The notes below the pieces were generated by a model. That model did no database searches and was not told where the DNA came from. It saw nothing but the letters and a program-made list of their open reading frames with translations. Below are positions 1 to 57,323 of a stretch of DNA of 57,323 bases, piece by piece (position 1 is the stretch's first letter; each line of letters starts with the position of its first letter). Position numbers and translations under genes: made by a program. The stretch is from assembly GCA_002839355.1 (NCBI GenBank), contig PGXW01000036.1, positions 1-57,323 of the forward strand, in the 5' to 3' direction. Origin of the DNA: Spirochaetae bacterium HGW-Spirochaetae-2 (GTDB lineage: Bacteria; Spirochaetota; Spirochaetia; Sphaerochaetales; Sphaerochaetaceae).

Positions 1-21
1 CAAGGACGTCTTCCATCCGGG

Positions 22-537
22 CTACGAATTCCGCGTCTTCTCTGCTTGGGATGCACCAGTATGCATTGCGGTGAGGTCGAATCCAGTTTTTTTTAGTGTC
101 CTTGCGATGGTGTTCTTGCTCACAGGCACATCCAGCTCAATCCTCGCCTTGTCCTCCAGCAGGCGGAGCGTCCACCTGGAATGTCCTTCCGGGACCGGCC
201 CGCACGCAATCTTGATGATCTTCGCTTCCGCCCTGCCATCCATCTTCCGTTTTGCGTTGTCAGAGTTCTCGTGGCGCTTGAATGTCAGCACTCCCGCAAA
301 TCCATCCTCGGCATAGATCTTGGATACGTTGGTCACCGTCGCGAGACAGACCCCGGCAATATCCGCAACCTGCTCATGGGAATACCGCTCCCCATGATTC
401 TCATCGAGCAGGAGAAGCAATCTCCCCCGGTCGATGATGGTGCTGGAGACTTTCCTGTCCTTGAGCATCCTCTCGATTGTGTCGACCTGATCCTCGGTCA
501 GCCTGACTTGGTATTTCCGTGTTCGTTTTCTTGCCAT
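22..537 (-). pseudogene. IS630-family transposase, N-terminal part in one frame
   Basis: This reading frame encodes about 171 residues of an IS630-family transposase, the enzyme that cuts and joins insertion sequence ends at TA targets. The N-terminal half is a helix-turn-helix region (HEQVADIAGVCLATVTNV), followed by a second winged-helix-like region ending near SKNTIARTLKKTGF. The start at 537 is chosen because GAGGTGG lies just upstream of the ATG. The frame stops at 22. The next frame reads WCIPSREDAEFVARMEDVL to the window edge, which is the expected continuation before the DDE domain of IS630 proteins. The protein is therefore split by a frameshift near position 40. Some insertion sequences use programmed shifting, so this may be either a functional frameshift or a dead copy. 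The rest of the element lies outside the window. Confidence 0.75.
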
Positions 538-611
538 ATCCACCTCTATTCTCATCTTACCAGAGGCAAATGGCAAGTGTTAATATTGTCTAAATATCAT
601 TGGGACAGAAT

Positions 612-777
612 ACTAGTGGCCTGTAAACTCTATTACTTTACTTTCCTTCGGTCTAAGCGGTGTGTGGCGGCGTTCGTGTCGAATCAGATAGCTTGCTATC
701 CTCTTCTCCTTGGCCTAGCCACGCTCCGCTTCCACTCGAAGTCAACTGACAAGTCTGAAGCTTTACAGACCACTAGT
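612..777. mobile_element. foldback (MITE-like) element with 16-bp terminal inverted repeats
   Basis: The ends at 612-627 and 762-777 are 16-bp inverted repeats with one mismatch, beginning ACTAGTGG. The similarity continues inward at lower identity. AAGCGG-N3-GTGGC in the left arm pairs with its inverse in the right arm, and a CTTCG motif precedes it in both arms. A short hairpin GATAGC-TT-GCTATC (687-700) lies near the middle. No coding frame is apparent. The whole unit of about 166 bp could fold into one imperfect hairpin. It lies between the transposase gene and the next minus-strand gene, so it may be a non-autonomous relative of an insertion sequence. A structured RNA or a bidirectional terminator is an alternative. 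Confidence 0.55.
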
Positions 778-784
778 CATCCAA

Positions 785-2596
785 TTATGAAATTATCTCA
801 TGCAATGCTTTCATAAGCGCAAGATTCTCTTCTTCCCGCTTTATTGCAATCCTGACATACTCGCCAGTAATTCCCTGCTTTTTAGAGAGGTCCTTAATAA
901 GAATGTTCTTCTCAAGAAGTTTTGTTGTAATTTCAGAAGCACTGAATTGAGCAGTTACCTCACACATCATATAGTTTGCTTGGGAGGGAATAGGTCGTAG
1001 CATGGGAAATGTTTCCAATAGTTCAAAAAACCTTTCACGTTCCGCTCTGAACCTATCCATCGCCAGATAATAGTCGGAACGATATTTTTCCCAGATCTGG
1101 AGGAAAAATTCTGCAAATGAATTGATGTTCCAAATGGAGACGTCCCGTTTGAGGCTTTGTATGAGTTCCCTGTCTCCTGAAAACAATACACCAAGTCTGA
1201 GTCCAGGAACTCCGTACGACTTGGAGATGCTTTTTATTATGACAACATTGGCATATTGTTCAAGGATTTCCTGTTTCAAGATGGTTGCCTCGGACCAACT
1301 ATCGGAGAAATCAATGAAAGACTCATCCACAATCAAAGTGATATTCTTCGATGCCGCCCAAGAGAGAAGTATGAGCATATCGTTCCATGGTATAAGGTTG
1401 CCTGACGGATTGTCAGGATTAATCACGACCAGGGATCCGATTTTCTTCTGAGAAAAGAAACCGATAATATCTGATACAGAGTAACTAAAATCTTTCTGTT
1501 CAGGAGTATAGGTGACTGTTTGATCGATATCGAACCTGTTGCGATATTCATCGAATGTGGGTTGAATTATTCCCATGGGGCCTTGGAGTTGGTTCATCAA
1601 GGATCTGATCAGTTCAGCAGCACCGTTACCGACAACAGTCTGCTCTTTGTTTGTATTGAAATATTTTGCTGCCAGCAGGGCATTGGTCTCCTGGCCAGAG
1701 GGATAATCGTGAATCAGACGTTCGAAATTGGCTTTTATTTCATCTAGTAGTCTAGTAGGGGGATAATATGGATTGACCAGATAACAGAAATCCAAGAGCT
1801 TTGGATATCGCCAGTATCCCCCAAACCGTTTGGAAATTTTCGTCAACCTTTCTTCTGTGGTGTTGGTAAACAAGGATTCCGCAATGTCGAGATCCTGGAT
1901 ATCGTCGATTTCATACCAGAGTTGCTCACCCAATATCTTTGCTTTGATTCCAGTATCGTCGAGAAGCGATATGACTTTCAATACTTGTTCGTAATACTCG
2001 TTGTTCCCAAGGGCTTTGCAATATGCTTCCAAGAACGGAACATAATGGCTACCGGAAAATCCCTTACTGAATTTATAGATATTCACTGTCTTGTAATATG
2101 TTTCTGTATCACAGAATTTGAATTGGGTTTTATTCAGGAAATCCGAAATCTTGTTGTCCTCACCCACAGTCACCACAGTGCCATCCATCCAACTCTCATA
2201 TTTGGCGACGAGTGCAAGATTTGGGCATGGGTCATCAACGAGACATTTTACCACGGATAGATCGAAGATGAGATCCGACTCTAGAAGCAAGGTATCTTCT
2301 TCAAGCAGGTGCTCTCGAGCGAGGAACAATGAATAGATATTGTTTGTGGTATCGTATATGGTATTCGTTATGAACTCGATTGGGGTTGCGATAGTAAGGG
2401 ATTTGACGAATTCTACCAATGCAGCGCCCTTATATCCGACGACCAGGATGATCTTGGATAGGTGCAAGGTATCCAACTGGGTTAACGCTCGTTCTATAAG
2501 CGTGATTCCATTGACTTCAACCATGCATTTCGTTGCGTTGGCTGTCAATTCCTTCAGTCGTTTTCCCATTCCTGCGGCAAGAATCACTGCTTGCAT
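785..2596 (-). CDS. bifunctional nucleotidyltransferase / class I-II aminotransferase (PntC-like)
   Basis: The 603-residue protein joins two enzymes. Residues 1 to about 240 form a sugar or phosphocholine-type nucleotidyltransferase with the AAGMGKRLK nucleotide loop and an LLLESDLIF acidic metal site. Residues from about 260 to 603 are a fold-type I aminotransferase of the histidinol-phosphate/CobD kind, with NPDNPSGN and the pyridoxal lysine in KSISKSYGVPG. Fusions of a CTP transferase with an aminotransferase are known in treponemes (PntC), where they make and activate 2-aminoethylphosphonate for attachment to surface polymers. That role fits the adjoining polysaccharide cluster. However, the known PntC fusion may use a different aminotransferase class, and no PEP mutase gene is in the window. 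Phosphocholine or aminoalcohol activation is therefore also possible. The gene is transcribed away from the glycosyltransferase operon. Confidence 0.8.
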   Translation of the reverse strand: MQAVILAAGMGKRLKELTANATKCMVEVNGITLIERALTQLDTLHLSKIILVVGYKGAALVEFVKSLTIATPIEFITNTIYDTTNNIYSLFLAREHLLEEDTLLLESDLIFDLSVVKCLVDDPCPNLALVAKYESWMDGTVVTVGEDNKISDFLNKTQFKFCDTETYYKTVNIYKFSKGFSGSHYVPFLEAYCKALGNNEYYEQVLKVISLLDDTGIKAKILGEQLWYEIDDIQDLDIAESLFTNTTEERLTKISKRFGGYWRYPKLLDFCYLVNPYYPPTRLLDEIKANFERLIHDYPSGQETNALLAAKYFNTNKEQTVVGNGAAELIRSLMNQLQGPMGIIQPTFDEYRNRFDIDQTVTYTPEQKDFSYSVSDIIGFFSQKKIGSLVVINPDNPSGNLIPWNDMLILLSWAASKNITLIVDESFIDFSDSWSEATILKQEILEQYANVVIIKSISKSYGVPGLRLGVLFSGDRELIQSLKRDVSIWNINSFAEFFLQIWEKYRSDYYLAMDRFRAERERFFELLETFPMLRPIPSQANYMMCEVTAQFSASEITTKLLEKNILIKDLSKKQGITGEYVRIAIKREEENLALMKALHEIIS

Positions 2597-2810
2597 CTGA
2601 ACTTTTCTCCTATAGATTTGAATAATCGTATCACTAAATGGATTGTCGCACCATGGGGATTCTCATTTTATTTCTACCTATAAGCATTGTATTGGTATAA
2701 ATTGGTCACATTGTGCTCCTACTTGAACTATGGTATCTTTGCACAGGCAACAACCAATCTGATTCGTTTGAATCCGCTTTGGTTCCAAGGGTTATGCAGT
2801 GGGAAAAGCT

Positions 2811-3920
2811 ATGCGGATTTTACATGTGCTCGGCGGTCTCGATCGTGGTGGAGCGGAAGTAATGGTAATGAATCTCTACCGGCATATCGACCGGACACGG
2901 ATCCAATTCGATTTTGTAATACACACACCCAACCGTGGTTATTATGAGGAAGAGATTGAAGCTTTGGGGGGTATCGTTTATCGCGTCCCAAGGTTCACGG
3001 GGTTCAACATTCTAACCTATATAAAAGCCTGGAAGACCTTTTTTCAAGGTAATCGGGCTTTTTCTGCGGTACACGGACATATTGGGAGTTCTGCAGCTAT
3101 CTACTTGGCTATCGCAAAAGGATTTCGGCTTTTTACCATTGCTCATAGCCATGGAGCCGGAAATACCCCTGATTTCAAAGGGTTGATGTATAGTTTCTTT
3201 TCTTTCCCCACCCGGTTCATCGCGGATTATTTTTTTGCCTGTTCCCGTGCCGCCGGGCTCTCGAGGTTTGGAAAGAATATTGTCGATTCCCATAGATTTA
3301 CAATTGTGAAAAACGCAATTGTAATTGAAGAATTTGGGTTTTCTCAAGAGATTCGTACCGCTTTCAGGGCACAATTGCATCTTGGAGACAAGTTTGTTTT
3401 AGGCCATGTGGGGCGTTTCGATCCGTTGAAAAATCATACATTTCTACTCGAAGTGTTTAAATTGGTACATGAATCGTGCCCCGATTCAATTCTATTACTC
3501 GTAGGGGATGGGGAAGAAAGATCCCATATCGAGAGAGCTATCGATATACTCGGATTGACAGATTCTGTTATTCTTTTAGGATCGAGATCCGACGTTTCCA
3601 GTATTTTGCAAGCTATGGATGTATTTGTATTTCCTTCAATAGCAGAGGGCTTGGGCATTAGCCTTATTGAGGCCCAGGCAACAGGCTTACCTTGTGTGGT
3701 CTCCAGAAACGTACCAAGTGAGGCAAAAATCACAAACCTGGTCGACTTTTTATCTTTGCGAGACAATAAAACCAAGTGGGCAACAGCAGTTTTGGAAAAA
3801 AGGATCACCGTACATAGAGAAAGTCATCATAATGAACTTATTGAATATGGGTATGATATCCACAAGATGGTAAGCCAACTTGAGAAATTTTATATGCATA
3901 AAGGGAAAAGTTATGAGTAA
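2811..3920 (+). CDS. glycosyltransferase family 4 (EpsF-like)
   Basis: A GT-B fold glycosyltransferase of about 369 residues, likely adding a sugar to a lipid-linked glycan on the cytoplasmic face of the membrane. It opens with HVLGGLDRGGAEVMVMNLYR, the usual acceptor-side loop of GT4 enzymes. The donor half has GHVGRFDPLKNH, LLVGDGEE and FPSIAEGLGISLIEAQATGLP, the last carrying the E-x7-E retaining-enzyme motif. The ATG at 2811 is preferred because the family normally begins at this motif. A GTG at 2799 would add four residues and lies behind AAGGG. It is the first plus-strand gene of the polysaccharide cluster and is divergent from the PntC-like gene, with about 200 bp between them. Confidence 0.85.
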   Translation: MRILHVLGGLDRGGAEVMVMNLYRHIDRTRIQFDFVIHTPNRGYYEEEIEALGGIVYRVPRFTGFNILTYIKAWKTFFQGNRAFSAVHGHIGSSAAIYLAIAKGFRLFTIAHSHGAGNTPDFKGLMYSFFSFPTRFIADYFFACSRAAGLSRFGKNIVDSHRFTIVKNAIVIEEFGFSQEIRTAFRAQLHLGDKFVLGHVGRFDPLKNHTFLLEVFKLVHESCPDSILLLVGDGEERSHIERAIDILGLTDSVILLGSRSDVSSILQAMDVFVFPSIAEGLGISLIEAQATGLPCVVSRNVPSEAKITNLVDFLSLRDNKTKWATAVLEKRITVHRESHHNELIEYGYDIHKMVSQLEKFYMHKGKSYE

Positions 3921-3962
3921 TAATGTTTATTATAAAAAGTATTTACTATTGGTAAATATTGT

Positions 3963-4883
3963 ATGTTAGGAATCGTAATATTAAATTATATCAATTGGGA
4001 AGATACAGAAAAATGTCTTTTAAGTATCATTGATACAATTAAATCAATTCCATATAGGATATTTCTTGTTGATAACAATTCTCCGACGCGGTGTAGCACA
4101 AGTCTTCGCGAAATCATTGATCAAAACACTATAACTTTCATTGAGAGCTCAAAGAATCTTGGGTATTCGGCTGGAAACAATATCGGAATTAAGTTAGCAC
4201 TTGACTATGATTGTGATAAGATTCTAATCACAAATAATGATGTAGTATTTATTGAATCGGCTATTCAAAACCTCTGTATGGCATTGGATAAGGATTCTTC
4301 TGTCGGTATCGTTGGTCCAAAAATTCTTAACCCAGATTATTCAGTGGATAAGCAAAATTTCATTTGTATCAAGACCGGAATGAAGCAGAGGTATAGGGTA
4401 AGGACCTTCTTGCACTATTTTTTCAAGAAAGACTTCGTTGAATATTATGGCTTGGATAGAAACTTGGATGATTCCTTTCCAGTATATTCTGTATCGGGAT
4501 GTTGTTTCATGATACGTAGAGAATGCGCTGAAGTCGTTCTTCCATTTGATGAAAACTTATTTTTATATGGTGAAGAGCTTATATTGGGAATTCGTATGGA
4601 AGAAGCTGGATTTAAAACAACATATTTCCCTGAGAGTACCATAATTCATGCTCATGGGAAAAGCACGAGTAGCATGAGAGCGAATTCGTATATGGAATCG
4701 GTTAAGAGCGATATCTACTATTCTAAGAAATATCTTGGAGCTTCGCTGTTGTCAATTTTCCCATTATATATAAATAGTATGGGAGGGTATTTATTACGAT
4801 GTATTAAATATGAAGATTACAGAAAAAATCTGCGGAACTTTTTTAAAGTTACATGTAGGAAATTATTTTATGAAAATGGATAA
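3963..4883 (+). CDS. glycosyltransferase family 2 (rhamnosyltransferase-like)
   Basis: A 306-residue GT-A fold glycosyltransferase. The N-terminus shows the nucleotide-sugar site (VILNYINWEDTEKCLLSI, LVDNNSPT, NLGYSAGNN) and the metal-binding acidic motif ITNNDVVF. Conserved features of inverting GT2 enzymes follow around GCCFMIRRE and the catalytic-loop region FDENLFLYGEE. The family includes rhamnosyltransferases that use dTDP-L-rhamnose, which the downstream rfb genes make, so rhamnose transfer is a reasonable inference. The acceptor cannot be told. The gene is noticeably AT-rich compared with the rfb block and lies 9 bp before the next glycosyltransferase gene. Confidence 0.85.
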   Translation: MLGIVILNYINWEDTEKCLLSIIDTIKSIPYRIFLVDNNSPTRCSTSLREIIDQNTITFIESSKNLGYSAGNNIGIKLALDYDCDKILITNNDVVFIESAIQNLCMALDKDSSVGIVGPKILNPDYSVDKQNFICIKTGMKQRYRVRTFLHYFFKKDFVEYYGLDRNLDDSFPVYSVSGCCFMIRRECAEVVLPFDENLFLYGEELILGIRMEEAGFKTTYFPESTIIHAHGKSTSSMRANSYMESVKSDIYYSKKYLGASLLSIFPLYINSMGGYLLRCIKYEDYRKNLRNFFKVTCRKLFYENG

Positions 4884-4892
4884 TGTATTGGT

Positions 4893-6035
4893 ATGAAACG
4901 AGGCCCATCAGCTATTAGGGAAGTCACATGTATCAGTTGGGGAAATGCACAAGATGCAAAAACATGGTCGAATATCCCGCACTTTCTGGTATCATCCCTA
5001 ACTGCTCATGGACTAGTAGTTAATACTGTTGATCTATCGAAGAATCAATTTTTATTTGAAAAAGTTGGCAATCTTGTAAACAAGATACTTTCACGAATAA
5101 TGAAGCAGTATATATTCTTTGATTATTCACGAACGATTCTATTTGATTTAATAGTCAATCGAAAATTGAAAAAGGTCGCCAAAGAGTTCAATACTACCGA
5201 TTTATTTATCTGCTTGTCATTTAGTTATAGTATGAAAGAATTTACTGACACTAAGGTAGTAATGCTATGTGATTGGACTATTGAATATGCCATAAAAACT
5301 TTTTCTCATCGTTCCCCCTTTTGGTTTGAAAAACACGCAATCAATCGCCAAAACTACCTCATGGGAGATGCAGATTTTGTAATCACTTTATTTCCTGATG
5401 TGAAAAGATATTATCAAGAAAAATTTGACAGGATAAGGTATATCGGAAATGTGGTGAATTCTCCTGTTATAGCATCTGATGCAGTTGAAGGTCTAATTAA
5501 ATCCAAATTTATGTGCAATAAGATCCTATTTATTGGAAAGGAATCATATTTGAATGGTTTGATTCCGTTGATGGAGAGCATTGAGATTATCAACAATTTG
5601 GTTCCCATACGCCTTGATGTAATAGGAATGAAGGAAAAGTTGAAAAAAAAGAAGAGCAACAATATTATATTTCATGGATATTTGGATAAAAGCAACACAC
5701 AACAGGAAAGCAAATATTATGCATTGGTCTCTGAGGCGAAAGTGATTGTAAATGTAACTCCGGAATGGGCAGGATTCTCAAGTATGATCGAATGTATGTA
5801 CTATGGAACTCCAGTTATTGTTACAAAATATAAAAACTTTGTTGATACTTTTGGGGATCCAATACCTTTCGGGTTCTATTGTAACAATGAAGTACCCAAC
5901 ATTGTTCAATCAATCATAAAGATCTTAGAAATGAATTACGAAACTTATCATGGACTTGCAAATAGTGCTCATGTAGCAACAAGTGAATTCTCTTGGCAAA
6001 GTTATGTTAAAAAATTACTGAACATGCTAGAATAG
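4893..6035 (+). CDS. GT-B type glycosyltransferase (group 1-like)
   Basis: A 380-residue protein with an unfamiliar N-terminal half. The C-terminal half resembles group 1 glycosyltransferases: KILFIGKESYLNGL, FHGYLDKSN, then VNVTPEWAGFSSMIECMYYG followed by TPVIV, where the donor sugar nucleotide is normally held. The clear glutamate in MIECMYYGTP corresponds to the second acidic residue of the E-x7-E motif. Its place between two GT2 genes in an AT-rich block supports a role in the same glycan. The ribosome-binding site is weak, so translation may be coupled to the gene before it. The donor sugar is unknown. Confidence 0.7.
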   Translation: MKRGPSAIREVTCISWGNAQDAKTWSNIPHFLVSSLTAHGLVVNTVDLSKNQFLFEKVGNLVNKILSRIMKQYIFFDYSRTILFDLIVNRKLKKVAKEFNTTDLFICLSFSYSMKEFTDTKVVMLCDWTIEYAIKTFSHRSPFWFEKHAINRQNYLMGDADFVITLFPDVKRYYQEKFDRIRYIGNVVNSPVIASDAVEGLIKSKFMCNKILFIGKESYLNGLIPLMESIEIINNLVPIRLDVIGMKEKLKKKKSNNIIFHGYLDKSNTQQESKYYALVSEAKVIVNVTPEWAGFSSMIECMYYGTPVIVTKYKNFVDTFGDPIPFGFYCNNEVPNIVQSIIKILEMNYETYHGLANSAHVATSEFSWQSYVKKLLNMLE

Positions 6036-6104
6036 CCCTGACATGCACGTGATACGGAATTATGACTGGTAATTCTATCTGAATAAAACGAATCAGGAAG
6101 AGGT

Positions 6105-7124
6105 ATGTACATGATTCGAAAATCGAACAAGATTTCAGTTGCAATGTGTACCTTCGATGGAGATGGATTTGTTCAGGAGCAACTGGAAAGTATTATCAAT
6201 CAAACTCGTCCCCCGGATGAAATTGTGATCTGTGATGACCATTCATCTGATGGTACTGTTCAAATAATTAGAAATATCCTTGCTAAAATATCCATAAGTT
6301 GCATGCTCATTGAGAATGAACGGAATTTAGGCGTGAATAAGAATTTTGAGAAGGCAATAAGGTATTGTACTGGGAATATCATCTTTACCGCTGATCAAGA
6401 TGATTGTTGGCTTGAGGATAAAATTGAATTCGTTGAAAGCCAATTCAATGCAAATGCAAAGACCCTTTTAGTTTTTACTGATGGTCATGTAGTCGATGAG
6501 AATTTAAAAAGTTTGAACTCAAACCTTTGGGATGTCTTTCATTTTCCTTTCGAGAAGGACGTGACCGGGAACATGTCATTGCTTGAGCTTCTTTTAAATA
6601 GAAACGTTGTTACCGGGGCGACAATGGCTTTTCGTTCCGAGCTCTGTGAGCTTATTCTTCCATTCGGAGAAGGTTGGTTTTTTGATCACTGGATTGCAAT
6701 TATTGCAACGATACGGGGAGGGGTCCAAGCTTTACCCGAAAAGGCAATTAAATACCGAATGCACGGAAAAAATGTTGTTGGAGCAACCAAAGAGGCTTAT
6801 CTTCTTCGTCTAAAAAAATATTTCAGCAATTACTCCAAAGCATTCCTTTCAAGAAAAAGAAACATCTACTATGAGATGCTCTCCCAGTTGGTCACAAGAA
6901 TTGAATCCCAGAAGGAGTTTGATACCGACTCGAGTATCAGAGCCCTTGAATCGATTGAAGACTGTTATTACTTCTGGGCACGGAGATCGCAGATTTACCA
7001 TGAAGCATTTTTTGTAAGTGTTATAAACATCTTCAAAGATCTGCTCAAGGGGAACTATAGAAGATTTTATACTGGGCTGAGAGGTGCTGTCCGTGACCTT
7101 ATCAGTGTTTTCCTCATACAATGA
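6105..7124 (+). CDS. glycosyltransferase family 2 (rhamnosyltransferase-like, DQDD type)
   Basis: A 339-residue GT-A fold enzyme. Signature stretches are VAMCTFDGDGFVQEQLESI, IVICDDHSSDGT, NLGVNKNFEKAI and the metal-binding TADQDDCW. The DQDD-W pattern is characteristic of the GT2 branch that contains bacterial alpha-L-rhamnosyltransferases, which matches the dTDP-rhamnose genes that follow. GGAAGAGG lies just before two alternative ATG codons at 6105 and 6111, and either could be used. The gene is AT-rich. A 125-bp gap with a possible promoter separates it from rfbCD. Confidence 0.85.
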   Translation: MYMIRKSNKISVAMCTFDGDGFVQEQLESIINQTRPPDEIVICDDHSSDGTVQIIRNILAKISISCMLIENERNLGVNKNFEKAIRYCTGNIIFTADQDDCWLEDKIEFVESQFNANAKTLLVFTDGHVVDENLKSLNSNLWDVFHFPFEKDVTGNMSLLELLLNRNVVTGATMAFRSELCELILPFGEGWFFDHWIAIIATIRGGVQALPEKAIKYRMHGKNVVGATKEAYLLRLKKYFSNYSKAFLSRKRNIYYEMLSQLVTRIESQKEFDTDSSIRALESIEDCYYFWARRSQIYHEAFFVSVINIFKDLLKGNYRRFYTGLRGAVRDLISVFLIQ

Positions 7125-7136
7125 GTTTCTTTTATA

Positions 7137-7163
7137 CTCCCATAGTTCAATGATCATTGGGAG
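7137..7163 (+). terminator. possible weak stem-loop after the glycosyltransferase gene
   Basis: CTCCCA at one side pairs with TGGGAG at the other, with a partly self-complementary middle. There is no T-tract, so it may be an intercistronic structure rather than a true terminator. Confidence 0.25.
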
Positions 7164-7194
7164 TTGCTACTTTGTTGTTGGTAGTCCAAAAGAT

Positions 7195-7250
7195 GTGTTA
7201 GTATACCATTGTATAATGATAGAATTACGTATTTAAAGACAGGAAGAAGA
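7195..7250 (+). promoter_or_regulatory. possible promoter for the rfb genes
   Basis: A perfect TATAAT lies at 7212-7217, about 33 bp before the rfbCD start, but no convincing -35 box is placed 17 bp upstream. AGGAAGAAG directly before the ATG at 7250 serves as the ribosome-binding site. Confidence 0.3.
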
Positions 7251-8641
7251 TGGATCATTTAAATCTTTTAAAAGTTATTTCAGGTAACAAGTTTACAGAC
7301 TCTCGGGGTTGGTTCACCGAGTCGTATAATAAGAGGCAATTGGCCGAGCAGGGTATAGGAGTGGAGTTCGTGCAAGACAACCACTCGTACTCGGCATGTA
7401 AGGGGACGCTACGCGGAATTCATTTCCAGAAAGAACCGAAGGCCCAAAGCAAGCTGGTGCGATGTACACGGGGAGCGATCTTGGACGTGGTGGTGGACTT
7501 GCGCAAGGGATCGGCCACGTACAAGCAGTGGTGGTCGTACAAGTTGAGTGCAGAGAATTGTAAACAGTTGTTCATTCCCAAGGGATTCGGGCACGCTTTC
7601 GTCACTCTCGAGGATGACACCGAGATCCAATACAAGGTGGATGAATATTACTCTAAAGAGCACGACAGGAGTATTCGGTATGACGATCCCGAGCTTGCAA
7701 TAGACTGGCAGGTCAAGGCTCCCATACTGTCGGAGAAAGACCTTGCAGCTCCACCGCTGGCCGACAGCGACGCGGATTTCAGCATCACTGTGCTGGTGAC
7801 TGGAGCACAGGGGCAACTGGGGCACGATGTACTGGGGCAACTGGAGGAGAGGGGTATCCGGGGAGTAGGAGCGGACATCGGAGACTTCGATATTACTGAT
7901 GGTGGTTCCACCGAAGCGTATATCAACAGCTTGAAGCCCGACGTGGTGGTGCACTGTGCGGCATATACGGCTGTGGATATGGCTGAGGACGAGCGGGAGC
8001 TATGCCGAAAGGTGAACGTGATCGGGACTGCGAACATCGCCGAATCCTGCAAGCGAATTGGTGCTGCGATGGTATACATCAGTACCGACTATGTGTTCGA
8101 CGGTAGTGGGGATCGTCCATGGGCTGAGGACGAAACGGTCTCCCCATTGGGCATATATGGAGAGACGAAAGCCGAAGGTGAGCTTGCGGTGCGGAAAACA
8201 CTTGACAAACATATTATTGTACGCACTTCGTGGGTATTCGGTAAGAACGGGAGCAACTTCGTGAAGACGATGTTGCGCCTTGGGCGAGAACGGGACAAGG
8301 TTCGGGTAGTGGACGACCAGGTAGGGGCTCCTACCTATACAGTCGACCTTGCCCGGCTTGTATGCGATATGCTACAAACCAACAGGTACGGTACCTACCA
8401 TGCGACGGGTGAAGGGTGGTGCAGTTGGGCTAGTTTTGCCGAAAAGATATTTGCGTTGACGGGAGTTCAGGCCACGGTGGTTCCTGTGCCATCGTCGGAG
8501 TACCAGACGAAGGCAAGACGTCCATTGAATTCGCGCCTTGGAAAGGATAGGCTCGATAAAAATGGCTTCGAGCGTTTGCCCCATTGGCAGGACGCACTTG
8601 AGCGATTCTTGAAGGAATTGGGTGAGGAGGTACGCGCATGA
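7250..8641 (+). CDS. rfbC-rfbD: fused dTDP-4-dehydrorhamnose 3,5-epimerase / dTDP-4-dehydrorhamnose reductase
   Basis: The 463-residue protein carries the last two steps of dTDP-L-rhamnose synthesis in one chain. Residues 1 to about 180 are the RmlC cupin epimerase: [27 protein letters not shown] and [10 protein letters not shown] with the active-site histidines. Residues from about 186 are the RmlD reductase: [12 protein letters not shown] for NADPH, then [10 protein letters not shown] and YGETKAEGE with the catalytic tyrosine and lysine. Separate proteins are the rule in enterobacteria. The fused form occurs in spirochaetes and a few other groups. The coding sequence is richer in G+C than the glycosyltransferase genes around it, as expected for conserved core genes inside a mosaic glycan locus. 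It overlaps rfbA by four bases, which implies translational coupling. Confidence 0.95.
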
Positions 8642-9504
8642 AGGGGATTGTGTTGGCAGGAGGAAAGGGGACGCGGTTATACCCCATGACAAAGGCGGTG
8701 AGCAAGCAGCTGCTACCGATATACGATAAGCCACTCATCTACTACCCGATCTCGGTGCTCATGCTTGCCGGCATACGGGAAATCCTTGTCATCAGCACTC
8801 CGGAGGACATTGGCTCATACGAGCGTCTTCTAGGTGACGGTTCCGAGTGGGGGGTGTCGTTCTCTTACCTGATTCAGCAACAGCCACGGGGTTTGGCCGA
8901 TGCATTCATCCTAGGAGAAAAGTTTATTGGAAGCGATAGCGTCTGCTTGGTGCTTGGCGACAATGTTTTCTACGGAATGACACTGTCGGAGATACTGAGA
9001 CAGGCGGCTGGCCGTACCAAGGGTGCCACCATCTTCGGCTACCCGGTGCGGGACGCACGGTCGTTCGGTGTGGTCGAATTCAATGCCGAACGGAAGGTCC
9101 TCTCTATCGAGGAGAAGCCGGAGCATCCGAAGAGCAACTATGCTGTCCCAGGATTATACTTCTACGACAATAGGGTGATCAGTATCGCCAAAGGCGTAAA
9201 GCCCTCCGAGAGGGGAGAGATAGAAATCACCAGTGTAAATAATGCATATCTCGAGTTGGGCGAATTGCATGTGGAATTGCTTGGGCGTGGGATGGCCTGG
9301 TTGGACACGGGAACTCCCGAAGGGATGCTGAAGGCGTCCGAGTACGTGGAGGCGGTGCAGAGTCGTCAAGGGTTCTACATATCCTGTTTGGAGGAGATCG
9401 CCTGGCGAAGGGGATTCATTACAAAAGGCCAGTTGAAAGAGCTCGGAGAGAGCTTGAGAATGACCGAATATGGTCAGTACCTGCTGTCGCTGGTACGGGA
9501 GTAG
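8638..9504 (+). CDS. rfbA: glucose-1-phosphate thymidylyltransferase
   Basis: This enzyme makes dTDP-glucose from dTTP and glucose 1-phosphate, the first step of the dTDP-L-rhamnose pathway. The 288-residue length is normal for RmlA. Diagnostic motifs are [19 protein letters not shown] at the N-terminus (nucleotide binding and catalytic arginine/lysine), [10 protein letters not shown] with the metal aspartate, [20 protein letters not shown] and [11 protein letters not shown]. The ATG overlaps the rfbCD stop as ATGA, with GAGGAGG upstream. It is the middle gene of a compact three-gene pathway block. Confidence 0.97.
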
Positions 9505-9513
9505 GGGGCTTGG

Positions 9514-10563
9514 ATGAATACGGTATTGGTGACTGGTGGTGCGGGGTTTATCGGAAGCAATTTTGTACGGCTCTTGCTCGATCGTCAGGCTGATTGGAAA
9601 GTTGTAAATGTCGATGCTTTGACCTATGCGGGGAACTTGGAAAATCTAGGACCATTGATTGACGACCCCCGGCATGTGTTCGTGAAGGCGGACATACGGG
9701 ACAAGCAAGCGATGGAAGAAGTGTTCTTACAGCATCGGATTGATATGGTAGTGAACTTTGCCGCAGAGAGCCATGTGGACAGGAGTATCATGGAGCCTGA
9801 GATATTTCTGACCACGAATATCATCGGTACGCAAGTGCTGCTGGAGGCGGCTAAGCGTCATTGGAAAGTCATTCCCGAAGATAAATACTCCAAGGAGTAT
9901 CGTGAAGGAGTTCGTTTCCTGCAAGTGTCGACGGATGAGGTGTACGGGGCATTGGGGAGAAGCGGCAAGTTTGTGGAGACAATGCCGCTATCGCCGAACA
10001 GTCCCTACAGCGTTTCTAAGGCAAGTGCCGACCTATTGGTGAGAGCCTATTACGAGACATTCGGACTACCAGTGAATATCACAAGGTGCAGCAACAACTA
10101 TGGACCGTACCAATTTCCGGAAAAATTGATTCCACTGATGCTTGCGAATTGCATGGTGGGAAAAGGATTGCCGGTGTATGGAGACGGTATGCAGGTGCGC
10201 GATTGGCTGCATGTGTCGGACCACTGCCTGGCAATCGAGACTGTACTTCTGGAAGGTAAGGTAGGCGAGGTATACAATGTTGGGGGTAATAATGAGCGGG
10301 CGAATATTGACATCGTAAAACTGATTCTAAGGACATTGGGTAAGGGCGAGGAACTGATTACATATGTGAAGGATCGCCCGGGTCATGACCGTCGTTATGC
10401 GATCGACAATACGAAGATTACCACAGAACTTGGGTGGACGCCAAAGTATACGTTCGAGCAGGGAATGGATGAGACGATCCAATGGTATGTTGACAACCAA
10501 ACATGGATGGAGCATGTGGTAAGTGGAGAATATCAAGCCTATTATGGCAGAATGTATGAATGA
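9514..10563 (+). CDS. rfbB: dTDP-glucose 4,6-dehydratase
   Basis: A short-chain dehydrogenase-fold enzyme of 349 residues that converts dTDP-glucose to dTDP-4-keto-6-deoxyglucose with a bound NAD. The Rossmann loop is VTGGAGFIGSNFVRLL. The active site shows STDEVYGAL and YSVSKASADLLVRAYYETFG with the Tyr-x3-Lys pair. The C-terminal region has RPGHDRRYAIDNTKI, which is typical of RmlB. It sits 9 bp after rfbA and completes the rhamnose pathway with rfbCD. Its 3' end overlaps the start of the next glycosyltransferase gene. Confidence 0.97.
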   Translation: MNTVLVTGGAGFIGSNFVRLLLDRQADWKVVNVDALTYAGNLENLGPLIDDPRHVFVKADIRDKQAMEEVFLQHRIDMVVNFAAESHVDRSIMEPEIFLTTNIIGTQVLLEAAKRHWKVIPEDKYSKEYREGVRFLQVSTDEVYGALGRSGKFVETMPLSPNSPYSVSKASADLLVRAYYETFGLPVNITRCSNNYGPYQFPEKLIPLMLANCMVGKGLPVYGDGMQVRDWLHVSDHCLAIETVLLEGKVGEVYNVGGNNERANIDIVKLILRTLGKGEELITYVKDRPGHDRRYAIDNTKITTELGWTPKYTFEQGMDETIQWYVDNQTWMEHVVSGEYQAYYGRMYE

Positions 10564-11449
10564 TCCAATATTTTCAATAATCATACCAGTTTATAATGGA
10601 GAAGAAACTCTGAGTCGTGCGATTATGTCATGCCTTCAACAAACTTGCAGGGATTTTGAAATAATAGTTGTTAACAATGCCTCGACAGATGAGACGAGGA
10701 AGGTTGTTGACAGATTTCAATCAGAGAAAATTAGATACTACTATTTGGGAAGAAAAGGACGCTCTTACGCAAGGAATTTTGGAATAGAGAAATCAAAAGG
10801 GAAGTATTTGCAATTCCTTGATGCTGATGATGAGATTTCTCAACAGAAACTTGAACGGGCTTTAGTAAAATTTTCAGAATTTGATCATGATGCGATTCAG
10901 AGCAGCACTGTCTACTATAAAGATTCTTGTGCAATCAAAGCTGTCGTACCCACGATGAAAAGAAATCTGTACGAAACTCTATTGATCGTTAATTCCATAC
11001 CGATCAATTCCATGATTATTAAAAGAGAGATATGTTCGACGTTTCCTGAAGATAGGGAATATCTAGAAGATCGAATCTTTTGGATACATAGCCTTAAGAA
11101 TGCGAAGGTTGGATATGATCCTGACTTTCTAGGTGCAAGAGTCCATCTTCACTCGAACAATACATCGAACAATTATTATGAAATGTTTGTGAATAATCTT
11201 CTTATTAGTCTGGAGTATCTTAGTTGTCATTTATCTTTCAAGATGAATCTGAGCAGGCAACTTGATGTTGCAAAGAAGTATCTTTACTACCGCTATTTTA
11301 TAAAAGCTGGATTAATCGTTGAGGATAAGCAAATTTCTGAGAAGATTGAAAATTTTTATTTCCGTGAAATCGTGCGCTATGTAAGTGATTTGAAAATTCT
11401 TCAAAGATACATTGCGAATAAAATAAAGATACCAGAGGATAATTCATGA
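10556..11449 (+). CDS. glycosyltransferase family 2
   Basis: A GT-A fold glycosyltransferase of about 297 residues. It starts MNDPIFSIIIPVYNGEE, then shows IIVVNNASTDETR, RGRSYARNFGIEKSKG-like acceptor-loop residues and the metal motif FLDADDEI. The ATG at 10556 overlaps the rfbB stop by eight bases. Two upstream in-frame ATGs at 10523 and 10544 would lengthen the overlap and are less likely. Composition turns abruptly AT-rich at this gene and stays so through the flippase and polymerase genes, suggesting a replaceable cassette next to the conserved rfb block. Donor and acceptor are unknown. Confidence 0.85.
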   Translation: MNDPIFSIIIPVYNGEETLSRAIMSCLQQTCRDFEIIVVNNASTDETRKVVDRFQSEKIRYYYLGRKGRSYARNFGIEKSKGKYLQFLDADDEISQQKLERALVKFSEFDHDAIQSSTVYYKDSCAIKAVVPTMKRNLYETLLIVNSIPINSMIIKREICSTFPEDREYLEDRIFWIHSLKNAKVGYDPDFLGARVHLHSNNTSNNYYEMFVNNLLISLEYLSCHLSFKMNLSRQLDVAKKYLYYRYFIKAGLIVEDKQISEKIENFYFREIVRYVSDLKILQRYIANKIKIPEDNS

Positions 11450-11479
11450 ACAGTCTGGGGAATTTAAAGGATATTATAA

Positions 11480-13027
11480 GTGTCAAGATTAGTTAATTCA
11501 GTCCGAAATGCAAAATATAATTTATTTGGATTGGTTTTAAGTTATTTTTTTAATTTTATATCCAGAAGAGTCTTCATATTATATCTGAATGCTCAATATC
11601 TTGGCTTGGATGGATTGTTCTCAGATATACTCACCATGTTATCACTTGCAGATCTAGGAATTGGGAGTGCAATTGCTTTTAGTCTCTATAAACCTCTGGC
11701 TTTAAAACAATTAGATAAGGTCAAGTCGCTTATGGAGTTTTATAAGCGGGCATATCAAACAATCGGTTTGGTCGTATTAAGCGTTGGACTTGGGCTTTTA
11801 CCATTTTTACGACTGGTGTTAGGAACTCTACCTGCTATTCCAAATATCAACCTTATTTACAGTCTATATGTTATCCATTCTTCTATCAGTTATTTTCTAA
11901 GTTATAAACGAACACTCTTAATCGCTGACCAAAAGAAATACTTGGATTCAATTTATCAATACATCTTTCTTTCATCTAAACACTTAATCCAAATATTCAT
12001 TATCGTATTTACAAGAAATTTTGTATATTTCCTTTTGGTAATGGTTGGTATGACAATATTGGAAAATCTATTGATCTCAAAAAAAATCAATAAATTGTAT
12101 CCATATTTAAAAGAAAAAAATAGAAGTCATTTGGATCCTATTGAGAAAGCCATTATTAAAAAGAATGTTATCGCTTTAAGTTTTCATAAAGTCGGTGCGA
12201 TACTTGTAAATGGAACAGATAATATTTTGATTGTGAAATTTGTGAGTCTGGCTACTGCAGGGTTCTATTCAAATTATGTGCTTATAAGAACAGCTTTAAA
12301 TCGGGTTTTTCAGATACTCTTTTCCTCAATCACTGCAAGTATCGGAAACTTGCATGCAGAAAAATCAATAGATGCAAGCATGCTGGTATTTTCACAATTA
12401 AATTTCATTTCTGCTTGGATATTTGGTTTTTCTGCAATTTGTCTACAGCTTTTATATAATCCCTTTATCCACATCTGGATTGGTGATGAGTATATATTTA
12501 ATGAGTGGATTGTGTTTGTAATTGTTTTAAATTTCTATCTGCGGGGTATGCGTCAGCCTGTGTTGACCTTTAGGGATTCCTTGGGTCTATTTTGGTTTGA
12601 CCGTTACAAATCCATCGTTGAAGCGTTGGTAAACCTGGTTGTATCCATTATTCTGGTCAAACAGATTGGATTTATTGGAATTCTTATTGGAACAACTATA
12701 AGTACAATTACTGTTTGTTCATGGATAGAACCGTACGTCTTATTCAAGCATGGATTTAATTCTTCTGTATTCACATATTTTGAGAAAACCCTTTTCTACA
12801 TTTTTATGACTGCGGTTGCTGGAATATTGGCGTATGCTTTAACTTTTTTCGTGTCAATTGAGAATGCATACCTCGAATTTGTGTACAGATTTGTGATTTG
12901 TCTTATAATACCTAATTGTTTCTTTTTCCTTACATACAGAAAACGTGACGAATTCAAAGATTCAATTTATCTTTTTAAAAAACTATTTCGAAGGCATAAA
13001 AGCCCCCATAATTCCTTGCATGAGTAA
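11480..13027 (+). CDS. polysaccharide flippase (Wzx-like membrane protein)
   Basis: A 515-residue integral membrane protein with about a dozen hydrophobic segments, consistent with the MOP-superfamily flippases that move lipid-linked O-units across the inner membrane. The N-terminus has LYLNAQYLGLDGLFSDIL followed by SLADLGIGSAIAFSLYKPLA, a pattern common in Wzx-like proteins annotated as polysaccharide transporters. Translation probably starts at the GTG at 11480, nine bases after AAAGG. The 3' end overlaps the 3' end of the opposing polymerase gene by 45 bp. With the glycosyltransferases and polymerase it suggests Wzy-dependent export. Confidence 0.85.
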   Translation: MSRLVNSVRNAKYNLFGLVLSYFFNFISRRVFILYLNAQYLGLDGLFSDILTMLSLADLGIGSAIAFSLYKPLALKQLDKVKSLMEFYKRAYQTIGLVVLSVGLGLLPFLRLVLGTLPAIPNINLIYSLYVIHSSISYFLSYKRTLLIADQKKYLDSIYQYIFLSSKHLIQIFIIVFTRNFVYFLLVMVGMTILENLLISKKINKLYPYLKEKNRSHLDPIEKAIIKKNVIALSFHKVGAILVNGTDNILIVKFVSLATAGFYSNYVLIRTALNRVFQILFSSITASIGNLHAEKSIDASMLVFSQLNFISAWIFGFSAICLQLLYNPFIHIWIGDEYIFNEWIVFVIVLNFYLRGMRQPVLTFRDSLGLFWFDRYKSIVEALVNLVVSIILVKQIGFIGILIGTTISTITVCSWIEPYVLFKHGFNSSVFTYFEKTLFYIFMTAVAGILAYALTFFVSIENAYLEFVYRFVICLIIPNCFFFLTYRKRDEFKDSIYLFKKLFRRHKSPHNSLHE

Positions 13028-14062
13028 TGGGATCAGTAGAAAATCACCGATGAAAAAGGGTGATAGTGTCTCAATGGTGGAATACACGGTATATAGAATC
13101 AAAACTCCCAATAATAGAAATAACTTTTGTTGGTAGAAGTTAATTATTGAAAAAATGAACATAATAATAATTGGTATTGAAAATATGCCAAGATATGCAA
13201 AGAATGTTAGAAATGTACTATGCAATCCGATTGAAGAATAATCTCCGTAGTTGGATCCAAAAAGTATTTTTTTAAAAGTTAGGTTATCGAGGAATTCTTT
13301 ATAGATATCTAATCTTCCGTTACTTCTTATTCCCTCACTCGCATATCTCGAATTATTATAAATGAAAAAAAGTGCTGCTATCATTATGATAACGAAAAAT
13401 AGTATTAAACCATACAGGAATACCCTTTTCCCACCATGTGATTTTAAAAAGCTTAAATTTGTAAAATAATAATGCTTTAACTTAATTATAATTACAAATA
13501 CCAGATACAATGTGTTAACAAAAAGCCCAGCTCTGCTTCGAGAGAGAATTGTTAAAACAAGTGATATGCAAGCTGGCCAAATAGTCGGGTTTTTGCTGCC
13601 ATTAATATATTCCGTTATCGAAATTAGACATGTGAGCGTAAAGAAGATAACGGGGATTGTGTTCCTGTTCATTCGGAAAAGGGTCGAACCACCATCGAGT
13701 CTAATTCCCATAATAAAGAATGAATATATGAAAGGTATCGAGATAAGAATAAATAATATTCGTAGAGAATATTTTGATAATTTCCCATTGGATGCCAAGT
13801 GCCATATAGAAAATCCAAGCAGTAAATATGAAAAACTCGTCTGAAATGATATCACCCCGGGATGCGAAATCAAGCCTGTATACAATATTATTAGGGCACC
13901 CATTGATAACGGGAGTAGAAACTTTCTGTTGAAATAAATTTTAAGAACCAATGCAACCGCAATATATGAAGTTAGACTTAGTAAGGAAATAAGTTCCTTA
14001 TTTATAATATTTCCGAATATTACATTCACAAAAACAAAACTTAGAACTACCATGATGACCAA
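12983..14062 (-). CDS. O-antigen polymerase (Wzy-like membrane protein)
   Basis: A membrane protein of at least 359 residues with around ten hydrophobic segments and a larger extracytoplasmic loop. The SRSRAGLFVN segment and the RLDIYKEFLDNL motif followed by FGSNYGDY are typical of Wzy/WaaL-type proteins that join lipid-linked glycan units in the periplasm. It is the only gene of the cluster on the minus strand and is convergent with the flippase gene. The first usual start codon is a TTG at 14062, with an ATG at 14053, and neither has a ribosome-binding site. The frame remains open upstream to 14146, where AGAGG is followed at 7 nt by ATT. An ATT start at 14143, giving 386 residues, is plausible. 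Confidence 0.8.
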   Translation of the reverse strand: MVIMVVLSFVFVNVIFGNIINKELISLLSLTSYIAVALVLKIYFNRKFLLPLSMGALIILYTGLISHPGVISFQTSFSYLLLGFSIWHLASNGKLSKYSLRILFILISIPFIYSFFIMGIRLDGGSTLFRMNRNTIPVIFFTLTCLISITEYINGSKNPTIWPACISLVLTILSRSRAGLFVNTLYLVFVIIIKLKHYYFTNLSFLKSHGGKRVFLYGLILFFVIIMIAALFFIYNNSRYASEGIRSNGRLDIYKEFLDNLTFKKILFGSNYGDYSSIGLHSTFLTFFAYLGIFSIPIIIMFIFSIINFYQQKLFLLLGVLILYTVYSTIETLSPFFIGDFLLIPLLMQGIMGAFMPSK

Positions 14063-14419
14063 CTGTAAAAGAATGGTAATACCGGTTGGAGTTTCACTCT
14101 TTTTATCAATAATTTGATCAGGAGAATGGTTGAATCTGGAAATAATATCACCTCTTTCGACTATGAATTACTCTACGACTTCTAAGCCGTATTTAAAAAA
14201 ATGTAAAGTCATATTACTCTAATTATGTCTATGAAGCATGGTTAATTTTCATTGATTATCAGCCGATACATACATCTGGTTGAAAAAATGGAATATCAGG
14301 TATGATACCCGGACAACGTGTTCATGGGAAAAGCTTGTGCAACATTCAATAGTTTGAAGGTGTCATTCTTGAAGAATATATGGTATTATCTTTTCCAATA
14401 AGATATTAAGGAGGAACCA
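14063..14419. other. divergent intergenic region between polymerase and flavoprotein genes
   Basis: This 357-bp stretch contains no separate gene that I can support. The left 84 bp stay open in the frame of the minus-strand polymerase and probably encode its true N-terminus. The remainder is AT-rich and carries a plausible promoter for the plus-strand gene at 14354-14382. Confidence 0.6.
14354..14382 (+). promoter_or_regulatory. sigma-70-type promoter of the flavoprotein gene
   Basis: TTGAAG at 14354-14359 and TATATG at 14377-14382 are separated by exactly 17 bp. They lie about 40 bp before the ATG of the flavoprotein gene, which has a strong AAGGAGG ribosome-binding site. Confidence 0.45.
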
Positions 14420-15928
14420 ATGGCAAAGGAACCAACCAAACGTATCGTAGTCATAGGAGCTGGAATAGCCGGCCTCTCGGCCGCTTCCTATCTATTGCGA
14501 AATGGATATGCCGTTACCGTTGTCGAACAACACGATAAACCGGGCGGGTTATGCACCTCCTGGAAACGGAAGGGATATACCATAGACTACTGCGTGCACT
14601 GGCTACTGGGAACAAAACCGGGAACCGAATACCACCAGATATGGGAAGAATTGGGCGCGCTCACCAATAAGGATGGCTCTGCGGTTCCGATTGTCAATGC
14701 CGAAACCTTTTCCACCATTGGCCTTACGGGTGGGGAAAAAATTCACCTGTACGGCAACATCGAACAGTTTCGGACGGAACTGCTGCGTCTTGGACCCGAG
14801 GATGAAAAGCAGATCGACAAACTCTGCAAGTCGTTGCTGAGCCTGTCCAAGATCCCGCTGTATGCCTTGAGTGAAGAGAAGAGCCTCGGGAAAAGTATCG
14901 GACGTCTCAATCAAATGAGACATATAATCGGTCATCTCGCACCCCTGGAAGAGTATGCCCAACGATTCTCAAGTCCCAAGATACGGGAATTCCTAGGTAC
15001 ACTGATTCCAGGAGAATGGAGCTTGGCTTCGCTCACCCTCGGATTGTCGCAACAGCATATCAAAGGGGCAGGGTACCCAGTGGGTGGCTCGTTGAACCTT
15101 GCGCGGAATATGGAACGGGTAATCAAGCAATTGGGAGGCGAACTTAGATATCGTACCAAGGTCGCGAAGATAGAAGTCGCCGATGGAGTCGCTGTCGGTA
15201 TTACGACGGAACAAGGGGAAACCATCGATGCCGATTACGTCATCAGTGCCGCCGACGGACACCAAACCATCCACAATTTCCTCGGCGGAACCTATATGCC
15301 CCAAGCGTTGCAGCAAGCCTACGAGACCTATCCGCTCTTTCCTTCATCCGTCTTCGTCGCCCTGGGAATCGATCGGGATTGTTCAGATTTGCCCCATTCG
15401 TCGACTCCGTATCTGGATCCGCCTATGGAGCTTGCCGATGGGACGGTCGTTCCCCATTTCAGTGTTGCTGTCTACAACTACGACGACACCCTGGCCCCTA
15501 AGGGGAAGACCTTGGTAACCGTAATCATGAATACATGGAATAGTGGATTCTGGGAGGGTCTGGCACAAACCGACCGGAAACAGTATGAACTTACCAAGGA
15601 TGGCATTGCAAAACAGGTAATTGGCTATTTGGAGAAAGAGTTTGGGAATATCAAAGAACATATCGATATGGTGGATGTGTCGACACCCCATTCGGTCATA
15701 CGCTACACAGGCAACTGGAAGGGAAGCTATGAGGGCTTTGCCCCCACCCGCAAGACATTGAGCAGACCGCTGCCGAAAACCCTGAAGGGATTGGACAACT
15801 TCGCCATGATCGGACAATGGACATCACCGGGAGGTGGCCTACCCACCGCCGCACAGGACGGACGCGATATCGCCATCAGGTTGTGCAAGCAAGACAAACG
15901 GCAGTTCTCAGGCAAGCTGCCACAATGA
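14420..15928 (+). CDS. FAD-dependent oxidoreductase of the phytoene dehydrogenase family
   Basis: A 502-residue flavoprotein. The N-terminal dinucleotide-binding motif VVIGAGIAGLSAASYLLRNGY is followed by VVEQHDKPGGLCTSWKRKG, where the FAD ribose is held. A second FAD motif lies near the C-terminus (MIGQWTSPGGGLPTAAQDGRDIA). This layout is that of CrtI/CrtN-like desaturases and retinol-saturase relatives. No carotenoid synthesis genes are nearby, so the substrate is unknown and it may act on another lipid or isoprenoid. It appears to be a single-gene transcript with a strong ribosome-binding site upstream and a terminator 38 bp downstream. Confidence 0.8.
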   Translation: MAKEPTKRIVVIGAGIAGLSAASYLLRNGYAVTVVEQHDKPGGLCTSWKRKGYTIDYCVHWLLGTKPGTEYHQIWEELGALTNKDGSAVPIVNAETFSTIGLTGGEKIHLYGNIEQFRTELLRLGPEDEKQIDKLCKSLLSLSKIPLYALSEEKSLGKSIGRLNQMRHIIGHLAPLEEYAQRFSSPKIREFLGTLIPGEWSLASLTLGLSQQHIKGAGYPVGGSLNLARNMERVIKQLGGELRYRTKVAKIEVADGVAVGITTEQGETIDADYVISAADGHQTIHNFLGGTYMPQALQQAYETYPLFPSSVFVALGIDRDCSDLPHSSTPYLDPPMELADGTVVPHFSVAVYNYDDTLAPKGKTLVTVIMNTWNSGFWEGLAQTDRKQYELTKDGIAKQVIGYLEKEFGNIKEHIDMVDVSTPHSVIRYTGNWKGSYEGFAPTRKTLSRPLPKTLKGLDNFAMIGQWTSPGGGLPTAAQDGRDIAIRLCKQDKRQFSGKLPQ

Positions 15929-15945
15929 AAGGAGTCAATACCCCC

Positions 15946-16000
15946 CCAGGGCAAGCCCTGGACCTAGGAGGCAAAGCCTCCTTTTTCGCCCCAAGGGGCG
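15946..16000 (+). terminator. three back-to-back hairpins, the middle one a rho-independent terminator
   Basis: Three perfect short hairpins follow one another. They are CCAGGGC-AA-GCCCTGG (15946-15961), AGGAGGC-AAA-GCCTCCT (15966-15982) with a five-T tract to 15986, and CGCCCC-AA-GGGGCG (15987-16000). The middle one is a standard terminator for the flavoprotein gene. No gene is seen from 15929 to 16155. Confidence 0.7.
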
Positions 16001-16095
16001 AGGTATGGATCCTTACGTTGCCTGCACTCGCTCGGGAGAGTGCCTATCGCATGGTCCCTTTCCGCTCGCTTCGTTTGGCAATAATATTTTCCGCA

Positions 16096-16133
16096 TGAAA
16101 AAGTGGGAGACGGCAACATCGCCGTCGTCTCCC
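16096..16133 (-). terminator. rho-independent terminator of the alcohol dehydrogenase operon
   Basis: Read on the minus strand, GGGAGACGACGGC pairs with GCCGTCTCCC around a short loop and is followed by CTTTTTC. It lies about 23 bp after the stop codon of the alcohol dehydrogenase gene. Confidence 0.75.
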
Positions 16134-16155
16134 CTCAATTCGATAGTGATACCAG

Positions 16156-17220
16156 CTACTTCAACTCTTCGTCGAAACAGACCGCAACCTTGCCGCAGGC
16201 ACCGCTTGCCATGAGACGGTAGGCTTCGTCGGCCTGCTCGAGGCTGAAGCGGTGGGTGACCAGGTCCTCGGGGTGGATATTCCAACGCACCAGGCGTTCC
16301 ACCAGGTCCTCCATGCGCCAAATGCTGGTGACCCAGGAGCCATAGATGGTTTTCTGGTCGTGGATGATATCGGGACTCGGGTTGAAACTTACGGTGCCAC
16401 CTTCACCGACCAGGGCGATCTTACCCCATTGTCGGGTTGCCCGGATTGCCAGGGCCCTGCCGTCGGCATTGGCACTGCAATCGATCGCCTTCTCCACACC
16501 CTTGCCACCGGTGAGCGTCCGGATATTGTCCAATGTATCGGCACCCGGGGTGAACACATGGTCGACCAGCTTGAGTTTCTTGGCCAACTCGATGCGTTCC
16601 TGCTGGAACTCGACACCGATAAGCATGTTCGCTCCCATAGCCTTCGCCAACATCAACGCCGCCAGTCCGACCGGACCGAGACCGACAACCAGTACCGCAT
16701 CGTTGCCGCTGATACCGATCTTCTCGATCGCCTCGTATACCGTGCCGAAACCACAGGCAACCTGTGCTCCGTCGGTATAGGTGAGTTGGTCGGGAAGGGC
16801 AACCAGATCCTTCTCGTCAGCCAATATGTAGGGAGCCATGCCACCATCGCGCTGCCACCCGTAGGCAGCCCGGTATTCGCTCGAACAGCTGATCATATAG
16901 CCCATGCGGCAATCGTGGCAGACCCCACATCCGCTGATATGGTACACGATCACCCGATCGCCCGCCTTGAAACGCTTGCACCCCGGACCGGCTTCGACAA
17001 CCTGACCGCACGGCTCGTGGCCGGCAATGACATTCTGGTAGCCTTCGGGACCCTTGCCCAGATGCTCACGGTAAATCGCCCGTATATCGGAACCGCAGAT
17101 CGTGGAACTCTTGGTTTTCACCACAACCTGACCGTGTCCCGGAGTTGGAATCGGAAAATCCTTGAATGCAACGGTGCTGTCACCAGGTAACAGCGCTCCC
17201 TTCATGGTCTTTGTACTCAT
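16156..17220 (-). CDS. zinc-dependent medium-chain alcohol (polyol) dehydrogenase
   Basis: A 354-residue medium-chain dehydrogenase/reductase, expected to oxidise an alcohol or polyol with NAD(P). The catalytic zinc ligands are visible in STICGSDI and AGHEPCG. A structural zinc lobe has four cysteines spaced C-x2-C-x2-C-x7-C (CGVCHDC onward). The cofactor loop is [12 protein letters not shown]. The ATG at 17220 follows AAGGAGGAG. A longer reading frame to 17241 lacks such a site. The gene lies 36 bp after the aldo/keto reductase gene and ends at a good terminator, so the two form an operon. The pair suggests aldose-polyol-ketose interconversion, for example of xylitol or sorbitol, but the substrate is inference. 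Confidence 0.85.
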
Positions 17221-17256
17221 TGAAAACTCCTCCTTGCGCATCTAAGGCGCTTTATT

Positions 17257-18276
17257 CTAGTAGAGCGTGGTTATGCTTCCGTCCTCATCCCACAGGTCGT
17301 GCCAATCCAGGGCTCCCTCCCACAGGAACACATGGCCCTTGATCAAACGGCAGTTGCGGTCTATGCCGTCGATCGCAGCCTTCTCTTCAGCCGTCAACGG
17401 ATCGCTGCAGACCGCTTCCAGGTTCGACCGGATATTCTGTTCCTTGGTGGAGAAGGGGATGGGTACCTGTCCGTTCGCCACCGCCCACTTCAGGCAAATG
17501 GCGGCAGGATGCACTCCGTGGTCGGCGGCAATAGCTACAATCACTGGATCTTCCATGTCGATCGTATCGTGGTCCGTCTTGTCCCGCTCGGGACGTCCGG
17601 GAGACCCGAGGGGGGAATACCCAATCGGTACGATACCATGCTGCTTGCAGTAGTCGAACAGCACCCGTTGTTGGAAATGGGGATGCAGTTCCATCTCGTT
17701 GCATGCCGGCGCGATCCGTGCATCACGCACCACCAGACTCAATTTTGGAACCGTCATGTTCGATGTACCGATATGGCGCACCAGCTTCGCATCGACGAGC
17801 GATTCCAACACGCGCCAGGTAGCCATGTACCGCTGGTGGTCGTAGGGAATCGCATTGGGGCTGCGGCTATCGATCGAGCATTTCGGCGGATGGTAGTTGG
17901 GGAACGGCCAGTGGATGAGATACAAATCCAGGTACTCGAGTTGCAGGTCGTACAGGGACTGCATGAACGATTCCCTTGCCGCATCCGGCTCGTGCTTGTC
18001 GTTCCACAGTTTGCCGGTTATCCACAGGTCCTCCCGTTTCACCACACCGTCGGCGAACAATTGGGCCAGGACCTCTCCGATTTGCTTTTCGTTACCGTAG
18101 ACCGACGCACAGTCGATATGCCGGTATCCCATTTCGACAGCGGTCCGGACCGCCTTGGCAATGGCATCGGGTTCCACATGGTCGCTGCCGAACGTTCCCA
18201 GGCCGATTGCCGGGAATTGGGCTTGCGTCTGGGGAACGGTTATATAGGGTGTTTGCAATGTACGTGTCTTGCTCAT
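17257..18276 (-). CDS. aldo/keto reductase
   Basis: A 339-residue TIM-barrel NADPH reductase. The catalytic tetrad is visible: Asp and Tyr in HIDCASVYGNE, Lys in WITGKLWND, and His in DLYLIHWPFPNY. The cofactor-binding C-terminal part has IPFSTKEQNIRSNLEA. The plant and yeast aldose/xylose-reductase branch has a similar DLYLIHWP layout and length. It is the first gene of the two-gene minus-strand operon and is divergent from a XylR-type sugar regulator, with 84 bp between them. Together these suggest reduction of an aldose to a polyol, or the reverse, under that regulator's control. Confidence 0.85.
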   Translation of the reverse strand: MSKTRTLQTPYITVPQTQAQFPAIGLGTFGSDHVEPDAIAKAVRTAVEMGYRHIDCASVYGNEKQIGEVLAQLFADGVVKREDLWITGKLWNDKHEPDAARESFMQSLYDLQLEYLDLYLIHWPFPNYHPPKCSIDSRSPNAIPYDHQRYMATWRVLESLVDAKLVRHIGTSNMTVPKLSLVVRDARIAPACNEMELHPHFQQRVLFDYCKQHGIVPIGYSPLGSPGRPERDKTDHDTIDMEDPVIVAIAADHGVHPAAICLKWAVANGQVPIPFSTKEQNIRSNLEAVCSDPLTAEEKAAIDGIDRNCRLIKGHVFLWEGALDWHDLWDEDGSITTLY

Positions 18277-18329
18277 AAATGCTATTTCCTCTCTTCGATT
18301 ACCATCCTAGCAAGTATAGGAACGAATGC

Positions 18330-18344
18330 AATACGTGAAATACG
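18330..18344. promoter_or_regulatory. possible regulator-binding direct repeat in the divergent promoter region
   Basis: AATACG occurs twice with 3 bp between copies, in the 84-bp gap between the aldo/keto reductase gene and the XylR-type regulator gene. Regulators of the XylR family bind direct repeats, so this is a candidate operator. The evidence is only the repeat and its position. Confidence 0.3.
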
Positions 18345-18360
18345 CTAAGGATATATTGTT

Positions 18361-19524
18361 TTGCGTAAATTTTTCCTATATGATGCCCCCATGGGCGTTA
18401 TTGGCATTTCATTGCGATTCCACGATTCATTCGACTCCGCTGTCGCGCGCGGCATTATCGAGTATGCCAAGGGCAAGCGGGACTGGTCGTTGCGTGGCTC
18501 TGGTGGTGGTTTGCGTCCGTTGCGCTTCTCGGGCAAGGACAAATGCGATGCAATCATCACCCGCATTGAGAGCGAGGACGATGCCGACCGCTACGCCTCC
18601 ATGGGTATTCCTATCGTCGATATCGCGGGAGCCCATACCCGGCAGACCATCCATCGTGTCCAGAACGACGATTTCGCCACCGGGCGTCGGGCAGGCGAAT
18701 ATGTGCGGCGTCTTGGAGCCCGCTCGTTCGCCTACTGTGGCGTTCCCGAGGTGCATTGGTCCCGCCAGCGCCTCTTGGGGTTCGCCGAAGCGGCCGGAAT
18801 CGCTGTCGATCGGATTCCCCGTTTCGAGCGCAGCCTCGCCTGGTGGCAACAGAGCAACCAGACACCCGTATTGCACAGTTGGCTGAAACAACTGCCACGT
18901 GCCACCGCATTGTTTTGCTGCAACGACACCGCGGGGGTGAAGGTCCTCGCGCACTGCGGGGATATCGCACGGGAGATACCGGCGGACATCACCTTGCTTG
19001 GAGTCGACGACGAGGACTTGCTGTGCACCTTGTGCAACCCGAGCCTCTCCAGCGTCCGTCTCGATTGTGCCACCATCGGGTACCGCTCCGCGGCGCTGGT
19101 GGATGAATTGCTCGAAGTGGAATCGCCACGTTCGTTCGACCATCAACACACTTTGCTCATTGCTCCACAGGAAGTGGTGGAGCGGGAGAGTACGACCGTT
19201 GTACTGGAACGCGATGCGGTTGTCGCCCGTGCCGTGCAGTTCATCCGTTCCCATTACTCGAAACCCATCGGAGTGGAGGATGTGGTTTCGGCATGCTCTG
19301 TATCCCGCAGGTCGTTGGAAGTCAGGTTCAAGCAGGCCAGGGGGGTCACGATCCATCGGGAGATAACCGAAAGACGACTTGAACAGGCGTGCCGGTTGCT
19401 CAAGCAAACCGACCTGACCATCGAAACGATCGCCAGCGAATGCGCCTTCCCCAATGTCCAACGCTTCCATGTCCTGTTCAAACGCCACCATGGAGTGACT
19501 CCGGGATTCTGGCGCTCGCAATAA
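18361..19524 (+). CDS. XylR-type transcriptional regulator (sugar-binding domain plus AraC HTH)
   Basis: About 387 residues. The N-terminal two-thirds resemble periplasmic sugar-binding and LacI-type effector domains (GVIGISLRFHDSFDSAVARGIIEYAKG, FCCNDTAGVKVLAHC, DITLLGVDDEDLLC). The C-terminal 100 residues form two AraC-type helix-turn-helix motifs (SVSRRSLEVRFKQARG, IASECAFPNVQRFHVLFKRHHG followed by VTPGFWRSQ). This is the architecture of the xylose activator XylR. The start is uncertain. A TTG at 18361 follows AAGGA at 9 nt, while an ATG at 18391 fits family alignments but lacks a ribosome-binding site. It probably controls the divergent aldo/keto reductase-alcohol dehydrogenase operon in response to a sugar or polyol. 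Confidence 0.85.
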   Translation: MRKFFLYDAPMGVIGISLRFHDSFDSAVARGIIEYAKGKRDWSLRGSGGGLRPLRFSGKDKCDAIITRIESEDDADRYASMGIPIVDIAGAHTRQTIHRVQNDDFATGRRAGEYVRRLGARSFAYCGVPEVHWSRQRLLGFAEAAGIAVDRIPRFERSLAWWQQSNQTPVLHSWLKQLPRATALFCCNDTAGVKVLAHCGDIAREIPADITLLGVDDEDLLCTLCNPSLSSVRLDCATIGYRSAALVDELLEVESPRSFDHQHTLLIAPQEVVERESTTVVLERDAVVARAVQFIRSHYSKPIGVEDVVSACSVSRRSLEVRFKQARGVTIHREITERRLEQACRLLKQTDLTIETIASECAFPNVQRFHVLFKRHHGVTPGFWRSQ

Positions 19525-19619
19525 TACCCTACAGGGTAAAATATTGAAATATCCCTTTTAGGGTATATTGACAAAAAATACCTTTTGGGGTATATATTTC
19601 ATATACCTTGGAGGGTGTA
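19525..19619 (+). promoter_or_regulatory. hipBA promoter with four HipB-type operator boxes
   Basis: Four inverted repeats of the form TACC-N-GGGTA lie at 19525-19538, 19550-19567, 19578-19593 and 19602-19619. A near-ideal promoter sits among them: TTGACA at 19568-19573 and TATATA at 19591-19596 with a 17-bp spacer. Box 2 abuts the -35, box 3 fills the spacer and touches the -10, and box 4 overlaps the ribosome-binding site of hipB. E. coli HipB similarly represses through several palindromes, so autorepression by the downstream antitoxin is expected. Confidence 0.8.
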
Positions 19620-19870
19620 TGCGATACATGATTCGGATCGGTCAACAGTTGGGACCTTCGGTGAAGAGTATGCGCAAAAGTCGGGGACTTACGCAAAAGG
19701 AAGCCGCATTCAAAGCAGGGGTGCTTCCAAAAACCATATCTGCCCTGGAAAACGGTTCCACGACCGTCACCATCGAAACCTTGCTCAGATTACTAGCAAT
19801 CTATGACTACACGCTCGAACTCACTCCAAAATCCAACGATTGGGATATCGTTTCCCAAAGTATCTGGTAG
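19619..19870 (+). CDS. hipB: HipB-like antitoxin / autorepressor
   Basis: An 83-residue Xre-family helix-turn-helix protein (VKSMRKSRGLTQKEAAFKAG, LPKTISALENGSTTVTIET), close to the 88-residue length of E. coli HipB. It should dimerise on the palindromes upstream and hold the HipA kinase inactive. The start at 19619 is chosen because GGAG lies 5 nt before it. A longer frame would begin inside the -35 box and cannot be transcribed from this promoter. It lies 6 bp before hipA in the usual antitoxin-first order. Confidence 0.88.
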   Translation: MRYMIRIGQQLGPSVKSMRKSRGLTQKEAAFKAGVLPKTISALENGSTTVTIETLLRLLAIYDYTLELTPKSNDWDIVSQSIW

Positions 19871-19876
19871 GCGGTT

Positions 19877-21199
19877 ATGGCTCGGCGAATGAAAAGCAGA
19901 ACGCTATTTCTCTACATGAATGGGGAATCGGTGGGAACGTGGCATATCACGGCACAAGGAATCCATGAGTTGCACTATAATCCGGCATGGGTTGAAGACC
20001 CGGCCGGCAGACCCATCTCCCTCTCGTTACCATTCCTCTCCAGTTCCCTTGTGCATCGCGGACCGTTGGTCGAGTCGTTCTTCGAGAATTTGTTGCCCGA
20101 ATCGGAGCAAATCCGAAGAAAGTTCCAAACCAGATACCGTGCTCCCTCGATTCGTGCCTTCGACCTTTTGTACGAGATCGGACGGGACTGTGTCGGTGCA
20201 TTGCAATTGCTTACCGATCCGATTGGCGACTTTGTGGTACCTCCCGCGACAGGAAGAGCTGTGACCGAATCCGAGATTGCCGACTTGCTCAGGGATGCAA
20301 GGGCCGGGGGAAACCAATTCGGATCACATATTGGGAACGACTTGCGCATTTCACTCGCTGGGGTACAAGAAAAGACAGCGCTGTTGCGTATGCGTGACAC
20401 CTGGTACATTCCCGAGGGACCGACCGGGACCACCCATATCCTGAAATTGCCCTTGGGTGAATTGGGTGGAGTGGATTTGAGGAATTCTGTCGAAATCGAA
20501 TGGCTTACAACCAAGATTTTCGCATTATTCGGTCTACAGGTCGCAAATACGACGATTGAAACATTTGAAGACCAGAAAGTGTTGGTGGTCGAACGGTTCG
20601 ACCGCCGCTGGAATGCGGACCATCGATGCCTATACCGATTGCCGCAAGAGGATATGTGCCAAGCCTTGGGCTACTCCTCGGGATTCAAATACGAATCCGA
20701 CGGTGGGCCCGGCATACGCGAAATCATGCGACTGCTGCATGGTTCCGCCAATCGCCGGACGGACACATATAGTTTCATGAAATCCCTTTTGTTGAACTGG
20801 CTATTGGCTGCGCCCGATGCGCATGCCAAGAATTTCAGCATCTTCCATAATCCAGGCGGTACCTACCGGTTGACCCCATTCTACGACCTTATGAGTGCAT
20901 ATCCCGTGCTTGGGACACTCCCTGGAAGGATTCCCGCCCAAAAATTGAAGATGGCCATGGCTATCCGTACCAAGCATCCCCATTACCATCATATGGGCAT
21001 TGGGCGCAGGCATTGGATTGAGATGGGAATGGAGCATGGCTTCTCTGAAATGGAAATGAACAACATGATGGACCAGGTAATCGAAACGGTTCCGACGGTT
21101 TCAGAAGAACTGTTACAGTCCCTTCCGGCGGGATTTACGTTCGAAGTGTTCGATGCCATTACTACAGGAATGCTCAAAACCGCCAATCGCCTGAAATGA
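19877..21199 (+). CDS. hipA: HipA-like serine/threonine kinase toxin
   Basis: At 440 residues it has exactly the length of E. coli HipA, the kinase that phosphorylates glutamyl-tRNA synthetase and induces persistence. The N-terminal subdomain has LFLYMNGESVGTW and PISLSLPFLSS. The core has LAGVQEKTALL (the P-loop-like ejectable segment), ILKLPLGELGG with the ATP lysine, and VVERFDRRW. The catalytic loop is LAAPDAHAKNFSIF with Asp314 and Asn319, and the metal site is TPFYDLMS with Asp337. All key residues are present, so the toxin looks intact. It is cotranscribed with hipB from the operator-rich promoter. The true substrate could differ from that of the E. coli protein. Confidence 0.92.
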   Translation: MARRMKSRTLFLYMNGESVGTWHITAQGIHELHYNPAWVEDPAGRPISLSLPFLSSSLVHRGPLVESFFENLLPESEQIRRKFQTRYRAPSIRAFDLLYEIGRDCVGALQLLTDPIGDFVVPPATGRAVTESEIADLLRDARAGGNQFGSHIGNDLRISLAGVQEKTALLRMRDTWYIPEGPTGTTHILKLPLGELGGVDLRNSVEIEWLTTKIFALFGLQVANTTIETFEDQKVLVVERFDRRWNADHRCLYRLPQEDMCQALGYSSGFKYESDGGPGIREIMRLLHGSANRRTDTYSFMKSLLLNWLLAAPDAHAKNFSIFHNPGGTYRLTPFYDLMSAYPVLGTLPGRIPAQKLKMAMAIRTKHPHYHHMGIGRRHWIEMGMEHGFSEMEMNNMMDQVIETVPTVSEELLQSLPAGFTFEVFDAITTGMLKTANRLK

Positions 21200-21252
21200 T
21201 GTATGCTTTGCAGGCAAAGCAGTCGAATTCACTTGTGGATGCATTCCAAACA

Positions 21253-21281
21253 TGGACATTCGCTTCCAATGCATGTATAGT
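21253..21281 (+). promoter_or_regulatory. sigma-70-type promoter of the nucleoside diphosphate kinase gene
   Basis: TGGACA at 21253-21258 and TATAGT at 21276-21281 are 17 bp apart. The leader to the ATG at 21311 would be only about 23 nt and contains AAGGAG. Confidence 0.55.
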
Positions 21282-21310
21282 GTTGGCCGTACAGAAATTG
21301 ACAAGGAGTC

Positions 21311-22507
21311 ATGAAAATCATGGAACATAGTCTTTCCTACGTGTTGGTCACACCGTACACGATTGCAAAAAGCCGTACCGGCGGGGTGTTGTCACGCCTG
21401 CTTTCCCGGCTGGATATAGAGTTGGTCGGAGCCCAGATGTTTGCTCCCGACGAGCATTTTGTCAGCCGGTATGCCGCCCTGATCCGCGAACAGCATGATG
21501 GCGACAATGCCAAGACCAGCGAGTTGTTGGCCGATTACATCGAGCAGAACCTTTCTCCTTCCCAAGGTCGCCGCCACCGCTCGTTGCTGCTGATCTTCCG
21601 GGGAGAGGAGCCCTGCCGCAAGCTCAGCGAGATATGTGGACCGGTACAAGCCGAACGACGCAGCATAGACAGTATGACCGGTGAGAATATCCGGGACACC
21701 TATGCCGACCTGATCATGGATTCTGACGATCCCGACCATGTCTCCTATTTCGAGCCCGCCGTGCTCACACCCCGGTTGCAGTCCACCTCCGACTTGCACC
21801 TGAAAATGTTCGCCGACTGGCTGCCCGACGAGCAGAATATCGTCGAGAACATGGTGTATCCCAATCCTTCCAAGGTCCAGCGCTCGTTGGTCATCATCAA
21901 GCCCGACAACTGGAAATATGCCTCGAGCAAACCCGGTACCATCATCGACATGTTCAGCAGGACCGGTTTGCGTGTTGTCGGAGTGAAGGTCCACCGCATG
22001 AGCGTTGCCGAAGCCCTCGAATTCTATGGCCCGGTCAAGGATGCCCTCAAGGAAAAGTTGGCTCCCGTGTTCGGACGCAAGGCCAAGGAACAGTTGGAGG
22101 CCCACTTCAACATCACCCTCAGCAGCGACACCGAACAGGCGTTGTCCTCCAGCGTTGGTATCGAGTACGCCGTCGACCAGTTCGAGCAGATCATCGAATT
22201 CATGTCGGGTATCCGCCCCTCGCAATGTCCCCTCGAAGAGCTGAACCAACCCGGTTCGGTCAAGTGCATGATCCTGATCTATGAGGGTGAGGATGCCATT
22301 GGCAAGATCCGGGACGTCTTGGGCCCCACCGATCCCCTCAAGGCTCCGGGTGGGACGATCCGCCGCGAGTTCGGCAGCAATATAATGGTGAATACCGCAC
22401 ACGCCTCAGATTCCGCCGAGAGCGCCAAGCGCGAGATGAAGGTGGTGAAGATCCATGACAACTCGTGCGGCGATATCATGCGTTCCTACCTGGCCATGCA
22501 CGCCTGA
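21311..22507 (+). CDS. tandem-domain nucleoside diphosphate kinase, N-domain degenerate
   Basis: The 398-residue protein contains two nucleoside diphosphate kinase-like domains, whereas the usual enzyme is about 140-150 residues. The second domain (from about 190) is recognisable by RSLVIIKPDNWKY, LGPTDPLKAPGGTIRREFG and NTAHASDSAESAKREM, which carries the phosphorylated histidine at about residue 364. The first domain keeps the fold signatures (SYVLVTPYTIAKSRTGG, EICGPVQAERRSIDSM) but has no N-x2-H-x-SDS motif, so it is probably structural or regulatory. Long Ndk forms are annotated in spirochaetes. The GGAG lies only 2 nt from the first ATG, and an ATG at 21320 is 11 nt away, so the exact start is uncertain. 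It is a single-gene unit with its own promoter and terminator. Confidence 0.85.
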   Translation: MKIMEHSLSYVLVTPYTIAKSRTGGVLSRLLSRLDIELVGAQMFAPDEHFVSRYAALIREQHDGDNAKTSELLADYIEQNLSPSQGRRHRSLLLIFRGEEPCRKLSEICGPVQAERRSIDSMTGENIRDTYADLIMDSDDPDHVSYFEPAVLTPRLQSTSDLHLKMFADWLPDEQNIVENMVYPNPSKVQRSLVIIKPDNWKYASSKPGTIIDMFSRTGLRVVGVKVHRMSVAEALEFYGPVKDALKEKLAPVFGRKAKEQLEAHFNITLSSDTEQALSSSVGIEYAVDQFEQIIEFMSGIRPSQCPLEELNQPGSVKCMILIYEGEDAIGKIRDVLGPTDPLKAPGGTIRREFGSNIMVNTAHASDSAESAKREMKVVKIHDNSCGDIMRSYLAMHA

Positions 22508-22546
22508 CCCCCCACGATTACATACCAATACGGAACCATCCAACAG

Positions 22547-22580
22547 ACCTCCAAGCGTCAAACATGCCTGGAGGTTTTTT
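22547..22580 (+). terminator. rho-independent terminator of the nucleoside diphosphate kinase gene
   Basis: CCTCCA (22548-22553) pairs with TGGAGG (22569-22574), and six T residues follow. It lies 40 bp after the stop codon. Confidence 0.85.
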
Positions 22581-22608
22581 GTTGGTGTATGGTTCCTGTC
22601 AGGTAATG

Positions 22609-23970
22609 CTACGACTCGGAAACGCGATCTTCATAGAGCTTTTTCGGGACGATGAAATACCCACCGGTCTTCTTCGACCCTTCGAAATGGATCAGGTTCA
22701 TGGATTTCAAGGTCTTGATATGGCGTTCCACAGTTCTGGTGGAAATGCCGGTCACCTCGACAATCTGAGGAATCCGAGCACCGGGGTGATGGTGGATGCT
22801 TTGCAAGATGCGGTCCGAATCACTCGATAATCCGCCATTTAATCCGCCATTTAATCCGCCATTTAATCCGCCACGGGGTGCTTTGAAGCAAACAAGGATA
22901 CCACTTGGGTTCACCTCCACGGTGGGAACCGGAATTCCTGCCGTCGCACATGCCACTTGTACCTTCTCATATCCTCTCCCCCAAGCTTCTATCATGCCGA
23001 ACTTGAACATCACATTGGCAATATGTGGGTTGTACGGTAACGAAGGATGATTCCTAAAAAGATTTTCCAACGTGATTCCTTGGGGCAATGCACCAGGATT
23101 CCAGATGGAGAGACGGTCGTCGTACACACGGATTTGAATCGGAGTTCCACTGCCATAGTCTTTATGGACGAGAGCATTCAATAATATTTCACGTACTGCC
23201 GCTTCGGGGAAGGGAAAAGTCTCTACACGGTACAATCCCTTGTAAGAGATTTCCGCCTTGAGATATTTGGTGTAGAGCAATTCGATGATCTTGTCGGGAA
23301 GCTCGATCAACGGCCCGGTCAATTCATCCTGAAAACGTAAATCCGCATCATTCAGAAAAAATCCGATTTTTGCTGTCGTTCCAACGAAGAGCTGTTCAGG
23401 GGATGGGTGGAAAAGCACAACACCTGCCCGTCTTACATGATTCCCGTCGAGCAGGTTCAGGTTTTTCAGCAAAAGTGAATCGGAAACCTCGATATGACTT
23501 TTAGACAACCGGTTGCACTGAAACGCTCGGGAGGAAAAGTCGTGGATAGCATCCTGTTTCAAATCGGTAACAGAAACAGAAGGAGTCGCGACCGAGTCCC
23601 ACGTCATACCCTGTTTCTTGAGCATGAACTTGTCCAGTTCGAGCCCTGTCAGCAGTTGGGTGGTACTTCCACAACGGATATAATACCGACCTTTGTAACT
23701 GACAGGAAAAGGGTATCCTTCAACCTGTATCACCAGGTACGGTGTATCCTTCGTGCCAACCAAGCGTATCGTTGGAATGATTCCCATGGTGGTCCGAATC
23801 TTATTCGGCAACTCTGCAAGAAGCCTATCCGAGTTCGAGACACCGACGATAGTCCCGTCATCATCAATCCCAATCAACAAATCTCCGCCCTGTGAATTTG
23901 CGAACGCACAAATCGATTTGAGGTACTCGTCTTTCCATATCCGTTTCCATTCTGTCCTCTGTGACTCCAC
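22609..23970 (-). CDS. AlbA_2-domain ATP-binding regulator with winged HTH
   Basis: A 453-residue member of the family often annotated as RecG-related or putative transcriptional regulator (COG2865). Residues 1 to about 120 are an AlbA_2/Schlafen-like domain (EYLKSICAFANSQGGDLLIG, IDDDGTIVGV). The middle has PEAAVREILLNALVHKDYG and RVYDDRLSIWNPGALPQGI, a GHKL-like region. A Gly-Gly-Leu-Asn linker follows, then a C-terminal winged helix (IPQIVEVTGISTRTVERHIKTL). Translation starts at a GTG with AAGGAG 8 nt upstream. It lies 84 bp downstream of pyruvate kinase on the same strand. Its target genes are unknown. Members of this family occur both as regulators and in defence contexts. Confidence 0.75.
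   Translation of the reverse strand: MESQRTEWKRIWKDEYLKSICAFANSQGGDLLIGIDDDGTIVGVSNSDRLLAELPNKIRTTMGIIPTIRLVGTKDTPYLVIQVEGYPFPVSYKGRYYIRCGSTTQLLTGLELDKFMLKKQGMTWDSVATPSVSVTDLKQDAIHDFSSRAFQCNRLSKSHIEVSDSLLLKNLNLLDGNHVRRAGVVLFHPSPEQLFVGTTAKIGFFLNDADLRFQDELTGPLIELPDKIIELLYTKYLKAEISYKGLYRVETFPFPEAAVREILLNALVHKDYGSGTPIQIRVYDDRLSIWNPGALPQGITLENLFRNHPSLPYNPHIANVMFKFGMIEAWGRGYEKVQVACATAGIPVPTVEVNPSGILVCFKAPRGGLNGGLNGGLNGGLSSDSDRILQSIHHHPGARIPQIVEVTGISTRTVERHIKTLKSMNLIHFEGSKKTGGYFIVPKKLYEDRVSES
22829..22873 (-). repeat. 12-bp in-frame tandem repeat (Asn-Gly-Gly-Leu linker)
   Basis: The unit AATCCGCCATTT (plus strand) occurs three full times and once as nine bases. It encodes a repeated Gly-Gly-Leu-Asn linker between the core and the winged helix of the AlbA_2-domain protein. 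A change in copy number would keep the reading frame and alter only linker length. Confidence 0.85.
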
Positions 23971-24054
23971 TCGGCAACTCCTTGAATACTCGTGCTTGAC
24001 CTCTAATACTACTCCGTCAACACTCCTTTCGCTTCAATCGGTATGCAGATGCAG

Positions 24055-25509
24055 TCACTCGATCTCGACCACCTTGATCATGTTCGTCATACCCGGACTT
24101 CCCACCGGAACACCGGCAGTGATCACCACCGTCTCGCCCTTTCGCACCAGCTGGTGCTCCATCAGATACCGTGGTGCGAAGGTGAGCAGCTCGTCGACCG
24201 TGGCCAGGTTGTCGATCAACACGGGAGTCACTCCCCAGGAAATCGCCAAACGGCTTACCGTCGAGGCCACCGGCGAAAAGGCGATGATCGGCGTACCCGG
24301 ACGGAATTTGGCGATACGGCGGGCCGTGCTGCCAGAGTGGGTGAAACAGGCGATCTTCGAAGCCTGGACCGCCAACGCCAATTCGCGCGTCGCCAGACCC
24401 ACGGCCTCGGTGGTCGTTCGTTTGCTGCGCAGTTCGACGTGCTCGCGATTCAACCCCTGGTCAAGCACCAAGCGCTTGAACTCAATGCTCGACTCGGTAT
24501 GCGAGATGATGCGATTCATGATCTCCACCGCCTTCAACGGATAATCGCCCGCCGCCGTCTCGCCCGAGAGCATCACCGCGCTGGTACCGTCCAGCACCGC
24601 ATTGGCCACATCGTTGGTCTCGGCACGGGTAGGGCGGGGATTGTGCATCATCGACTCGAGCATCTGCGTGGCCGTTATGACCGGTAATCCCGCCTCATTG
24701 CATGCACGTATGATTGATTTCTGGATAATCGGCACTTCCTCGGGATACATCTCGACCCCCAGATCCCCTCGTGCGACCATGATCGCACTCGATTCGGCGA
24801 TGATTCCCTTGATATCGTCCACCGCCTCGGGCTTCTCGATCTTGCTGATGATAGGTATCTCCCGCCCGTGCCGTTCGCGCATCAACCGGCGCAACGCCGC
24901 AACATCGGCAGCACTACGCACGAACGAGAGCGCCACATAGTCGAGGTTGTTCTCGAACGCGAAGCTCAGGTCCTTCTCGTCCTTGGGGGTGAACGACGAC
25001 AGGTGCCGCAGCGGCACTCCCGGCAAGTTTACACCCTTGCGGGGTTTGACCACACCACCTTCGACAGCCGTACAATGGATATCGTGCCCCACCACCTTGT
25101 TGGCCGTCAGAGCAATCAATCCGTCGTCGATCAGGATACGGCAACCGGGTGAGATCTCCTCGTGGAGGAATGGGTAGTCGATGCCGATGCGTTCCTTCGT
25201 CCCCACACACGGTTCAGTGGTCAGGATGATCGAATCGCCCCGTTCCAAGACGAAGAAAGGCTCTGCCAGTTGGCTGATGCGGATCTTCGGCCCTTGCAGA
25301 TCCTGGAACACCGCGATGGGGATGCCCAGTTCAACCGAAGCCTTGCGCGCGCGGTCGACCCGGCTCTGTTGTTCGGAGGCCGTACCATGGCTGAAGTTCA
25401 ACCGGATGACACGCGCTCCCCCCTGGATGATGGCCTTGATGGTCTCGTACGATTCCGATGCAGGTCCGATTGTCGCCACGATCTTGGTATAGGTGTTCAA
25501 GCGTTCCAT
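24055..25509 (-). CDS. pyk: pyruvate kinase
   Basis: The last enzyme of glycolysis, making pyruvate and ATP from phosphoenolpyruvate and ADP. The 484-residue chain has the barrel start TKIVATIGPASES, the phosphate-binding RLNFSHGTASEQQ, the active-site IISKIEKPEAVDDIKGI and MVARGDLGVEM, and the MESMMHNPRPTRAETNDVANAV region. The C-terminal allosteric domain follows from about residue 355. The ATG at 25509 is favoured by a G-rich ribosome-binding site 6 nt upstream. The protein shows no truncation. It is probably a housekeeping gene. Confidence 0.96.
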   Translation of the reverse strand: MERLNTYTKIVATIGPASESYETIKAIIQGGARVIRLNFSHGTASEQQSRVDRARKASVELGIPIAVFQDLQGPKIRISQLAEPFFVLERGDSIILTTEPCVGTKERIGIDYPFLHEEISPGCRILIDDGLIALTANKVVGHDIHCTAVEGGVVKPRKGVNLPGVPLRHLSSFTPKDEKDLSFAFENNLDYVALSFVRSAADVAALRRLMRERHGREIPIISKIEKPEAVDDIKGIIAESSAIMVARGDLGVEMYPEEVPIIQKSIIRACNEAGLPVITATQMLESMMHNPRPTRAETNDVANAVLDGTSAVMLSGETAAGDYPLKAVEIMNRIISHTESSIEFKRLVLDQGLNREHVELRSKRTTTEAVGLATRELALAVQASKIACFTHSGSTARRIAKFRPGTPIIAFSPVASTVSRLAISWGVTPVLIDNLATVDELLTFAPRYLMEHQLVRKGETVVITAGVPVGSPGMTNMIKVVEIE

Positions 25510-25617
25510 ATGGTTCCCCCCTATGCACCCCATTCTACGATACTCCCCGGCAAGAGTAAATCCAGATTCCGGAAACAGGGCTCCCGGTACGATGACCCAG
25601 GTTGTCGAAGGGAAGAT

Positions 25618-25981
25618 TCAAGAAGCAATATCGTCGATCGAGGTATCGGACGGGGTGCCTTCGATCCATACGAATATCTGGTTGGGAAGGCAAATTATCC
25701 ATTGTCCCGCACGGTGGATGCGCCCCATCGAAACACAGATTTTCAAGGGACAGCAATCGCAGTCCTCCACAAAGGCCTCTCCACTCCATAATGCCATTGG
25801 GGCCAGGAATCTGCGCTGTGTTGCTCTGGTCGAGTGCATAGATCCACTGGGATTCGGCGCCCTCGATCCGTACGACCGGATTCGAAACGGGTCGACTATA
25901 CACTTGGATCGACACCAAGGCAATGGAGAGGATGCTGAGGGTCAGGATCAACAGATCCGCGGGTCTGGCAAGATGTTTCAT
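25618..25981 (-). pseudogene. NusG domain II family protein, interrupted by a frameshift
   Basis: Two overlapping minus-strand frames together make one member of the NusG_II family, small secreted or membrane-anchored proteins of about 120 residues with unknown role. The first frame starts at 25981 behind AGGAG and gives a membrane anchor (ADLLILTLSILSIALVSIQVY) and VVRIEGAESQWIYALDQ. The second frame supplies the family signature EDCDCCPLKICVSMGRIH and GQWIICLPNQIFVWIEG. The switch lies near 25783-25795 and requires loss of one base or a +1 shift. It could be a real mutation, a sequencing error or recoding. Without the shift the first frame runs on to 25535 with no family resemblance. Confidence 0.65.
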
Positions 25982-26112
25982 GCGGTAGGACTCCTCCCAC
26001 ATGGTATAGCAAGTATCGGGCAGTTTGCCCAGTAATCGCATCGGCAAGGCATCGCCCGATTGCCTTCTCCGTATATTTTCATTTTTCCCTGTTGTTCGTC
26101 TTTTTCCCGTGA

Positions 26113-26130
26113 TATAACTATGGGTAGTTA
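26113..26130 (+). promoter_or_regulatory. putative -10 box and overlapping operator palindrome before tctC1
   Basis: TAACTA-TGGG-TAGTTA is a perfect inverted repeat at 26115-26130. It overlaps a TATAAC (26113-26118) that could be the -10 box for the first Tct operon. A repressor bound here would block initiation. Confidence 0.4.
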
Positions 26131-26151
26131 CACAGAAGGAGGTTTTGTGTC

Positions 26152-27186
26152 ATGAAAAAAGCAAAAGTATTGCTTATTGGTGCAGTCTTGGTCATCTTCA
26201 CCCTCACTTCAGTATTCGGTGCAGGTGCCACGGAAGCTACAGGGGCCTACACATGGAAACCGAACAGACCCATCAACCTGATCGTCCCCTGGGGAGCCGG
26301 CGGCTCGACAGACCGTTCAGCCCGCGCGACAGCCGCGATCATAGAGGAGGCGCTGGGGATCAGTGTCGTCGTCGTCAACCAGGCCGGTGCCTCGGGTTCA
26401 TTGGGAACCAAGGCCACCATGGATGCTCCCAAGGACGGGTATACCTGGACAGCTGGAGCGGTCAAGGACCTTGGCGTCTACAAGATCCAAGGATTGCTTG
26501 ACACCACGCTTGACGACTGGCACATCTACACCAACGTAGCCATGCCCAATGTCATCTCTGTCAACGCCAACTCCCCGTACAAGACCTTCGACGACCTCTT
26601 GGCTGCCTTCAAGGCAAAACCGGGGCAGATCAAGGTTGCGACCGCAGGAGTCAACTCCGCCGGACACACCGCCATGGAACTGCTTGCCAAGCACACCGGA
26701 ATTACCTATCGGCATGTCACCTATGATGGTGGAGCTCCCGCAGTCACGGCTACTGTCGGTGGCGAGGCGGAAGTCGTTCCCCAGCTCTCGGTCGAACAGG
26801 TCGACATGATCCGTGCCGGCAGGCTTCGCCCGCTGGTGGTGCTCACCACCGAGCCGCTGGAAATCGAAGGGTATAATGGCGTCGTTCCACCGATCACCAA
26901 TTGGATCTCCGACTTCAAGGTTGCCGCCCAGTACTTCGCGATCTTCGTACCGAAGGCTGTCCCCAAGGAAGTCTCAGATACCCTCGACAAGATTTGGCAA
27001 GAGAAGGTCATGACCAGCGACAGCTTGCGCACCTGGGCTAAGCAGAACGCCGTCGTCTTCGACCCTGCATACGGCAAGAGCGCATTCGACAAGTCGTTCG
27101 GCATGGTGCAAATCGACGCATGGCTCAAGTATGATGCCGGCGATGCTGTCATGTCACCCGCTTCAGTAGGCATTCCTAGACCGTAA
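26152..27186 (+). CDS. tctC: tripartite tricarboxylate transporter substrate-binding protein, first copy
   Basis: A 344-residue extracytoplasmic solute receptor of the TctC/Bug family, which captures carboxylates for the TctAB permease. A signal peptide is clear (MKKAKVLLIGAVLVIFTLTS, cleavage after FGA), without a lipobox cysteine. The ligand-binding motifs are INLIVPWGAGGSTDRSARA, VVVVNQAGASGSLGT, and the KVATAGVNSAGHT and YDGGAPAVTATVGGEAE regions. The start has a strong AGAAGGAGG. It is the first gene of tctC-tctB-tctA followed by a Gfo/Idh dehydrogenase. The ligand of Bug proteins cannot be read from sequence. The nearby acid-sugar genes suggest a sugar acid. Confidence 0.92.
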   Translation: MKKAKVLLIGAVLVIFTLTSVFGAGATEATGAYTWKPNRPINLIVPWGAGGSTDRSARATAAIIEEALGISVVVVNQAGASGSLGTKATMDAPKDGYTWTAGAVKDLGVYKIQGLLDTTLDDWHIYTNVAMPNVISVNANSPYKTFDDLLAAFKAKPGQIKVATAGVNSAGHTAMELLAKHTGITYRHVTYDGGAPAVTATVGGEAEVVPQLSVEQVDMIRAGRLRPLVVLTTEPLEIEGYNGVVPPITNWISDFKVAAQYFAIFVPKAVPKEVSDTLDKIWQEKVMTSDSLRTWAKQNAVVFDPAYGKSAFDKSFGMVQIDAWLKYDAGDAVMSPASVGIPRP

Positions 27187-27201
27187 TCGAACTGTAGGAT
27201 A

Positions 27202-27276
27202 CCGGACACCTTCCGCAAAAGGGTGTCCGGCACTATTTTCCAAAAGAATGCTGGATTCGGGGACTCCGGATTCAGC
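27202..27276 (+). terminator. two intercistronic hairpins between tctC1 and tctB1
   Basis: CCGGACACC (27202-27210) pairs with GGTGTCCGG (27222-27230). A second, GT-wobble-rich hairpin of 12 pairs follows at 27250-27276. They sit inside the operon, so they more likely limit read-through or protect the tctC message than stop transcription entirely. This would give more receptor than permease. Confidence 0.6.
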
Positions 27277-27336
27277 ATGTCTATGCTTGGCGTTTCACAA
27301 CACAAGTTCGGAACACAGACAAAGAGAGGTTCGTCC

Positions 27337-27936
27337 ATGGCACCTGTGCAGACATCGTTGAAAAACAAACGTCCGGCTGGCGAAAAAATGCCCCGGGCCG
27401 ACTTCATCACCTCCGTATTGCTTATGGCATTGTCGGCATTCGTGATCATCGAATCGCTGCGGATGCCGCGGCTCGAGCATAGGAACATCAATCCCTATAC
27501 CATACCTGGCATAGTGCCGGCCATTCTTGGTGTGATCATGGGAGTGCTCAGCATCACCTTGTTCTTCCGTGCCATGCGTCACGGCGGGTACCGGTTGTCC
27601 AAGCACAATTCGGCGGCAACGTCGTCGGCATCGACTGGTGCTGCGGGGGAAGGCAGCGTGCAAAAGGTCGGGTTCTGGCACAAGCCGGAAACGCTCAGGG
27701 TCATCCTGACCGTCGGATTCTGCCTGTTGTACGCCATTATCCTCATCGGCTGGGCCTGGTACCCGGTCGCCACCTTCCTCTATGTCTTCGGGTTCATCGT
27801 GATCTTCGAATACGATCGCACCAAGCGCCCGGGCGAACAGAAGCGGACATACATCCTGGCTGGAGTGGAAGCCCTGCTGACTGCCGTACTGGTGTCGGTC
27901 GTGTTCCGCTATGTCTTCCTGATCCGTCTACCATAG
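27337..27936 (+). CDS. tctB: tripartite tricarboxylate transporter small membrane subunit, first copy
   Basis: The 199-residue protein fits TctB, the small four-helix subunit of the Tct permease. Hydrophobic segments are visible at FITSVLLMALSAFVIIESL, YTIPGIVPAILGVIMGVLSI, TVGFCLLYAIILIGWAWY and the C-terminal VEALLTAVLVSVVFRYVFLI. A charged, low-complexity loop separates the second and third. The ATG at 27337 is used because AGAGAGG lies 6 nt upstream. Upstream in-frame ATGs fall within the hairpin region. It is followed 11 bp later by tctA. Confidence 0.85.
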   Translation: MAPVQTSLKNKRPAGEKMPRADFITSVLLMALSAFVIIESLRMPRLEHRNINPYTIPGIVPAILGVIMGVLSITLFFRAMRHGGYRLSKHNSAATSSASTGAAGEGSVQKVGFWHKPETLRVILTVGFCLLYAIILIGWAWYPVATFLYVFGFIVIFEYDRTKRPGEQKRTYILAGVEALLTAVLVSVVFRYVFLIRLP

Positions 27937-27947
27937 GAGTTGCCGAT

Positions 27948-29480
27948 ATGTTTGAAGGATTGAAAATGCTGGGCATCGGGTTGGGCAATTTCCTGACCTT
28001 GGGAACAATATTCAATGTATTCTGGGCCACACAACTGGGTATTATCGTCGGTATGCTGCCGGGCCTCACAGCTACCATGGGAATCGCGTTGCTCACGACG
28101 CTGACCTTCCGGTTACCCGCTGACAACGCGGTGCTGATACTGATCTGCATGTACATCGGCTCGATCTACGGCGGAAGCCGTAGTGCGATCCTGCTCAATA
28201 TCCCCGGAACCCCCGCCAATGCCGCCACGGCTGTCGATGGACATCCGCTTTCCCGGCAGGGAAGGGCCGGCGAGGCTATCGGGATCGCCACTACCGGTTC
28301 GTTCCTCGGGTCGGTGATCGGTATGATCATGCTCGCCCTGTTCACACCGCTGATCGGTAACTTCGCATTGAGCTTCCAATCGATCGAGTTCTTCTGGCTG
28401 GCGATTTTCGGTGTGGTGATCAGCGGTACCTTGACCGCTCCCAAAGACCCGCTCAAGGGATGGATCTCGGGCTTCTTCGGTCTGATGATCGCCATGATCG
28501 GTATGGAGGGTATCCACGCCCACGTCCGCTTCTCCTTCGGAAACATCGAATTGTCGGGTGGAGTCCGTCTGATTCCCGCCATGGTCGGTGCATTCGGGTT
28601 CGCCGAAGTCATCATGATGATGAAGCACCAGAAGGTGGAGATCATCAAGAGCGAGATCAAGCGGGTACTTCCCCGCATCAAGGATATCGCAAAATACTGG
28701 AAGACCATCATCCGCTCCGGCTTGATCGGCACGTTCATCGGAGCGATTCCTGGTGTCGGTGAGGATATCGGAGCCTGGGTGAGCTATGACTTCGCCCGCC
28801 GTGCCAGCAAGGAATCGGAGAAGTTCGGGCATGGCAGCATCGAGGGTTTGATAGCTGCCGAGACCGGCAACAACGCCGCCGTCGGTGGAGCGATCATCCC
28901 CGTCCTTTCGTTGGCGATTCCCGGTTCGGCGCCCGCCGCTGTCCTCATGGCCGCCATGTATATCCACGGGGTCCGTCCAGGTCCGCTGATCATGGTGGAG
29001 AATCCCCAGTTCGTCTACTCGGTGGTCGCCATGTTCCTCCTTGCGACGGTAGCCATGTTCATCCTCGGCCTCTCCATGGTCAAGACGCTTATCAAGGTCC
29101 TCGAGGTTCCCCGCAGCAAGCTGATGCCCGTTGTGCTGGTGTTGTGCGTAATCGGGGCCTATGCTGTGGAATCCCGCTATTTCGATATCATCATCATGGT
29201 GATCTTCGGATTGTTGGGCTATGTGATGCAGGAACTCGACTATCCGGTGGCACCCATGGTGCTCGGCATCATCCTCGGCGATATCCTCGACAAGAACCTC
29301 AGACGGGCATTGGTGCTCACCGACGGCAGTCTGACTCCATTCTTCACCCGTCCGATCTCGATGGTGCTGATTTTTTTCATCATATTGAGTATGGTGAGCA
29401 AGATGCGCTGGTTCAACCTGTTCATGGGCAATGTGAAGCGAAGAATAAAAACGTTGTTCGTACCAGGTACCCGTTCATAA
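27948..29480 (+). CDS. tctA: tripartite tricarboxylate transporter large membrane subunit, first copy
   Basis: A 510-residue polytopic membrane protein with the TctA signatures QLGIIVGMLPGLTATMGIA near the N-terminus, YIGSIYGGSRSAILLNIPGT in the first half and the related FIGAIPGVGEDIGAW and IPGSAPAAVLMAAMYIHGV in the second half. This duplicated layout is typical of the family. It should form the ion-coupled carboxylate channel with TctB. The last residues VPGTRS and the stop codon come from the left end of a modular repeat (29460 onward), so the repeat appears to have replaced the original C-terminal codons. Confidence 0.93.
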   Translation: MFEGLKMLGIGLGNFLTLGTIFNVFWATQLGIIVGMLPGLTATMGIALLTTLTFRLPADNAVLILICMYIGSIYGGSRSAILLNIPGTPANAATAVDGHPLSRQGRAGEAIGIATTGSFLGSVIGMIMLALFTPLIGNFALSFQSIEFFWLAIFGVVISGTLTAPKDPLKGWISGFFGLMIAMIGMEGIHAHVRFSFGNIELSGGVRLIPAMVGAFGFAEVIMMMKHQKVEIIKSEIKRVLPRIKDIAKYWKTIIRSGLIGTFIGAIPGVGEDIGAWVSYDFARRASKESEKFGHGSIEGLIAAETGNNAAVGGAIIPVLSLAIPGSAPAAVLMAAMYIHGVRPGPLIMVENPQFVYSVVAMFLLATVAMFILGLSMVKTLIKVLEVPRSKLMPVVLVLCVIGAYAVESRYFDIIIMVIFGLLGYVMQELDYPVAPMVLGIILGDILDKNLRRALVLTDGSLTPFFTRPISMVLIFFIILSMVSKMRWFNLFMGNVKRRIKTLFVPGTRS

Positions 29481-29589
29481 AAATGTATACAATATTGGCT
29501 TGATTATGCCCCGAGACACCATATGAAGTTGCATGCGGGGTGCAGTGCGATGGTTTTGTATACAAAAATCAAAGTTGGTGCCAGGTACC
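29460..29589. repeat. modular palindromic repeat, copy 1 (long form)
   Basis: Left half: GTACCAGGTACC ending at 29471, an 8-nt gap, then a degenerate 16-mer around TGTATACA (29480-29495). Right half: TTTTGTATACAAAA within 29553-29568, an 8-nt gap, then GGTGCCAGGTACC (29577-29589). The halves are 57 nt apart. The middle holds a CCCCG...CGGGG hairpin. The right end runs into the ribosome-binding site of the Gfo/Idh gene as CTCC-GAA-GGAG. Confidence 0.85.
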
Positions 29590-29605
29590 TCCGAAGGAGC
29601 GATTG

Positions 29606-30796
29606 ATGCAAGGGAAACGGACATTAAAAGCTGGTCTGGTCGGTTCGGGGTTTGCCGCCGCGTTCCATCATGAAGCCCTCAGGCGGGTCTACGAGGCCCA
29701 TGTCGAGGTTGTCGGCGTCTACTCGACCTCGGCCGAACGACGGGAGGCTTTTGCCCGCGAACGGGGAATCCGTGCCTTCGCATCGTTGGATGAATTGATC
29801 GCCAATTGCGATGTGGTGCACGTGTGCACACCTCCCTCCACCCACGAGGCCATAGCGGTCGCAGCGCTTGCGATGCACAGGCACTGTATCATTGAAAAAC
29901 CGTTCACCGGTTATTTTGGCGACGGGTCGCCCGATTTCAACGGCAAGACGCTCGACAAGATGGAAGCCCTGGCCGGTGCCATGTCCAGTGTCGGACGGAT
30001 CCTCGAAGCGGAGCAACAGAGCAAGGGCACCATAGCCTATGCGGAGAACTGGGTGTTCGCCCCGGCGATCCAAAAGGAACGGGAAATCCTGGAGAAGACC
30101 GGCGCCCAGATCCTGTGGATGCACGGGGAGGAGTCCCATTCCGGTTCGCATGCGAAGTACTACGGCATGTGGTCCCATTCCGGTGGCGGATCGATCATGG
30201 GCAAGGGGGTGCATCCGCTCACCGCCGCGTTGTATATGAAGAAGGTCGAGGGTCGTGCCCGCAACGGCAAGGCTATCCGACCGGTCGCCGTCTCGGCGCG
30301 CACCCATGCGGTGACCACCAGCGATTGGTATGAGGATGCGGGGTTCTTGCGCACGAGCTACACCGATATCGAAGATTTCGGTCTGGTCCATGTCATATTC
30401 AGTGACGGTAGCTTCGCCGATATCTTCGCCACCGAACTGGCTTTGGGCGGGGTCCACAACTGGCTCGAGGTGTGTACCAACAACCACCGCACCCTCTGTT
30501 CGATCAATCCCAACAATTCGCTGCAGACCTACAATCCGAAGGAAGAGCAGTTCAAGGACATCTATGTGGTCGAGAAGATCGGCACCAAGCAGGGCTGGGC
30601 GAGCACGTCCCCCGACGAGGATTGGTTCACCGGTTACCAGCATGAGATGAATTTCTGCTACAAGGCGTTCGCCGATGGCAGTGGGCTCGAATCGGATAGT
30701 CAGCTTGCCGCCGACACCATAGCCGTCGTGTATGCCGCATATGTCTCGGCCGACAAGAAAGGCGTCGAAATCGAAGTACCAGGTACCGGGTTTTAA
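29606..30796 (+). CDS. Gfo/Idh/MocA-family oxidoreductase
   Basis: A 396-residue NAD(P)-dependent sugar dehydrogenase-like protein. The Rossmann N-terminus has AGLVGSGFAAAFHHEALRR. The conserved EKP motif is in HCIIEKPFTG. The substrate-binding C-terminal domain has GGGSIMGKGVHPLTAALY, where the GV-x-x-H-type histidine is expected. The ATG at 29606 follows GAAGGAG at 6 nt. The gene is the last of the first Tct operon and probably oxidises the imported substrate or a derivative. The final residues EVPGTGF are encoded by the next modular repeat. The exact substrate is unknown. Confidence 0.85.
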   Translation: MQGKRTLKAGLVGSGFAAAFHHEALRRVYEAHVEVVGVYSTSAERREAFARERGIRAFASLDELIANCDVVHVCTPPSTHEAIAVAALAMHRHCIIEKPFTGYFGDGSPDFNGKTLDKMEALAGAMSSVGRILEAEQQSKGTIAYAENWVFAPAIQKEREILEKTGAQILWMHGEESHSGSHAKYYGMWSHSGGGSIMGKGVHPLTAALYMKKVEGRARNGKAIRPVAVSARTHAVTTSDWYEDAGFLRTSYTDIEDFGLVHVIFSDGSFADIFATELALGGVHNWLEVCTNNHRTLCSINPNNSLQTYNPKEEQFKDIYVVEKIGTKQGWASTSPDEDWFTGYQHEMNFCYKAFADGSGLESDSQLAADTIAVVYAAYVSADKKGVEIEVPGTGF

Positions 30797-30905
30797 TTTT
30801 GTATACAGTTTGAGCTGACGAGTACCTTGAACCACCGCCCCAAAGCTATGATGGGTTAGTCTCTACACGTTTTGTATACAAATATTCATTATGGTACCAG
30901 GTACC
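30775..30905. repeat. modular palindromic repeat, copy 2 (long form)
   Basis: The 13-mer with GTACCAGGTACC (30775-30787), 8 nt and a 16-mer around TTTTGTATAC (30796-30811) form the left half. The 16-mer at 30869-30884, 8 nt and GGTACCAGGTACC (30893-30905) form the right half. The halves are again exactly 57 nt apart, although the middle sequence differs from copy 1. It overlaps the end of the Gfo/Idh gene and leads into the activator gene's ribosome-binding site. Confidence 0.85.
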
Positions 30906-30920
30906 TCCGAAGGAGCGTTC

Positions 30921-32891
30921 ATGTTCACCATCGAATTCATTGTCCCCTACGAGAAACTGGTCTCCGTGGTACAGGAAGCGTTCGCAGAGCACCCGAAACG
31001 GAACGAGATCAAATTTCTCGTTAACCAGGTCGGCATCGACGACGTCAAGCAGAGCAACCTGTCCGGCGACATATTCATAGCCCGGGGCCTGACCGCCTCG
31101 TACCTCACACGGCTCAGGCAAAACGGCAGTGTCGTCGAACTGCCCATGAGCGGATACGACATCTTGCGAGCCATGACCGAAGGCGTCACTCGCTTCGGAG
31201 CGAAACGTATCGCCATCATCGCTACGGCGAACGCTGTCTACGGAGTCGACAACTTCGCAAGCAGCTTCCTCCCGGCGGTGCGGACCTATGAGATCGGGCC
31301 TTCCGACGACCTGGACACATTCATCGACCGTGCCCTATCCGACGGTGCCGACCTGATAATCGGTGGTGATTTCATATCCACCCGTGCGATCGAACGGAAC
31401 ATCCCAGCCGTACGCATAGAAACAGGTAAGGAGAGCGTCCGCCAGGCAATCGATGAAGCCTGGCGACTGTACCACCTGAATATCGAGGAACGCACCCGCG
31501 TTCAGCGGCTCAATGCCCTGGTTGAACACGTCCACGAAGGCATCGTCTCCGTCGATAGCGGGAAACGGATCACCATTTGCAACCAGTATGCACAGGAACT
31601 GATCGGAACACCACTGGACGAGATCATCGGCAAGCCGCTCTGTGCTATTCTGCCCGCGCTCGATAGCCCCGACTTCGCGACGCTCCGCTCGCCCGCCATC
31701 GGGGATTTCATCGAAATCAATGGTACCAGGACCGCCGTCAACCGGGTCCCCGTGGTGGTCAACGATATCTTCGCCGCCGGCATCGTCACCTTCCAGAAGT
31801 TGTCGCAGATCCAAAAGATAGAAACCCGCATCCGACGCGAAGCCAACCGGAAGGGCCTTGTGGCCAACTACGATTTCTCCATGGTCATCGGTACCAGCGC
31901 CGCCACACGCAAGACCATCGAACTGGCCAAAGGCTTCGCCAAGGTCCAGGCGAACATCCTGCTGGTAGGGGAGACAGGCACCGGCAAGGAACTGTTCGCG
32001 CAAAGCATCCATACGGTCAGTCCCCGCATGAACGGACCCTTTGTCGCCATCAATTGCGCCGCACTGCCCGAATCGTTGCTGGAAAGCGAATTGTTCGGAT
32101 ACGTCGGCGGAGCCTTCACCGGAGCCGCGAAAGAGGGCAAGATGGGCATGTTCGAACTCGCCCACGGCGGAACGATCTTTTTGGACGAGATATCGGAGAT
32201 GAGCCTGCAGTTGCAGGGGCGCCTGCTGCGGGTCATCGAGGAACGCGAGATCATGCGATTGGGCCACGACACCGTCCTGCCTGTCGATATCCGCATCATT
32301 GCAGCGACAAACAGGAACCTCGAACAGGACGTCGAGGAGAACCGCTTCCGCAAGGACCTGTTCTATCGCCTGGATGTCCTGCGCCTCGATATACCTCCTC
32401 TGCGGCATCGCAGGGAGGATATCGTCCCGTTGGCCCGCCATTTCCTGGCTCTGGCCGATGCGGAGAACAAGAGTGTGGTGCACACCATAGACGAATCTGG
32501 GTATGAATTGCTGCAAAACCATCTGTGGGATGGCAACGTCCGGCAATTGCGCAATATCTGCGAACGGCTTTCGGTGGTGGTTGCCGCACAAACGGTCACC
32601 GCAGCCGACGTGGCCTCCTGTTTGGGTTCGGCAATGGCACGAACCATGGGAGCTGATTGTGCTGGGGATGCCTCGACGCTCCATATGCCCCAGGTATCAC
32701 AGGGATATCAGAGTTCACAGACATCCCGCACGTTCCGTATGACCGATACGATAGGTTCGGATTTGCCGGCAAGGGAACGCATCGCCGAAGCCCTGGCATG
32801 TTGCGGAGGGAACCGGACCAGGACCGCGAAGATGCTCGGAATGGACAGGACGACCCTGTACCGGCACATGTTGAAGTACGGCTTGGTGTAA
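30921..32891 (+). CDS. sigma-54-dependent activator with PrpR-type sensor domain
   Basis: A 656-residue enhancer-binding protein. Residues 1 to about 190 resemble the PrpR_N sensor domain (EHPKRNEIKFLVNQVG, GYDILRAM, RIAIIATANAVYG). Residues 200-310 form a PAS-like domain (NALVEHVHEGIVSVDSGKRI). The AAA+ domain has Walker A GETGTGKE near residue 350 and the sigma-54-contacting GAFTGA near 397. A Fis-type helix-turn-helix ends the protein (CCGGNRTRTAKMLGMDRTTL). The ATG at 30921 follows GAAGGAG at 5 nt. A sigma-54 promoter lies 140 bp downstream before the second Tct operon, with palindromic upstream sites between, so this protein very probably activates that operon. The ligand is likely a carboxylate or pathway intermediate. 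Confidence 0.93.
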   Translation: MFTIEFIVPYEKLVSVVQEAFAEHPKRNEIKFLVNQVGIDDVKQSNLSGDIFIARGLTASYLTRLRQNGSVVELPMSGYDILRAMTEGVTRFGAKRIAIIATANAVYGVDNFASSFLPAVRTYEIGPSDDLDTFIDRALSDGADLIIGGDFISTRAIERNIPAVRIETGKESVRQAIDEAWRLYHLNIEERTRVQRLNALVEHVHEGIVSVDSGKRITICNQYAQELIGTPLDEIIGKPLCAILPALDSPDFATLRSPAIGDFIEINGTRTAVNRVPVVVNDIFAAGIVTFQKLSQIQKIETRIRREANRKGLVANYDFSMVIGTSAATRKTIELAKGFAKVQANILLVGETGTGKELFAQSIHTVSPRMNGPFVAINCAALPESLLESELFGYVGGAFTGAAKEGKMGMFELAHGGTIFLDEISEMSLQLQGRLLRVIEEREIMRLGHDTVLPVDIRIIAATNRNLEQDVEENRFRKDLFYRLDVLRLDIPPLRHRREDIVPLARHFLALADAENKSVVHTIDESGYELLQNHLWDGNVRQLRNICERLSVVVAAQTVTAADVASCLGSAMARTMGADCAGDASTLHMPQVSQGYQSSQTSRTFRMTDTIGSDLPARERIAEALACCGGNRTRTAKMLGMDRTTLYRHMLKYGLV

Positions 32892-32895
32892 CATG

Positions 32896-32924
32896 TGTTG
32901 CAACACTGCAACATTGTTGCAACA
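32896..32924 (+). promoter_or_regulatory. upstream activator sites for the sigma-54 activator
   Basis: The palindrome TGTTGCAACA occurs at 32896-32905 and again at 32915-32924, with a half site TGCAACA between. They lie about 110-130 bp before the -24 element. This is the expected distance for an enhancer bound by a sigma-54 activator. Confidence 0.7.
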
Positions 32925-33030
32925 TAGCAAGCCCCGCGAACCTAAGCGGTTTTGCTATAGATAGTTGTGTATCGAATGTAAGATGTATTGAAGAAAGGAC
33001 TTGCAAGGTTGTGGTCACGAATTCGATTGT

Positions 33031-33046
33031 TGGCACGAATTTTGCA
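33031..33046 (+). promoter_or_regulatory. sigma-54 (-24/-12) promoter of the second Tct operon
   Basis: TGGCAC (33031-33036), five bases, then TTGCA (33042-33046). The invariant GG and GC pairs are exactly 10 bp apart, an almost perfect match to the sigma-54 consensus. Transcription should begin near 33057, leaving a leader of about 70 nt before tctC2. Confidence 0.88.
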
Positions 33047-33127
33047 CTATGAACGGGGAGGGGACCCTGGTCGGACAGCGTCCGCGAATGGTTCCTATCA
33101 GCAATGGATTACAAAAAGGAGTGTGTA

Positions 33128-34099
33128 ATGAAACGAATCAGTGTACTGTTCTTGTGTCTCATCGTTGGCATCGGATCCCTGTTCGCCGCGGCCCAGGCCG
33201 AGCAAGCGACCTATCCCGACCAGCCGATCGAATTGGTGGTCCCGGCAAGCGCCGGTGGCGGTAGCGATATCATGGCCCGCCTGATCGTCGATATCATCCA
33301 GAAGAACAACTTCTCTTCCCAGACCATCATGGTCGTCAACAAACCCGGCGGGTCGAGCGCGGCAGGTCACTCCTATGTGAACTCCAAGCCCAATCCGAAC
33401 TACACCCTGTTCACGGCAAACACTGCCCACGTGCTTTCCATGAACATCAACAAGAGCAAGTCCCCCAAGGGCGAGTTCACCATGATCGCGAACCTGGCCA
33501 TGGACAACGTCGTGTTCGTGACATCGGCCGACAGCCCGTATAAGACCTTCGATGATGCCCTGACAGCCATCAAGGCCAATCCCAAGGCCCTCACCGTCGG
33601 AACCGCCGACAACCTCGACAAGCTGTGTGTCGTCCAGATCAACCAGGAAGCCGGAGTCGACTTCAATACCGTCTACTTCAACAGCGCCGGTGAAATCTCC
33701 ACAGCACTGCTCGGCAACCACGTCGAATTCGGTATCTTCAACCCGGGCGAATGTATCGGACTGGTGGAAGGTGGAAAGCTCCGCGTATTGGCAGCGTTCT
33801 CCCCAACCCGCCTTGCCGCACCATTCGAGGCCGCACCGACCTTCGCCGAACTCGGATACCCTGGAGTCGAATTCCAGATGTCCCGCTCGATCATGGCAGG
33901 TGCCGGCATGAGCCGTGAAGCCCAGCTCTACTGGAGCGACGTCATGGAAAAAGTCTGCGCCACCGACGAGTGGAAGCAGAACTATATCGAAAAGGACGGC
34001 TTGGAAGATCTCTTCCTCAACGCCGACGATTTCACCAAATTCAACACGGAATCGGAACGTAAGATCGTAGAAGCAGCCAAATCCATCGGCCTGCTCTAG
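33128..34099 (+). CDS. tctC: tripartite tricarboxylate transporter substrate-binding protein, second copy
   Basis: A 323-residue TctC/Bug-family receptor. The signal peptide is MKRISVLFLCLIVGIGSLFA with cleavage near AAAQA. Binding motifs are IELVVPASAGGGSDIMARL and VVNKPGGSSAAGH. It shares the NSPYKTFDD-type segment with the first copy (DSPYKTFDDAL), but much of the rest differs, so the two receptors probably bind different carboxylates. The ATG at 33128 has AAGGAG 6-7 nt upstream. It is the first gene behind the sigma-54 promoter and should be induced by the neighbouring activator. Confidence 0.92.
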   Translation: MKRISVLFLCLIVGIGSLFAAAQAEQATYPDQPIELVVPASAGGGSDIMARLIVDIIQKNNFSSQTIMVVNKPGGSSAAGHSYVNSKPNPNYTLFTANTAHVLSMNINKSKSPKGEFTMIANLAMDNVVFVTSADSPYKTFDDALTAIKANPKALTVGTADNLDKLCVVQINQEAGVDFNTVYFNSAGEISTALLGNHVEFGIFNPGECIGLVEGGKLRVLAAFSPTRLAAPFEAAPTFAELGYPGVEFQMSRSIMAGAGMSREAQLYWSDVMEKVCATDEWKQNYIEKDGLEDLFLNADDFTKFNTESERKIVEAAKSIGLL

Positions 34100-34110
34100 A
34101 TCCTTTGCAT

Positions 34111-34140
34111 GCGGAGATATCCTGACAAGGGTATCTCCGC
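34111..34140 (+). terminator. intercistronic hairpin between tctC2 and tctB2
   Basis: GCGGAGATA at the left pairs with TATCTCCGC at the right, and further pairs lie toward the TGACAA loop. No T-tract follows. Its place matches the hairpins after tctC1 and after the sugar-binding-protein gene. Confidence 0.6.
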
Positions 34141-34187
34141 TGTACGAATCGGTTGCTTATCGGTTTTCTTTCACAGGAGTCACAAAC

Positions 34188-34676
34188 ATGGAAATTCTAC
34201 TTGCGTTGGTATTCATGACGGTTTCGGGCTACTGGCTGCAACAAGGCCTGGCTGTCTACGGGTTCTATGTCGATGGCAAACCCGGCAGTGGGTTCATTCC
34301 CGTATTGTTCAGCATCCTGGTCATGATCCTGTCGGCCATCGCATTGGTCAGGGCAGTGCGAACCAAACGTGCGGCCCCTTCGAAGGCAACGCCGGCAGGT
34401 GATGCCTCCCCGACGGTCTCCGCCGATATCGATTCCTGGAAGACCCGACTGCAACCGTTGATTCCCGCCGCCATCGCAATCGTGGGCATCTACGCGATCA
34501 CCTACCTCGGGGTTGTCGTGGCAGTCGCGCTCATCGCCTTCTGCTGGGTGCGTTTCCTCAGCCATTACTCGGTCGTCCGATCGTTCCTGTTCAGTGTTCC
34601 GATCGTTCTCTTCATCTACGTGGTGTTCGTCTGGTGGCTTCGCGTCCCATTCCCACGTGGTGTGTTCGGATTCTAA
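34188..34676 (+). CDS. tctB: tripartite tricarboxylate transporter small membrane subunit, second copy
   Basis: A 162-residue membrane protein with four hydrophobic segments, starting MEILLALVFMTVSGYWLQQG. It carries the TctB-typical GKPGSGFIPVLFSILVMILS segment and ends with SVPIVLFIYVVFVWWLRVPF followed by PRG. CAGGAG lies before the ATG. It lies 28 bp before tctA2. It is shorter and only loosely similar to the first copy. Confidence 0.9.
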   Translation: MEILLALVFMTVSGYWLQQGLAVYGFYVDGKPGSGFIPVLFSILVMILSAIALVRAVRTKRAAPSKATPAGDASPTVSADIDSWKTRLQPLIPAAIAIVGIYAITYLGVVVAVALIAFCWVRFLSHYSVVRSFLFSVPIVLFIYVVFVWWLRVPFPRGVFGF

Positions 34677-34704
34677 TGAGATTTGCTAGCAAGGAGACGA
34701 AGGA

Positions 34705-36210
34705 ATGAATAATTTTGAGTTGTTGTTCCAAGGATTCACCGTCGCATTCGCGTTGCCGAACCTGATCGCGGCGCTGTTGGGCGGAATCCTGGGAATCGTA
34801 GTCGGTGCCATGCCTGGCATCGGGGCCGTCACCGGAGTCTCGTTGTTGCTTCCGATGACGTTCAAGCTGAATCCCACCACCGGCATCATCATGTTGGCCG
34901 GCATCTATTATGGAAACATGTACGGCGGCGCCTATAGCGCGACGCTCATGAACATACCTGGCGATTCGCCAGCGGTCATGACCGCCTTGGACGGCTACGA
35001 GCTCACCAAGCAGGGCAAGCCTGGCAAATCGCTGTTCGCCGGCAACATCGCATCGTTCATCGGCGGATCGATCGGCATCATCTTCCTCACTATCTTCGGA
35101 CCGTTGCTGGCGGAAGTCGGATTGAAATTCGGTCCTGCCGAAGTAGCCGCCCTGATCTTCCTCGCCCTCACCTCGATCGGCTGGCTGTTGGGTGACGACC
35201 CCGTCAAGGGTCTGATTGCCTCGGGAATCGGCGTGCTGTTGTCGACCATCGGTATCGACGGCGCCTCCGGACTTCCCCGCTTCAGCTTCGGAAACATGAA
35301 CCTGATCAGCGGCATCTCCTTCATCCCCCTGGTCATCGGCATGTTCGGTTTCAGCCAAGTCATGGAGATGATGCAGCCCAAATCCGATGCCCACATCGAG
35401 CCGGTGAAACAGCTCACCTTGCGTGAGAGCATGCTCGACCGCAGTGAAATGAAGCGGATATTCATGCCCTCGGTGCGAAGTGCCTTGTTGGGCAACTTCA
35501 TCGGGTTCCTGCCGGGTGCCGGCGGTACCACCGGATCGTTTTTGGCCTACGTCATGGAGAAGAAAATAGGCAAGAACAGGGACCAGATGGGTAAGGGTGC
35601 CATCGAAGGGGTAGCCGCCTCGGAAGCGGCCAACAACGCCGCCGCAGTCGGTGCGTTCGTTCCGCTGCTCTCCCTGGGAATACCGGGATCTGCCACGACC
35701 GCAGTCCTTCTCGGAGGCCTGATGATGTGGGGCCTTCGTCCCGGACCGCTGTTGTTCGCCTCGGACCCAACGTTCGTATGGGGCTTGATCAGCTCCATGT
35801 ATATCGGAAACATCGTCTGTCTGATCGCCGGAATGGCGATCATCCCGTTCCTCATGTCCTTCCTCAAGATACCCACCAAAATCATGGCACCGATTATCGT
35901 GATCATCTGTATCGTCGGTTCCTACTCGGTCAACAACAATATGTTCGACGTATGGTTCATGATCTTCGCCGGCATCGGAGCCTTCTATCTGAAGAAACAG
36001 GCGTTCCCCATACCCCCGGTCCTCCTGGCCTTCGTACTCGCACCGCGCTTCGAGATCTCGGTCCGGCAAGCGCTTTCGATATCCAACGGCAATGCGATGG
36101 TCTTCCTGCAAAAACCCATCTCCCTCGGCCTGCTGCTGTTCACGACAGCGTTGCTGTTGGCACCTCTGGTGATGAAACTCATCGCCAAGCTTAAGAAAAG
36201 TTACAAGTAA
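34705..36210 (+). CDS. tctA: tripartite tricarboxylate transporter large membrane subunit, second copy
   Basis: A 501-residue TctA permease. Signatures are GILGIVVGAMPGIGAVTGVS, GIYYGNMYGGAYSATLMNIP, FIGFLPGAGGTTGSFLAY and LGIPGSATTAVLLGGLMMWG, the two-fold duplicated motifs of the family. It pairs with the preceding tctC2 and tctB2 genes as a sodium- or proton-coupled carboxylate importer. Copy 3 of the modular repeat begins directly after the stop codon and separates it from the acid-sugar kinase gene. Confidence 0.94.
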   Translation: MNNFELLFQGFTVAFALPNLIAALLGGILGIVVGAMPGIGAVTGVSLLLPMTFKLNPTTGIIMLAGIYYGNMYGGAYSATLMNIPGDSPAVMTALDGYELTKQGKPGKSLFAGNIASFIGGSIGIIFLTIFGPLLAEVGLKFGPAEVAALIFLALTSIGWLLGDDPVKGLIASGIGVLLSTIGIDGASGLPRFSFGNMNLISGISFIPLVIGMFGFSQVMEMMQPKSDAHIEPVKQLTLRESMLDRSEMKRIFMPSVRSALLGNFIGFLPGAGGTTGSFLAYVMEKKIGKNRDQMGKGAIEGVAASEAANNAAAVGAFVPLLSLGIPGSATTAVLLGGLMMWGLRPGPLLFASDPTFVWGLISSMYIGNIVCLIAGMAIIPFLMSFLKIPTKIMAPIIVIICIVGSYSVNNNMFDVWFMIFAGIGAFYLKKQAFPIPPVLLAFVLAPRFEISVRQALSISNGNAMVFLQKPISLGLLLFTTALLLAPLVMKLIAKLKKSYK

Positions 36211-36268
36211 GGTGCCAGGTACCGATTTTCAATTTTGTATACAAAATGAAAAGTTGGTGCCAGGTACC
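36211..36268. repeat. modular palindromic repeat, copy 3 (compact form)
   Basis: GGTGCCAGGTACC (36211-36223), 8 nt, the perfect palindrome ATTTTGTATACAAAAT (36232-36247), 8 nt, GGTGCCAGGTACC (36256-36268). The total is 58 bp. CTCC-AAA-GGAG follows, placing the ribosome-binding site of the kinase gene in a small hairpin. Confidence 0.9.
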
Positions 36269-36283
36269 TCCAAAGGAGCATAT

Positions 36284-37549
36284 ATGAGACTAGGTGTGAT
36301 AGCGGACGACTTCACCGGAGCAACGGATATCGCCGGCTTCCTGGTCGGAAACGGCATGCGAACGATCATGTTCAACGGCGTTCCCAACCAGGAGCACGAG
36401 TTGGACGCCGACGCCTTGGTGGTAAGCATGAAAATCCGTTCCTGCCCAGTTCCCGAAGCAGTCGACAAGGCCCTCGAGGCACTCGAATTCCTGCAAGCGG
36501 CCAAGTGCGACCGGTTCTACTTCAAATATTGCTCGACCTTCGACTCCACCCATGAAGGCAATATCGGCCCGATCGCCGATGCCCTCATGGCCCGCCTCAA
36601 CACCTCTATGACACTCATCTGCCCAGCGCTGCCGGTCAACGGACGCACAGTATACAAGGGGTACTTGTTCGTCAACGACCAGCTGCTCAGTGAATCGAGC
36701 ATGCGCCACCACCCCATAACACCTATGCGGGATGCCAAGCTCTGCCGACTCATGGAAGGCCAATTCAAGGGAAGCAGTACCCATATCCACTACGAGGACA
36801 TGGCCAAAGGCCCCCAACACATCCGCCAATGCATCGAAACCGCCCGAGCTGCCAACGCGAACTACCTGATTGTCGATGTGCTTGAGGAAGCGCAACTCGA
36901 TGCAATCGCCGAAGCCACCGGGGACTTTCCCCTGGTGACCGGAGGATCGGGCCTCGCGATCGGCATGGCACACCTGCACAACCGAAAGCTTGGCAGACAA
37001 GACACCCCGGCCGCGGGCTTTCTGCCACGTCGTCAACCGGCAGTGGTGATCGCCGGATCCTGCTCGCAGCGGACCAACGAACAGGTCGCCTTGTATCGCA
37101 CGATCGCTCCCTCGCGCTACATCGAGGAAGCTCAATGCCTCGAAAATCCCCAGTACGCACAGGAACTGGCCGACTGGGTCCTCGAGAACAACAACGGCCC
37201 CTACGCTCCGATGGTCTATGCGACCAAGACACCGCAGGAGTTGGAGAAGAGCAAACAGACCTACGGCGATGCCGAAGTCTCCGCCCGCATAGAACAGGTG
37301 ATCGGAACTATGACCAGCCTGGTAGCCACACGCGGAATCAAAAATTACCTGATCGCAGGTGGCGAGACCAGCGGGGTGGTGGCGACCGTCCTCGGACTAT
37401 CATCCTATCTCATCGGTATCCAGATCGACCCGGGCGTCTCATGGATCCGCTCGCTCGACGGGGAGATGCAGCTGGTGTACAAGTCGGGCAATTTCGGCAC
37501 AATCGATTTCTTCAAGAAAGCACAGGAGTTGTACGATGGACAATCTTGA
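36284..37549 (+). CDS. otnK: DUF1537 acid-sugar kinase (3-oxo-tetronate kinase-like)
   Basis: A 421-residue kinase of the DUF1537 family, which phosphorylates oxidised four-carbon sugar acids before decarboxylation. The N-terminal substrate domain begins RLGVIADDFTGATDIAGFLV with the characteristic ADDFTGA motif. The C-terminal nucleotide domain has VIAGSCSQRTNEQV and LIAGGETSGVVATVLG. The ATG at 36284 is preferred because GGAG lies just upstream. It overlaps the aldolase gene by 14 bp, the usual kinase-decarboxylase pairing (OtnK-OtnC). Related kinases act on other oxo-sugar acids such as oxo-isoapionate, so the exact substrate is open. No OtnI isomerase gene is present. Confidence 0.88.
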   Translation: MRLGVIADDFTGATDIAGFLVGNGMRTIMFNGVPNQEHELDADALVVSMKIRSCPVPEAVDKALEALEFLQAAKCDRFYFKYCSTFDSTHEGNIGPIADALMARLNTSMTLICPALPVNGRTVYKGYLFVNDQLLSESSMRHHPITPMRDAKLCRLMEGQFKGSSTHIHYEDMAKGPQHIRQCIETARAANANYLIVDVLEEAQLDAIAEATGDFPLVTGGSGLAIGMAHLHNRKLGRQDTPAAGFLPRRQPAVVIAGSCSQRTNEQVALYRTIAPSRYIEEAQCLENPQYAQELADWVLENNNGPYAPMVYATKTPQELEKSKQTYGDAEVSARIEQVIGTMTSLVATRGIKNYLIAGGETSGVVATVLGLSSYLIGIQIDPGVSWIRSLDGEMQLVYKSGNFGTIDFFKKAQELYDGQS

Positions 37550-38171
37550 AGCACGCCAGGCAATGGTGCGGTACGCCCATATGCTCTACGCACATAAATA
37601 CGCCGTCGGATCGGCCGGCAACATGACCATGAAATTGGAGGACGGCACCTTCCTGGCCACCCCCACCGGATCCTCGTTCGGTTTCCTCAACGTCGAAGAT
37701 GTCTCGCACATCGATGCATCGGGGAACCTCTTGTCGGGCAAGAAGCCGACCAAGGAGATATTCTTCCACCTGGCCTGCTATGAAGTGCACCCCGAGATCA
37801 CCGCAGTCGTACACCTGCACGCCACCTATGCCACCTTGTTGGCCAGCTGCGAAGGTTTGGCCGACGGGGTGCCCATCAAACCGTTCACCCCCTACTTTGT
37901 GATGAAAGTCGGGGCGGTCGGCATCCTTCCCTACCGCAAGCCGGGAGACCCCGCGATAGCCGACGACGTACGCGAGAAACGTGCCTACACGAGCCTGCTC
38001 ATGGCCAACCATGGCTTCATCGTCTGCGGAAAAACACTGGCCGATGCGGTCTCGGCCGCCGAGGAATTCGAAGAGACGGCAAAACTATGGTATCTGGGGC
38101 AATCGCTTCCCATCCGGTATCTCACCGAGGTGGAGATGTTGCATTTGAATCCAAATGCAAAGGCAACATAG
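37536..38171 (+). CDS. otnC: class II aldolase/decarboxylase (3-oxo-tetronate 4-phosphate decarboxylase-like)
   Basis: A 211-residue class II aldolase-fold enzyme. The zinc site is visible as VVHLHATYATLL with HxH and as LLMANHGFIVCG. AGNMTMKLEDGTFLATPTGS is the phosphate-binding start. KEIFFHL carries the catalytic glutamate. In OtnK-OtnC pairs this enzyme decarboxylates the phosphorylated 3-oxo acid to dihydroxyacetone phosphate. The ATG at 37536 has AGGAG 7 nt upstream and overlaps the kinase gene, so translation is coupled. Copy 4 of the modular repeat begins at its stop codon. Confidence 0.88.
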   Translation: MDNLEARQAMVRYAHMLYAHKYAVGSAGNMTMKLEDGTFLATPTGSSFGFLNVEDVSHIDASGNLLSGKKPTKEIFFHLACYEVHPEITAVVHLHATYATLLASCEGLADGVPIKPFTPYFVMKVGAVGILPYRKPGDPAIADDVREKRAYTSLLMANHGFIVCGKTLADAVSAAEEFEETAKLWYLGQSLPIRYLTEVEMLHLNPNAKAT

Positions 38172-38227
38172 TGCCAGGTACCGTTTTATCATTTTGTATA
38201 CAAAACCTAAAGTTGGTGCCAGGCACC
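38170..38227. repeat. modular palindromic repeat, copy 4 (compact form)
   Basis: AGTGCCAGGTACC (38170-38182), 8 nt, a 16-mer around TTTTGTATACAAAA (38191-38206), 8 nt, GGTGCCAGGCACC (38215-38227). It overlaps the stop codon of the aldolase gene. GCAGGAGAGG follows as the ribosome-binding site of the next gene, without the CTCC arm seen in copies 1-3. Confidence 0.9.
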
Positions 38228-38240
38228 GCAGGAGAGGCTG

Positions 38241-39590
38241 ATGAATTATTTTGAGTTGCTGGATACCAGTAGGGCAGGCGAAATCCGAGTGGGAATCATC
38301 GGGGCGAACGGAGGCTTCGGTTATTCGTTCCTCGCCCAGATCCCCATGATCCCATCGATCTCCCTACGGGTGATGTGTGACCTCGACGCCGAAAAATCGC
38401 TGGTGCTGCTGAACGAACTCGGCTACGACTCCAACCGATTCCATCTGTGCCGGACTGCCGACGATATCGCCGCCGCCTTGCTGAAGGATGATGCGATACT
38501 GATCCTGGAGCACAGTCGACTCCTCTCATCGACCGACATCGATGTCCTGGTCGAATCCACTGGTGTCCCCGAGGTAAGTGCCTACGTTGCAGAAGATTGC
38601 CTGCTCAACGGCATCCATGTCTGCATGGTCTCCAAGGAAACCGATTCGGTGGCCGGCCCCTACCTGCACGACCTGGCCCAACGCAACAACCTGATCTACA
38701 CGATCGTCAACGGCGACCAACCGGGCAACCTGGTCCAGCTCTACTCATGGGCAAAGACCTTGGGCTTGGAAATCATAGCCGCCGGAAAATCGAGCGAATA
38801 CGACTTCATCTACGACCCGCAGAACGGCATGTTCGAATATTTGGGTGATGCTTCCCCGATCCCCGAATTCGCTTCCACCTGGACCTTGGAAGGACCTCAG
38901 ACCCTTGTCCGACGCAGGGAGCTGCTCAAGGACTACCCCCAATCCGCGGTTCCCGACTACTGCGAGATGAACGTGGTCTCGAACATCACAGGATTGCTCC
39001 CCGCATGCGACGCCATGCATTATCCGATCTGCCGTGTCGAGGAACTTGCCGATGTCTTTATCCCGATCGAAGACGGCGGTATCCTCGAGAAGACCGGTGT
39101 GGTCGATGTGTTCATCAACCTTAGACGTCCCGACGAAGCCAGCTTCGCCGGTGGTGTCTTCATCATCGTCACCTGCCACAACGAACAAGTCTGGGACCTG
39201 TTGAAAGAGAAGGGACATATCGTATCGCGCAACAAGAAATACGCATGCATGTACCTCCCGTACCACTTCATGGGAGTGGAAGCCCCCATGTCTGTTCTGC
39301 TAGCCAGCCTGAAGCGGATGTCGAGCTCGCAAGGCTGCCACAGGGTCTCCAAGATGGTCGGAACCACCGTCCGGGACTTCTCCAAAGGCGAATTGCTCGA
39401 GGTGAACGGCCACCACCACGTGATCGAAGGTGTCGATGTCTCTCTGGTCCCCCACGATTCGGTCGGACCCGAAGTCATCCCGTTCTACCTGATGGCCGGC
39501 AAGACCCTCTCTCGCGACATACCAAAGGACACCGTCCTTACCCTCGACATGCTCGATACCACGAACTCGACGCTCTTAAGGATGCTGTAG
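38241..39590 (+). CDS. NAD(P)-dependent dehydrogenase with C-terminal SAF domain
   Basis: A 449-residue protein of the family labelled predicted homoserine dehydrogenase (COG4091). The Rossmann domain begins RVGIIGANGGFGYSFLAQIP. A catalytic-type region contains VMCDLDAEKS and VESTGVPEVSAYVAED. The C-terminal 70 residues form an SAF domain (GPEVIPFYLMAGKTLSRDIP, KDTVLTLDML). It lacks the signs of a threonine-biosynthesis operon. Its place after an acid-sugar kinase-decarboxylase pair suggests it oxidises the imported sugar acid to the oxo form used by the kinase. That assignment is inference. Confidence 0.78.
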   Translation: MNYFELLDTSRAGEIRVGIIGANGGFGYSFLAQIPMIPSISLRVMCDLDAEKSLVLLNELGYDSNRFHLCRTADDIAAALLKDDAILILEHSRLLSSTDIDVLVESTGVPEVSAYVAEDCLLNGIHVCMVSKETDSVAGPYLHDLAQRNNLIYTIVNGDQPGNLVQLYSWAKTLGLEIIAAGKSSEYDFIYDPQNGMFEYLGDASPIPEFASTWTLEGPQTLVRRRELLKDYPQSAVPDYCEMNVVSNITGLLPACDAMHYPICRVEELADVFIPIEDGGILEKTGVVDVFINLRRPDEASFAGGVFIIVTCHNEQVWDLLKEKGHIVSRNKKYACMYLPYHFMGVEAPMSVLLASLKRMSSSQGCHRVSKMVGTTVRDFSKGELLEVNGHHHVIEGVDVSLVPHDSVGPEVIPFYLMAGKTLSRDIPKDTVLTLDMLDTTNSTLLRML

Positions 39591-39612
39591 CGATGCTCGG
39601 CATCGCTACAGC
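39584..39612 (+). terminator. 13-bp perfect stem-loop overlapping the SAF dehydrogenase stop codon
   Basis: GCTGTAGCGATGC pairs with GCATCGCTACAGC around a TCG loop. The stop codon is inside the left arm. There is no T-tract. It could protect the 3' end of the message or cause rho-assisted termination before the corrinoid module. Confidence 0.6.
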
Positions 39613-39613
39613 A

Positions 39614-39671
39614 AGTGCCTGGCACCGATATACAATTTTGCATACAAAATACAATATCGGTGCCAGGCACC
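39614..39671. repeat. modular palindromic repeat, copy 5 (compact form)
   Basis: AGTGCCTGGCACC (39614-39626), 8 nt, ATTTTGCATACAAAAT (39635-39650), 8 nt, GGTGCCAGGCACC (39659-39671). The left 13-mer is inverted relative to the other copies, so this copy as a whole is an almost perfect 58-bp palindrome. It lies 13 bp before a -35 box. Confidence 0.9.
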
Positions 39672-39684
39672 TACGTAGTAGCAT

Positions 39685-39713
39685 TTGACTTTTGCTCGTC
39701 TATCCCTGAGAAT
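39685..39713 (+). promoter_or_regulatory. promoter of the corrinoid activator gene
   Basis: TTGACT at 39685-39690 and GAGAAT at 39708-39713 are 17 bp apart, placed directly after modular repeat copy 5. The start of transcription would be near 39720, which supports translation from the ATG at 39747. Confidence 0.45.
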
Positions 39714-39746
39714 AATTGACACGTATTCATGGAAGGACGAAACAAC

Positions 39747-41369
39747 ATGGCACCTGGCGGTACACTGACGGTCGTTGCGGAGGATCGCGTTTGGAATCTC
39801 ACCGGTGCGGGCGGACGGACTATGCTCGAACTGCTCGTCGAGGCGGGAATCGAAGGATATGTCTCTCCCTGCGGCGGCAACGGACTGTGCGGCAAGTGCC
39901 TGGTCCGGATAAGCGAAGGCACAGCGGGAGCAGTCCATGACGATGAACACCGGTTGCTGACACCAGCACAGCTGCAGGACGGATTGCGCTTGGCCTGCCG
40001 CATGAAATATGACGGCGATGCGGATCTGACGATAACGCTGCTTGACGCAAGTGCCCGGGGCAACATCCTGACCACATTCAATAACGAAATGCCATGCGGA
40101 ACCCCACGTCGGCACTACCATGCAGAGACCTATGGATGCGCCATCGATATCGGGACCACCACGATCGTGGTGTACCTGGTGCGACTGGATACCCGACAGG
40201 TCATCGGCCACCGCTCGGCAATGAACCGGCAACGCTCACACGGTGCGGATGTGATCAGCCGCATCCAATACGCGCAGGAACATCCCGACGGTACAAGAAT
40301 CCTCCAACATGCGATCGTCGGGCAACTGGATGCCATGATCGGGGACCTCCTGACAAGCCATGGCATTCCCAGCGAAGCCATAAGCGAACTGGTTGCGGTC
40401 GGAAATCCGACCATGATCCACCTGCTGGTGGGGGCAGACACCAGCGGCATCGGTGCCGCACCGTTCACCTGTGCATTCACCGAACCGCGATCCCTTCGAG
40501 GTGTGGACATCGGACTCGACAATGCCCGCCATGCGCACCTGGAACTGCCGGGGGCAGTCGCCGCCTACGTGGGCTCGGACATCACCTCGGGCGTACATGC
40601 GGCCAACATCATGAGAAGTGGCAAACCGGTGTTGTACATAGACATCGGCACCAACGGCGAAATAGTCCTGTGGGACGGCAAACGGTTGTCCGCCTGCGCA
40701 TCGGCCGCAGGACCCGCATTCGAAGGCGCTGCCATCCGCCACGGCCTGGGAGCCGTACCCGGAGCAATCGACCACATCTGGCACCACCCTGACGGCCGCA
40801 TCGCCTGGTCGACCATCGGCGCACAAGACGCCCACGGCATATGCGGCTCGGGCATTGTCGATACCATGGCACTGCTGCTCGACCTCGGTCTGGTGGACGA
40901 AACCGGCGCCATGGACACCAGCCACCCGAACGCCGACCGCTATCTGACCGACTCCCCCGACGGCCTGGCCCTGCGCATCACCGACACCATCCATTTCACC
41001 AGAACCGACGTGCGCGAAGTACAATTGGCCAAGGCCGCTATCGCCGCCGGCGCCCAGGTATTGTTGGACGCAGCGGGCCTGGCCAGCGACGAACTCGAAG
41101 GCATAGTCATCGCCGGGGGCTTCGGCTCCTACATAGACATCGCCAGCGCCCAACGGATCGGCCTGTTGCCGCCGGTTTCGCCCTTCCGCATCTCGGTGGT
41201 GGGCAACGCCGCCGGCAAGGGAGCCCTGGAACTGCTCATGTTCGACGGCGTACAAGGTCAGATCGAGCAGATCCGGACCGCAATCGCCTACATCGAACTG
41301 TCGTCATCACCTGCCTTCCAACAGCAATACGTCTCCCACATGTACTTTGGGGAGGACCCAGACGCATGA
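39747..41369 (+). CDS. corrinoid protein reductive activator (RACo/RamA-like ferredoxin-ASKHA protein)
   Basis: A 540-residue protein that should reduce inactive Co(II) corrinoid proteins to Co(I) using ATP. An N-terminal plant-type 2Fe-2S ferredoxin domain has CGGNGLCGKC (cysteines near 42, 48 and 51) and a fourth cysteine in LACRMKY. The remainder is the DUF4445/RACo ATPase of the ASKHA fold (CAIDIGTTTIVVYLVRLDT, VLYIDIGTNGEIVLWDG, GICGSGIVDTMALL, VIAGGFGSYIDI). The ATG at 39747 follows AAGGA at 9 nt. A second ATG at 39729 has no site. It is the first gene of the corrinoid module and overlaps the regulator gene by four bases. Confidence 0.92.
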   Translation: MAPGGTLTVVAEDRVWNLTGAGGRTMLELLVEAGIEGYVSPCGGNGLCGKCLVRISEGTAGAVHDDEHRLLTPAQLQDGLRLACRMKYDGDADLTITLLDASARGNILTTFNNEMPCGTPRRHYHAETYGCAIDIGTTTIVVYLVRLDTRQVIGHRSAMNRQRSHGADVISRIQYAQEHPDGTRILQHAIVGQLDAMIGDLLTSHGIPSEAISELVAVGNPTMIHLLVGADTSGIGAAPFTCAFTEPRSLRGVDIGLDNARHAHLELPGAVAAYVGSDITSGVHAANIMRSGKPVLYIDIGTNGEIVLWDGKRLSACASAAGPAFEGAAIRHGLGAVPGAIDHIWHHPDGRIAWSTIGAQDAHGICGSGIVDTMALLLDLGLVDETGAMDTSHPNADRYLTDSPDGLALRITDTIHFTRTDVREVQLAKAAIAAGAQVLLDAAGLASDELEGIVIAGGFGSYIDIASAQRIGLLPPVSPFRISVVGNAAGKGALELLMFDGVQGQIEQIRTAIAYIELSSSPAFQQQYVSHMYFGEDPDA

Positions 41370-42736
41370 GCAGCAAAGGACACCACACCGACGGACACCC
41401 TGTAGACATACACCAAAAGGAAGGAATTCCCCAAGGCGTGCAGGACATCGCCGAACACTACGGCAATGCCACAGGCATTCCCTGCATGATCCTGGACATC
41501 GGCCGCGGACGCCTGCAAGGAACCACCTGCGAACTGTGCAGCGAACTCAACCGGAGCGCCGGGCAGAGCATCGGAGAGCACTGCCTGCACATCCATCAGC
41601 ACCACGCGCAGCTTGCCGAACGCTTCGGCGGCGCCTACGTCTACTTCTGCACCTGCTCGATGCTCTATTGGATCAGCCCCGTGCTGATCGAAGGGATCAT
41701 GGAATACGCGATCGTGGCCGGACCCGTCATGGTCATGGAACCGGATGAAGCCCTGGACGATGCCGACCTGCCCGACCACCTGTCCCGACAGCGGGCACGG
41801 GAACTGCTGGGTCACCTGGTGCGTGTTGACATCCACCGGGTCCACCACCTATCGGAAGTGTTGCGCATGTGCGCGGGCTGGGCCTCGGGGTATACGGAAC
41901 ACCGCATGGTGGAGTCCCAGCAAGCCCTGCAAATGCAATCCAAACTCTCCGAATTCATCCAGCACATGAAACAGCACCCCCTGGAGGAGAACGCATCGGA
42001 ACGGTATTATCCGATCGAGAAGGAACAGCAACTGCAGGATGCGATCAAGTGGGGGGACCACAAGGAAGCCCAGCGGATCATGCAGGAACTGCTCGGATTG
42101 CTGTTTCTGGGTGATGCCTTGACGACGGAACACACCAACTTTCGCATGTTGGAACTGGTCTCGCTGCTGTCGCGGGCGGCTATCCAAGGCGGAGCGCCCG
42201 TCGATGAGGTCATGGAAGCACGTGCCCGCAACCAGCGGGAGGTCGGCCGATACACGGGCATCGAAGGAGTCTCGCAGTGGTTCTCGCGCATCCTGCGCAC
42301 CTATACCGACCTGGTGTACGCCGCCAAGGATGCCGAGTACGGAGTGGGGTTGTCGCGGGCCCTGCGGTACATCCGCACGCACCATGATCAACGCATCACC
42401 TTGGAACAGACCGCCGCCGCCGTATCGTTGAGCGCACCGTATCTAAGCCGCCTGTTCAACGAACGGTTGCACGTTTCGTTCACCACCTACATCAACCGGT
42501 TGCGCATCGAGCGCTCGGAGCAGCTGTTGGTGCAGACCCGACTGCCCCTGGTGGAAATTGCGGGCCTGGTCGGATTCGAGGACCAGAGCTACTTCTCGAA
42601 GGTGTTCAAGCGGATCACCGGCACGACACCCGGACAGTACCGCAACCGGGGAGGACGATTCCCCTCCGATACCCACGAGATCCATGAGACCCACGGGATC
42701 CACAATGCCAGCGGGGACGCATCACAGAAACCATAA
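41366..42736 (+). CDS. PocR-sensor AraC-family regulator
   Basis: A 456-residue regulator. Residues 20-190 form a PocR ligand-sensing domain with the cysteine pattern of that family (CELCSELNRSAGQSIGEHC, YFCTCSMLYWISPVL). A linker follows, and the C-terminal 100 residues carry two AraC helix-turn-helix motifs (VSLSAPYLSRLFNERLHVSF, ITGTTPGQYR). PocR domains control propanediol and corrinoid-dependent methyl-transfer genes in other bacteria. The ATG overlaps the RACo stop codon as ATGA, with GGAGG 10 nt upstream. It probably controls the corrinoid genes in response to the methylated substrate or a reduced carbon ligand. Confidence 0.88.
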   Translation: MSSKGHHTDGHPVDIHQKEGIPQGVQDIAEHYGNATGIPCMILDIGRGRLQGTTCELCSELNRSAGQSIGEHCLHIHQHHAQLAERFGGAYVYFCTCSMLYWISPVLIEGIMEYAIVAGPVMVMEPDEALDDADLPDHLSRQRARELLGHLVRVDIHRVHHLSEVLRMCAGWASGYTEHRMVESQQALQMQSKLSEFIQHMKQHPLEENASERYYPIEKEQQLQDAIKWGDHKEAQRIMQELLGLLFLGDALTTEHTNFRMLELVSLLSRAAIQGGAPVDEVMEARARNQREVGRYTGIEGVSQWFSRILRTYTDLVYAAKDAEYGVGLSRALRYIRTHHDQRITLEQTAAAVSLSAPYLSRLFNERLHVSFTTYINRLRIERSEQLLVQTRLPLVEIAGLVGFEDQSYFSKVFKRITGTTPGQYRNRGGRFPSDTHEIHETHGIHNASGDASQKP

Positions 42737-42824
42737 GATAGTACAAAAAATGACAATATCGTTACAGATTGCTGGCAACCGGTGGGCTACCGTTCTTATG
42801 ATACCCTGAAGGGGAGGAAGCAGT

Positions 42825-43463
42825 ATGGCTGACATGGAAGCGTTGTCCGGATACCTGCAGAAAGGCAAGGCGAAGGAAGTCAGGGAACTGACACAACAAG
42901 CCGTGGACGATGGGATGAAACCCGAGGAGATCCTCGACCAGGGTCTTCTGGCGGGTATGAACGTGATCGGATTGAAGTTCAAGAACAACGAAGTATTCGT
43001 CCCCGAAGTGTTGATCGCCGCACGGGCCATGAACGCCGGAATGGAAATCCTGAAACCGTTGTTGGCGGCTGCCAATATGCACGATCGCGGCACCGTGGTG
43101 ATCGGAACCGTGAAGGGCGACCTGCATGATATCGGCAAGAACCTGGTCGGCATGATGATGAAAGGCAAAGGCCTGCAAGTGATCGATTTGGGTACCGACG
43201 TACCTCCCAAACGCTTTGTGGAGGAGGCACTCGCCCACCATGCCCAGATCATAGCATGCTCGGCACTGCTGACGACAACCATGAAAGAGATGGAGCAAGT
43301 GGTGAAGGCGGTGCGCGATGCCGATCTGCACGGAACGGTCAAAGTCATGATCGGTGGTGCCCCGGTGACCGAATCGTTCAGGAACACCATCGGGGCCGAC
43401 CGGTACACATCCGATGCGGCGACCGCCGCCGAAGTGGCGTTGGAACTGTGCAGCGGCAGATGA
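42825..43463 (+). CDS. corrinoid (B12-binding) methyltransferase protein
   Basis: A 212-residue methyl carrier of the MtaC/MtbC/MttC type. Residues 1-85 are the helical cap domain (EEILDQGLLAGMNVIGLKFK). Residues 90-212 are the B12-binding Rossmann domain with the base-off cobalt ligand motif GDLHDIGKN (His near residue 101), SALLTTT and the nucleotide-tail glycine pair in MIGGAPV. It should shuttle a methyl group between a substrate and an acceptor and be rescued by the RACo protein. GGGGAGGAAG lies before the ATG. It is separated from the PocR gene by 88 bp and from the methyltransferase gene by 13 bp. Confidence 0.94.
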   Translation: MADMEALSGYLQKGKAKEVRELTQQAVDDGMKPEEILDQGLLAGMNVIGLKFKNNEVFVPEVLIAARAMNAGMEILKPLLAAANMHDRGTVVIGTVKGDLHDIGKNLVGMMMKGKGLQVIDLGTDVPPKRFVEEALAHHAQIIACSALLTTTMKEMEQVVKAVRDADLHGTVKVMIGGAPVTESFRNTIGADRYTSDAATAAEVALELCSGR

Positions 43464-43476
43464 ACAGGAGTTTCCA

Positions 43477-44823
43477 GTGACAGGAAAAGAACGGGTGATC
43501 GGAACAATCGAGGGACGCAAGACCGACAAGGTGCCATGGGTGCCGTTCACCGGCGTGCATGCCGGAAAGTTGCTCGGTTACCATGCCCGGACCGTCTCGA
43601 CGGACGTCGATTCGGTGGTCGAGGCCGCCTGCGAGGTCAACCGGCTCTACCACCCCGACGGCCAGCCGGTCATGTTCGACCTGCAGATCGAAGCCGAGCT
43701 CCTGGGATGCGAAATGCTCTGGTCGGACGATGGCCCTCCGAGCGTCAGCAGCCATCCGCTGGCCGAAATCACCACGATACCCACAAGAATCCCAGGACCT
43801 ACCGAGGGTCGCCTCGAGGTGGAACTCGAAGCCACACGCCGGTTGAAAGCGGCGATAGGAGCCACCACCGCCTTGTACGGTGTCTGCACCGGACCCTTCA
43901 CGCTGGCCTCGCACCTGCGGGGTACCGAGATATTCATGGACCTGATCCTCGAACCCGAGTATGTGCACGGATTGCTCGCCTATGCCACCACGGTCGTCCA
44001 GGCGGTCTGCTCCTACCTGATCGAAGCCGGAATCGACGTGGTGGCGGTCACCGATCCGCTCATCTCCCAGATATCGCCCGACCACTTTGCCCAGTTCATG
44101 CACGGACCATTCACCCGGGTGTTCGACACTATCGGCGAACAAGGGGCCAAATCCTCCTTCTTCGTATGCGGAAACGCCACCAGGAACATCGAACCGATGT
44201 GCCGAACCGGGTGCGACAGCATCTCGGTCGACGAGAATGTGGATCTGGCCACTGCCAAGACGACCACAGACCGCTATAAGATCACCTTGGGCGGCAATAT
44301 TCCCCTCACCTCGGTCATGCTCTTCGGCAATCAGCTGGATAACATGAAGGCCGTGGTACAGCTGATCGACTCGGTACCGGCCGGCCGGTTGATCATCTCC
44401 CCCGGGTGCGACATGCCCTATGATACCCCCATCGAGAATGTCATAGCCGCCGAGCATGCGGTGCACGAAACCGACAGCGCCCGAGCCATGGTGCGCAACT
44501 ACGAGCGCAAGGATATCGGATTTGCCGGCACTTTGCCCGACTATGGACAGTTGGAAAAACCCCTGGTCGAGGTATTCACCCTCGATTCGGCGACCTGTGC
44601 CGCATGCACCTATATGTGGGCCGCCGCCTTGGATGCGGTGGCGCATATCGATGCCGCCATCGATGTGATCGAGTACAAGTATACGGTGCCCGAGAACATC
44701 GCCCGCTGCCGGGAGGTCGGGGTGAAACAGTTGCCCAGCATCTACATCAACGGCAAACTGGCCTACTCCTCGATCATCCCCAGTCGCGACGAGCTGGTTG
44801 CGCGTATCCGCGAGGTGCTCTGA
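43477..44823 (+). CDS. UroD-type methyltransferase fused to a thioredoxin-like domain
   Basis: A 448-residue protein. Residues 1 to about 340 are a uroporphyrinogen-decarboxylase-fold methyltransferase of the MtaA/MtbA/OdmB group, which moves methyl groups to or from corrinoid proteins. The usual zinc motif H-x-C-G appears as FFVCGNAT: the cysteine near 231 is present, but the histidine position is Phe229. The second cysteine is in SPGCDMPYDTP. Residues from about 360 form a thioredoxin-like domain with LDSATCAACTYM (C-x2-C) and a cis-proline-type VKQLPSIYINGKL. Translation starts at a GTG with CAGGAG 6 nt upstream. The fusion suggests that a thiol pair replaces or regenerates a metal or cobalt site. 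Whether it demethylates the substrate or serves the acceptor side is open. Confidence 0.88.
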   Translation: MTGKERVIGTIEGRKTDKVPWVPFTGVHAGKLLGYHARTVSTDVDSVVEAACEVNRLYHPDGQPVMFDLQIEAELLGCEMLWSDDGPPSVSSHPLAEITTIPTRIPGPTEGRLEVELEATRRLKAAIGATTALYGVCTGPFTLASHLRGTEIFMDLILEPEYVHGLLAYATTVVQAVCSYLIEAGIDVVAVTDPLISQISPDHFAQFMHGPFTRVFDTIGEQGAKSSFFVCGNATRNIEPMCRTGCDSISVDENVDLATAKTTTDRYKITLGGNIPLTSVMLFGNQLDNMKAVVQLIDSVPAGRLIISPGCDMPYDTPIENVIAAEHAVHETDSARAMVRNYERKDIGFAGTLPDYGQLEKPLVEVFTLDSATCAACTYMWAAALDAVAHIDAAIDVIEYKYTVPENIARCREVGVKQLPSIYINGKLAYSSIIPSRDELVARIREVL

Positions 44824-45830
44824 TGCCACCGGCGGTACCATTTCCGACAGAGCTTCGGCGCACATTGCCACCGATAGGACTCCACATCGTCACCGGATTC
44901 CTTGGCTCGGGGAAGACCTCGGTCATCAACAGCCTGCTGGGGCATCTGAAGGATCGCAAGATCGCCCTGATCACCAATGATTTCGGTCCCATCGCCGTCG
45001 ATAGCGCATTGGTGGCCGCCAGTTCAGCGGTGGTTGCCACCAAGAGTCTCAGCGGAGGACAACTGTTCTGCAGCTGCCTCTCCGGATCGTTCGTCGATAC
45101 GGTGGAAGCATTGCTAGCCTATGATCCGGATATGATCATCGTGGAGGCCTCGGGGTTGGCGAAACCAGCTCCGCTGTTGGAGATCGTTTCGGTGATCACC
45201 AATCGGAGTGCAGGGCGGGTAACCTATGGCGGCATGCTCTGCGTAATAGATGCCTCGCGCTACCATCTGCTTTCGCAGGCCATCACCACACTGGAGGAGC
45301 AACTGGTATTCAGCGATGCGATTATCCTGAACAAGACCGATCTGGTCGATTCCCCGACGCTGGCGGCGGTGACGGCGGAGGTGCAAAAGATCCGTCCACT
45401 CGCCCCCTGCTTTGCGACCACCCGTGGAACCATCAGGGCCGACATGCTCTCCCTCTGGGAAGCGGATGTCGATTGGGAGCACAAACGCTCGATCGACGCA
45501 ACTGCCTACAAGGGGTGGGGTGTCCACGGACGGCCGAAGACTGTGGTGTTCTCCATCGAGGGGAATTGGGAGCCGGCGATGTTGGAGGCCTTGCTTGCCG
45601 AGACCTCTGTGCACATGTTGCGCATGAAAGGCTTCCTTCCCTACGGCGACGGGAAGGCTTGGAAGGTCGATGCGGTGGGACCATACGTCCAGGTGGGCAT
45701 GTGCGACATGCCGGTGGGAATCGAAACCGGGGTGGTGGGCATCCATGCGGCAACGGTCGATGCCAAGACGCTGCTGCTTGCTACCTGGAATCGGATAGCC
45801 ACACACGGGGCCCGTCTTGTCGTATCTTGA
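44823..45830 (+). CDS. CobW/G3E-family GTPase
   Basis: A 335-residue G3E GTPase, the family of metal and cobalamin chaperones. The P-loop is HIVTGFLGSGKTSVINSLLG. ITNDFGPIAVDS follows as switch I. The family metal site, normally C-x-C-C, is reduced to FCSC (cysteines near 82 and 84). VEASGLAKP and LNKTDLVD are the further nucleotide motifs. A C-terminal domain is present but short. The ATG shares one base with the stop codon of the methyltransferase gene. In this setting it probably delivers cobalamin or zinc to the corrinoid protein or the UroD-type enzyme. Confidence 0.88.
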   Translation: MPPAVPFPTELRRTLPPIGLHIVTGFLGSGKTSVINSLLGHLKDRKIALITNDFGPIAVDSALVAASSAVVATKSLSGGQLFCSCLSGSFVDTVEALLAYDPDMIIVEASGLAKPAPLLEIVSVITNRSAGRVTYGGMLCVIDASRYHLLSQAITTLEEQLVFSDAIILNKTDLVDSPTLAAVTAEVQKIRPLAPCFATTRGTIRADMLSLWEADVDWEHKRSIDATAYKGWGVHGRPKTVVFSIEGNWEPAMLEALLAETSVHMLRMKGFLPYGDGKAWKVDAVGPYVQVGMCDMPVGIETGVVGIHAATVDAKTLLLATWNRIATHGARLVVS

Positions 45831-45860
45831 TGCACAGGGCCGTCGAAGGAGCGAAACGGA

Positions 45861-46562
45861 ATGGTTGTCCACATGACACAGGAGCCGATGCTTATACAGG
45901 TACCATTCTCGCCCTCGCTGTCCCAGTACCACCACAGCATCCGCTTCGATGCGCTTGACGATGCGCAAGTGGAGGCCCTGCAACTGTTCGACGATGCAAC
46001 CAGGCTGTTGCAGCCGAAGGTGCTGCTGCGCCAATTGTTCATCGATTCACACGATATGGTCGCAGGGGTGCCGTCGGTGGTTATCGGCTCCGAACGGTTT
46101 GTCGGGAATGCCATGGCTGCCTTGGACGAGGTGCATCGGGTGATTGTGTACGTCGCCACGTGTGGAGATGGCATGGAATCGTACGACCTTAGGCGGTTGG
46201 ACATGCTCGCACCGTATTGGCTCGATGCGATCAAGAACCAAGCCCTGGGTGCGGCCCGGCGCGGACTACTGGAGTATTGCAAGATACACTTCGGTATTTC
46301 CAAGCCGTTGAGTGTGAATCCCGGTTCGGGAAATATCGATCTGTGGCCCATCGAGCAGATGCACGGCCTGTTCCGGATGCTCGGAGAACGGGGAGCCGAA
46401 CCGATCGGGGTGCGCTTGACCGAAAGCTCGCTCATGGTCCCCAACAAGTCGATAGCGGGCTTGCTCTTCGCTTCGGCGAAATCCGACTACGAGAGCTGCG
46501 CGTACTGCGACCGGGAACTGTGCCCCCAGCGGCGGGTAGCACGGAGTGGGGAAACTATATAA
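45861..46562 (+). CDS. stand-alone MetH-activation-domain-like protein
   Basis: A 233-residue protein similar to the AdoMet-binding reactivation domain of cobalamin-dependent methionine synthase, which remethylates oxidised cobalamin with AdoMet. Recognisable regions are VNPGSGNIDLWPIEQMHGLF and RLTESSLMVPNKSIAGLLFA. The C-terminal cysteine cluster ESCAYCDRELCPQRR (C-x2-C-x4-C) is absent from the MetH domain and could hold an iron-sulfur cluster or zinc. GAAGGAG precedes the ATG, and an ATG at 45873 is an alternative. It is the last gene of the corrinoid module. Its likely job is repair of the corrinoid protein or donation to the methyl acceptor. Confidence 0.82.
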   Translation: MVVHMTQEPMLIQVPFSPSLSQYHHSIRFDALDDAQVEALQLFDDATRLLQPKVLLRQLFIDSHDMVAGVPSVVIGSERFVGNAMAALDEVHRVIVYVATCGDGMESYDLRRLDMLAPYWLDAIKNQALGAARRGLLEYCKIHFGISKPLSVNPGSGNIDLWPIEQMHGLFRMLGERGAEPIGVRLTESSLMVPNKSIAGLLFASAKSDYESCAYCDRELCPQRRVARSGETI

Positions 46563-46624
46563 CTTCTACTATAACAACTAGTTGATAGATTTCTGTTCGA
46601 TGAAACACTTGGAAAAAAATGCCC

Positions 46625-46655
46625 TTGACTTTGGGAATTCCTATGATAGTATAAT
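46625..46655 (+). promoter_or_regulatory. promoter of the ROK regulator gene
   Basis: TTGACT at 46625-46630 and TATAAT at 46650-46655 are 19 bp apart, wider than ideal. A transcript from here starts after the first in-frame ATG (46582), so the translation start must lie further downstream. Confidence 0.5.
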
Positions 46656-46731
46656 TTATACGGCCATTGGAGAAATTAATAGGATCCATGGAACATGGTT
46701 GTTTTCAAGTAGTGTTTGGGGGGAGAGGGTT

Positions 46732-47988
46732 TTGACTACAACAGGGTTTATCCGACGCAAGAATACCGATGTCCAAAGCCAGATTATTATCAAGGAACGC
46801 AATCTTCGTCGATTGTTCGATCTGATCTATTCCCATGGTGAAATTTCCCGGGCAGCTCTTGCTACAAAGACAAAACTTAGTCCGACAACAGTATCCACAT
46901 TGGTTGATGAAATGATAGAAAGCGGCCTATTGGAGAGTTGCGGGGTAGAGAATTCCAATCGGATTGGACGGAAGGCTATCTTGTTGCGGGTCAATCCGAG
47001 CCGTCTTCAGATTCCCACGATTGCGTGGGAGCGGGATGGATTCCGTTACTCTTTGTACGATTTGGCATGCAATGAATTGGAAAGTTACTTTTTCCCCTTT
47101 GGTTCCAATATCAATTATGCGGAGCAGCTGCATGATTTGATACTTCGCAAATCAAAAGGAATCGACCAAAGCAGATTGGGTGCGTTGTGTATTTCTATTC
47201 CGGCTGTTGTCGATGCACATACCCATAAGATTATATCCACGGTATTGGACGTTCGGGGCCAAGAGGACTTTCTTGTCGATATACGGAAGCACTTTTTGGC
47301 TCGACCAGTGGTGATCGGTAACGAATCTGCATTCTATGCATACGCAGAAAAGGAGTTTTCTCTTTCAGTACGGGCCGAGAATGTTATCTATATCAATGTA
47401 AATGTCGGTGTGGGTGCGGGAATCATCTATCGTGGAAAGATTTATCGCGGATCGTTCGGTATGGCAGGTGAATTCGGACATACTTCGGTCGATATGAACG
47501 GACCGCTCTGTTCCTGTGGAAACAGGGGTTGTCTGGAACGCCTGATCAGTTTGCCTAGGATAATCGAGCGGGTCGTGAATGCGGTAGAGGCGGACAGTGA
47601 TTCACTCCTCCACGGTATTTGCCGAGGGAATTTGACATCCGTAACACTCGAACAGATTGCGCAAGCCTTCAAACATTCCGATCCGACAGTGGTGGCGGAA
47701 ATGGACCAGGTCGCACTCATCCTTTCGGTCGGCATAAACAATGTCATCCGGATATTCGATCCGGAGATCGTGGTGGTCGGCGGAGGAGTGGAAGTGTTCG
47801 GACCGGTATTCCTTGAAATGGTGAAACGGTACATAACGCAAAATGGATCGAGCGTGCTGACCAGTGGTGTGAAGATCATCTATACACAGCTTCCCCCGAC
47901 ATGCAAGAGCATGGGTGCGGCGAAATATTACATCGACAATATCATGAGGATAACTGAACGGAAAGAAGAGGATGTGATCGTGTGCTGA
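46732..47988 (+). CDS. ROK-family transcriptional repressor
   Basis: A 418-residue protein with an N-terminal winged helix (LIYSHGEISRAALATKTKLS, TTVSTLVDEMIESGLL) joined to a ROK sugar-kinase-like domain. The ROK zinc signature is complete: GEFGHTSVDMNGPLCSCGNR with CGNRGCLE. The catalytic DGA-type aspartate region is unclear (VNVGVGAGIIYRGKIYRG), as is common in regulators. The TTG at 46732 is chosen because GGAGAGGG lies 6 nt upstream and because the promoter falls downstream of the ATG at 46582. It heads the sugar operon and probably represses it until its sugar or sugar phosphate binds. Confidence 0.85.
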   Translation: MTTTGFIRRKNTDVQSQIIIKERNLRRLFDLIYSHGEISRAALATKTKLSPTTVSTLVDEMIESGLLESCGVENSNRIGRKAILLRVNPSRLQIPTIAWERDGFRYSLYDLACNELESYFFPFGSNINYAEQLHDLILRKSKGIDQSRLGALCISIPAVVDAHTHKIISTVLDVRGQEDFLVDIRKHFLARPVVIGNESAFYAYAEKEFSLSVRAENVIYINVNVGVGAGIIYRGKIYRGSFGMAGEFGHTSVDMNGPLCSCGNRGCLERLISLPRIIERVVNAVEADSDSLLHGICRGNLTSVTLEQIAQAFKHSDPTVVAEMDQVALILSVGINNVIRIFDPEIVVVGGGVEVFGPVFLEMVKRYITQNGSSVLTSGVKIIYTQLPPTCKSMGAAKYYIDNIMRITERKEEDVIVC

Positions 47989-48031
47989 TGTGAATCAGTG
48001 CGATCATAGATCAAGAAAAGGAGGATTTCAA

Positions 48032-48859
48032 ATGGATCATGTCGTGAGTGTGAGTACGAATACGTATCATGGTTTTACCTTGGAAGAAGCCCTGAGGGGA
48101 ATTTCGGCGGCCGGATACACCCATGTTGAGCTGACTGGAGTCGCTGGGTGGACTGAACACGTGCATGCGAAGATGTCCGATGCCGAATTGGAGGACGTGA
48201 AGGCCCTAATGGATTCCTATGGCTTGAAACCAATCGGATTGAGTGGCCATTGCAATCTTATGGACCCCGATCGCCTTGCCGATTTTATGGCGAATATCGA
48301 GTTGGCAGGTAAATTGGGATGCACATACATCGTATCCTCAACAGGAGAAGCCCATAACTCCAAGAACGAGAACACCAAAGATGAATTGTTGGTGGCAAAC
48401 CTCAGAAAAATCCTTCCGCTTTGTGAGGAAACCGGTGTCATGTTGGTGCTGGAGATCCATGGGGAACATGCTACCGGTGCCCAATTGCGAAAGATTGTCG
48501 ACATGGTCGGTTCGCCTCACCTTGGTATCAACTACGACACGGCAAATGTCGTGTTCTACGGAAAGAAGATGCCTGACGAAGATGTGAAGGATTGTGCGAA
48601 ACAGGTCGCCTATGTCCACCTCAAGGATAAGGGCGGCGCACCTGATGTCTGGGACTTTCCGGCTCCGGGTAAAGGATGGCTGAAACTGGAAGACACATTG
48701 AAATACCTCGATTCCCAAGGTTTCGATGGACCGATAAGCGTGGAAATCGAATTCACGCAGGAATTCACCATGCGGAAAAAGAATCCCGAAGACCTTCCTG
48801 TCGTGGATGCCGCAGTCGCCGATGCCCACAGATACCTGTCTTCGATTGGGTATGTGTGA
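48032..48859 (+). CDS. sugar phosphate isomerase/epimerase (xylose isomerase-like TIM barrel)
   Basis: A 275-residue AP_endonuc_2/xylose-isomerase-like barrel. Metal-binding and catalytic positions are suggested by LVLEIHGEH (Glu and His), GINYDTANVVFYG, VAYVHLKDKG and SVEIEFTQEF. The family includes IolE-type dehydratases, tagatose epimerases and hydroxypyruvate isomerases, so the reaction cannot be fixed. The ATG at 48032 follows AAAGGAGG. It is 43 bp after the ROK gene and precedes the ABC transporter. A second barrel of this type lies later in the same operon. Confidence 0.8.
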   Translation: MDHVVSVSTNTYHGFTLEEALRGISAAGYTHVELTGVAGWTEHVHAKMSDAELEDVKALMDSYGLKPIGLSGHCNLMDPDRLADFMANIELAGKLGCTYIVSSTGEAHNSKNENTKDELLVANLRKILPLCEETGVMLVLEIHGEHATGAQLRKIVDMVGSPHLGINYDTANVVFYGKKMPDEDVKDCAKQVAYVHLKDKGGAPDVWDFPAPGKGWLKLEDTLKYLDSQGFDGPISVEIEFTQEFTMRKKNPEDLPVVDAAVADAHRYLSSIGYV

Positions 48860-48873
48860 GGAAGTGCCATATC

Positions 48874-48893
48874 TCCCGTTGTTCGGGACGGGA
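48874..48893 (+). terminator. intercistronic stem-loop before the sugar-binding-protein gene
   Basis: TCCCGT pairs with ACGGGA around an 8-nt loop. There is no T-tract. It may be a processing or attenuation site. Confidence 0.35.
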
Positions 48894-48966
48894 ACGTTTG
48901 AGTAGTGAGACGAGTATGGGATCGGTTCGTTGGACCACACCATACAGTTAATAAGGAGGAGTTTGT

Positions 48967-49950
48967 ATGAAGAAATTCACATGGGTCTTAGGGGTAATCC
49001 TCATTGTCCTGATCGCATCTCCGTTGTTTGCCGCTGGAACAAAAGAGAAAGTGAAGGACGGGTATACCTTCGGGTACATAGCATATGACATGCAGGACAT
49101 ATGGAATATGTACGGTGCCCAGGCATTCGAATATGCGGCTGATCAGGTTGGAGTCAAGACCATAGTACTTGACTCAGGTAACAGTCTCGAACGTTCGGTG
49201 GCTGCGATGGAAGACCTGATCCAGAAACAGGTGGACGGTATTTCGGTATTCCCAATCTCTCCAGATCAGGTGGCAACACTGATCAAGATGGCGAATGATG
49301 CGGGTATCCCGATAACTGTCGAGAATCTACCTCCACCGGAGAATGCCGGAGACTACATCTCCACAGTTGCTTGCCTGTATGGAGATATCGGGTATGCAGC
49401 CATCAAATTCATTTCGGAAACCATGCCTGGAGCCCGAATTTTCTATGCGGCTGGCGCGAAGGGCGGCGGTGTATATGAACAGTACCAGGAAGGTGTGGAC
49501 AAGGCTCTGAAGGAATTCACCAACGTGAAGATAGTTGGTCTGGAACATGGCGACTGGCAGACGGAAATGGCAATGAACGTAACGCAGAACTTCATCCAGA
49601 CGGGAACTAAGTTCGATGTCATTTTCGCCAACAACGACCTTATGGCAAAAGGCTCCTACAACGCGTTGGTCGAAGCTGGTCTGAAACACATCCCGATCAT
49701 CAGCACTGGAGGGTCCCCCGATGGTATCCAGATGATGAAAGATGGTATCGAAGCTGCCAACATGACAGCTCCCGTATCGATCCAGGGTGTCCAGACATTC
49801 AAGAACTTGTACCAGTATGTGGTGCAGGGCAAGCGTGACCTGCCCAAGTTCACTCCGTTGCCGATTGTTCCTGCCACCGCAGCGGAAATCGACAAGGTCA
49901 TCACGTGGGAAGATCCCCAGAAGGCACTCGATTATATCGGCGGCCTCTAG
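48967..49950 (+). CDS. sugar ABC transporter substrate-binding protein (RbsB type)
   Basis: A 327-residue periplasmic sugar receptor. The signal peptide is MKKFTWVLGVILIVLIASPL with cleavage near FAAG. The two-lobed type 1 binding fold is indicated by YTFGYIAYDMQDIWNMYGAQ, LIQKQVDGISVFPISPDQV, GIPITVENLPPP and DVIFANNDLMAKG followed by GYNAL-like residues. Acidic and aromatic residues in these loops usually bind a pyranose or furanose. AAGGAGGAG precedes the ATG. It is followed by the ATPase and permease genes of the same importer. Specificity is unknown. Confidence 0.92.
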   Translation: MKKFTWVLGVILIVLIASPLFAAGTKEKVKDGYTFGYIAYDMQDIWNMYGAQAFEYAADQVGVKTIVLDSGNSLERSVAAMEDLIQKQVDGISVFPISPDQVATLIKMANDAGIPITVENLPPPENAGDYISTVACLYGDIGYAAIKFISETMPGARIFYAAGAKGGGVYEQYQEGVDKALKEFTNVKIVGLEHGDWQTEMAMNVTQNFIQTGTKFDVIFANNDLMAKGSYNALVEAGLKHIPIISTGGSPDGIQMMKDGIEAANMTAPVSIQGVQTFKNLYQYVVQGKRDLPKFTPLPIVPATAAEIDKVITWEDPQKALDYIGGL

Positions 49951-49968
49951 GATCGGCATGAGACGATT

Positions 49969-49996
49969 ATTCGTCCCGGGTTTTCCCGGGACGAAT
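49969..49996 (+). terminator. strong intercistronic hairpin after the sugar-binding-protein gene
   Basis: ATTCGTCCCGGG pairs perfectly with CCCGGGACGAAT around a TTTT loop. There is no following T-tract. Such hairpins keep receptor message more abundant than that of the membrane components. Confidence 0.75.
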
Positions 49997-50037
49997 CCTA
50001 TCCGAGCCACAAACGTTTGTGGACAAGGTGCAGTGGT

Positions 50038-51549
50038 ATGAGTTTTTCGTATGAAGGAATTTCTCCGCTCGTCAGAATGGTGAACATCTCCAAGTCTTTT
50101 CCTGGAGTCCAGGCATTGTTGGACATTACCTTCGACCTTTTTCCTGGAGAAATCCACTGTCTTGTCGGAGAAAACGGGGCAGGCAAATCGACTTTGATGA
50201 AAGTGCTCAGCGGAGCGCACAGCCCTGACGGTGGACAGATCATAGTCGACCAGCGAGTCCATAATGCATTGACCCCAAAGTTATCGCAGGAGCTGGGTAT
50301 CAGCATCATCTATCAGGAAAACCACCTGATTCCTACCATGAGTGTGGCGGAGAACATGTTCGTGGGAGTAGAAAAAACAAGGACGCTGGGTCTTGTCGAC
50401 AAGGCCAAGACCAGACAAGCCGCCGCAGAAGAGGTTGAGAACCTCGGTATCGATCTAGATGTGTCCCGAAAGGTCGAGGATCTTTCGGTGGCAGAGCAGC
50501 AATTTGTCAAGATTCTCAAGGCATTGGTCCATAGGCCGCGTATCCTGCTCATGGACGAACCGACATCCATGTTCAATGTCAAGGATGTCGGAACTGTGCT
50601 TGCCTTGACCCGAAAAATTGCTAGCAAGGGAATCAGCATCATCTATATTTCCCACTTTCTCAAGGAAATCGTGCAGATTGCGGACCGGATTACCGTGATA
50701 CGGGACGGGAGTGTGGTCAACACCTATCTGAATGCGGAAAAGGATATCGATCTCGATATCGTGACCATGGATATGGTGGGACGTCCGGTGAACATGTTCT
50801 ATCAAAAGGAACAGCACGATATCGGCGAGGTTGTACTGAAAGTCACCGACCTGCAGCTCTCGAAGAATTCACCGAAGGTTTCGTTCGAAGTCCGCAAGGG
50901 TGAGATATTGGGATTTGCAGGCATGGTCGGTTCGGGAAGAACCGAGATCATACGCGCACTGACCGGTGCTGACAAGTTCTTTGCCGGCACGATCGAATAC
51001 CATGGAAAGAGACTCGATTTGCATAGCCCTGCCGATAGCATACGACAGGGGTTCGCACATATCACCGAAGATCGCCAGCAATTGGGATTGATGTTGGGGA
51101 AAAGCATTTTGGAAAACATGACTATTGTCGGGATGGGAGCGAAAATTCGGGGATTTTTTCTCAATATCAAGAAGCACCCGCCGTTCATCATGCCGTTGGT
51201 CGATTCCTTGGATATAAAGACCCCCTCGGTGTTCCAGGAAGTCCAGAATTTGAGTGGGGGAAACCAACAGAAGGTGGTGCTAGGCAAATGGCTTTTCGCC
51301 GATTCCGACTTCTACGTGTTCGATGAACCGACACGGGGTATCGATGTAAATGCGAAAGCGGAATTCTATCGGTTGATGTCGATGCTCACCAAAGAGGGCA
51401 AATCTATCATTATGGTCTCCTCCGACATGCCTGAACTCATATCGATGAGTGACCGTGTGCTGGTGGTACGCAAGGGTGCGGTAACAGGTGAGATTCCCAA
51501 AGGGGAAATCACGGAAGAGCGGATAATCAAAAGCGCATTGGGGATGTAG
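50038..51549 (+). CDS. sugar ABC transporter ATPase, tandem domains (RbsA type)
   Basis: A 503-residue protein with two ABC ATPase domains. The first has Walker A LVGENGAGKSTLMKVLSG, an altered signature region VEDLSVAEQQFVKI and Walker B ILLMDEPTS. The second has the degenerate P-loop GFAGMVGSGRTEIIRAL and a full signature NLSGGNQQKVVLGKW with FDEPTRGIDV. This is the standard layout of ribose-type importers. The ATG at 50038 follows AAGGTG at 8 nt. It lies 4 bp before the permease gene. Confidence 0.95.
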   Translation: MSFSYEGISPLVRMVNISKSFPGVQALLDITFDLFPGEIHCLVGENGAGKSTLMKVLSGAHSPDGGQIIVDQRVHNALTPKLSQELGISIIYQENHLIPTMSVAENMFVGVEKTRTLGLVDKAKTRQAAAEEVENLGIDLDVSRKVEDLSVAEQQFVKILKALVHRPRILLMDEPTSMFNVKDVGTVLALTRKIASKGISIIYISHFLKEIVQIADRITVIRDGSVVNTYLNAEKDIDLDIVTMDMVGRPVNMFYQKEQHDIGEVVLKVTDLQLSKNSPKVSFEVRKGEILGFAGMVGSGRTEIIRALTGADKFFAGTIEYHGKRLDLHSPADSIRQGFAHITEDRQQLGLMLGKSILENMTIVGMGAKIRGFFLNIKKHPPFIMPLVDSLDIKTPSVFQEVQNLSGGNQQKVVLGKWLFADSDFYVFDEPTRGIDVNAKAEFYRLMSMLTKEGKSIIMVSSDMPELISMSDRVLVVRKGAVTGEIPKGEITEERIIKSALGM

Positions 51550-51553
51550 TCAT

Positions 51554-52525
51554 ATGGAAAATCAAGAAAGGAACAATTTGTTGAATCGGATTCAATTCAA
51601 AGACCAACGGGTACTCATGATGATTGTCATTCTTCTCATTACGGTAGTGGTGACAATCATCAGCCCAAAATTTGTCGACATCAGGAACATTGTTGCGATT
51701 TTCCAGCAAGTCTCGGTTCTCGGTATCCTGACGATGGCGATGGCAATGCTGCTTATCAGTGGTGGGATCGACTTGTCTATAGGAAATATCATGGTGCTCT
51801 CAGGCGTGGTGATCTCCAAGATTATCATGGGGGGAGGCAGTGTTCCTGTGGCGGTCCTGTTGGGACTGATTACGGGGTTGGTCTGCGGGTTTCTCAATGG
51901 GTTGATCATAGCAAAAAGCAAATGTCTCCCATTGATCATCACCTTGGGAACCAGCCAGATATTTTTCGGTGCCTCGTTGATGATTACCGGCGGTCGCTTC
52001 ATGAACTTTAGTGGAAAATTCGACTTTATCGGACGTACCCGGATACTGGATGTGTTTCCGGTCATGCTGATTTTTCTCATCGTAATGGTTCTGTTTGCCT
52101 TTGGCTTGCTCAACTATACCCGTTTCGGCAGACGAATCGTGGCCATCGGTGGCAACGAACGAAATGCGTATCTTTCAGGAATAAATATTGATCGGTACAA
52201 GGTGGCGATCTATTCGATTGGAGGCTTGATCAGTGCAATAGCCTCCATAGTCTTCGTCTCACGGCTCGATTCGATTACGGCAACCGCAGGGAGCGGGTAT
52301 GAATTGCGGGCACTTACGGCCGCAATCATCGGTGGTGTCACATTCGATGGAGGGAAGGGGACGATTGGTGGAGCATTTATCGGTGTCCTGCTGTTGGGAA
52401 TTATCAACAACGCCATGAACATCCTCTCGATCTGGCCCTATGCACAGACAGCAATATCCGGTGCGATCATTGTGGTGGCAGTAATATTGAGCAATCTGGA
52501 CACTATCCGTAAAGCAAGCAGGTAA
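51554..52525 (+). CDS. sugar ABC transporter permease (RbsC type)
   Basis: A 323-residue membrane protein with about eight to ten hydrophobic segments. Family motifs are AMAMLLISGGIDLSIGNIMV, GLVCGFLNGLIIAKSKCLPL, LIITLGTSQIFFGASLMITG, FGRRIVAIGGNERNAYLSGI and the cytoplasmic ATPase-contact stretch YELRALTAAIIGGVTFDGGKG. It completes the RbsABC-like importer. The next gene begins 28 bp later. Confidence 0.94.
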   Translation: MENQERNNLLNRIQFKDQRVLMMIVILLITVVVTIISPKFVDIRNIVAIFQQVSVLGILTMAMAMLLISGGIDLSIGNIMVLSGVVISKIIMGGGSVPVAVLLGLITGLVCGFLNGLIIAKSKCLPLIITLGTSQIFFGASLMITGGRFMNFSGKFDFIGRTRILDVFPVMLIFLIVMVLFAFGLLNYTRFGRRIVAIGGNERNAYLSGINIDRYKVAIYSIGGLISAIASIVFVSRLDSITATAGSGYELRALTAAIIGGVTFDGGKGTIGGAFIGVLLLGIINNAMNILSIWPYAQTAISGAIIVVAVILSNLDTIRKASR

Positions 52526-52553
52526 TTTTGATAATCATATCAGGAGGAGTCGA

Positions 52554-53258
52554 ATGAATGTTCTCGCGATCGGTTGTCATCCCGATGACCTTGAAATCAG
52601 TTGTTTTGGAACTTTGGCCCGGTATGTTCGGGAAGGGCATCAGGTAACAGCCTGTCACATTACCAATGGAGATTTGGGGCATGTGGAGATACTTCCCGAC
52701 AAGTTGCGGGATATCCGCAATCGGGAAGCCGAATTGGCTGGCGAGGTAATAGGCGCCAAGGTGGTGACGTTGGATATCTCGGATTTGTCAGTCGATTCGA
52801 TGCAAGATTCCCTTAACAAGGAAATGGTGCGGATCATGCGGGAGGCAAAACCAGACCTGATAATCAGCCACGCTCCGCAAGATTACATGCGTGATCATAT
52901 CGAAGCAGGCGCCATGGCCTTCAAGGCGAGTTTCCATGCTTCTGTCAAACACAAATACCCCGAATACACTGCGACAGGCCAGGTGGTTCCGATCTACTAC
53001 ATGGATACCTTGGCTGGAGTGGATTTTCTGCCAACCGAGTATGTCGATATCAGTGAAGTGATCGAGTTGAAACTGGAAGCCTTGGCTTGTCATGAAAGTC
53101 AGATAGTGTGGATGCGGGACCATGATGGCATCGACTTCCTGGATTTCGTACGTACCTGCTCCAAGTTCAGGGGACTGCAATGTGGAGTTCAATATGCGGA
53201 AGGGTTTACCCAGAGCAGGGTATGGCCTCGTCTGACAACAAGACGATTGTTGCCATAA
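52554..53258 (+). CDS. PIG-L/LmbE-family deacetylase
   Basis: A 234-residue zinc-dependent N-deacetylase of the PIG-L family. The metal motif is visible at the start (AIGCHPDDLEISCFGTLARY), with the second ligand region in LIISHAPQDYMRDHIEAGAM and AMAFKASFHAS. Members remove acetyl groups from N-acetylglucosaminyl compounds. With the following glucosamine-6-phosphate-isomerase-like gene it suggests that the imported sugar is, or becomes, an N-acetylated amino sugar derivative. AGGAGG lies before the ATG. Confidence 0.88.
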   Translation: MNVLAIGCHPDDLEISCFGTLARYVREGHQVTACHITNGDLGHVEILPDKLRDIRNREAELAGEVIGAKVVTLDISDLSVDSMQDSLNKEMVRIMREAKPDLIISHAPQDYMRDHIEAGAMAFKASFHASVKHKYPEYTATGQVVPIYYMDTLAGVDFLPTEYVDISEVIELKLEALACHESQIVWMRDHDGIDFLDFVRTCSKFRGLQCGVQYAEGFTQSRVWPRLTTRRLLP

Positions 53259-53279
53259 ACGGAAAAGGAGAGGACTAGT

Positions 53280-54230
53280 ATGAATTTGTTGAGTACTTTA
53301 TCGGGATCGAACATGGAAGGATTCTATCCGGAAGGTTGGGATCTGGCTCGAATCGATGCGTGTGCGGATCAGGACCCCGAATCGATACTTGAACGGCAAT
53401 CGTTTTGGCATGCGGACTTTCAACCGGTGTCCTGCGATTCCATCGATGATTTCAACATGCTTATGGGTCATGAGATTGCGCAGACCATCCGTGATGCACG
53501 CGATGCGGGAAAAACCCTTGCATTGATTCTTCCGGTGGGACCAATGGGCATGTATCGCTGGGTCGTATACTTCCTGCAAGCATGGAAGGTGAGCTGTTCA
53601 CATGTCCATGGATTCAATATGGACGAATGGAGTGACGGTGAGGGCAATACGCTGGCTCCAGATGATCCCGGTTCATTCCAACGGGCGATGGAGGAAGCAT
53701 TCTACGGCCCGCTTGGAAACCTTACCGTTCCACCCTCACAACGCAATTTCGCAACCAAGACCCAACTGCCGGCATATGCGGAGAAAATTACCTCCTTGAA
53801 GGCGCAGGGAGCATTGCTTACCACCGTATTCGGAATCGGACGTGTATTCCACATTGCCTTCTGGGAACCCCATTTTGCACGTGAGTTTGCTTCCGTCGAC
53901 ACGTGGAAAACACAAACACATCGGTTTGGCGCCAAACTGCATCCTTTGACGATTGAACAGAATGCGATCACCAGTTTCAAGAGTCGGTTCACATTGACCC
54001 CGGCACGTGCCAATACCATAGGACCAGGACTTTTCCTCCAATCGGACTCGATTATCGGCGGTTGCGACGGTGTGTTGGGTCGAGGTATGCAATGGCAAGG
54101 AGTGTCCCTGTGGACTACGTTGCGTTATGGGCCTGACATGTGGGTTCCGTCCTCCTTTATGCCGACATTACCGGGGAAGTTGTTCTTCATGAAAGAATTG
54201 GCAGGTCCGTTATCGGCTGAGTGCAACTGA
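53280..54230 (+). CDS. glucosamine-6-phosphate deaminase/isomerase-like protein
   Basis: A 316-residue protein of the NagB/6-phosphogluconolactonase fold, larger than NagB (about 266). The N-terminal half has [20 protein letters not shown] and HGFNMDEW, corresponding to the phosphate loop and the catalytic aspartate region of NagB (the -NMDEY- motif). The C-terminal half contains [20 protein letters not shown] followed by GVLGRGM. It is adjacent to a PIG-L deacetylase, a pairing seen elsewhere in amino-sugar operons. The true substrate may not be glucosamine 6-phosphate, because the usual active-site GIGxDGHIAF is replaced by [14 protein letters not shown]. Confidence 0.75.
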
Positions 54231-54257
54231 CGAATTGCACGAATAGGAGGAAGAGAT

Positions 54258-55112
54258 ATGAAAAAGGGTATCAACTACTGGTCTTTCGCAGATGGAACAC
54301 CGTTGCGGAAGGCGGCTGAATTGGCCAAGGATGCTGGATTCCAAGGAATCGAATATTGTATGGCGGAGACAGGGGAACTAGGGCTCGATGCCACCGAATC
54401 GGATATCCGGTCGGTGAAGACGATGACCGAATCTGTGGGACTGGAAATCGCGAGCCTGGCTTCATGGGTGCCTTGGGAACATTCTTTGACCAGTGATGAT
54501 CCCAAGCATCGCCAGATTGCCAGGGATGTAGTCAAACGGCTCATCGAAGCCGGAGCGATTCTTGGTGTCGATACCGTGCTGGTTGTTCCCGGATATGTCG
54601 GTGTCGATTTTGTTGCCGGAAGTGAGATCTGCAGGTATGACGAGGTATATGACCGTGCCTTGGAGGCGATCGGATATTTGGAACCGTTTGCCCGGTCCCA
54701 TGGAGTTGCTATGGGGATCGAGAATGTCTGGAACAAATTCCTCCTTTCTCCGCTCGAATTCCGCAGTTTCATCGATTCCTTCGCTTCGCCGTTTGTTGGT
54801 GCCTATTTCGATGTAGGCAACGTTGTGCTCACCGGATATCCGGAGCAGTGGATACACATTTTGGGCAAACGTATCAAGAAGGTGCATTTCAAGGACTATC
54901 GCCGCAACCCGGGAGGGTTTGGGGCTTTTGTTGATTTGCTTGCTGGAGATGTCGATTACCCGGCAGTCATGGCCGCATTCCGGGAAGTCGGATACGACGG
55001 GTACTGCAATGCGGAGATGATGCCTCCCTACAAGCATTTCTCCGAACAGATCATCTACAATACGTCGGCTACGATGTCTACAATCTTTGGTTCCATTGGG
55101 AAGGAGGAGTAA
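54258..55112 (+). CDS. sugar phosphate isomerase/epimerase (hydroxypyruvate isomerase-like TIM barrel)
   Basis: A 284-residue xylose-isomerase-like barrel. Likely metal ligands are in GIENVWNKFLLSP (Glu), AYFDVGNVVLTG (Asp), RIKKVHFKDYRR (His) and the C-terminal CNAEMMPP (Glu). It differs from the barrel encoded at the start of the operon, so the pathway probably has two separate isomerisation, epimerisation or dehydration steps. AGGAGG precedes the ATG. It lies 3 bp before the dehydrogenase gene, indicating tight coupling. Confidence 0.85.
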   Translation: MKKGINYWSFADGTPLRKAAELAKDAGFQGIEYCMAETGELGLDATESDIRSVKTMTESVGLEIASLASWVPWEHSLTSDDPKHRQIARDVVKRLIEAGAILGVDTVLVVPGYVGVDFVAGSEICRYDEVYDRALEAIGYLEPFARSHGVAMGIENVWNKFLLSPLEFRSFIDSFASPFVGAYFDVGNVVLTGYPEQWIHILGKRIKKVHFKDYRRNPGGFGAFVDLLAGDVDYPAVMAAFREVGYDGYCNAEMMPPYKHFSEQIIYNTSATMSTIFGSIGKEE

Positions 55113-55115
55113 ACC

Positions 55116-56120
55116 ATGTTGAGAATAGGTATTATGGGAACTGGTTTCATTGGCTCTGCACACGCCGAGGCATACAAGCAGATCAACGGTGTGAAACTGG
55201 TTGCTGTTGCCGACCTGAACGAACAGGCGGGTAAAAAGTTGGCTCAAGCGCAGGATTGCGCGTACTATGCCGATGCTGAAAGGATGCTGGAGGTTGAGAA
55301 TCTTGATATCGTAGATGTATGCTTACCGACATTCTTGCATGAGAAGTATGTGCTTATGGCGATAGCCAAGGGTGCCAATGTCTTGTGTGAGAAGCCATTC
55401 GCCTTGGACCTTGATGAAGCAGAGAACATGGTTGTCGCTGCCGAGAAGGCCGGAGTGACTTTCATGATTGCCCAAGTCATCAGGTTCTGGCCCGAGTACG
55501 TCCGGGCAAAGGAATTGGTTGATGCCGGTGAGTTTGGGCACATGAAAATGGTCTATGCCAATCGACTTGCCCAACATCCCAACTGGACAACCTGGCACAG
55601 GGATGTCAAGAAGTCGGGAGGAGGACTGTTCGATCTCCACATCCACGATATCGACTATATGTGCCATCTGTTCGGGGATGTCGAACAAGTCTATGCAATC
55701 GGAGACAAGGACAAGAACAATTGTTGGAATCATGTCCTCTCCACCCTTGTTTTCAAAAACGGTCAAAAGGCTGCAATCGAGGGTGCATTCGAAATGACGG
55801 AAAACTATCCGTTTACGATGAGTATGAGGCTTGTTGGTCAAAAGGCAACCTATGAATACAATTTCGTGGCGGGTTTCAACTTGGAGAATGTTGGAGGGGC
55901 AAAGCGATCTGCGGTGTTGTTCCGCGATGGTTCGGAACCTGAGGTCCAAACGGTCGATGAGACCGATGCCTACCTGGTCGAATTGCGGTATTTCGTGGAT
56001 TGTATCCAGAGCAAGCGTCCGGTGGAGCGTGCGTTGCCACGCCATTCGCTCTATGTCCTCCGGGTGATCCATGCAATCCAAACATCGCTCGAGATCGGGC
56101 AAGTCGTTACACTTTCGTAA
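55116..56120 (+). CDS. Gfo/Idh/MocA-family sugar dehydrogenase
   Basis: A 334-residue NAD(P)-dependent oxidoreductase. The cofactor loop is LRIGIMGTGFIGSAHAEAYK, the conserved lysine is in NVLCEKPFALD, and the catalytic region is SGGGLFDLHIHDIDYMCHLF with the D-x-x-x-H pattern typical of inositol-dehydrogenase-like enzymes. AAGGAGGAG lies before the ATG. It is unlike the Gfo/Idh protein of the Tct cluster in length and sequence. In this operon it could oxidise a sugar carbon before or after deacetylation, or catalyse a redox-assisted glycosidic cleavage, as some relatives do. Confidence 0.88.
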   Translation: MLRIGIMGTGFIGSAHAEAYKQINGVKLVAVADLNEQAGKKLAQAQDCAYYADAERMLEVENLDIVDVCLPTFLHEKYVLMAIAKGANVLCEKPFALDLDEAENMVVAAEKAGVTFMIAQVIRFWPEYVRAKELVDAGEFGHMKMVYANRLAQHPNWTTWHRDVKKSGGGLFDLHIHDIDYMCHLFGDVEQVYAIGDKDKNNCWNHVLSTLVFKNGQKAAIEGAFEMTENYPFTMSMRLVGQKATYEYNFVAGFNLENVGGAKRSAVLFRDGSEPEVQTVDETDAYLVELRYFVDCIQSKRPVERALPRHSLYVLRVIHAIQTSLEIGQVVTLS

Positions 56121-56132
56121 AGGAACAACGGA

Positions 56133-57143
56133 ATGCACCAGATGAAAGGTTATGAGCGGACTGTTGCTTTTATCCGTGGTGAAGCGGTGGATCGACCTCC
56201 GCTCCACCCGATCATCATGCGGTTTGCCGCACAGTATGCACAGGTTCCGTATCGGGATTTTTGCTTGGACCATACGGCCAAATGTCATGCGATGATCAAG
56301 TGTGCCGATGATTTCGGTCTCGATTGGGTCACCGTCATGTCGGATCCCAATGCCGAGGCCGAGGCATTTGGTATGGAGATCGAGTATCCGCACGATGCTT
56401 TGCCACACCCCAAACACGGCCCGCTCCTGCATAGTTTCGATGGAACAGCCGATTTGCGTCTACCCGAATTGGATGGATGTCACCGGATGATGGAAAGGGT
56501 TCGGGAGATTGAGCTGTTTCGCCGTACGGTTGGCGGAAATTATTTCATCACCGGCTGGGTCGAAGGTCCGATGGCCGTGTATACCATGCTCCGTGGATTG
56601 ACCGATGCTTGTTTCGACTTGTATGACCATGAAGAGGAATTGGTTCCACTCTTCGATCTGTTCGTGCAGAATGCCAAGCAATTCATTACACGACAAGTCG
56701 AGGCGGGTGCCGATTGTATCGGTGTGGGAGACGCGGCGGCAAGCCAAATTGGTCCAGATTTTTACCGCCGTTTGATTCTCCCTGGTGAAATCGAGATTGC
56801 GAATCATATCCATGATCTCGGATGTTTGGCAAAATTGCACATTTGTGGAAACACAGCAACGATCCAACCCGATATGATAGGAGCCGGGTACGATATCGTC
56901 GATGTGGACCACTTGGTTGGGTCCATGGCTCCATTCGCACCATTGTTGAAGCCCCACCAAGTGTTCAGCGGATCGTGCGATCCTGTCAATGTCGTAATGC
57001 GGGGCAATAGGAAACAGATTCAGACTGCCATAAAAACCTGTTACGAGGAAGCGAACGGTCGAGTGATAACTTCGGCGGGATGCGAAATTCCGGGAGAAAC
57101 TTCACTCGAGAACTTTTCTTGGTTCTGTGAAAACACCAGATAA
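56133..57143 (+). CDS. UroD-type methyltransferase, complete zinc motif
   Basis: A 336-residue protein of the MtaA/UroD family. It begins MKGYERTVAFIRGEAVDRPP, typical of corrinoid-linked members. The methyltransferase zinc ligands are all visible: LAKLHICGNTATIQPDM (His and Cys) and SAGCEIPGETSLENF (Cys). It is not a haem biosynthesis enzyme by context, being the last gene of a sugar operon with no haem genes. AAAGGA precedes the ATG, and an ATG at 56142 is an alternative. No B12-binding protein is encoded in this operon, so it may share the corrinoid protein of the cluster 13 kb upstream or use another carrier. Confidence 0.85.
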   Translation: MHQMKGYERTVAFIRGEAVDRPPLHPIIMRFAAQYAQVPYRDFCLDHTAKCHAMIKCADDFGLDWVTVMSDPNAEAEAFGMEIEYPHDALPHPKHGPLLHSFDGTADLRLPELDGCHRMMERVREIELFRRTVGGNYFITGWVEGPMAVYTMLRGLTDACFDLYDHEEELVPLFDLFVQNAKQFITRQVEAGADCIGVGDAAASQIGPDFYRRLILPGEIEIANHIHDLGCLAKLHICGNTATIQPDMIGAGYDIVDVDHLVGSMAPFAPLLKPHQVFSGSCDPVNVVMRGNRKQIQTAIKTCYEEANGRVITSAGCEIPGETSLENFSWFCENTR

Positions 57144-57202
57144 CTACGACCGGTAATCCCTGCGCATCGTTTTTTTTCTTAGCGAGAGAAATCCGTAACG
57201 AA

Positions 57203-57239
57203 CGTATCAGGTACCGTTTTGATATTTTGCATCACTACT
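57203..57239. repeat. modular palindromic repeat, degenerate left half copy
   Basis: A 13-mer ending in CAGGTACC (57203-57215), the standard 8-nt gap, then ATTTTGCAT (57224 on) with the second arm of the 16-mer lost. The spacing matches the full copies. No right half is seen in the remaining 84 bp. Confidence 0.55.
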
Positions 57240-57245
57240 GTCCGG

Positions 57246-57323
57246 TTATAATTCCATGAATTGTAGTTGTTTATTTTCAGAGTCGTCGAAGTCTTTGATG
57301 CCACACTTTTTAAGTATATGTTC
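57246..57323 (-). CDS. C-terminal end of an unidentified minus-strand gene
   Basis: The minus strand is open from the window edge to a TAA at 57246, giving 25 residues ending DFDDSENKQLQFMEL. The composition is protein-like (charged, no rare clusters), but the piece is too short to assign. It may also be a chance frame. Confidence 0.3.
   Translation of the reverse strand, partial: EHILKKCGIKDFDDSENKQLQFMEL

Follow-up and report, generated by a model that had tools for sequence, protein, structure and literature searches.

The gene at 43477-44823 (+ strand) of the window, the whole analysed stretch of 57,323 nucleotides from an anaerobic bacterium, encodes a 448-residue fusion of a UroD/MtaA-type barrel and a thioredoxin domain (hereafter UroD-Trx), in which a Phe takes the place of the zinc-binding His. 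UroD-Trx apparently represents a clade-defining, widespread and undescribed branch of corrinoid methyltransferases, present in at least three phyla. A thiol, and not folate, is probably what this branch exchanges methyl groups with. The fuller proposal, that UroD-Trx is a thiol-side corrinoid methyltransferase with a rebuilt metal site and a built-in dithiol, is in our judgement about evenly poised between right and wrong. It is built directly on sequence, fold, clade-locked residues and operon partners, from which we infer the direction of transfer, which acceptor and which metal are used, and what the dithiol does.

The reading frame, coordinates and motifs of the gene are as the first-pass annotation had described them. 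It is intact and conserved, which rules out a pseudogene or a frameshift. Translation starts at a GTG at 43477 (MTGKE), and the TGKE start is kept in relatives. Only 13 nt separate it from the end of the corrinoid protein gene, and its 3' end overlaps the start of the CobW gene. The barrel (residues 1-331; 43477-44469, +) matches PF01208 (E 4.6e-54). Its nearest solved relative, by fold and as closest solved sequence, is M. mazei MtaA (24% identity). MtaA structures 4ay8 and 4ay7 ranked at the top for the barrel (VIA Z 43, rmsd 1.7-1.8 Å across 326 residues), and UroD-Trx scored 153.8 bits against TIGR01463 (MtaA/MtbA), below the 235.4-bit cut-off. The full predicted model has a pLDDT of 92.8 and a pTM of 0.90.

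The extra C-terminal domain, already suspected to be thioredoxin-like from its C-x2-C and a Pro, is well supported. Pfam, the family profile, the model and Foldseek all point to a thioredoxin fold at residues 361-448 (44557-44820, +). Pfam Thioredoxin_3 matches residues 371-442 with 23.5 bits, slightly below the 24.8 cut-off, and the family profile matches the archaeal thioredoxins 1nho (E 1e-6) and 1fo5 (E 4e-5). Folded alone, the domain adopts a thioredoxin fold (pLDDT 95), its Foldseek matches being thioredoxins with a TM of about 0.7. The two cysteines of its C-x2-C, C374-A-A-C377 (44596-44607, +), and the conserved P420 at the cis-Pro position (44734-44736, +) are invariant in a 68-row alignment. 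So are P354 and Y356 of the linker, which suggests a fixed domain arrangement. In a covariation analysis (110 sequences, effective number 82), the strongest inter-domain pairs scored below the strongest intra-domain ones and were spread across the barrel. Five divergent proteins (loci L158-L162) carry a second thioredoxin-like domain. Another member of the divergent clade, L163, has S-T-M-C instead of the C-x2-C; it has lost C374 yet keeps F229, C231 and C311, so that the dithiol is not strictly needed there.

In an alignment with M. mazei MtaA (4ay7), HICGN of MtaA corresponds to FVCGN of UroD-Trx. Phe229 thus occupies the His position and the adjoining Cys ligand is retained (F229-V230-C231; 44161-44169, +), while C311 (SPGCDMP; 44407-44409, +) aligns with the later Cys of MtaA as the second conserved zinc-type Cys, just as the first-pass annotation had read it. 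All 110 fused homologs share F229, C231 and C311, ruling out chance or a sequencing error, and Phe is found in none of 32 unfused MtaA-like His-Cys-Cys relatives. The expectation that Phe always goes with the fused domain is therefore borne out by the family alignment, both features deriving from one branch. The fused set comprises 110 distinct proteins (98 close and 12 from a divergent subclade) and spans Spirochaetota, Bacillota and Chloroflexota. A scan across genomes yielded 279 encoding stretches, of which we retained 80, and further genomes were reached by added searches. A plasmid collection search returned one record only.

In a quick maximum-likelihood tree of 68 proteins, a single branch (SH-aLRT 100, length 0.89) held every fused protein. 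This single origin indicates that the link between Phe and fusion was one event retained since, and not a repeated coincidence. Two unfused UroD paralogs (L057:1440-2495 and L072:1484-2548) are exceptions nested inside the fused clade. Both have lost the thioredoxin tail and both metal-site Cys, and thus look like inactive paralogs. The earlier concern that unfused relatives might also lack the His applies to these two degenerate proteins only. At their loci, the degenerate paralogs lie with MtmB-like, corrinoid, CobW and intact UroD-Trx genes, and they could be inactive partners. In the open-licence literature we found no description of a UroD-thioredoxin corrinoid fusion.

The first-pass annotation spoke of a lost zinc ligand. 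The His is indeed absent, but this does not establish loss of the metal: every member of the clade has E253 and H146, and the site may have been rebuilt. Fourteen positions are invariant in the 110 fused proteins (D68, E72, E74, H146, D193, F229, V230, C231, G232, D252, E253, N254, C311 and D312), and the presence among them of C231, C311, E253, H146, D252 and D312 indicates a pocket under strong selection. Outside the fused clade both E253 (2 of the 32 unfused His-Cys-Cys relatives) and H146 (3 of 32) are rare. E253, in a DEN motif 22 residues past C231 (44233-44235, +), is a candidate zinc ligand. H146 (43912-43914, +), located in the model on the helix after strand 3, is a candidate for an alternative ligand or a substrate contact.

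T. maritima MetE holds its zinc by His618, Cys620, Glu642 and Cys704, which lie where strands 5, 6 and 8 end (PMC539065). In the UroD-Trx model F229 is the last residue of strand 5, and strands 6 and 8 span residues 248-250 and 305-307, respectively, which puts C231, E253 and C311 at places corresponding to the MetE ligands. The Cys-Glu spacing is 22 in both proteins (C231-E253 and Cys620-Glu642). Comparison of the UroD-Trx family profile with E. coli MetE by hhalign gave no usable alignment, and the fold comparison with MetE gave a Z of ~22; the match of E253 to Glu642 is accordingly one of spacing and strand position only. E253 may be the equivalent of the MetE Glu zinc ligand. The clade-invariance of E253 and H146, the MetE-like placing of C231, E253 and C311 and the CobW neighbours described below lead us to favour a rebuilt metal site over no metal site. 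COG0523 genes also adjoin the zinc-dependent mtaA/mtaB in methanogens (PMC2770081).

UroD-Trx belongs to a series of closely spaced genes at 39729-46562 (+). It is preceded by a RACo/RamA-type corrinoid reductive activator (39729-41369, +; PF14574, PF17651), a PocR-domain AraC regulator (41360-42736, +; PF10114, PF12833) and a corrinoid protein of the MtgC/MtbC type (42825-43463, +; PF02310/PF02607). Downstream lie a CobW/COG0523 GTPase, a putative metallochaperone (44817-45830, +; PF02492, E 1.5e-38), and a stand-alone MetH-type activation domain protein (45861-46562, +; PF02965, E 8.9e-8) that is found in 11 of the 80 related loci. Corrinoid protein and reductive activator are thus encoded together, as in corrinoid methyltransferase operons. 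Spirochaete relatives retain the same gene set. Across the 80 loci CobW recurs in 65, the corrinoid protein in 54, RACo in 33 and PocR/AraC in 32.

The genome itself encodes two UroD proteins of MtaA-like type. The second, a possible partner methyltransferase (56133-57143, +; PF01208), retains H-x-C and the later Cys (LHICGN / SAGCEIP), all three ligands, as the first-pass annotation had noted when offering it as an internal comparison. It closes a sugar-type operon (47990-57143) with an ABC importer, a PIG-L deacetylase, two xylose-isomerase-like proteins and a GFO/IDH/MocA oxidoreductase, the substrate of which could be a methylated sugar derivative. Just upstream of the UroD-Trx operon, the window holds a probable tetronate catabolic cluster (26152-39590) with two tripartite tricarboxylate transporter sets, an OtnK-like kinase, an OtnC-like aldolase and a DRL oxidoreductase. 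We rejected these tetronate-type genes as part of the system, as they lie beside UroD-Trx only in the near-identical locus L003. A PF02607 search of the genome retrieved the operon corrinoid protein, MetH and one 362-residue B12-binding_2 domain protein, which leaves the operon protein as the only methyltransferase-type corrinoid protein found there besides MetH. A search for MTTB in the same genome found none.

The source of the methyl group seems to vary. At 21 of 100 loci the fetched flanks contained a further candidate methyltransferase for loading the corrinoid, drawn from three families (15 loci with UroD, 4 with MTTB and 4 with MtmB, two of them having MtmB alongside a degenerate UroD); in about four fifths of loci the fetched flanks held no other demethylase. 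UroD-B12-binding fusions, that is, a demethylase joined to a corrinoid domain, lie upstream of UroD-Trx at L033:1570-3576 and L044:2702-4681, about 0.3 kb and 1.3 kb from its start, respectively. At L036, L062 and L070 the end of a UroD gene is about 60 nt or less from the UroD-Trx start. Because unrelated enzymes cover the loading step, the acceptor side is the best assignment for UroD-Trx. Four MtmB-family (monomethylamine methyltransferase) homologs (L053:218-1624, L057:4492-5961, L072:4491-5957 and L080:11008-12408) are bacterial open frames with no in-frame stop, apparently lacking pyrrolysine, and a UroD gene at L138 / L111 (G144:C11:29824-30690) carries one in-frame TGA.

Folate appears to be a less likely acceptor than a thiol. 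No PF00809 gene lies within 10 kb of UroD-Trx in 21 carrier genomes, the nearest match being a DHPS-like protein 12 kb off in G155. In the genome studied here no folate methylase gene occurs within 20 kb of UroD-Trx, and its only PF00809 protein is a full-length MetH on another contig. Three genomes (G144, G160 and G164) yielded no PF00809, MTHFR or Meth_synt_2 protein, and acetyl-CoA synthase was absent from 21 of 24 carrier genomes, absences that carry little weight in unfinished genomes. They nevertheless make a thiol such as sulfide or homocysteine likelier than folate, and suggest that most carriers do not send the methyl group into the Wood-Ljungdahl pathway, and that some have no known enzyme to pass it to folate. 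Of 30 carrier genomes, 26 encode an MTHFR-family protein (MetF/PF02219 search), a mixed outcome for the argument against folate, which stays a possible acceptor in those genomes. In the divergent subclade, loci L158, L159, L161 and L162 contain a PF00809 protein, L158, L159 and L161 a formate-THF ligase, and L158, L161 and L162 MTHFR-like and Etf genes. These folate genes suggest that there the methyl group may exchange with folate, with the flow reversed. Some of the same four loci also hold a formate transporter. Homocysteine methyltransferase genes occur in 8 main-clade loci, mostly in Chloroflexota. Both clades fit a UroD-Trx that can link methylcorrinoid to methyl-thiol, with flow either way.

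MtaA methylates a thiol, coenzyme M. A thiol acceptor is thus not the change of mechanism that had been suggested for the loss of the His. We propose instead that UroD-Trx would work on the thiol side, dependent on the corrinoid protein, as MtaA/MtbA do with coenzyme M. RACo would reduce the corrinoid protein, and a substrate-specific demethylase, differing between genomes, would methylate it. UroD-Trx would then shuttle the methyl group between a thiol and CH3-Co(III), the likeliest thiol being a small one such as sulfide or homocysteine. In the metal site, C231 and C311 would stay and E253 would take the MetE Glu position; the site would be completed either from the substrate, through its thiol, or from the protein, through H146 or a thioredoxin Cys. 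CobW may aid metal loading, and the dithiol built in with the thioredoxin domain could hold either the site or the acceptor thiol in reduced form. A more specific version is speculative, and we think it improbable as a whole: UroD-Trx as a folate-independent methyl outlet of fermenting anaerobes, transferring methyl from methylcorrinoid to sulfide (or homocysteine) at a metal site of Cys2-Glu type that lacks His, with a thioredoxin domain supplying or protecting the acceptor thiol. Such an outlet could explain methanethiol from anaerobes that strip methyl groups off their substrates.

The absolute loss of the His in the clade, together with the invariant C-x2-C of the 68-row alignment, would also suit a redox variant devoid of catalytic zinc. 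C231 and C311 would then be free thiols or a disulfide, and the thioredoxin domain would reduce them at each turnover or switch the enzyme off when oxidised, the redox control that the first-pass annotation had raised. Zinc-free methyltransferases of the UroD fold do exist, CdmB being one (PMC13222342). However, the presence of CobW at 65 of the 80 loci argues for a metal, E253 became fixed together with F229, and L163 keeps F229, C231 and C311 despite its altered C-x2-C, so we regard this explanation as unlikely. The thioredoxin Cys might itself replace the His as metal ligand, or be the methyl acceptor as a protein-bound methyl carrier. The dithiol and the Phe are co-inherited from one branch and the linker residues P354 and Y356 are invariant, as such a role would have it. 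Nevertheless, L163 keeps the rest without C374. Moreover, a partner thiol has no means of freeing a Cys that has become a methyl thioether, which speaks against the acceptor role, and we consider this idea very doubtful.

It could also be argued that UroD-Trx is a donor-side MT1, which would take the methyl group from a common methylated compound and load it on the corrinoid protein, while another enzyme passes it to folate or homocysteine. The PF00809, FTHFS, MTHFR-like and Etf genes of the divergent clade and the homocysteine methyltransferase genes of the 8 main-clade loci are in line with this. On the other hand, MT1 enzymes of unrelated families, one of them an MT1-corrinoid fusion, are encoded alongside UroD-Trx, no PF00809 gene was found within 10 kb in 21 genomes, and searches of three genomes gave no methyl-folate enzyme. 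A donor-side role therefore seems improbable to us, and thiol-side transfer over a rebuilt metal site is the reading we retain.

If this reading is right, a large branch of corrinoid methyltransferases handles methyl groups without folate in most carriers, and the clade is a natural test of a zinc thiol-alkylation site working without His. In freshwater sediments, methanethiol and dimethyl sulfide are reported to come mainly from sulfide methylation linked to O-demethylation, in review passages that name no enzyme for the sulfide methylation step (PMC7374477). The UroD-Trx clade would be a concrete candidate for that enzyme.

UroD-Trx shares with MtaA/MtbA (TIGR01463; 4ay7, 4ay8) the UroD barrel, two zinc-type Cys, a corrinoid protein and Ram/RACo and CobW-type neighbours. 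It differs in the Phe for the His ligand, the fused thioredoxin domain, the 24% identity and a score under the TIGR01463 cut-off. MetE is related in fold, its zinc ligands sit where strands 5, 6 and 8 end, and its Cys-Glu spacing is again 22; unlike UroD-Trx it keeps His618, uses methyl-folate and no corrinoid, and gave no sequence-level match. CdmB, which is zinc-free, and the O-demethylase UroD proteins likewise have a UroD fold acting with corrinoid proteins, but they are donor-side and have no thioredoxin domain (PMC13222342). The closest solved sequences to the C-terminal domain are MJ0307-type archaeal thioredoxins (1fo5, 1nho), with C-x2-C and cis-Pro position in common; these are free-standing, whereas that of UroD-Trx is fused to a methyltransferase. 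The nearest published group is the Mlps of type 1 mlp clusters, bacterial MtaA-like proteins found with a corrinoid protein and an activator and no folate methylase (PMC10418091). For them Kountz and Balskus proposed S/Se methyl transfer, assaying ClMlp2 with selenide, and described the ligands as invariably His-Cys-Cys, several Mlp1 excepted, with no mention of a thioredoxin fusion (PMC10418091). A type 1 cluster has at least two Mlps, a corrinoid protein and an activator, with gaps up to 2 kb and no folate methylase gene within 20 kb (PMC10418091); the UroD-Trx operon shares the last trait and has one UroD protein, the other lying 11 kb away.
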